IMG/VR virus record: IMGVR_UViG_3300031566_000406
Span: 1-22,219 of that record
Origin: a virus
Length of the DNA stretch: 22,219 nt
Strand: one strand, 5' to 3'
Part shown: positions 1 through 22,219 of the stretch, in pieces
Layout: the number at the start of each line of letters is the position of its first letter
Numbering within the stretch: the first letter of the stretch is position 1
The notes under the pieces: model-generated
The model's database searches: none
Seen by the model: only the letters and a program-made list of their open reading frames with translations
What the model was told of the DNA's origin: nothing
Position numbers and translations under genes: made by a program

Positions 1-53
1 CCCGTACCGGGCGCTTCCAGCCAGTTTTATCAAAAAGATACAAACTAAACACC

Positions 54-72
54 TAATTGACAACTATAGACC
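54..72 (+). promoter_or_regulatory. possible phage-RNAP-like or sigma70-like promoter
   Basis: The stretch TAATTGACAACTATAGAC resembles the promoters of T7-superfamily RNA polymerases; SP6 promoters contain GTGACACTATAGA, which differs here by one inserted A. It also holds a perfect sigma70 -35 hexamer (TTGACA, 57-62), but the only good -10 (TATACT, 74-79) follows after 11 bp, too close for sigma70. It lies upstream of the rightward gene at 203, with a hairpin in between. No second copy was found in the window, which is the main argument against it. Confidence 0.25.
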
Positions 73-76
73 CTAT

Positions 77-102
77 ACTCCGGCCCGCTTTTTGGCCGGA
101 GT
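77..102. other. stem-loop, 9-bp GC-rich stem, loop CGCTTTTT
   Basis: ACTCCGGCC (77-85) pairs perfectly with GGCCGGAGT (94-102) around the 8-nt loop CGCTTTTT. There is no U-tract after the stem, so it is not a textbook intrinsic terminator on either strand. The same 8-nt loop on a different stem occurs at 1788-1811. Confidence 0.6.
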
Positions 103-175
103 AACACCGGGACTACGTATTTAGCTCTGGGAGTTGTGTTTGTTGCCGCAGACGGGCAGCATCGGGGCTGCGCCC

Positions 176-187
176 GATGATAGTATT
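176..187 (-). repeat. GATGATAGTA repeat, copy 1
   Basis: GATGATAGTATT on the + strand, read as AATACTATCATC on the - strand. The first four bases close a small hairpin (CATCGGG/CCCGATG, 160-179). It lies just upstream of the rightward gene at 203. Confidence 0.7.
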
Positions 188-202
188 GTGTATACTTGAT
201 GC

Positions 203-466
203 ATGACTAAGAAAGTACCCCAAAGACGTAACAAGTTAGCAGGCACTGGCAAGCCAGCATCAGCCGAGAAGAAGGCTTATGATACGAAGTACCATGCGAC
301 TGCTAAGCGTAAGAAGTACAGAGCCGAACTTAATAAATCTAATAAACAATCACCTAATAAAAAAGGTGAAGACAAATCACACACCAAGAGTGGGAAACTA
401 GTTAACGAAAAGCGTGGTAGCAACCGCGCCAGGCAGGGCAAGGGCGGACGAAGCACCAAGAAGTAA
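203..466 (+). CDS. small basic phage protein of unknown function
   Basis: This 87-residue protein is very rich in Lys and Arg. It contains AYDTKYHATAKRKKYRAELN, then a Ser/Asn/Lys-rich stretch, SHTKSGKLV and a C-terminal NRARQGKGGRSTKK. I recognise this pattern (KKYRAELN..., SHTKSGKLV.E.R..NRAR) as a small conserved protein found in many tailed phages. Its function is unknown to me; the charge suggests nucleic-acid binding, which is inference. The ATG follows a weak ribosome-binding region. It is the only rightward gene in the first 2 kb and converges with the leftward block. The antisense 60-residue ORF within it is a shadow. Confidence 0.75.
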   Translation: MTKKVPQRRNKLAGTGKPASAEKKAYDTKYHATAKRKKYRAELNKSNKQSPNKKGEDKSHTKSGKLVNEKRGSNRARQGKGGRSTKK

Positions 467-481
467 GCACATCGCTGCCGC

Positions 482-493
482 GATGATAGTATT
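482..493 (-). repeat. GATGATAGTA repeat, copy 2
   Basis: GATGATAGTATT. Its first bases complete a perfect 6-bp hairpin (CATCGC/GCGATG, 470-485, loop TGCC) directly after the stop of the gene at 203-466. No leftward gene starts immediately downstream of it. Confidence 0.7.
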
Positions 494-634
494 CACACCC
501 CATATAGCTCCCGCTCGAAGCCACAGGTGCCGGGTCGGTACGCTTTAGCCCCGCAGCGAAGCGAGGAGCGTGCGAGCGGTAGCGAGCTAAACATGTCGCT
601 GCGAAGCAGCTCCTTGTGCCTGGCGCTAGAACAA
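494..634. other. gene-free GC-rich segment with short repeats
   Basis: No convincing gene is seen between 467 and 674. The segment holds AGCGAAGCGAGG (555-566) and GCGAGCGGTAGCGAGC (572-587), both of which recur in swapped order at 1826-1866. Degenerate copies of the following hairpin's arms lie at about 615-638. The leftward ORFs here lack ribosome-binding sites and have no recognisable protein sequence. Confidence 0.5.
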
Positions 635-668
635 GCACCGTGCCTGGTCGCTAGACCAAGCACGGTGC
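635..668. terminator. 15-bp stem-loop, likely terminator of the leftward genes
   Basis: GCACCGTGCCTGGTC (635-649) pairs with GACCAAGCACGGTGC (654-668) with one mismatch and the loop GCTA. It lies 6 bp beyond the stop of the leftward gene 675-851, where a terminator for leftward transcription belongs. No U-tract follows, so termination is inferred from position and stem strength. Confidence 0.55.
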
Positions 669-674
669 TGTGTA

Positions 675-851
675 TCATGGCTCAAAGTCTTCGAGCTTCT
701 TGAGCTCGGTGACTACGGCTTTGATGAAGGTGGCAATGCCTTCGGGTGCTTCGGACAGAAGCTTGAACGCTTCGCGAGCGACAGTCATGTCGGTCTCGAT
801 GACGCGGGTTGTGGTAATGCGGATCTTACCTATTGGCACTTTCTTAAACAC
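675..851 (-). CDS. small unknown protein, GTG start
   Basis: I read this as a 58-residue protein beginning at GTG 851, because AGGAG lies 8 bases upstream of that codon. An in-frame ATG at 1016 would extend it through the whole preceding gene. The sequence starts (M)FKKVPIGKIRITTTRVIE and ends VTELKKLEDFEP; it looks like a small mixed alpha/beta protein with an amphipathic helical C-terminus. I do not recognise a family. It is the last of four leftward genes. Repeat copy 3 lies in its leader and a strong hairpin follows its stop. Confidence 0.7.
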   Translation of the reverse strand: MFKKVPIGKIRITTTRVIETDMTVAREAFKLLSEAPEGIATFIKAVVTELKKLEDFEP

Positions 852-877
852 GGGGTGTACTCCTGTGTGAGTGGCGG

Positions 878-889
878 GATGATAGTATT
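878..889 (-). repeat. GATGATAGTA repeat, copy 3
   Basis: On the - strand it reads AATACTATCATC. The stop codon of the upstream leftward gene (889-1083) overlaps its first base. The ribosome-binding site and GTG start of the next gene (851) follow within 30 bases, so it sits exactly in the intergenic gap. Confidence 0.75.
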
Positions 890-1083
890 TACAGCGTACA
901 TGCTGGTGCGAAGTGACACGCGAATGCAGCAAACACTGAGCTGACTGCAAGGACGAATGTCGTGAACACAACAGCTGCAACAACAGCTTTGAGTGTGTCG
1001 AGCAGCACTGATTCAACAGTAGCTGAACGTGGGACGAGCATTTTGCGACGCAGGATGTTGGTGCGTTTTAGTCGATGACTCAT
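889..1083 (-). CDS. small membrane protein with one transmembrane segment
   Basis: This 64-residue protein has a strongly basic N-terminus (SHRLKRTNILRRKMLVPR). One long hydrophobic segment covers roughly residues 26-56 and is rich in Val, Ala, Phe and Leu (KAVVAAVVFTTFVLAVSSVF). That arrangement predicts a single membrane helix, N-terminus in the cytoplasm by the positive-inside rule. The start is well supported: GGAG lies 6 bases upstream of the ATG, with repeat copy 4 just before it. A short holin-like or other phage membrane protein is possible, but no lysis gene is next to it and I do not assign a function. Confidence 0.7.
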   Translation of the reverse strand: MSHRLKRTNILRRKMLVPRSATVESVLLDTLKAVVAAVVFTTFVLAVSSVFAAFACHFAPACTL

Positions 1084-1094
1084 GATGGGCTCCG

Positions 1095-1106
1095 GATGAT
1101 AGTAAA
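1095..1106 (-). repeat. GATGATAGTA repeat, copy 4
   Basis: GATGATAGTAAA; the 10-bp core is exact. On the - strand it is followed by a GGAG ribosome-binding site and the ATG of the gene at 889-1083, 11 bases away. Confidence 0.75.
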
Positions 1107-1110
1107 TGTA

Positions 1111-1139
1111 GTGGACGGCGAACTATGTTCGCCGTCCAC
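1111..1139. terminator. perfect 13-bp inverted repeat after the leftward gene
   Basis: GTGGACGGCGAAC (1111-1123) and GTTCGCCGTCCAC (1127-1139) form a perfect 13-bp stem with loop TAT. It lies 9 bases beyond the stop of the leftward gene 1149-1328. No U-tract follows. It could terminate transcription, protect a 3' end, or act as a processing site or a protein-binding dyad. Confidence 0.6.
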
Positions 1140-1148
1140 GCATATGCG

Positions 1149-1328
1149 CTACTTGTCTTCGCGCTTGGCTTCAAGAATGCCCATCTTGATTTCGTGGGCG
1201 GTGTCGAGAGCAATACGCTTGATGTTACGTGCTGCTGCTTTGGGCTGACGGAAGGCGAAGATTGCCGTTCGTGCAGTGCGTGTCGCGAACCGGCGACGGC
1301 GGGATGCCTTGGTGTTGGCGTCTGACAT
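1149..1328 (-). CDS. small basic helical protein of unknown function
   Basis: This 59-residue protein is below the size usually listed. It starts MSDANTKASRRRRFATRTAR and ends IKMGILEAKREDK, is rich in Arg, Lys and Ala, and looks entirely helical. It may bind nucleic acid, which is inference from charge only. The ATG abuts repeat copy 5, and GGAG lies just upstream of that repeat, 10 bases from the ATG. A 13-bp inverted repeat follows the stop. The longer overlapping leftward ORF in another frame (1013-1387) has low-complexity sequence and no ribosome-binding site, so I treat it as a shadow. Confidence 0.7.
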   Translation of the reverse strand: MSDANTKASRRRRFATRTARTAIFAFRQPKAAARNIKRIALDTAHEIKMGILEAKREDK

Positions 1329-1340
1329 GATGATAGTACT
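1329..1340 (-). repeat. GATGATAGTA repeat, copy 5
   Basis: GATGATAGTACT. On the - strand TACTATCATC is directly followed by the ATG at 1328, with GGAG immediately before the repeat. If TACTAT were a -10 box, this message would be leaderless, which argues against a simple promoter role for every copy. Confidence 0.7.
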
Positions 1341-1352
1341 CCAGTAGGTGGC

Positions 1353-1368
1353 TGCACTAACGAGTGCA
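1353..1368. other. 6-bp stem-loop
   Basis: TGCACT/AGTGCA with loop AACG, in the gap between two leftward genes. It is the weakest of three hairpins clustered at 1353-1428. Confidence 0.35.
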
Positions 1369-1382
1369 CGGTGTATGTAGCG

Positions 1383-1397
1383 GTCAACTCAGTTGAC
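1383..1397. promoter_or_regulatory. 15-bp perfect dyad, operator candidate
   Basis: GTCAACT-C-AGTTGAC is a perfect palindrome around a central C. The length and half-site spacing fit a dimeric repressor operator, and it lies in an intergenic gap ahead of leftward gene 1149-1328. No repressor gene is visible in the window to match it, and it could instead be part of a transcript hairpin. Confidence 0.35.
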
Positions 1398-1402
1398 TAC
1401 CA

Positions 1403-1428
1403 GTGCCAGCATGCGTTCCTGCTAGTGC
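1403..1428 (-). other. imperfect stem-loop after leftward gene
   Basis: GTGCCAGCA and TGCTAGTGC pair, with two G-U pairs and one mismatch, around an 8-nt loop. It starts 13 bases past the stop of the gene 1441-1728, so it may help terminate leftward transcription. Confidence 0.3.
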
Positions 1429-1440
1429 AGCCTGTTAAAG

Positions 1441-1728
1441 TTAGGAAGCTTCGGCATCCTTCCGAGCTTTCCAAGTGTCGAACTCTTCGCCGCAAGGGAA
1501 GAAGCCGTTGGGTTCATCAGCGAAGTGCTGACGCCAGTACTCCATGCTGATGACAGCGACAGAGCTGAAGAGCTCAGCACGTGCTTCGGCAAGTTCAACC
1601 GACTTGAAGCGCTCGGTGCCGACCAGCGTTTGCTTGTCGCTCCAAAGTATGAAAAGCATACTCATTCCGAGTATGTCCGTGTAGATCTCGATCTTGCGAT
1701 CGCCGAGCCTGCGGGTTTGTCCGCTCAT
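1441..1728 (-). CDS. unknown 95-residue phage protein
   Basis: I place the start at ATG 1728 because GGAG lies 8 bases upstream. The in-frame ATG at 1746 lies upstream of that GGAG and has no clear site of its own. The protein begins MSGQTRRLGDRKIEIYTD, has a mixed core (MLFILWSDKQTLVGTERFKS), then a helical Ala/Glu stretch and a C-terminal part with Trp, Phe and a single Cys. I do not recognise a family. It is the first gene of the leftward block. The rightward ORF opposite (1525-1836) runs into a GC-rich repeat and is taken as a shadow. Confidence 0.65.
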   Translation of the reverse strand: MSGQTRRLGDRKIEIYTDILGMSMLFILWSDKQTLVGTERFKSVELAEARAELFSSVAVISMEYWRQHFADEPNGFFPCGEEFDTWKARKDAEAS

Positions 1729-1787
1729 GGTATAATCTCCAATCAACGTATTAAGCCTGATTGCCTAATACACCTGACCGCCCTTTA

Positions 1788-1811
1788 CAGCGCATCGCTT
1801 TTTATGCGCTG
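1788..1811. other. stem-loop, 8-bp stem, loop CGCTTTTT
   Basis: CAGCGCAT (1788-1795) pairs perfectly with ATGCGCTG (1804-1811). The loop CGCTTTTT is identical to that of the 77-102 hairpin, while the stem is unrelated. Confidence 0.55.
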
Positions 1812-1825
1812 TTGCTTTGCTCTTC

Positions 1826-1866
1826 GCGAGCGGTAGCGAGCGTTACATGCCCCGAGCGAAGCGAGG
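1826..1866. repeat. GC-rich repeat pair, second copy
   Basis: GCGAGCGGTAGCGAGC (1826-1841) is an exact 16-bp copy of 572-587, and ACATG follows three bases later in both places. AGCGAAGCGAGG (1855-1866) is an exact copy of 555-566. The two words are in reversed order relative to the first copy. Confidence 0.6.
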
Positions 1867-2013
1867 CCGTAGCCCTGTGGTACCATGGGTCCCATACAAG
1901 GATCGTTAATCTAGAGGCGAAGGCGAATCCGAAGTGGGGCTCTTTCTTTCAGAACTTATGGAGAGACCCTGCACGCGGACAAGGATCTAATTTTTCGAGT
2001 GGAGAACTAAACT

Positions 2014-2133
2014 ATGATCTTAGTACGTAATACTTGCTGTAAATGTAGCTACGTTTGGGAGGACTTTGCTGGTGCTAAAAAGGTGTTGTGTCCTAAATGC
2101 AAGAGTTGGTACCGGGTAGCTAAGAAACTATGA
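2014..2133 (+). CDS. tiny zinc-ribbon-like protein
   Basis: This 39-residue ORF is too short for most gene finders. It starts MILVRNTCCKCSYVW and continues to VLCPKCKSWYRV. It has two CxxC knuckles (C8/C11, with an extra C9, and C26/C29) about 14 residues apart, the spacing of a zinc ribbon. GGAG lies 9 bases before the ATG. Its stop overlaps the ATG of the next ORF (ATGA), indicating translational coupling. It opens the long rightward operon. Zinc binding is inferred from Cys spacing; the role is unknown. Confidence 0.7.
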   Translation: MILVRNTCCKCSYVWEDFAGAKKVLCPKCKSWYRVAKKL

Positions 2134-2234
2134 AATTCTTTTGTAAAAATTGCAACAAGGTTTTTACCAAGCCCTGTAAGTGTCGTTGGAGAATATGCCC
2201 GAGGTGCGGAAAGATATGTCCACAGAAAAAATAG
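2130..2234 (+). CDS. tiny cysteine-rich zinc-binding-like protein
   Basis: The 34-residue product is MKFFCKNCNKVFTKP followed by CKCRWRICPRCGKICPQKK. It has seven cysteines: C5xxC8, C16xC18, C23xxC26 and C30. They could hold one or two zinc ions. It overlaps the preceding ORF by 4 bases (ATGA) and the next gene by about 19. No family is recognised; the composition resembles small zinc-finger proteins scattered in phage genomes. Being read in the same chain as another Cys-rich ORF and an HNH gene with paired CxxC makes it more credible than its length alone. Confidence 0.6.
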   Translation: MKFFCKNCNKVFTKPCKCRWRICPRCGKICPQKK

Positions 2235-2479
2235 CTGTAATTACACGTACGAGTTACGTGGCTAAAGAGTTAGTTCTACCCGAAGGTTTCGTCGCTTTTG
2301 GCCTTTTCGCATCTGTTTGCGGTCAAGGTTTCGACGACATACATATTATGTTCCTACCAGAAACTCCTAAGGAGCTCTCGATAATTATGAGCGCCTGGCA
2401 TACAAGGCTTCTTCCTGGTGGTGGCGAAGGTTTCAAGGCTTGGCAGAGGTATGTTAATTGCTTAGGTTCACGTGCATAG
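2216..2479 (+). CDS. unknown 87-residue protein
   Basis: I prefer the ATG at 2216 (MSTEKIAVITRTSYVAKELV), preceded by GGAAAG, over the upstream GTG 2180 or ATG 2195, which lie deep inside the previous ORF. The protein is alpha/beta in appearance, with FGLFASVCGQGFDDIHIMFL in the middle and a Trp-containing helical C-terminus. The phrasing 'VCGQGFDDIHIMF...P' looks like a small globular domain. I do not recognise the family. It overlaps both neighbours, which fits a tightly packed phage operon. Confidence 0.6.
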   Translation: MSTEKIAVITRTSYVAKELVLPEGFVAFGLFASVCGQGFDDIHIMFLPETPKELSIIMSAWHTRLLPGGGEGFKAWQRYVNCLGSRA

Positions 2480-2865
2480 ATTGTAGACGGAGTAAACCCG
2501 TTTTCCAGCACGGTCGTGCTGGTAGGTGCACTATATGTACAAAAATTTTTTATGACAGAAATCGTCCTCCACCCTCCGCCGACCGCCGCTCCCAGGATCG
2601 TCGGCGTAAGCGTGAAATCCCCAAATCCCTGTTGAGGTGTAGGGATATGTGGTATAAAGTATCAACGTACCCCGGCCTACATAGGCCGGAGTGGGTAGCT
2701 TTTGAGGATATGCTGCCTATATACGAACGAGCTGAAGAGATTGGCGGTGTAGTTCGTCACATCATTCCATTGAAAAAGGATCCTGACGTATGCGGTCTGC
2801 ACTGTCCCAAGAACTTATACATACAAGTGAAGAGTCGCGGACCCTGCCCGACAGACCAGATCTGA
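2458..2865 (+). CDS. HNH endonuclease-like protein, TTG start
   Basis: The 135-residue protein has an N-terminal double zinc knuckle (C6xxC9 and C24xxC27), then a basic Arg-rich linker, and a C-terminal RHIIPL...VCGLHCPKNLYIQ. The C-terminal pattern matches phage HNH proteins, which typically read DHIxPL...VCGLHxxxNL. Here H101, H115 and N119 are kept, but the usual Asp before H101 is Arg, so cleavage activity is doubtful. TTG 2458 keeps the first CxxC and has AGGT 7 bases upstream; the first ATG is at codon 64 and would lose the zinc knuckles. HNH proteins next to terminase are common in tailed phages and can aid packaging-linked cleavage. Confidence 0.7.
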   Translation: MLRFTCIDCRRSKPVFQHGRAGRCTICTKIFYDRNRPPPSADRRSQDRRRKREIPKSLLRCRDMWYKVSTYPGLHRPEWVAFEDMLPIYERAEEIGGVVRHIIPLKKDPDVCGLHCPKNLYIQVKSRGPCPTDQI

Positions 2866-3353
2866 GTGACAAGCAGATAGATTTTTTGCAGGTGTATACA
2901 AGTAATCCGTTTATCCCCCTTAGAGAAATATGCAAGCAGACTGGTATCCTCCCCCGGACCGTCAGGGGCTGGAAAAAGAAATCTGCTAATTTTCAGAAGG
3001 CACTTCTTAAAGAACAGAATCGTTCCCAAGCCGTCAGTAATATGTCGCGTAAGCGGGTCATGCGCGGGATGCTGGAGGCGGTGGATATGGCCCGAGACAT
3101 GCGCCAGCCGAATACCATGATAACGGGCATGAAAGAGATTGGACGCATGTGCGGGTTCTACGAACCAGAACGCAGGGAAATAGTTATCAGTCAAAATCAC
3201 GCGACCATGCTTAAGGAAATTAAAACGCTTTCACGCGAGGATCTCTTGGCGTTAGCGCAGAAACAGGACGATGAGGATCCCATCGTTCCCGAAATATACG
3301 ACGATGAAGGAGTCATAGAACATGAAAGTGAAGATAGCGAAGATTTGCCTTGA
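2790..3353 (+). CDS. terS: terminase small subunit
   Basis: This 187-residue protein would recognise the phage DNA packaging site and load the large subunit. After a flexible start it has a helix-turn-helix (about residues 26-68: SDKQIDFLQVY, IPLREICKQTGILPRTVRGW), the typical N-terminal DNA-binding domain. A helical oligomerisation region follows, with KEIGRMCGFYEPE (115-127), a phrase common in small terminases. The acidic C-terminus (DDEDPIVPEIYDDEG...) is typical of the part that touches TerL. The ATG has AAGGA 9 bases upstream and overlaps the HNH gene by 76 bases. Position just before terL supports the call. Confidence 0.85.
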   Translation: MRSALSQELIHTSEESRTLPDRPDLSDKQIDFLQVYTSNPFIPLREICKQTGILPRTVRGWKKKSANFQKALLKEQNRSQAVSNMSRKRVMRGMLEAVDMARDMRQPNTMITGMKEIGRMCGFYEPERREIVISQNHATMLKEIKTLSREDLLALAQKQDDEDPIVPEIYDDEGVIEHESEDSEDLP

Positions 3354-3624
3354 GATTGACGGCAAGAAGATTGAGCTTACTTTAAAGCAGGCGCAGCAGT
3401 TGAAAGATGTGCTGAACGATACGTTTGGCGAGACGGTTACGGAGTATATTTACCCGTATCATGCGTATCCGTACTCTACCACGACATTTACTACCACCAC
3501 CCAGCCCACCGTCACCCGGCCGCAGATATGGTGTAATGCTGGCGATACATACGCCATGAGTGCTGCGAATATATCGGGTGAACTTAACAGCAGTGGGACG
3601 ATGACGCTTGCTCTCAACGGCTAA
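3322..3624 (+). CDS. unknown protein between terS and terL
   Basis: This 100-residue protein starts MKVKIAKICLEIDGKKIELT with AGGAG 9 bases upstream. The first ~35 residues look like a compact beta-alpha unit (LTLKQAQQLKDVLNDTF). A Tyr/Pro and Thr-rich linker follows (HAYPYSTTTFTTTTQPT), then a beta-like C-terminus ending in ELNSSGTMTLALNG. It overlaps terS by 32 bases and terL by 17, so translation is coupled to both terminase subunits. I do not recognise a family and assign no function. Confidence 0.7.
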   Translation: MKVKIAKICLEIDGKKIELTLKQAQQLKDVLNDTFGETVTEYIYPYHAYPYSTTTFTTTTQPTVTRPQIWCNAGDTYAMSAANISGELNSSGTMTLALNG

Positions 3625-5194
3625 ACACAACGCGTATCTGCAGGAGCTCTATCGTAGAGAGCTGTTGAAGCGCGATTTGCTGGAGTTTACCAAGGAGATC
3701 GAAGGGCCCAACTACATGGCTGGCTGGGTCCATCGGGATATCTGTCATCGGCTGGAAAAGTTCTCCCAGGCCGTAATAAATCAGCAGTCTCCGCGTTTAA
3801 TGTTGTTGATGCCGCCGCGACACGGGAAAAGTATCCTGGCCAGCCAGGTTTTCCCTTCCTGGCACCTCGGGTTGCAGCCAAGTCATGAAATTATCAATGT
3901 TGGATACAATCTAGACCTTCCAACTCGATTCTCACGCAGAGTGAGGGATATTCTCGCACAGCCGGAATATCATGCAATTTTCCCGGACACACAGTTAGAT
4001 CCTAAATCTCAGGGCGTTGAAGCCTGGTTGACCAGTTCCAGAGGTGGTTTTACCGCTGCCGGACGTGGTGGTGGTATCACCGGTAAGGGTGCGCACGTAC
4101 TTATTGTCGACGACCCCATAAAAAACATGGAAGAGGCGGATAATTTTGACATCCGTGAGAAATTGGAGGATTGGTACTTCTCCACAGCCTATACGCGCTT
4201 GGCCCCTGGTGGCGGCGTGCTTATTATCGAGACGATGTGGCACGACGACGACCTCGCTGGACGGCTACTCACTAAGATGGACACCGAGCCGGACGCGGAG
4301 CAGTTTGAGGTTATAAGGTATCCGGCCATCAGTACGAAGTACGAGTATCGGGACACCACCACCCAGGTTATGCAGTACTCCGACACCCAGTTGAAGGATA
4401 AAACCCTAGAGTTGCTACGGCCGCCGGGCGAGGCGCTCCACTCCGAGCGTTATCCGCTCGAGTTTCTTACACGGGTGAGGAATAACGCCCCGGCACGAGT
4501 CTGGTCAGCGCTGTATCAACAGGATCCTGTGCCTGAGGAAGGTCTGGTTTTCTCGCGTGATATGTTCCACTACGCCCCATCTATACCGTCGAAGTCGAAT
4601 AAGCGGTACTACATCGCGTGGGATTTTGCCATCAGCGAAAAACAGAGGGCGGATTACACCGTTGGCGTCTGCCTGATGCAGGATGAGAACGATAACCTGT
4701 ATTTGGTTGACTTGGTACGTTTTCAGGCTGGAACTGAGCGTATTACTGACGAATTTATTAATATGATCAAGCGTTGGTCCGGGATTTCCGGTTCTACTCT
4801 GAATTTGGGGGTTGAGGACGGGCAGATTTGGAAAGCGATTAAGTCTACGTTGATGCAGCGGATGAAAGAAGAGAAGGCGTATGTAGCAATTGAAGTGTTA
4901 CAGGCGATCTCAGATAAACAGTCACGTGCTACGGCATTACAGGGCCGGATGGAGCACGGACGTTTCTGGTTTATCGCCGGCAAGCCGTATAATAAAGAAG
5001 CTGAGCGCGAGCTACAGCGATTCCCAGCAGGTAGGAACGATGATATAGTAGATGCCATCTCCTGGGCCGTACGACTAGCTACCGGCAAGAAACCCCGACG
5101 AGCTCCCGTAGCTAAGAAAATTAAGTCATGGAAGGATGAACTTAACAAACACTTGGGGCACGGTACCACCGGCAGCGGACACATGTCTGCCTAG
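3608..5194 (+). CDS. terL: terminase large subunit (packaging ATPase/nuclease)
   Basis: This 528-residue protein is the ATP-driven DNA packaging motor and headful/cos nuclease. Walker A is PPRHGKS (69-75), Walker B VLIVDDP (164-170), and the coupling motif is near ETMWHDDD (208-215). The RNase H-like nuclease has acidic residues at D339 (AWDFA), E403 (GVEDG) and D478/D479 (NDDIVDA). Length and motif order are normal for the family. The start must be TTG 3608 because a stop lies two codons upstream in frame and the first ATG (codon 37) would lose the conserved helical N-terminus (YRRELLKRDLLEFTKE). The weak start overlapping the previous gene suggests low, coupled expression. Confidence 0.95.
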   Translation: MLSTAKHNAYLQELYRRELLKRDLLEFTKEIEGPNYMAGWVHRDICHRLEKFSQAVINQQSPRLMLLMPPRHGKSILASQVFPSWHLGLQPSHEIINVGYNLDLPTRFSRRVRDILAQPEYHAIFPDTQLDPKSQGVEAWLTSSRGGFTAAGRGGGITGKGAHVLIVDDPIKNMEEADNFDIREKLEDWYFSTAYTRLAPGGGVLIIETMWHDDDLAGRLLTKMDTEPDAEQFEVIRYPAISTKYEYRDTTTQVMQYSDTQLKDKTLELLRPPGEALHSERYPLEFLTRVRNNAPARVWSALYQQDPVPEEGLVFSRDMFHYAPSIPSKSNKRYYIAWDFAISEKQRADYTVGVCLMQDENDNLYLVDLVRFQAGTERITDEFINMIKRWSGISGSTLNLGVEDGQIWKAIKSTLMQRMKEEKAYVAIEVLQAISDKQSRATALQGRMEHGRFWFIAGKPYNKEAERELQRFPAGRNDDIVDAISWAVRLATGKKPRRAPVAKKIKSWKDELNKHLGHGTTGSGHMSA

Positions 5195-5227
5195 ATTTTG
5201 GAGCCACAACCTATAGGAGATTTTAAG

Positions 5228-5605
5228 ATGAGTAGAGGTAGATATTCAGACAGATATACAGACCCAAGCGCAGGAGTTCCCCCTGTCTACCCGACCGGCG
5301 CTGCCCAGGCTATTACTGGTGCAGGAGCTGTAACGATCACGGAAGTATTAACCAAGTTCACAAGTGACGGCGCTGCACAAGCGCTGACTTTGGCTGATGG
5401 ACATACCGTTGGGCAGATTAAGACGGTAGTACATTATGTTGATGGCGGCAGTGGCGTTCTTACTCCGGCCAACTTCGTAGATGGTGCAACAGTTACGTTC
5501 ACAGTTCTGGGCGAATCCTGGACTGGAATGTGGACGGCAGCAGGTTGGACGACTGTAGCTGAAAGTGCTGGCATCGTTGGAACGGCATTTCCTGCAACTG
5601 CATAA
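5228..5605 (+). CDS. small beta-rich virion-like protein
   Basis: I start at ATG 5228 because GGAG lies 8 bases upstream; an in-frame TTG at 5198 would only add residues containing that site. The 125-residue product has a Gly/Ser/Arg N-terminus (MSRGRYSDRYTDPSAG), then AAQAITGAGAVTITEVLTKF and AAQALTLADGHTVGQIKTVV, followed by GVLTPANFVDGATVTFTVLG. This 'ITGAGAV.I.....T.F...G..ALTLADG..VGQ.K' pattern is one I recognise from many phage head-region proteins, often called capsid or decoration-like. Surface decoration is inference. It sits between terL and portal with its own good ribosome-binding site. Confidence 0.65.
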   Translation: MSRGRYSDRYTDPSAGVPPVYPTGAAQAITGAGAVTITEVLTKFTSDGAAQALTLADGHTVGQIKTVVHYVDGGSGVLTPANFVDGATVTFTVLGESWTGMWTAAGWTTVAESAGIVGTAFPATA

Positions 5606-5615
5606 GGAGTAACTC

Positions 5616-5921
5616 ATGGCTAATGTGAAAACATTGATTGCCGCTGTTGTTGCTACTGATGCTACAAAACGAGTGTTTACTCTATCTGCAAATCAGTTTA
5701 AGCACGGTTCAACTCCTGCTCTACGGTCTACGGGCTGCGGAGTAGGAGACGATATAATTTTGTGGGTCTACGTAGCCGCTGGCTGGGTTAGCTTAGGATC
5801 GGTATTGGATGATGTCACTGAGACATATGCCATTTCCACCATGGGCGAATACGCAGTCACTACTACGATGGGAACAGCAGGCCCTGTATCTTGTGAGCTA
5901 CACTGTTACGCTGCAGCGTAA
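5616..5921 (+). CDS. small beta-rich protein, possible head protein
   Basis: The 101-residue protein starts MANVKTLIAAVVATDATKRV with AGGAG 7 bases upstream, and is beta-rich (DDIILWVYVAAGWVSLGSVL). It lies 10 bases after the previous gene and is followed at once by a strong intrinsic terminator, so the two small genes close a transcription unit. High Ala, Thr, Val and Gly content with two Trp fits a virion protein. No family is recognised. Confidence 0.65.
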   Translation: MANVKTLIAAVVATDATKRVFTLSANQFKHGSTPALRSTGCGVGDDIILWVYVAAGWVSLGSVLDDVTETYAISTMGEYAVTTTMGTAGPVSCELHCYAAA

Positions 5922-5925
5922 TTAT

Positions 5926-5960
5926 AGCGCCCCTTATTATAGGGGCGCTTTTCTTTCTTA
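5926..5960 (+). terminator. intrinsic (rho-independent) terminator
   Basis: AGCGCCCCT (5926-5934) pairs perfectly with AGGGGCGCT (5941-5949), loop TATTAT, followed by TTTCTTTCTT. It is the only textbook terminator with a U-tract in the window. It separates the terminase unit from the portal-capsid unit, with the portal ribosome-binding site directly after it. Confidence 0.9.
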
Positions 5961-5973
5961 TTAAGGACAGAAC

Positions 5974-7989
5974 ATGAAACAGCAGGTTGCACTGGAAACA
6001 TGGTGGAGATACCAATATCTTCGTGACAATGGCCACCTTAAGTTCGTTAAGAAGTTCAACGAGTGCGATCAGTTTTTTGCTGGCGATCAGTGGGACCTCG
6101 AAGATAAAGCCCGTCTGGATAACGAAGATCGCCCAGCACTGACAATCAATAAAATTCTCGCAACTATCGCCAGTATCACCGGCGAGCAGATATTTAACCG
6201 TACTGAGATCAGTTTCCGCCCGCGTAGAGCTGGCGCAACGGAAGATACGGCTACAGCCCTTACCCGCGTGTTCATGCAGATCAGTGATAACAACCAACTT
6301 CCGTGGGTACGTACCGACGTATATATGGACGGACTTATTGGTTCTCGTGGTTTCTACGATGTACGGCTTGGTTTCTCCGATTCCATGCAGGGCGAAGCCC
6401 GTGTCCGACAGTTGAATCCTAAAAACGTACTGATTGATGCAGATGCCAGTACCTATGACCCTAACGAGTGGAACGATGTCATTATCACCAAGTGGCTGAC
6501 CCTGGATGAGGTAGAACTGACGCATGGTAAGAAGTGGCGTAAGAAGTTAGAAGGTAGTGCTACCGATATATCCATGTACGAGTATGACCAGCAGGACTGG
6601 GACGAAGATTCGTTTGGTACCTCGGAAAACAACATCAATTTCCTGAATGTTGATAACCAGCCGGTTATGAAGGTGGTACGTGTTCTGGAACGTCAGCATA
6701 AACAGCTCGATCGTCGGGAACACCTGGTCAACATGCTGACCGGCGACATTCGCGAGGTTCCTGCAGATTGGTCGAAGGCCGAGCTTACTAGTTTTGTTAT
6801 GGAGAATGAAGAGTACGACACCATTATGAAGGTGGCTCCCCGTATCCGCTGGACAGTCTGTGCCGGTATGGAAGTTCTGCACGATGACTGGTCCCCATAC
6901 AAATATTTTACTGTCGTACCGTTTTTCCCCTATTTCCGTCGTGGTAAGACCATTGGTATTGTAGAGAACCTGCTTGATCCGCAACGACTGGTGAATAAGG
7001 TGAGCTCCCAGGAGTTACATGTTGTTAACACAACTGCGAACTCAGGTTGGATTGTGAAGGGCGGTTCCCTGCAGAACATGACCATTGGCGAGCTTGAAGA
7101 TCGAGGCGCGAAGACTGGTCTGGTCATGGAGATGGATGAAACGGCTGACGCGGTAAAGATTACGCCGAATCAGGTTCCTACTGGCCTTGAACGCATTGCG
7201 TACAAGGCCGAAGAGCATATCAAGACTATTTCAGGTCAGCCGGATGCGAATACCGGTTTTGCCAGAGAAGATGTTTCTGCTAAAGCACTAAAAGCGAATC
7301 AGACCAATGCAAGTGCGAACTTTGCCATCGTGCAGGACAACCTGGCGCGTACGGACCACTACCTCGCACGAGCATTGTTGCATCTGGTGCAGACTTATTA
7401 CACCGAAGAGCGTTTGATCTTCATAACCACTGATCCGCTGCGTAAGCAGACTGAAGAGATCAAGGTTAACGAAGTCTCGCCAGAGGGCGAAATCATTAAT
7501 GATTTGATGCTTGGTGAGTACGATATCGTAGTGACAAATCAGCCTGAAAGGGATACACTTGAAGATAGCACTTTTGCCCAATCGGTCGAAATGCGTAAGG
7601 AGCTGAACATACCGATACCTGACTCCGTACTTATTAAAGCAAGCCGTTTGACGAATAAAGCGGAGATTGTCCAAGCTATTGAAGACCAACAAAACAGTCC
7701 TGAAGCGCAACAAGCCAAGCAGATCGAGCAGGCTGATAAAATGGCCGACGTTAGAGTCAAGGAATCTGATGCGGCCAGGAATATGGCTGATGCGCAAGTC
7801 AAGAGTATCAAGGGAGCGCAGGACAGGCTTAATCTGCAGACGCCTATTTCCCCAGAAGTGCAGTTACGTGTTAAAGCGGACCTCGCGAAAGCGAAGTACG
7901 AGACGGACGAGAAATACAAGTTCGAGCGCGATAAGTTAAACCACCCATCACAAAACAAGCCGGAGCCTAAAAATGTCAAAGACAAGTGA
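5974..7989 (+). CDS. portal protein, P22-like
   Basis: This 671-residue protein forms the dodecameric ring at the DNA-entry vertex of the head. The N-terminal part has FFAGDQW (34-40), RPALTINKI (53-61) and GEQIFNR (70-76), then GSRGFYDVRL and RQLNPKNVLIDADASTYDPN. These phrases mark the P22 gp1-type portal family, and the length is close to that of P22. The C-terminal ~90 residues are Gln/Lys/Ala-rich helices (QQAKQIEQADKMADVRV), which in P22 build the barrel inside the head. AAGGA lies 7 bases before the ATG. The 3' end overlaps the scaffold gene by 17 bases, a usual coupling in head modules. Confidence 0.92.
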   Translation: MKQQVALETWWRYQYLRDNGHLKFVKKFNECDQFFAGDQWDLEDKARLDNEDRPALTINKILATIASITGEQIFNRTEISFRPRRAGATEDTATALTRVFMQISDNNQLPWVRTDVYMDGLIGSRGFYDVRLGFSDSMQGEARVRQLNPKNVLIDADASTYDPNEWNDVIITKWLTLDEVELTHGKKWRKKLEGSATDISMYEYDQQDWDEDSFGTSENNINFLNVDNQPVMKVVRVLERQHKQLDRREHLVNMLTGDIREVPADWSKAELTSFVMENEEYDTIMKVAPRIRWTVCAGMEVLHDDWSPYKYFTVVPFFPYFRRGKTIGIVENLLDPQRLVNKVSSQELHVVNTTANSGWIVKGGSLQNMTIGELEDRGAKTGLVMEMDETADAVKITPNQVPTGLERIAYKAEEHIKTISGQPDANTGFAREDVSAKALKANQTNASANFAIVQDNLARTDHYLARALLHLVQTYYTEERLIFITTDPLRKQTEEIKVNEVSPEGEIINDLMLGEYDIVVTNQPERDTLEDSTFAQSVEMRKELNIPIPDSVLIKASRLTNKAEIVQAIEDQQNSPEAQQAKQIEQADKMADVRVKESDAARNMADAQVKSIKGAQDRLNLQTPISPEVQLRVKADLAKAKYETDEKYKFERDKLNHPSQNKPEPKNVKDK

Positions 7990-8884
7990 AGAACTGAAAG
8001 CTGAAGCAATCGCTAGAGGCGATATTGTAGACGAAGTTGAGGAAGAAGAAGAAGACGAGGAAGAAGACGAGGAAGAAGAAGAAGTCGTCGAGGAAGAAGA
8101 AGTCGTCGAGGAAGAAGAAGAAGACGACGAGCCCGGCGAGGACCCGGACGAAGAAATCCAGGTTCCTAAGGCACGTTTTGACCAGGCCCAGAAAGCTGCT
8201 CGTAAACGCCAGCGTGAACTTGAAGCGCGTATCGCGCAGATGGAGAGAGCGCAGGAAAGTGAGACAGTAGAATCAGATATTTCTACGTTGCAGACGGAGA
8301 TAGAGGAGCTTGAGGATAAGCACGAGAACGATCTTCTGGAAGGCAATCTTGAAGAAGCTAAAGCTGCCCGCAGGTCACTGGCCACCAAGCGCGACGCGCT
8401 TTTGGATTTGCGCATTGCTGAAAAGAGCAATGCCGTAGGCGAAGCTGCTATCCAGCAGATGCGTTATGATGCGCAGCTCGCTCAGCAGGAAGCCGCGCAT
8501 CCTAGTATGAACCCGGACGCGGTGGAATTTGATCAGGAAGTAGCGAACGAGGTCTCAGTCCTGATGAATTCATTCCAGGCTGGTGGTTTTAACATGGTGG
8601 CTTCGCTGAACAAAGCCGTCCACTATGTACTTGGCAATGGCGATCCAGCACCCGGTACAACTGATACGGACATCATCCGTACAGAACGTGCGAAAAAAGC
8701 TCGTAAAAAAGCGCTGGAAACAATTAAAAAGACCCCTAGTGATTTGAACGATGTAGGGCGTAACTCTGACAAAGCCGGTCGCGACGACGGCCTGCCTGAT
8801 CCGTTGAAGATGACCCAGAAGCAGTTTGACAAGCTTACCGAGAAACAGCTTGCTGCATTACGCGAAGACAAGATGACACACTAA
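7973..8884 (+). CDS. head scaffolding protein
   Basis: The 303-residue protein lies between portal and capsid genes, the usual place for scaffold. It has an extremely acidic segment (residues ~19-62, almost all Glu/Asp with Val pairs) and a predicted coiled coil (~66-145, KARFDQAQKAARKRQRELEA and onward). A Gln/Ala/Met region follows, then a basic helical C-terminus (ERAKKARKKALETIKKTP and a final TEKQLAALREDKM). In P22-type phages the basic C-terminus of scaffold binds the coat protein, and the same is likely here. The family diverges quickly, so the assignment rests on composition, size and position. The Glu-rich stretch is nearly all GAA/GAG/GAC codons. Confidence 0.8.
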   Translation: MSKTSEELKAEAIARGDIVDEVEEEEEDEEEDEEEEEVVEEEEVVEEEEEDDEPGEDPDEEIQVPKARFDQAQKAARKRQRELEARIAQMERAQESETVESDISTLQTEIEELEDKHENDLLEGNLEEAKAARRSLATKRDALLDLRIAEKSNAVGEAAIQQMRYDAQLAQQEAAHPSMNPDAVEFDQEVANEVSVLMNSFQAGGFNMVASLNKAVHYVLGNGDPAPGTTDTDIIRTERAKKARKKALETIKKTPSDLNDVGRNSDKAGRDDGLPDPLKMTQKQFDKLTEKQLAALREDKMTH

Positions 8885-9336
8885 TGGGCGTCACATACAA
8901 CAGCCTTACGCAGAATATGCTCAACGGGCATGACGATATGTTAGATGCGATGTCACAAATTACCGGCGCTACGCAAACTGCCACCGACATAAATTACCAA
9001 AAGCAGGCTATGGACCAACTGTCCTCATATTATAAGAACAGACTGGATAGCCTGGCTTATGATGCTATGAACCACCAGACCGCGAAGGAGGAAGACTTCG
9101 AGGTACTACGTGACTTCTTAGTTGACATGTGCGCGGGCACTTTCTCGGAGGAAGCTCCGTCACAGGAAGAATGGACGAAGCTCCGTGATCTGGTTAAAGC
9201 AACTGCTGTAGAGCACGCTCTGTTGAACCGGGAGGAGAAAAAGGCCGTAAAAAAGCCGGGGCTCTTCGGAGCGGGGATAGCCGGAGACAGAGTGTTGGAG
9301 GGAAACGAGGAAGCCCTACGAATTTTTCAGCGCTGA
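8884..9336 (+). CDS. small helical protein ending in a capsid-like motif
   Basis: This 150-residue gene starts at an ATG overlapping the scaffold stop by one base (TAATG). Residues 1-125 are mostly helical and unrecognised. Residues 129-145 (GAGIAGDRVLEGNEEAL) match 14 of 17 positions of capsid residues 68-84 (GDGIAGDRTLEGNEEAM), yet 11 of the 14 shared codons differ at synonymous positions. The frame then ends at TGA 9334. A run of five T at 9323-9327 would allow a -1 shift into a 45-codon extension that is again capsid-like. It could be a minor head protein, an assembly regulator, or a relic of an ancient capsid duplication; the sequence alone does not decide. Confidence 0.65.
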   Translation: MGVTYNSLTQNMLNGHDDMLDAMSQITGATQTATDINYQKQAMDQLSSYYKNRLDSLAYDAMNHQTAKEEDFEVLRDFLVDMCAGTFSEEAPSQEEWTKLRDLVKATAVEHALLNREEKKAVKKPGLFGAGIAGDRVLEGNEEALRIFQR

Positions 9337-9461
9337 CTGAAGAGCAGAAGAAGATGTGGGCGGGAACTATGTGGACGGCTGGTCAGAAGTCTTCGCTTCT
9401 GGGTAAGTTCCAAGGAAAATCAGCCAGTCTCCTCATCATAGACGATCCAATTAAAGCCTAA
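9321..9461 (+). pseudogene. -1-frame extension with capsid N-terminus-like and TerL-like sequence
   Basis: In the -1 frame relative to the preceding gene, 46 codons are open to TAA 9459. They start NFSALTEEQKKMWAGTMW, which aligns without gaps to capsid residues 5-22 (NFAALTDEAKTIWSMDMW), and continue with 13 identities over 32 residues to about capsid residue 36. The last residues, LLIIDDPIKA, resemble the Walker B strand of this phage's own large terminase (VLIVDDPIKN, 164-173). There is no start codon or ribosome-binding site for this piece, so it is either reached by frameshifting at the T5 run or is a dead remnant. Confidence 0.55.
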
Positions 9462-9465
9462 ACAC

Positions 9466-9492
9466 CTAGCCCTCTTTACGAGGGCTAGCTTT
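9466..9492 (+). terminator. stem-loop terminator candidate
   Basis: CTAGCCCTC (9466-9474) pairs perfectly with GAGGGCTAG (9480-9488), loop TTTAC, followed by a short CTTTAA. It starts 4 bases after the TAA of the -1-frame extension, not after the TGA of the main frame. This fits a transcript whose coding region ends at 9461. Confidence 0.6.
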
Positions 9493-9624
9493 AAGTGCTA
9501 CTATCGTAGTCCGAAGTCCCTATGCGACAGTTAGGGAGGCGAGCTAAGAGCCCACACTTGCAGTCGCTTCGTTGGTGCGAGATTCCAACAAACTAAATCT
9601 TTTAATCAAGCAAGGAGTACTCGC
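9493..9624 (+). promoter_or_regulatory. structured leader ahead of the capsid gene
   Basis: No gene is seen here. TACTATC (9499-9505) echoes the leftward-block repeat. Two hairpins follow: TCCCTA/TAGGGA (9517-9537) and GTTGG/CCAAC (9571-9589). A strong AAGGAG lies 8 bases before the capsid ATG. A capsid promoter or a stable 5' leader for high expression is likely, but no clear -35/-10 is seen. A tRNA was considered and does not fit. Confidence 0.45.
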
Positions 9625-10716
9625 ATGGCGAATACAAACTTTGCGGCGCTAACAGACGAAGCAAAAACCATCTGGTCGATGGATATGTGGAAGCACGCCC
9701 GCAATCACTCATTTATGAATCAGTTCACTGGAACAGGCAGTAATGCCATGATCCAGCGTATTACTGAACTGAAAAAGACCGAAAAGGGCGCGAGAGCGGT
9801 AATTACATTACTCTCCGATCTGGAAGGCGACGGCATCGCAGGTGATCGTACGCTGGAAGGTAACGAGGAAGCAATGAAGTCCTATGACAAAGTCATTAGG
9901 ATTGATCAGCTTCGTCACGCGAATAAAAACGAAGGCCGCATGGCCGATCAAAAATCAATCGTCGAGTTCCGTGGCAATAGCCGCGACAAGCTCGCTTATT
10001 GGTTGGCAGATCGCCTTGACCAAATGGCATTTCTAACTCTGGGTGGTTTCTCTTACACCCTGAAGCCAGATGGTACTACCCGTGTGGGTTCCGACCTTCC
10101 TTACCTCGAGTTTGCAGCTGATGTAGTAGCCCCTACCGCGCTTAGGCGTTGTCAGTGGGATGCAACCACTGGTTTGAATGTTGGTGGTGCAACTACTGAT
10201 ATCGTTTCTGACGATAAAATCACCTGGGAAACCTTGGTACGTATGCGCGAACTGGCTAAAAACCAGTATGTTCGTGGTCTGCGTCCTGAAGGCGGACTCG
10301 ATGAAATGTTCCATGTATTCATGACGCCTACTTGTATGGCGAACTTGAAGATGGACAACGACTACATGTTGAATCTCCGTCACTCAACTGCTGCTGGTGT
10401 TAATAGCAAGCTGTTCGGTGGTGGCTCTGTCAACGTCGATGGACTGGCGATTCACGAATTCCGTCATGTACCACATAGTTCCCTTTGGGGTTCTGGTGCA
10501 GTATCGGGTTCAACAGTTCTGATGTGTGGTGCTCAAGCTTTGGCTTTTGCCGATATCGGTAACCCGATTTGGGTTGAGAAAGAGTTTGATTATGACAATC
10601 AGCCTGCGATCTCCGTTCAGAAAATGATGGGCTTCCTGAAGCCTCAATTTAACAGCATCTATGCAAGCAACACCGTACAGGATCACGGCGTTATCACTTG
10701 CTACGTTGCAGATTAA
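9625..10716 (+). CDS. major capsid protein, N4-gp56 family
   Basis: This 363-residue protein is the shell subunit. It contains the family's hallmark stretches: GSNAMIQRITELKKTEKGAR (38-57), GDGIAGDRTLEGNEEA (68-83), IDQLRHANKNEGRMADQKS (93-111) and DKLAYWLADRLDQMAFLTLG (121-140). I recognise these as the N4-gp56 major capsid family, and the length is normal. The start has the strongest ribosome-binding site in the region (AAGGAG, 8-base spacing), and the leader is set off by a terminator-like hairpin, both consistent with high independent expression. A small beta-rich gene follows 12 bases after the stop. Confidence 0.93.
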   Translation: MANTNFAALTDEAKTIWSMDMWKHARNHSFMNQFTGTGSNAMIQRITELKKTEKGARAVITLLSDLEGDGIAGDRTLEGNEEAMKSYDKVIRIDQLRHANKNEGRMADQKSIVEFRGNSRDKLAYWLADRLDQMAFLTLGGFSYTLKPDGTTRVGSDLPYLEFAADVVAPTALRRCQWDATTGLNVGGATTDIVSDDKITWETLVRMRELAKNQYVRGLRPEGGLDEMFHVFMTPTCMANLKMDNDYMLNLRHSTAAGVNSKLFGGGSVNVDGLAIHEFRHVPHSSLWGSGAVSGSTVLMCGAQALAFADIGNPIWVEKEFDYDNQPAISVQKMMGFLKPQFNSIYASNTVQDHGVITCYVAD

Positions 10717-10728
10717 AGGAGACTGATA

Positions 10729-11115
10729 ATGGCTATTACTAAAAATACAGCTCGTCAGTGGCCTCTGACTGCTATTGTAGATATTACTGCGGCTATGATT
10801 CCGGCTGTAGCTGCTTACGAGGCAATTGATTTGCCTGGTGGCGCTACTGTTATCGGCGGTGTGCTTGAAGTTATCACTGTCGATGCCGGTGGCGGCACGA
10901 TTGCAGTTGCAGTTGGTGCTGACGTTTTGTTAGCAGCTACAGCAACGTCTAGTGCGATCCAGACGAATTTTACACAATCGTCTGCTGAAACAACCGCTCC
11001 AGATACTGTGGACGTTACAGTTGCAACAGCCGTGCTGACTACTTTTGTAGGTCGTCTTATCGTTACGTATGTTCTTGACGGTAGATCTAACGAAGTACAG
11101 CCGGTCTCGGCCTAA
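10729..11115 (+). CDS. small beta-rich protein, possible capsid decoration
   Basis: The 128-residue protein is rich in Ala, Thr, Val and Gly and alternates beta-strand-like segments (ATVIGGVLEVITVDAGGG, DTVDVTVATAVLTTFVG). AGGAG lies 8 bases upstream of the ATG. It is cotranscribed with the capsid gene and followed by a strong hairpin, which suggests it is made in similarly large amounts. Position and composition fit a head decoration protein, but no family is recognised, so this is inference. Confidence 0.65.
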   Translation: MAITKNTARQWPLTAIVDITAAMIPAVAAYEAIDLPGGATVIGGVLEVITVDAGGGTIAVAVGADVLLAATATSSAIQTNFTQSSAETTAPDTVDVTVATAVLTTFVGRLIVTYVLDGRSNEVQPVSA

Positions 11116-11121
11116 GCTATA

Positions 11122-11149
11122 ATCACAGGGGGCAACCGCCCCCTGTGAT
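11122..11149 (+). terminator. perfect 12-bp stem-loop after the capsid unit
   Basis: ATCACAGGGGGC (11122-11133) pairs perfectly with GCCCCCTGTGAT (11138-11149), loop AACC. No U-tract follows, so it may act as a partial terminator or a 3'-end stabiliser separating the highly expressed capsid pair from the connector genes. Confidence 0.7.
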
Positions 11150-11173
11150 CACTTAATTAAAGGAAACTGAGCC

Positions 11174-11623
11174 ATGCCATTAATGAAACTAGCAAAGAAC
11201 AGAGTTTATGCCAGCACACTAGGACACGTTATCCGCTTCGTAAAAGACGAACCAGTGTTTGTGCACCCTATTATGCTGAAAGAATGCGGCGCTATTGGCG
11301 CTGTCGTAGTCCCAGGTAAAGGAAAAAAACCTAAAAAAATAGTAGTGCGTAGCGAAGATGAAGCTATTGCAGATATGAACAAAATTGTAAATACGGCTAA
11401 AGAGGCGGAGGGCCTTCCGGAATCTCCGGCGCAGCCAGTCGCTCCTGTTGACCGTATGGAAATGATTCTTTCTTGTGTTAGGGCGCTCATAGAGCGTAAT
11501 GGACGCGGTGACTTTACTGCTGCAGGCATTCCGAATCTTAATGTCCTGGGCAAAAAAACTGGCTTCCGAGTAGACAAGAACGAGTTGAAAGAAGCTATGG
11601 CCACGATAAATGACCCCGAATGA
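11174..11623 (+). CDS. small head-region protein of unknown role
   Basis: The 149-residue protein starts MPLMKLAKNRVYASTLGHVI with AGGAAA 9 bases upstream. The N-terminal half (GHVIRFVKDEPVFVHPIM) is a beta-rich pattern I recall from small genes following the capsid gene in phages of this capsid type. A charged, Pro-containing linker leads to a helical C-terminal domain with GDFTAAGIPNLNVLGKKTGFRVDK; this 'FTAAG.PN...L...TGF.V...E' pattern is shared by various small phage structural proteins. It overlaps the adaptor gene by 14 bases. A connector or neck role is inferred from position only. Confidence 0.65.
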   Translation: MPLMKLAKNRVYASTLGHVIRFVKDEPVFVHPIMLKECGAIGAVVVPGKGKKPKKIVVRSEDEAIADMNKIVNTAKEAEGLPESPAQPVAPVDRMEMILSCVRALIERNGRGDFTAAGIPNLNVLGKKTGFRVDKNELKEAMATINDPE

Positions 11624-12284
11624 CCTGCTCGAATTATTCCGACTAGAAACGGATGATCTGTTTGAACCATATCTATGGTCGGACAAAGAGTTTTTCATTT
11701 ATCTTAACGAAGCCCAGGATAAATTTGTGCGGGAGATGGGTGGCTTTGCGGACCGTCGTTCTGCTATAACTCGTGTTAAATACAAAATTGGTGATCAGTT
11801 CAGACCCTACGACCCACGGATCTTAAGGATCCGTGGTGCTCAGGACGAAACTAACAAGTTCATCGGTATTGAAAACCTCGACAGTATAGGCTCTCCTACA
11901 ACTGATGATTACGGCGCTCGATCGAACGCCGGTCTGGACGACGGTTTGACTGGTCCGATCCAGTTTCTTATCACTGACATCGATAATAACGATATGCAGC
12001 TATACCCTCTTCCAGACCACGATGGAACCTTGCAGTTGTTTGTGCAGCGGCTTCCGATAACCCCGATAGAAGATGGCGACAGTATTTTTGAGCTTAAAGA
12101 CATATACCACTTGGATCTGCTGTCGTGGGTGAAGTATCGTGCCTACATGAAACAAGATGTCGAAACCTTTGATGGTACGAAAGCAGCTTCTTTCCGTAAT
12201 ATGTTCACAGATGCAGCTAAGAGCGCGACGAAAGAAAAAGCTAGTCGTGAAGATCGTAAACGAACAGTTAAATTTAGTTGGTAA
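11610..12284 (+). CDS. head-tail adaptor protein (P22 gp4-like position and type)
   Basis: The 224-residue protein begins MTPNDLLELFRLETDDLFEP and has LWSDKEFFIYLNEAQDKFVR, the helical opening seen in phage adaptor proteins that bind below the portal. The middle holds DPRILRIRG and IQFLITDIDNNDMQLYPLPD; the C-terminal helices (LLSWVKYRAYMKQDVETFDG, then FTDAAKSATKEKASREDRKR) match the family style. Adaptors of this kind close the portal and carry the tail. The start overlaps the previous gene and lacks a strong ribosome-binding site, so it is probably translated by coupling. Confidence 0.75.
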   Translation: MTPNDLLELFRLETDDLFEPYLWSDKEFFIYLNEAQDKFVREMGGFADRRSAITRVKYKIGDQFRPYDPRILRIRGAQDETNKFIGIENLDSIGSPTTDDYGARSNAGLDDGLTGPIQFLITDIDNNDMQLYPLPDHDGTLQLFVQRLPITPIEDGDSIFELKDIYHLDLLSWVKYRAYMKQDVETFDGTKAASFRNMFTDAAKSATKEKASREDRKRTVKFSW

Positions 12285-12286
12285 CT

Positions 12287-12883
12287 ATGTCTGACACGAA
12301 AAATGTACCTATAACAATTAAGCAAGGCGCTACCTTTATCAAGAAATTTAATTGGTACGGCGGCGGCAAGGTTGTTAAAGAGATTGACGATGTTACAACT
12401 GGTTGCCCTACCAGGGTAACAGTGGCTGCGCACGGACTGCCCGCAGGTGCGGATACTCCAGTTTATATAGAAGATGTCAAAGGTGCCCGTAGCTTAAATA
12501 GTAAGGGTAAGGAAGTTATAGCGACGTACGTCGATGCTAGTAACTTCGATGTAGATACCGGTACCCGTGGCGAAACCTATACTGCTGGAACTGGATGTGT
12601 ACATTATTTTGCGCCTAAGACCTTAACTGGTTGGATCGCACGTATGGATATCCGTGAAGATATAGACGATGCGACACCTTTGGTAGCGCTTACTTCGGCC
12701 GGTGGTGATATAGTTATAAATACAACGACAGCAGAGATTCAGATTACTATTACTGCGACAGTTACTGCTGCGTTAGACTTCGAAGAAGGAGTCTATGATC
12801 TGGAGCTGGAAGACAGTTCGGGTAATGTTACCCGTTTAACCGAGGGTGTCGTCACCTTCATAAAAGAAGTTACTCGACCATAA
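12287..12883 (+). CDS. virion-associated protein with FCCH-like beta domain
   Basis: I start at ATG 12287 (MSDTKNVPITIKQGATFIKK); the TTG at 12278 lies inside the preceding gene. The 198-residue protein starts with a short strand pattern (ITIKQGATF.K.F.W) common in phage proteins placed after the adaptor. Its central part (RVTVAAHGLPAGADTPVYIE ... NFDVDT) resembles the small beta domain that databases label ubiquitin-activating E1 FCCH-like in phage proteins. The C-terminal half (GWIARMDIREDIDDATPLVA ... GVYDLELEDSSGNVTRLTEG) is again beta. A baseplate or tail-tube-associated role is likely but unproven. Confidence 0.65.
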   Translation: MSDTKNVPITIKQGATFIKKFNWYGGGKVVKEIDDVTTGCPTRVTVAAHGLPAGADTPVYIEDVKGARSLNSKGKEVIATYVDASNFDVDTGTRGETYTAGTGCVHYFAPKTLTGWIARMDIREDIDDATPLVALTSAGGDIVINTTTAEIQITITATVTAALDFEEGVYDLELEDSSGNVTRLTEGVVTFIKEVTRP

Positions 12884-12897
12884 CAGGAGATTGAAAG

Positions 12898-13338
12898 ATG
12901 GCTTTGGACACAACAATTCAGCAGCAGCTCGCAGCTAATATGCTAGACGAGATTACTGCTTTACTTGACGCAGGTACTCTCGGTGCGCTTATCGAAGTAC
13001 GCGTTGGTGCACCTACTGCTACGACAGAAGAGGCGGATACGGGAGCGATTTTGGCACACCTCGTGTGCAGCACAACTTCGTTCCCACCAGCTACCGCCGC
13101 CGCTACCGCGACGATGGCAGCGAGCGCTATTACCTCAGATACGTCAGCCCCCGCTACTGGCCAGGCCGGTCACTTTACGGCTGGTGATTCCAGTACTACG
13201 GATGTCATGGCGAATAAGGTAATTAACGGCACAGCAGGCGTAGGTGCTTCGTTTGATTTGAATTTTGATGATGACATGATTGTAACTGGCGGGACCGTTG
13301 CCATTACAGGGTGGACGATCAATATGCCTACAAACTAA
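12898..13338 (+). CDS. Ala/Thr-rich small virion-like protein
   Basis: This 146-residue protein starts MALDTTIQQQLAANMLDEIT with AGGAG 8 bases before the ATG. After an N-terminal helix (ANMLDEITALLDAGTL) it turns into a low-complexity Ala/Thr/Ser/Gly region and beta strands ending in GGTVAITGWTINMP. This helix-then-beta layout is common in small virion proteins next to fibres. I do not recognise a named family. The overlapping +1 frame ORF (12965-13222) is a shadow produced by GC-rich third positions. Confidence 0.65.
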   Translation: MALDTTIQQQLAANMLDEITALLDAGTLGALIEVRVGAPTATTEEADTGAILAHLVCSTTSFPPATAAATATMAASAITSDTSAPATGQAGHFTAGDSSTTDVMANKVINGTAGVGASFDLNFDDDMIVTGGTVAITGWTINMPTN

Positions 13339-13355
13339 TAGGGGAGTAATCTCCT

Positions 13356-14135
13356 ATGGCTGATACCAAGATCAGCGCTGATTCGAATCTAGCGTCCCCA
13401 GCTTCTGGGGACCTGATTCCTATTGTCGACATTGATGTCGCAGATTCTCTAAAGAATAAGACCGTTACCTGGTCTCAGATCCAGACTGCGTTCGATCTTT
13501 CTACATTGCCTGATGGTACAGGGTTGGTTACTTCTGTCGATGAAGTGATCTACCTCGATGCCGGGGTGCAGAAGCGCAAGCGGTTTGCAGAGATCGGTCT
13601 GTCAGAGTTCCTACAGGATGGGGGCTTCGCATTATCGAGCCATAACCATACTTCCCTTACCAGTGTGACCAGTATTTACGGCACGACAATGCAAGCGGGT
13701 TATAATTCATCCACTTGTATTGACTATAACCTAACTACATTCGATGTAGTGTTCGGTGGTCTTGTTGATTTTAGATTCTCGGACGGTGGTGCATTCCTAG
13801 CAAACGGAAAAATAACCTCATACTCCGGAACGATAACCTCCGATAGAAAACTCAAAAAAGACTTTACTCAAATAGAAGACGCCGTAGTCAAAGTAAAACA
13901 ACTCACTGGCTATGAGTACACAATGCGAAAGACTGATCAACGATCAGCGGGCTTGGTTGCACAAGACGTACAAAAAATACTGCCTCAAGCGGTAGAAACT
14001 GAAAAAGACCTGCAAACGGACGAGCCATATCTAACCCTTAATTACAACGCAGTTATCGGGCTCCTGGTAGAGTCGATCAAGGAGCTAACTGCGCGAGTAG
14101 AGGAGCTGGAAAATGACCGTCACAACCGGGCCTGA
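13356..14135 (+). CDS. tail fibre with S74 intramolecular chaperone
   Basis: This 259-residue protein has an N-terminal phage fibre attachment-like region (MADTKISADSNLASPASGDL), a short central part with HNH-T repeats (SSHNHTS) and a C-terminal S74 autoprocessing chaperone (about 160-255). The chaperone contains SDRKLKKDF with the Ser162/Lys167 pair, spaced as in the known S74 catalytic dyad, then GYEYTMRKTDQRSAGLVAQD and LNYNAVIGLLVESIKELTAR, the terminal trimerisation helix. In this family the chaperone folds the trimer and cuts itself off. The fibre part is short for the family, so it may be a minor spike or adhesin. It overlaps the next gene by 23 bases. Confidence 0.88.
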   Translation: MADTKISADSNLASPASGDLIPIVDIDVADSLKNKTVTWSQIQTAFDLSTLPDGTGLVTSVDEVIYLDAGVQKRKRFAEIGLSEFLQDGGFALSSHNHTSLTSVTSIYGTTMQAGYNSSTCIDYNLTTFDVVFGGLVDFRFSDGGAFLANGKITSYSGTITSDRKLKKDFTQIEDAVVKVKQLTGYEYTMRKTDQRSAGLVAQDVQKILPQAVETEKDLQTDEPYLTLNYNAVIGLLVESIKELTARVEELENDRHNRA

Positions 14136-15096
14136 AATCTCAATCACCGACTTAACCACCGAGTTGAATCTGACAGCGACAAATGAAGCCTCGATGGATG
14201 ATGCCATTATCGGGAATATGATCGACTCCGCTGTTTGGACGTCCGGAGGAGAACACGAACTTGATGATTGGTACGGGGCCATTAATGGCATTGGGTACCT
14301 GGGATTCTGGGGAACTACCACGTATACCAAGACGGATGTTTCCGTCGGTCCAAACTACTCAGAAGTACAATTAAGTGTTAACGACAATGGGCTGTTCTCC
14401 ATAAATTTGTATGAAGATGGTGATCTAACATTAACGACACAAGAAGCCTGGAACGATGGTGATTGGGACGCAACAGCCTATACCGGCTACCAGGTAAAGT
14501 GGACAAAAGTTTCCGGGGCTGATCCGGATAATACCAATATGACGGTTAATACTTGGTACACTCTGACCGCCCAATTTATTTATGTAAGAGCCACAACGGA
14601 TACAAACGTAAATGGTGTTTATGACGTTACGATTAGGCAGTCCGGTGATGTCTGGTCAGAGGTTGTACAGAGATTCGATTTCACCGCTGATTACACGGTA
14701 CCAATATCGATTGGCGGCGATTGGCCCGTAGCCTGTGGAAACTGGCCTGACTATTTTGGGGCATCGAATGGTACAGCGTATTGGGACTTTCGCTCTACTG
14801 GAGAAATGTATGCGGAAGGAAACGGCTCGACGTTGTATGATTACCTCAACCAAATTGCTGCTGGCAACGGGGATGATTTTTGGGTTAAACATGTTAAATC
14901 ATCAGGAGATAGTTTCAATTATGGTAATGCGCAGACGGATGATAACTATTACCAACTGAATGCTACGAGAACTTTCGGGCACTCGGTTGTTTCCAGTGGG
15001 GCTAGAACATGGACCGGAACGGTCTATATAGCTGAAGATGCCAGTGGAACCGGGGCCGTTAGTAAAGCTTGTTCGCTAGTGGCCGAGAAAATTTAG
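14113..15096 (+). CDS. beta-rich virion protein, probable fibre component
   Basis: This 327-residue protein starts MTVTTGPEISITDLTTELNL, with AGGAG about 6 bases upstream inside the S74 gene. The N-terminal ~60 residues are acidic and helical, with DWYGAINGIGYLGFWG after them; the rest is beta-rich with many Trp, Tyr, Asn and Gly (DGDWDATAYTGYQVKWTKVS, WDFRSTGEMYAEGNGST). There are no metal or catalytic motifs I recognise. The first line (ISITDLTTELNLTATNEAS) resembles N-terminal segments of phage proteins that hold fibres to the tail. It is probably a receptor-facing or fibre-linking virion protein. Confidence 0.6.
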   Translation: MTVTTGPEISITDLTTELNLTATNEASMDDAIIGNMIDSAVWTSGGEHELDDWYGAINGIGYLGFWGTTTYTKTDVSVGPNYSEVQLSVNDNGLFSINLYEDGDLTLTTQEAWNDGDWDATAYTGYQVKWTKVSGADPDNTNMTVNTWYTLTAQFIYVRATTDTNVNGVYDVTIRQSGDVWSEVVQRFDFTADYTVPISIGGDWPVACGNWPDYFGASNGTAYWDFRSTGEMYAEGNGSTLYDYLNQIAAGNGDDFWVKHVKSSGDSFNYGNAQTDDNYYQLNATRTFGHSVVSSGARTWTGTVYIAEDASGTGAVSKACSLVAEKI

Positions 15097-15109
15097 AGGA
15101 GAAAGACAT

Positions 15110-15424
15110 ATGGCTATTGAACTAACAACACCAGTGCCAATTCCGGATACTACTTTCCAGGGTATTACCAAAATAGACTTCCACTTCCCGCATTTTAAAG
15201 ATACGGGTGAGGTTATGAAGTTGAACAAGCCAGATATCGTTGCGGTCTTTACCGTAACGACCTGGACGGGTGATGGTACCGTATTATCAGAGGCTCGCCA
15301 CAAAGCAGATTTTCCCGATTGGCCTGCCAACTTCACGATCGATGTACAATCAGTCTATTCGCGGATTGAACAGTACGCGGAGTCACAGGGCTTTATCGGC
15401 GCTGGAACACCTGAGAGTATTTAA
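15110..15424 (+). CDS. unknown small acidic virion-like protein
   Basis: This 104-residue protein starts MAIELTTPVPIPDTTFQGIT with AGGAG about 9 bases before the ATG. It has FHFPHFKDTGEVMKLNKPDI, a beta stretch (IVAVFTVTTWTGDG) and a helical C-terminus (SVYSRIEQYAESQGFIGAG). I do not recognise a family. It sits in the fibre gene group, 13 bases after one gene and 2 before the next, and is likely a minor virion or assembly protein. Confidence 0.6.
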   Translation: MAIELTTPVPIPDTTFQGITKIDFHFPHFKDTGEVMKLNKPDIVAVFTVTTWTGDGTVLSEARHKADFPDWPANFTIDVQSVYSRIEQYAESQGFIGAGTPESI

Positions 15425-15426
15425 AA

Positions 15427-15726
15427 ATGCCTTGCAATGGCAACAGTACAGGGCACTGTTGTTGGCTGGAAGGTAATGTCTGTGACCATCTCGAAGAGGA
15501 CACAATGCCTGGACGAAAGTGGGTGTGCGGATTACGGAGAAAGCTAGGTAACTGGGACCTGGTTCTGGCGTCACCAGAGTACAAGACTGATGTAGCACCG
15601 AAATTGAATCCAGGTATTAATTGCAAGGACTGGCCTGATAAGCCGTTAACCAAATGCTTCGAGTGCGGTTTTGCTGTAAAGTCTTCAGATAAAGGCAATC
15701 GATGGGGTACTGATAATGACAATTGA
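15427..15726 (+). CDS. cysteine-rich small protein
   Basis: The 99-residue protein has eight cysteines: C3, C11, C12, C19, C34, C66, C77 and C80. The opening MPCNGNSTGHCCWLEGNVCD, then EEDTMPGRKWVCGLRRKLGN, is a pattern I recall from small phage proteins found next to fibre genes (CCW...C..LEE...PGRKW.CGLR). The last pair, KCFECGF, could bind metal. The function is unknown to me. It overlaps the giant repeat gene by 11 bases, so their translation is probably coupled. Confidence 0.65.
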   Translation: MPCNGNSTGHCCWLEGNVCDHLEEDTMPGRKWVCGLRRKLGNWDLVLASPEYKTDVAPKLNPGINCKDWPDKPLTKCFECGFAVKSSDKGNRWGTDNDN

Positions 15727-18700
15727 GTATCTAGTACCCGGTGCGGCGGCGACAACAACCACCACGCAGATACTTGCAACGAATACCTATACCCTGATAG
15801 ATGATGGGGCCACGAACGGGCTTGTAACTGACGCTGATGGTTCCGTCAATGATACCAATATAAATGACACTTCGGCGGCTGGCACTGACGCGATATGGGC
15901 GTTGGCTGATCTCGCTGCATTTGGTGCTTTAAACGGGGCAACTTTCAGAGTCAGAGCGCGGACAGTCAATCCCGGCTCGGGCGACACATATACATACACA
16001 TTTGCGCTCGCTATTGGCGGCGACACGATCAACATAACTTGGTCTAACGCTGATGAAAATGCAGGGTTTGCGAACAGGACAGCAGACCTTTCAGGTGAAG
16101 CTGGTTATCCGTACACCGAAGCACAATTCAACGCCGCCACAGTAACACTTACCCAGAGTGCTTATCTCAAAGACAAAGGGCCAGATGGCTTTTATCTGGA
16201 CGTTGATGCGCTTGAACTTGAGGTAGATTACGCGCCAACATTCACGGGTACAATTACCCAAACTCTTGGCTCTATAAACCAGTCCATGACTGGCGTTGTT
16301 CATGACATAGGTGTTATTAACCAGACGATATCAGCCGTGTCGCAGATCATGTCTGGTATTGTCCATACAATAGGTAACATTACCCAGCTGTTACCCAGGA
16401 TCACTCAGTCCGGAGCCGGTGAGCATGATCCTCCGGTGTTCTCTGGTGTTGCTACACAAACCCTGCCTTCTGTAACCCAAGCGGGGACTGCTGAGTTTCT
16501 TGCAGCAGATAACAACCGTTCAGGCGTAATCATTCAGACCTTACCGACTCTCACACAGTCAGGGACTGCTAGTGCCCCATCTACGGGGGCGATTACTCAG
16601 ACCTTGCCCTCTATAACCCAGAGCATGACAGGTAGAGTCTGGGACATAGGTCAGATAAACCAGACTCTACCTGCTATTACTCAGTCGGGTACTGCTAGTG
16701 CTCCATCTACAGGTGTAGCCACACAGACCTTAGGCTCCATTACTCAATCTAGTGCAGGTACCTACGATCCGAAGGACGTAACCAGCGTTGCGATCCAGAC
16801 ACTGCCGTCTATTACTCAGACCTTAGCAGGGATCGTCTGGGATATAGGGGAAATAACGCAGACCCTGCCGTCTATAAACCAGGTTGCTACAGGTACCCAC
16901 GTAGCACCAGTTAGATCAGCTGTTGGTATACAGACTCTTTCGGCTGTAACTCAAAACCTGGCTGGCACCGTATGGGACATAGGGGTTATAACCCAGACGC
17001 TACCCGCTATTACTCAGTCAGGTACGGCCACTCACGAAGTACCTGTATTTAGTGGCGTAATTACTCAGGTTCTATCTTCTATTACTCAGTCTGGTACAGC
17101 TACATGGCTCGAGGGTACTGATACTGGTGCGGGCGCTCAGGTATTACCGTCTATCAATCAGGTCCTGGCGGGCACGTTCGTTCCGCTCATGACTAATGTA
17201 GAGGCTGTTGGTACGCAGACACTACCGGCTATTACTCAGTCTGCTACTGCTACGAACGTATGGCCACAAGGGGTTGCAGTACAAACCTTAGGCTCAGTTA
17301 ATCAATCAGGAGCGGGTACACACGTCGCTCCCGTGTTCTCGGGTGTTGCGACCCAGACTTTCCAACATTCTCCTTATGTTACGACGGGTAAAGAGATCGA
17401 AGCCGATTTTACGGGGCTTGATTCTTTTACCAGAAATGAATTGTGGACAGGTGGAAATGCTCAGAAGCTAACTTTCGCAGCGCATATGCGCGTACCGGTA
17501 AGTGCTGCGAGTTCAAATGTTGTATTCACCACCAATGCGTATTCCCTGTACTGGACTTTCCAATGGTGGTTCGGCGGGGCGACCCAGAACAAGTTTAGCT
17601 TCACCACCGCCAACGATAATACTAACGATTATGCTCAAGTCCAAACAGCGGGCAAAGATGTCCACGGACTAGAAATAGGCGACTGGTTCACCTTGTTTTA
17701 CAGCATAGATTGGAGTGCTGTAGGTGCCCCGACAGTTAATGTCTATGTCCAGAAGAAGGGTAGTTCGACCGTCACCGACATCTACTCTGGTGCAACTTTC
17801 ATTAACGAAGATGATGGCCCGGTTACCCTCTTATTCGATGATACGCAAGGCGGTGCTGCAGTAGGTAAACACGCCTTTTATGGCTCTGAAACGGGAGTAT
17901 TCGAAGTATCCGAATACTTCATGACCAATGAGTACGTTGATTGGTCAGATCCAGCGGAACGACTGAAGTTCACTGATGTTAATGGCCGTCCAGTTGGTCT
18001 CGGTCCGACTGGTGCAGCTCTTACTGGTACACAGGCTAAGATTTATGCTCCTGATGGTGACCTGACCAACAATCTTGGCTCCGGTGGTAACTGGACTGAA
18101 GAAGGGACGATCGATAACAGCTCTACTTCACCCTCTGACGGTGCTGTAGTTAGTAGTTGGTTGAACCAATCAGCTACAGCCAAATACTGGGATTTCGAGG
18201 CTACTGGTACGCAGACTCTACCATCTATTACTCAGTCTGGTACAGGCCAATACTGGGATAACGGAGGGCCGATAACTACTACCTTACCAGGACTTAACCA
18301 GGCTCTAACTGGTACATGGCTCGAAGGCACTGATACTGGAGTTACTGGCCAGACCCTACTTCCAATTAGCCAGGCTTTAACAGGTTGGTATTGGCCAGGG
18401 ACGAAGGTAGGTACTACGACACAGACCTTACAACCCGTTTCTCAGGTAGTAACAGGTATTTCCTGGGAAGGTATCGATACTGGAGTTATTACTCAGACCC
18501 TACCTTCCATTACTCAGTCTGGTACAGCAGAGTTTGCGCCTGGGACTAGTACTGGTGTTATTACTCAGACTCTTAGCTCTGTTGCCCAGTTTGGAACGGC
18601 TGAGTTTGACAGAATATATACAGCCTCTGCCTCACAGACTTTACCGAGTATCACGCAAACAAGTGCAGGTACCTTCGGACCGGGAATTACCACCAGTCTG

Positions 18701-19291
18701 GGTTTCATACTGACACTTCCTGCTATTACGCAGAGCATGGTTGGTAAAGGTTCGAAAGTCGCAACAAGTGCGCAGACGCTTCCGGCTATTACTCAGAGCT
18801 TAACTGGTACCTTCGATCCAGGTACCAAGACTGCGTCATGTACGCAGACCCTACCTTCTATAAATCAGGCTCTTATAGGTAGCCGAACTCGTGTCGGTGT
18901 CGTTACTCAGACGTTAGGAGTTCTAAGCCAAACTCTTAGTGGTGAATATGCTCCAGGTATAACTACCGGCATTATCACCCAAACGCTCCCAGCTATTACC
19001 CAAGTTGCGATAGGTACATGGGATACGGGCACTGATACTGGTGTTATAACGCAGACTTTATCTTCTATTACTCAGACAGGTTCGAGCTTCTTCTTTATAC
19101 CGCTCAGTTTCGATCCTCTTGTCTGGGAGCAACCCGAAGTTGAACAGCTTGTATACCAGCAGGAAGCAGAGCAGTTTACATACGAGCAGACAACTGAAGA
19201 GCTTGTTTGGGAAGTAGTCACAGAAGAATTAGTCTACGAGGTCGAAGAAGACGAGTTCCTATATGGTAATGACCATTTGACGGGGGACTAG
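15716..19291 (+). CDS. giant modular repeat virion protein A (likely fibre)
   Basis: This 1191-residue protein has five parts. Residues 1-178 form a beta-sandwich-like domain with FRVRARTVNPGSGDTYTYTF. Residues 179-549 hold about 17 repeat units of 20-26 residues with core ITQTLPSITQS. Residues 550-830 look like a concanavalin/LamG-type domain (DWFTLFYSIDWSAVGAPTVN, YVDWSDPAERLKFTDVNGRP). Residues 831-1122 hold about 13 more units. The final ~70 residues are an acidic aromatic tail of five or six 9-10-residue repeats (EQLVYQQEA, EELVWEVVT, EELVYEVEE). The LamG-like domain breaks into unit 17. GGGG lies 8 bases before the ATG. No enzyme motif is seen; a receptor-binding or capsid/tail surface fibre is likely. 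Confidence 0.75.
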   Translation: MTIEYLVPGAAATTTTTQILATNTYTLIDDGATNGLVTDADGSVNDTNINDTSAAGTDAIWALADLAAFGALNGATFRVRARTVNPGSGDTYTYTFALAIGGDTINITWSNADENAGFANRTADLSGEAGYPYTEAQFNAATVTLTQSAYLKDKGPDGFYLDVDALELEVDYAPTFTGTITQTLGSINQSMTGVVHDIGVINQTISAVSQIMSGIVHTIGNITQLLPRITQSGAGEHDPPVFSGVATQTLPSVTQAGTAEFLAADNNRSGVIIQTLPTLTQSGTASAPSTGAITQTLPSITQSMTGRVWDIGQINQTLPAITQSGTASAPSTGVATQTLGSITQSSAGTYDPKDVTSVAIQTLPSITQTLAGIVWDIGEITQTLPSINQVATGTHVAPVRSAVGIQTLSAVTQNLAGTVWDIGVITQTLPAITQSGTATHEVPVFSGVITQVLSSITQSGTATWLEGTDTGAGAQVLPSINQVLAGTFVPLMTNVEAVGTQTLPAITQSATATNVWPQGVAVQTLGSVNQSGAGTHVAPVFSGVATQTFQHSPYVTTGKEIEADFTGLDSFTRNELWTGGNAQKLTFAAHMRVPVSAASSNVVFTTNAYSLYWTFQWWFGGATQNKFSFTTANDNTNDYAQVQTAGKDVHGLEIGDWFTLFYSIDWSAVGAPTVNVYVQKKGSSTVTDIYSGATFINEDDGPVTLLFDDTQGGAAVGKHAFYGSETGVFEVSEYFMTNEYVDWSDPAERLKFTDVNGRPVGLGPTGAALTGTQAKIYAPDGDLTNNLGSGGNWTEEGTIDNSSTSPSDGAVVSSWLNQSATAKYWDFEATGTQTLPSITQSGTGQYWDNGGPITTTLPGLNQALTGTWLEGTDTGVTGQTLLPISQALTGWYWPGTKVGTTTQTLQPVSQVVTGISWEGIDTGVITQTLPSITQSGTAEFAPGTSTGVITQTLSSVAQFGTAEFDRIYTASASQTLPSITQTSAGTFGPGITTSLGFILTLPAITQSMVGKGSKVATSAQTLPAITQSLTGTFDPGTKTASCTQTLPSINQALIGSRTRVGVVTQTLGVLSQTLSGEYAPGITTGIITQTLPAITQVAIGTWDTGTDTGVITQTLSSITQTGSSFFFIPLSFDPLVWEQPEVEQLVYQQEAEQFTYEQTTEELVWEVVTEELVYEVEEDEFLYGNDHLTGD
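16250..17362 (+). repeat. coding repeat block A1, about 17 QTLPSITQS units
   Basis: Tandem units of 63-78 bp encode [V/A/Q]I[T/N]QTLPSITQS followed by one of a few linkers (VWDIG, ASAPSTG, THVAPVFSG, TWLEGTDTG, TNVWPQG). The last unit stops after QTF and leads into the LamG-like domain. Confidence 0.9.
18206..19080 (+). repeat. coding repeat block A2, about 13 units
   Basis: The same core resumes after the LamG-like domain with GTQTLPSITQSGTG. Linkers here favour TWLEGTDTG, EFAPGTSTG and TFDPGTKTA types, so this block differs in linker use from block A1. Confidence 0.9.
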
Positions 19292-19294
19292 GCC

Positions 19295-22219
19295 GTGGCT
19301 AATAGGTTCCTCAGAGAAGACGGTACTTATATCCTCAGAGAGGATGGCGGTTATCTACTGAGAGAATACCAGTATCTCTCTGGTGTAATTACTCAGACCC
19401 TCCCGTCTATAAACCAGTCTGGTACAGCTACGCACTTAGCGTTGTATGAGGGGGTTATTACTCAGACACTGCCGTCTATCAACCAGTCTGGTTCAGCTAC
19501 CCATGTAGCCCCTATATTTAGTGGTGTTATTACCCAAACGCTGCCCGCTATTACTCAGAGCATTTCAGGCAAGGTCTGGGACATAGGCGCTATAACTCAG
19601 ACACTGCCCTTCCTTGCACAATCAGGTGCAGCAACGCATGTAGCTCCGATATTCTCAGGTGTAATTACTCATACCTTACCTTCTGTTACCCAGTCTGCTA
19701 CGGGCGAGGTAACTAACGAAAAAGCAGGGGTTATCGTTCAGACCCTGCCTACTATTACCCAGAGCATGACAGGTATTGTCTGGGACATAGGTGTAATTAC
19801 TCAGACTCTATCGCCGATTACTCAGAGCATGTCAGGGGATGTTTGGAAGATAGGTGTAATTACCCAGACCCTCCAGCCTATAAATCAGTCTGGTGCTGCT
19901 ACACATGTAGCTCCAGTGTTCTCTGGTGTAATTACTCAGACCTTACCTTCTATTACTCAGTCTCTAACGGGTACATGGGCCCCAGGTACTGATACAGGCA
20001 TAATCGTACAAACGCTATCTCCTATTACTCAGTCTGGTACAGCTAGTACTCCACGCACTGGTGCTATAACTCAGACCTTAGGTGCGCTTAACCAGTCTGC
20101 GGCGGCTACAAACATCTGGCCCAGAGGCTCGATCACTCAGACGTTGCAGTTCATTACCCAAACTGGTACAGCCATCGCGCCATCTACAGGTGCTATAACA
20201 ACTAATTTAGGTCCGATAACAAGCGCGCTTACCGGCACAAACATATGGCCACAAGGGGCTATCACACAGACCTTAGGTGCTATTACTCAGTCTGGTACGG
20301 CCACTTATGACGCCGGTACTAAAACAGGTGTTGGTATACAGACCCTGCCATCGATTACACAGTCTGGTACTGCGACGTTCGTTGATGCGGGTAGTACTGA
20401 ATGTACGCCTCTGGATGCTATTGTCAGCTCCAGTGACTACGGTACCCCTAGCTATCTTGATCTGGACGACGATCCAGATTCCCCAGACGGTAACTGGACT
20501 GTCTGGGACGGTAACGGTGACGCAGACCTGCTGGCCTCGTTCCCTACCCCCTCTGCAGCTCCGTTAACAGGGGCGGACAAACAAGAATTTAAGATCCTCC
20601 TACGGAAAAATGCTACTGGTAACGATCCTGGCTATACCATCCACCTATATGAAAGTGGGTCAGCTACTTCTCCAACACATAGTGTTTCCGGAACACTGAC
20701 TGACGCTGGTGGAGATACAGTTGTAACCCTTACATGGGATGCGGGAGACCTCGCTACAGCCTCGGGAGCTAATGTCCAGCTATGGATGGAGCAAACCAGT
20801 GGTGGTACTGGTGGCGGACGACGCGGTGTAGAAATAGGTGCTATCCAGTGGTGCGCGAACATACCCAGTATTGTGTTCTGGGGGGCTACTACTCAGACCC
20901 TGCCGTCTATTAACCAGTCTGGGAACGCAACGTTCGCTCCGGGGACTAGTACTGGTGTTATAACGCAGACCTTAGGTGCGATAACACAGTCCGGAGACGC
21001 GGAATTTGTTCAGGCATTAGACAAGACGGGGGTTATAACCCAAGCCCTACCTTCTGTAACACAAGCCGCTACAGGTATCGTTTGGGATACGGGCGTTATA
21101 ACGCAGACCCTATCGTCTATCAACCAGTCTGCTACTGGCACCCACGAGGCACCTGTATTTAGCGGTGTTACTACTCAAGCGCTATCTGCTGTAACTCAAT
21201 CTCTCACGGGTATTGTTTGGGACACAGGCCAGATAAACCAGATTCTGTCGCCCATCAACCAGTCACTAACTGGTACTTTCGAAGTTCCTGTATTCAGTGG
21301 TGTAATTACTCAGTCTCTATCTTCTATTACTCAGTCTGCTGCAGGTATCGTCTGGGACATCGGCCAGATAAACCAGACACTGTCGTCTATTACGCAGTCT
21401 GGTACAGCTACCCATGTAGCGCCTATATCCAGTGGTGTTATTACACAAAGTCTGCTGACGATAACACAGGCATTAACAGGAATCGTCTGGGATACTGGTG
21501 TAATTACTCAGACTCTACCGTCTATCACACAATCGGGCGTAGCTACTCATGAGGCACCCGTATTCAGTGGTGTTATAGCGCAGGCTCTCCCATCTGTAAC
21601 CCAGGCGATGACGGGTACTGTTTGGGATATTGGTCAGATAAACCAGACGCTCTCGCCTGTTACGCAGTCTGGTGTAGCTACTTACGAAGCCCCAGTGTTC
21701 AGCGGGATTATTACCCAAACACTGGGTTCGATCACCCAGTCTGGTACAGCTAGTGCTCCGTCTACTGGCGCTATAACTCAGACTCTATCGTCGATCACCC
21801 AGTCTGGTACAGGTATCGTCCATGACATAGGAGCTATCAACCAGACACTGCCTGCCATTACACAGACCTTAGCTGGAACGTTCGCACCAGGAACTAGCAC
21901 TGGTTCGATCACCCAGACCTTACAGCCAGTAGCTCAGTCTGGTACAGCGGAGTTCACAGCTGGTGTAGAAGCTGTTGGCAATCAGACACTGGGGTCTATT
22001 ACTCAGTCTGGTACAGCGGAGTTCGCACCAGGAACCAGTACAGCGTCCATCACGCAGACCCTATCGTCTATCAACCAGTCTCTGGCGGGCAGTGCACCGT
22101 CCACAGGGGTTGTAACCCAAACACTACAACCAGTTACTCAGTCTGCTGCTGGCACCCATGAAGCCCCTGTATTTAGTGGTGCAATTACGCAGACACTACA
22201 ACCTGTTGCTCAGTCCTTA
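19295..22219 (+). CDS. giant modular repeat virion protein B, partial (runs off window)
   Basis: I translated this frame from GTG 19295 to the window end and found no stop, giving at least 975 residues. GGGGA lies 7 bases before GTG, which is only 3 bases after the stop of protein A. The start has three short repeats (FLREDGTYI, LREDGGYLL, REYQYL), a type of N-terminal repeat known in phage virion proteins. Residues ~30-369 hold 15 QTLPSITQS units. Residues 370-529 form a beta-sandwich-like domain (EFKILLRKNATGNDPGYTIH, LTWDAGDLATASGANVQLWM). About 20 more units run to the window end. It is clearly a paralogue of protein A and probably a long fibre. Confidence 0.8.
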   Translation, partial: MANRFLREDGTYILREDGGYLLREYQYLSGVITQTLPSINQSGTATHLALYEGVITQTLPSINQSGSATHVAPIFSGVITQTLPAITQSISGKVWDIGAITQTLPFLAQSGAATHVAPIFSGVITHTLPSVTQSATGEVTNEKAGVIVQTLPTITQSMTGIVWDIGVITQTLSPITQSMSGDVWKIGVITQTLQPINQSGAATHVAPVFSGVITQTLPSITQSLTGTWAPGTDTGIIVQTLSPITQSGTASTPRTGAITQTLGALNQSAAATNIWPRGSITQTLQFITQTGTAIAPSTGAITTNLGPITSALTGTNIWPQGAITQTLGAITQSGTATYDAGTKTGVGIQTLPSITQSGTATFVDAGSTECTPLDAIVSSSDYGTPSYLDLDDDPDSPDGNWTVWDGNGDADLLASFPTPSAAPLTGADKQEFKILLRKNATGNDPGYTIHLYESGSATSPTHSVSGTLTDAGGDTVVTLTWDAGDLATASGANVQLWMEQTSGGTGGGRRGVEIGAIQWCANIPSIVFWGATTQTLPSINQSGNATFAPGTSTGVITQTLGAITQSGDAEFVQALDKTGVITQALPSVTQAATGIVWDTGVITQTLSSINQSATGTHEAPVFSGVTTQALSAVTQSLTGIVWDTGQINQILSPINQSLTGTFEVPVFSGVITQSLSSITQSAAGIVWDIGQINQTLSSITQSGTATHVAPISSGVITQSLLTITQALTGIVWDTGVITQTLPSITQSGVATHEAPVFSGVIAQALPSVTQAMTGTVWDIGQINQTLSPVTQSGVATYEAPVFSGIITQTLGSITQSGTASAPSTGAITQTLSSITQSGTGIVHDIGAINQTLPAITQTLAGTFAPGTSTGSITQTLQPVAQSGTAEFTAGVEAVGNQTLGSITQSGTAEFAPGTSTASITQTLSSINQSLAGSAPSTGVVTQTLQPVTQSAAGTHEAPVFSGAITQTLQPVAQSL
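19382..20402 (+). repeat. coding repeat block B1, 15 units
   Basis: Units with the ITQTLPSITQS core and linkers shared with protein A. The 35-nt stretch 19757-19791 matches protein A's 16616-16650 at 33 positions, showing recent exchange between the two genes. Confidence 0.9.
20885..22219 (+). repeat. coding repeat block B2, about 20 units, cut by the window end
   Basis: The same core and linkers continue after the beta domain. It includes an exact higher-order array at 21032-21706. Confidence 0.9.
21032..21706 (+). repeat. higher-order repeat, 5 x 135 bp
   Basis: Ten successive units alternate strictly between a 21-residue type ending VWD[I/T]G and a 24-residue type ending [T/A][H/Y/F]xxPxxSG. 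Five 45-residue pairs fill 675 bp with no gap or extra codon. Confidence 0.9.

Follow-up and report, generated by a model that had tools for sequence, protein, structure and literature searches.

A putative coding patchwork gene with capsid-like and terminase-like pieces beside the capsid gene of a tailed phage

In a genome fragment of 22,219 nucleotides from an uncultured tailed phage (virus record IMGVR_UViG_3300031566_000406; the whole stretch is called the window here), the gene next to the major capsid gene, called X, is best supported, from sequence comparisons, as a coding patchwork gene with recombined pieces of capsid and large terminase subunit (TerL) genes. The gene order in the window is TerL (3608-5194), portal (5974-7989), scaffold-like gene (7973-8884), X (8884-9336) and capsid (9625-10716). 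The ATG of X overlaps the stop codon of the scaffold-like gene (TAATG). The coordinates, frames and peptides that an earlier sequence-only reading gave for 8884-9461 were found to be correct. The features are as follows.

3608-5194, plus strand: TerL, from profile and Pfam matches; the -1 end of X is similar to its Walker B.
7973-8884, plus strand: scaffold-like gene 5' of X, its putative function taken from position and conservation.
8884-9336, plus strand: gene X in the unshifted (zero) frame, 150 aa; homologues at the equivalent place in L011-L016, L019 and L021.
8926-8970, plus strand: TerL nuclease-like motif GHDDMLDAMSQITGA, X residues 15-29; TerL profile P=0.001 against shuffles.
8983-9075, plus strand: weak capsid spine-helix-like segment, X residues 34-64; phrog_334 major head protein E 2.2e-4, shuffle P=0.011.
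9088-9231, plus strand: conserved core of X, about 50 residues, akin to FVLWLNG...PPTPEQW small phage proteins by alignments and hmmsearch.
9230-9237, plus strand: Shine-Dalgarno (SD)-like sequence GGGAGGAG, 11 nt 5' of the heptamer.
9249-9255, plus strand: slippery heptamer A_AAA_AAG of dnaX type in the zero frame, the sole one in X; also in L011/L012.
9262-9321, plus strand: capsid E-loop-like segment LFGAGIAGDRVLEGNEEALR, zero frame; capsid profile iE 6.6e-7, 0/2000 shuffles.
9318-9413, plus strand: capsid N-arm-like segment TNFSALTEEQKKMW..., -1 frame; capsid profile iE 1.3e-8, coding-like codon use.
9414-9458, plus strand: TerL Walker B-like segment GKSASLLIIDDPIKA, -1 frame, with the stop at 9459-9461; phrog_4758 E 2.5e-4.
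9466-9488, plus strand: hairpin right 3' of the -1 stop, at an equivalent position in relatives.
9625-10716, plus strand: major capsid protein, Phage_capsid_3 (PF13252), HK97 fold, from Pfam, AlphaFold2 and PDB matches to GP4 and Pan3.

The AlphaFold2 model of the capsid has a predicted HK97 fold, with GP4 and Pan3 as the nearest solved capsids. In it, residues 11-28 form the N-arm helix and residues 115-140 the spine helix, with the E-loop connecting strands 55-62 and 87-91. Among cultured phages, Pseudomonas phages KPP25 and R18 have the most similar capsids (57%). In HK97-fold shells, all three elements make contacts with neighboring subunits (PMC8569155). The N-arm, E-loop and spine-helix pieces of X come from the Phage_capsid_3 family (PF13252; GP4, Pan3), but X is not itself a capsid protein, since it is without the shell fold and carries the pieces out of order. 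Its predicted structure is poor and mostly helical (pLDDT 54), too poor for a fold search. Elsewhere in the window, a long ORF (15716-19291, 1191 aa) is rich in TQTLPSITQSGT-like repeats.

The capsid and TerL likeness of X is, by sequence statistics, real, and it recurs in relatives. In tblastn, the capsid aligns with the zero-frame end of X over 27 aa (55.6%, E 1.8e-4), and the E-loop piece GAGIAGDRVLEGNEEAL is identical to the window capsid at 14/17 positions. The -1 frame matches capsid residues 4-43 (37.5%, E 6e-6), and its end matches TerL 155-172 (61% over 18 aa). These three resemblances had been picked out in the sequence-only reading and they withstood a profile check: the E-loop, N-arm and Walker B scores were reached by 0/2000 shuffles, and reversed profiles gave nothing. 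That reading had missed the N-terminal TerL nuclease-like motif, which includes GHDDMLDAM, and the weaker spine-helix match. In a survey of 165 non-redundant loci (49,004 ORFs, cut-off iE<0.01), the capsid profile found ten non-capsid ORFs and its reversed form 0. The TerL profile matched the tails of X from L013 and the window, the remaining matches being parts of true TerL or chance, and the reversed TerL profile again gave 0. With the portal profile, no comparable fragment was found.

To see X in its relatives, the interval between scaffold and capsid was compared in 11 contigs whose capsids are 74-91% identical to that of the window. X is present in 8/11 (L011 and L012, which have one sequence, L013, L014, L015, L016/L019 and L021), and L017, L018 and L020 have a different small gene at its position. 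The content and order of the pieces vary with each relative. The tail of X in L011/L012 combines Walker A and Walker B, both read in the zero frame (phrog_4758 E 8.8e-8). In L013, the N-arm and Walker B pieces are in frame and placed before the core. In L014 and L021, X has an E-loop-like C-terminus, and in L015 and L016 no significant capsid or TerL piece was found by the shuffle test. In the L011 -1 frame, a likeness to the TerL nuclease was considered but given up, at P=0.07. That relatives keep X with other pieces indicates a real, fast-changing patchwork gene. What the X proteins share is the core, with the consensus FRDFVVWLCG....PPSQEEW..L....K..A.KFA...R. For the core motif F-x-x-W-L...P-P-x-x-x-x-W of the FVLWLNG small proteins, the close X group scores strongly (E 1.5e-23 or better). 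Beyond that group the matches are weak (L031 2.8e-6; the rest 0.001-0.5), yet they lie at the equivalent position between scaffold and capsid genes. The same is true of the FVLWLNG...PPTPEQW small proteins (phrog_35763, phrog_28500), with which the core aligns weakly; unlike X, these relatives have no detected capsid- or TerL-like tails. X gave no match in a phages collection, and a search of viral contigs with the core added no loci to the set.

Small capsid-like ORFs are also found away from X. In a second phage group (L081, L086, L088, L090, L091, L094, L098), the spine-helix motif is carried by separate small ORFs close to the capsid gene. In L088, a small ORF with a good ribosome site (785-964) overlaps the spine-helix ORF in another frame and holds the E-loop-like LEGNEEM. 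In L093, an ORF between TerL and portal (3456-3743) begins with what looks like a signal peptide (MKRRSFLGAILALFTAPVVPALA), and after it comes a stretch similar to capsid 90-149 (iE 3e-8). A spine-helix-like ORF overlaps the scaffold gene in another frame in L016 (2658-2948) and L019 (1924-2214; iE 0.003-0.005). Between X and capsid, L011 (3587-3763) and L014 (4799-4975) have a conserved gene of about 60 aa (MPNLEKARKRLTDLVEGMRDPG...) that is absent in the window.

The pieces of X resemble proteins of other phages at least as well as those of its own phage, as far as sequence matches tell. At the nucleotide level, over short stretches, the E-loop and N-arm pieces match the capsids of L003, L007 and L227/L228 better than that of the window, and a 28-nt stretch of the nuclease-like motif matches L095 at 86%. 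A search of viral contigs with the N-arm and Walker B alignment added one locus, L283, a true TerL. The presence of GKGASLLIIDDP in this TerL means that the 'AS' common to X tails is not unique to X. The better matches to other lineages, together with GKGASLLIIDDP in the unrelated L283 TerL, argue that the pieces are not simple copies of the phage's own genes. An old relic of capsid duplication, which the sequence-only reading had offered as one alternative, is thus not supported in its simple sense, TerL pieces being present also. A mosaic origin of X from capsid and TerL pieces is, on these comparisons, very probable.

A mosaic need not be a mimic. The tails could be by-products, left by illegitimate recombination where it is frequent, beside the capsid gene, with the frame broken by a recent insertion or indel, and only conserved motifs would be recognized in them, since only those can be. 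We regard this as a serious possibility that falls short of probable. It is favored by the short nucleotide matches to other lineages and by the difference in piece order and content in each relative. Against it, the capsid pieces are confined to capsid residues 1-152, although in a test with fragments of distant capsids the C-terminal 270-363 was as detectable as the N-terminal pieces, and yet none was seen. Detection bias alone therefore does not account for the restriction, though few events are involved. The absence of portal pieces also speaks against it.

The coding character of the -1 frame bears on the same question. No stop codon interrupts the -1 frame between 9198 and 9458, and the codon score of 9318-9458 in this frame is 0.24, compared with a true-frame median of 0.31 and values below -0.2 for wrong frames. 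The Walker B tail is read in the -1 frame in the window but in the zero frame in L011; a comparison of the two gives pS 0.84, pN 0.16 and pN/pS 0.19 (core ratio 0.22). Sequence divergence thus indicates that the tail is under protein-level selection since the window/L011 split, unless it was acquired anew in each. For the N-arm and Walker B pair, window against L013, the ratio is looser (0.59). Normal codon use and the low pN/pS of the Walker B tail together indicate that the -1 segment is translated, or was until recently, and neither is what recombination by-products would predict. For the choice between a gene and a relic in the -1 frame, which the sequence-only reading had posed, the evidence is mixed: the distal part looks coding, but 9256-9317 does not in that frame. 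The stretch 9256-9336 has poor codon use in every frame, as by-products could have, and this counts against the explanation we prefer, described below, because it also fits a recent frame-breaking insertion. For the E-loop segment, this leaves dual coding or a recent arrival. The -1 tail also has a weak match to the gene at 5198-5605, which was disregarded (P=0.0025 among many tests).

How the two frames are joined has been considered in two ways. The sequence-only reading placed the change at a T5 run, where a switch would give a single 191-residue fusion bearing all motifs. Homology does change frame around 9318-9336, where the zero-frame and -1-frame similarities overlap. However, the -1 homology can be followed from 9318, 5' of the T5 run, which makes the run a doubtful switch point. 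Its context, CGA ATT TTT CAG, is non-canonical and a poor slip site. A_AAA_AAG, in frame upstream, is a better one, and a shift there would put the E-loop and N-arm on alternative products rather than on one string, dropping the E-loop from the shifted product. We consider the T5 fusion very improbable.

In dnaX-type programmed -1 frameshifting, an A_AAA_AAG heptamer is accompanied by an SD-like element about 10-11 nt upstream and by a downstream stem-loop. X likewise has the heptamer and the SD-like element 11 nt 5' of it, as in E. coli dnaX. In contrast to dnaX, a downstream stem-loop is not supported at X, and the candidate shift would choose between two motif-bearing tails. The RNA 3' of the heptamer folds no better than expected (z -1.15; 28/200 shuffles fold as well), and the fold at the frame junction is likewise ordinary. 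A_AAA_AAG is also found at L011 3429 and L012 5905, and is missing from X of L013-L016 and L021. Between the window and L011, the last four core codons are identical while 19/30 of the other comparable codons differ (about 2% by chance, by rough arithmetic). From these sequence features, we give a -1 frameshift at the heptamer an even chance. A frame break by indel or recent insertion is possible; an exact DNA search of viral contigs for the junction, allowing 0-8 bases, found none, and L010 covers only the -1 end, where it is identical. With no close relative spanning the junction, relatives do not bear on an indel.

The hairpin begins 4 nt past the -1 stop, as the sequence-only reading had it. 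The leader from there to the capsid start codon (9459-9627) is conserved in 10 relatives and could be a leader RNA of the capsid gene. Its fold has changes on both sides in 11/23 pairs, and there was no Rfam match.

We suggest that X serves late in morphogenesis and is coupled to the scaffold gene. To its small conserved core, illegitimate recombination would have added tails from the capsid and TerL genes of related phages. These tails are reshuffled from phage to phage, at least the Walker B tail being kept by protein-level selection. In the window phage and L011, a -1 ribosome slip at A_AAA_AAG directly after the core may yield two products with alternative tails, which in the window would be core plus E-loop, or core plus linker, N-arm and Walker B. 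Through the tails, the assembling head would be presented with the contact-making parts of a capsid protein (N-arm, E-loop, spine helix) and perhaps with parts of the terminase, and particle assembly, of this or a co-infecting phage, could be modulated in this way. As a whole, this explanation is the best we have, with a likelihood somewhat short of even. Assembly modulation as the function is put forward more tentatively, and is favored by where X lies, by its link to the scaffold gene and by the kind of capsid pieces it carries. The spine-helix-like small ORFs near the capsid in L081, L088, L090, L091 and L094 count for the explanation. Counting against it are the low pLDDT, the ordinary RNA fold, the relatives with no heptamer, the pieceless X of L015/L016 and the P value of the L011 -1 frame; moreover, neither folding nor binding is to be expected of Walker motifs that stand alone.

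As proposed, X is comparable to Ccm of SaPIbov5, a protein of capsid origin that is encoded by a small element and influences capsid assembly: Ccm is a capsid-protein homologue that redirects assembly of the helper capsid (PMC8569155). However, Ccm is a full-length HK97-fold capsid homologue, whereas X has only short reordered pieces, and terminase pieces, around an unrelated core. X is also located in the phage's own late operon, unlike Ccm.

Alternatively, X might be a decoy that soaks up host immune sensors of phage structural proteins such as capsid and terminase. Many bacterial immune systems recognize structural components of phages (PMC11364771). The derivation of the pieces from capsid and TerL fits a decoy, as does their quick turnover, which would suit an arms race. 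But expression late, beside the capsid, would be late for a decoy, the motifs are short and without the folds such sensors are thought to read, and no host or sensor is known for the window phage. We find this role improbable. In the literature, no capsid or terminase mimic or decoy of this kind was found.

We think it rather unlikely, though worth stating, that X represents a phage protein family in which interchangeable, selected mimics of capsid contact elements and terminase motifs are carried on a common core, with the tail chosen by programmed frameshifting, so as to disturb or steer head assembly and packaging, whether of its own or of a rival phage, or to decoy immune sensors. If the tails are mimics, phages could reach the surfaces of capsid and terminase in a modular fashion, using short pieces taken from elsewhere, and the sites that matter for contact in assembly or in immune sensing might be found through them. 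If they are not, X is still a case of gene remodelling, a gene in a fixed place that is rebuilt from fragments of adjacent essential genes.

Follow-up and report, generated by a model that had tools for sequence, protein, structure and literature searches.

The gp38 adhesins of T-even-like phages (S16, T2 and PP01) are described as alternating glycine-rich motifs with hypervariable segments; when the latter are reshuffled as modules, receptor specificity is stated, in the parts of the reports drawn on here, to change (PMC6630733, PMC6851490). Collagen-like (Gly-X-Y) repeats in the antireceptors of Streptococcus thermophilus phages and in a virophage have been proposed as recombination hot spots, and repeat deletion has been linked to a new host in the sections of those studies used here (PMC7242381, PMC5601072). 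Protein repeats, as outlined by Persi, Wolf and Koonin in 2016, evolve in a biphasic manner, the copies diverging fast at first and each repeat then being conserved over long periods (PMC5120217). Phage Rad52-like recombinases, as far as the cited account goes, mediate homology-driven mosaicism that tolerates divergent sequence (PMC3945230). In this study, we report a repeat array carried by two adjacent genes, A and B, of a viral DNA record of the IMG/VR type, which was analysed as a whole (22,219 bases) and is referred to as the window.

The locus shares features with each of these systems, as they are portrayed in the sources above. As in gp38, conserved short motifs alternate with variable segments; however, the window core QTLPSITQ (within xxTQTLPSITQSGTA) is not glycine-rich and the array is thus not of the gp38 type, about 64 units lie in two genes as against the 10 motifs given for one tip protein, and the signal is an old one. 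As in the collagen-like antireceptors, the repeats lie within attachment proteins, an identity that is inferred for A and B; the array translations hold no Gly-X-Y triplets, which places them outside the collagen-like class, the unit is 21-26 residues long with exchangeable linkers, and no deletion was observed. Early divergence followed by long conservation fits the window array as well as the biphasic model, although here parts of units, and not whole units only, appear to have recombined. Exchange that tolerates divergence makes the Rad52-like enzymes a candidate mechanism, although their activity was shown between E. coli phages and prophages, and no recombinase was found in the window fragment. 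Viral attachment proteins thus gain a further case of modular shuffling, not proof of a running process, and the array provides DNA-level evidence that a phage surface protein underwent exchange of pieces smaller than its repeat unit.

The viral fragment and its two repeat genes

The window is the complete record, and PHROG matches were obtained in it for the large terminase, portal and major head protein genes. Its MCP is up to 57% identical, over 99% of the length, to those of Pseudomonas phages of the KPP25 group, and the head protein is 45% identical to that of Acidovorax phage AP1 and 41% identical to that of Aeromonas phage phiA008. Because of these identities the window is assigned, on its protein sequences, to a KPP25-like podovirus (Kochitakasuvirus relatives), of which it is a fragment; the terminase-portal-head order is also that annotated in CRPAP1904. 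A GAA-rich run at 8039-8131 encodes an acidic stretch, possibly a scaffold region, in a 303-aa protein between the portal and the major head protein, and a 25-nt direct repeat (2.2 copies) is located at 616-668, near the contig start.

Since the window represents such a phage, A and B were read as a tail-fibre or adhesin pair, and they are most likely two long repeat-rod fibres or adhesins in its tail module. This identity is drawn from gene context, with no family, PDB or confident structural match: the gene with the S74 domain, a fibre gene, and the KPP25 structural-protein homologue lie just upstream (Table 1), and the N-terminus of a distant repeat relative, contig L004, matches a minor-tail-protein family that neither A nor B matched directly. 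Searches of Pfam, PHROG and PDB sequences gave nothing significant for gene A, and the three genes between the S74 gene and gene A were without a PHROG family match.

Table 1. Features of the window (positions are those of the whole stretch)
Feature	Position	Strand	Basis or remark
Homologue of KPP25 structural protein	12278-12883		Downstream of head genes; about 33% identity
Short gene, C-terminal Peptidase_S74 (endosialidase chaperone) domain	13356-14135		Matches many tail-fibre families
Gene A, repeat protein of 1191 aa, probably a tail fibre or adhesin	15716..19291	+	ORF, translation
N-terminal non-repeat domain of gene A, 178 aa	15716..16249	+	
Repeat array A1-A16	16250..17344	+	Unit parse
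Non-repeat domain, 286 aa, inserted in array A	17345..18202	+	
Repeat array A17-A29	18203..19114	+	Unit parse
Acidic and aromatic C-terminal tail of gene A	19115..19291	+	Translation
Gene B, 975 aa, GTG start, open at contig end	19295..22219	+	ORF, translation
Repeat array B1-B15	19385..20401	+	Unit parse
Non-repeat domain, about 160 aa, inserted in array B	about 20402..20884	+	
Repeat array B16-B35, cut by contig end	20885..22219	+	Unit parse
Two-unit higher-order repeat, B18-B27, VWD(I/T)G and (A/V)P(V/I)xSG units alternating five times	21032..21706	+	
Core of A13 vs core of B22	17057..17101 vs 21302-21346	+	40/45 nt identical
Exact 30-nt core tract, B19/B33	21101..21130 and 22052-22081	+	Flanks unrelated
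Second core half and VWDIG linker, A6/B6	16616..16650 vs 19757-19791	+	33/35 nt; upstream differs

The two inserted non-repeat domains and the N-terminal domain of A were absent from the description given in the first-pass annotation. None of the three had a significant family or phage match outside the near-identical contig L002, which holds the first 141 residues of the N-terminal domain (the inserted domains were searched as nearly the same stretches as those of Table 1). No relatives of the inserted domain of A were found in viral contigs, and its single-sequence structure model (mean pLDDT 35.9) was too poor for use; BLASTP revealed no similarity between the inserted domain of B and the N-terminal domain of A. 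The tail of gene A differs from the remainder of the protein and reads as a pseudo-repeat (LVWE, LVYQ, FTYE, LVWE, LVYE, FLYG), and a 24-nt tandem repeat at 19308-19366, at the start of gene B, encodes LREDG-type repeats (FLREDGTYILREDGGYLLRE).

No such array was present in the examined stretches of the KPP25-group genomes CRPAP1904, AP1, phiA008, MW202615, KLEP18-1 and KPP25. The array is an accessory of the window lineage, also present in a second contig, L003. Among the 20 ORFs of this incomplete genome that were compared with PHROGs, a set without the small ORFs before 2790, there was no match for a reverse transcriptase with template repeat or an invertase with inverted repeats.

Repeat units and the association of cores with linkers

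The arrays were parsed into 64 in-register units, 29 in A (A1-A29) and 35 in B (B1-B35), the first beginning at exactly 16250, far above chance and close to the figure of about 65 given earlier. Each unit consists of a constant 15-codon core, with the consensus VITQTLPSITQSGTA, and a linker of 6-11 residues, 21-26 residues in all. The shared core QTLPSITQS noted in the first pass stands as a consensus and not as the literal core of every unit; the strict pattern QTLxx[ILV][TN]Q occurs 43 times, whereas over 1000 residue shuffles it appeared 0.003 times on average and never more than once.

Five linker types, defined by pattern, account for 41 of the 64 units: VWDIG (14), HVAPVFSG (13), SAPSTG (6), PGTSTG (5) and NVWPQG (3). 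The other 23 carry rarer or unique linkers, including small groups, pairs such as TWLEGTDTG (twice) and the truncated last unit, so that the linker set is limited, as had been claimed, but not as small as had been claimed. Linkers of the types VWDIG and then HVAPVFSG follow one another 10 times in A and B together, against 3.09 expected, and the dimers of the higher-order repeat B18-B27 are 60-71% identical to each other.

A structure model of an array segment, built from a 19-row alignment, was all beta with about two strands per unit (mean pLDDT 46.8); both models (46.8 and 35.9) were too weak for a fold search. A unit would plausibly fold as a pair of beta strands connected through a fixed turn, the linker forming an exposed loop, and the cores may together form a rod. 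No family of Pfam or PHROG matched the repeat, five core peptides were found in no paper searched, and general searches for fibre repeats returned only the precedents cited above. The repeat represents a new family, absent from all libraries searched.

The first pass had suggested testing whether core and linker trees disagree, and the two histories did disagree for the middle of the core and not for its ends. Core residues 4-12 carry no significant information on the class of the following linker, whereas such information is present at residues 13 and 15 (p=0.0005 for either). Residues 1 and 3 are informative on the preceding linker, and residue 1 is also associated, less strongly, with the linker that follows (p=0.0125, uncorrected). 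By DNA distance, codons 4-11 show no tie to the following linker (p=0.24) but codons 13-15 do (p=0.0002), while codons 1-3 and 4-8 follow the preceding linker (p<0.01) and codons 9-12 do not (p=0.57). Because of these associations, the sequence data place the exchange point around codons 9-12, the ITQS stretch. A neighbour-joining (NJ) tree of codons 4-12 kept a weak signal of the following linker (19 changes, a count not exceeded in 45 of 1000 shuffles), and one of codons 9-15 had none for the preceding linker (277 of 1000 shuffles). Among pairs of units that share an exact core tract of at least 14 nt, counting only units whose linker belongs to the five types, the linker class was the same in 9/40, which is at chance (0.23 vs 0.24 expected).

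Mosaic tracts and the age of the proposed exchange

Short stretches of identical DNA recur in the arrays in excess of shuffled controls. Shared 14-mers numbered 420 pairs, compared with 53.7 in synonymous-codon shuffles (0/60 as high), and 419 compared with 105 when the codons of each column were kept (0/300). In-register exact tracts of at least 14 nt numbered 138, against a mean of 47.6 and a maximum of 68 in 100 column-preserving codon shuffles, an excess that codon-pair preferences could inflate, since the tracts are short and column shuffles break codon pairs up. For the 106 of these tracts that lie in cores, mean flank identity was 0.29 in the preceding 18 nt and 0.32 in the 18 nt that follow the core, where the background is 0.33.

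The best pairs (A13/B22, B19/B33, A6/B6 and B2/B23) show sharp mosaic breaks. A13 and B22 are identical at 11/11 comparable synonymous codons and similar in the upstream linker (23/30 nt), and differ in the downstream linker (3/18); B2 and B23 have the second core half and linker in common and dissimilar DNA upstream. No exact repeat longer than the B19/B33 tract was found in the window arrays. The match between A6 and B6 had been recorded correctly in the first-pass annotation, as had the three occurrences of GTCTGGGACATAGG (at 16637, 19574 and 19778), but as a sign of exchange the A6/B6 match is not exceptional alone, being reached in 5/60 shuffles.

A change of serine codon class needs two base changes. 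The first serine of the SAPSTG linkers is AGT in 5/5, the serine of the PGTSTG linkers is AGY in 4/4, and serines at core positions 7, 8 and 12 have TCN codons in 81/89. Since the codon class is constant within the SAPSTG and PGTSTG types, linkers of one type in both genes appear to be related mostly by descent rather than by convergence, although a third type, HVAPVFSG, is mixed (8 AGY, 5 TCN). Mix-and-match is supported at the level of DNA.

These results bear on the possibility of plain, old tandem duplication, in which units diverged in place with no shuffling and selection or convergence made the same linkers recur on unrelated cores. Silent-site saturation, low third-base linkage and the two-unit higher-order repeat B18-B27 agree with such a history, whereas the exact tracts in excess of column-preserving shuffles, their junction to different linkers with flanks at background, and the linker-specific serine codon classes found in both genes (SAPSTG, PGTSTG) do not. 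Plain duplication is already weakened by these observations, and we regard it as unlikely. The relation of third-base linkage to distance was also considered as a discriminator and set aside; linkage is lost over a distance of one or two codons, and saturation would account for this no less than recombination.

The explanation that we favour, and hold to be reasonably probable, is that units were shuffled long ago through homology in the core and that the peptide modules have since been conserved for a long time, in two fibres or adhesins of a KPP25-like podovirus. Units would have been duplicated in the past, and linkers would have recombined with different cores, both within and between A and B. 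The exchange, judging from the mosaic tracts, would have been short and homology-driven, inside the conserved core DNA (ITQSGTA region), and divergence-tolerant phage annealing recombinases would be a candidate enzyme class; none was seen in the window, nor any other replication or recombination gene, and the window is only part of a genome. Silent sites have since diverged almost to saturation, and because the core and linker peptides stayed similar meanwhile, the modules would have been held by selection at the protein level. The benefit may have been changed binding or reach.

The age of this shuffling can be gauged from silent sites. At positions with the same amino acid in two units, the codon is also the same at a frequency of 0.43, compared with 0.38 expected from codon usage alone; for linkers of the same class, codon identity is 0.407 against 0.375 expected, and silent-site identity is 0.333 in L003 (0.351 expected) and 0.425 in L004 (0.406 expected). 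The best whole-unit pair of equal length is 82.5% identical. Pairs reaching a silent-codon identity of 0.8 numbered 23, against 9.3 expected and 20 at most, and some core tracts, such as A13/B22, look younger. Because silent sites are near saturation, the best pair reaches only 82.5% and the higher-order dimers only 60-71%, the bulk of the shuffling is judged, from these codon data, to be old. Recent duplication or conversion as the source of the repeats was ruled out by the silent sites; units are not near-identical at these sites, as concerted evolution would have them, a few short core tracts excepted. Conserved linker peptides can look freshly copied though their codons are almost fully scrambled, and peptide repeats alone are a poor guide to current recombination.

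The first pass had taken the arrays as a sign of ongoing unequal exchange or gene conversion, which would reshuffle them in present populations and vary the length and surface of the fibre. The mosaic tracts, a few of them long or identical at silent sites (A13/B22, 11/11; B19/B33, 30 nt exact), are what such a process would leave. Silent sites are, however, close to saturation in the window and have reached it in L003 and L004, whole units are no more alike than the figures above, and no recent whole-unit duplication or conversion was seen, so that ongoing exchange of this kind is quite improbable. There is an outside chance that a phage recombinase still swaps linkers at a low rate via 20-30-nt core homology, with populations differing in linker order (a "standing linker library"). 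If this were true, silent divergence would limit runaway deletion yet permit exchange through the core, giving a route to variation without a DGR or an invertase.

Related arrays in other contigs

Contig L002, from IMG/VR 3300031539, was the sole near-identical contig found. It corresponds to window 9381-16139 at 99.94% identity (4 mismatches) and ends 111 nt short of the array. Its differences are at 14469, 14476 and 14477, in the gene at 14113-15096, and at 16021, in the N-terminal domain of gene A, with none in 9381-14468.

An exact ITQTLxx..TQ pattern matched 74 viral contigs, of which only two, those behind L003 and L004, carried arrays. In genome contigs the same pattern gave 16 matches, 0 with an array, and another pattern search gave 37 matches, 0 confirmed. 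The P0002 search found no relatives in viral contigs. With tblastn, gene B and the L003 array returned nothing from phages, and the L003 array nothing from plasmids, in searches where the low-complexity filter may have masked the queries.

L003 is syntenic with the window (head protein 53%, portal 43%, the gene at 12278 52%), and L004 has only the repeats and one small gene in common with it. Import of units or linkers from other phages with the same repeat family, in place of internal shuffling, would draw on such sources, since related arrays occur in L003 (syntenic, MCP 53%) and L004, and the linker (F)APGTSTG is common to L003 and the window. Cores, however, resemble one another more within an array (identity 0.54-0.60) than across arrays (0.43-0.46), and the PGTSTG serine, AGY in 4/4 window linkers, is TCN in the 3/3 TFAPGTST matches of L003; import is accordingly very unlikely.

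The window, L003 and L002 contigs end in an array or within 111 nt of one, which would fit ongoing exchange, although exact repeats found in the window arrays are no longer than 30 nt. Contig ends have other causes, however, and L004 spans its array; the ends at arrays could reflect population variation or simply coverage. Close downstream of the repeat gene in L004, at 7628-12700, lies a gene of 1690 aa that begins with collagen-like Gly-X-Y triplets.
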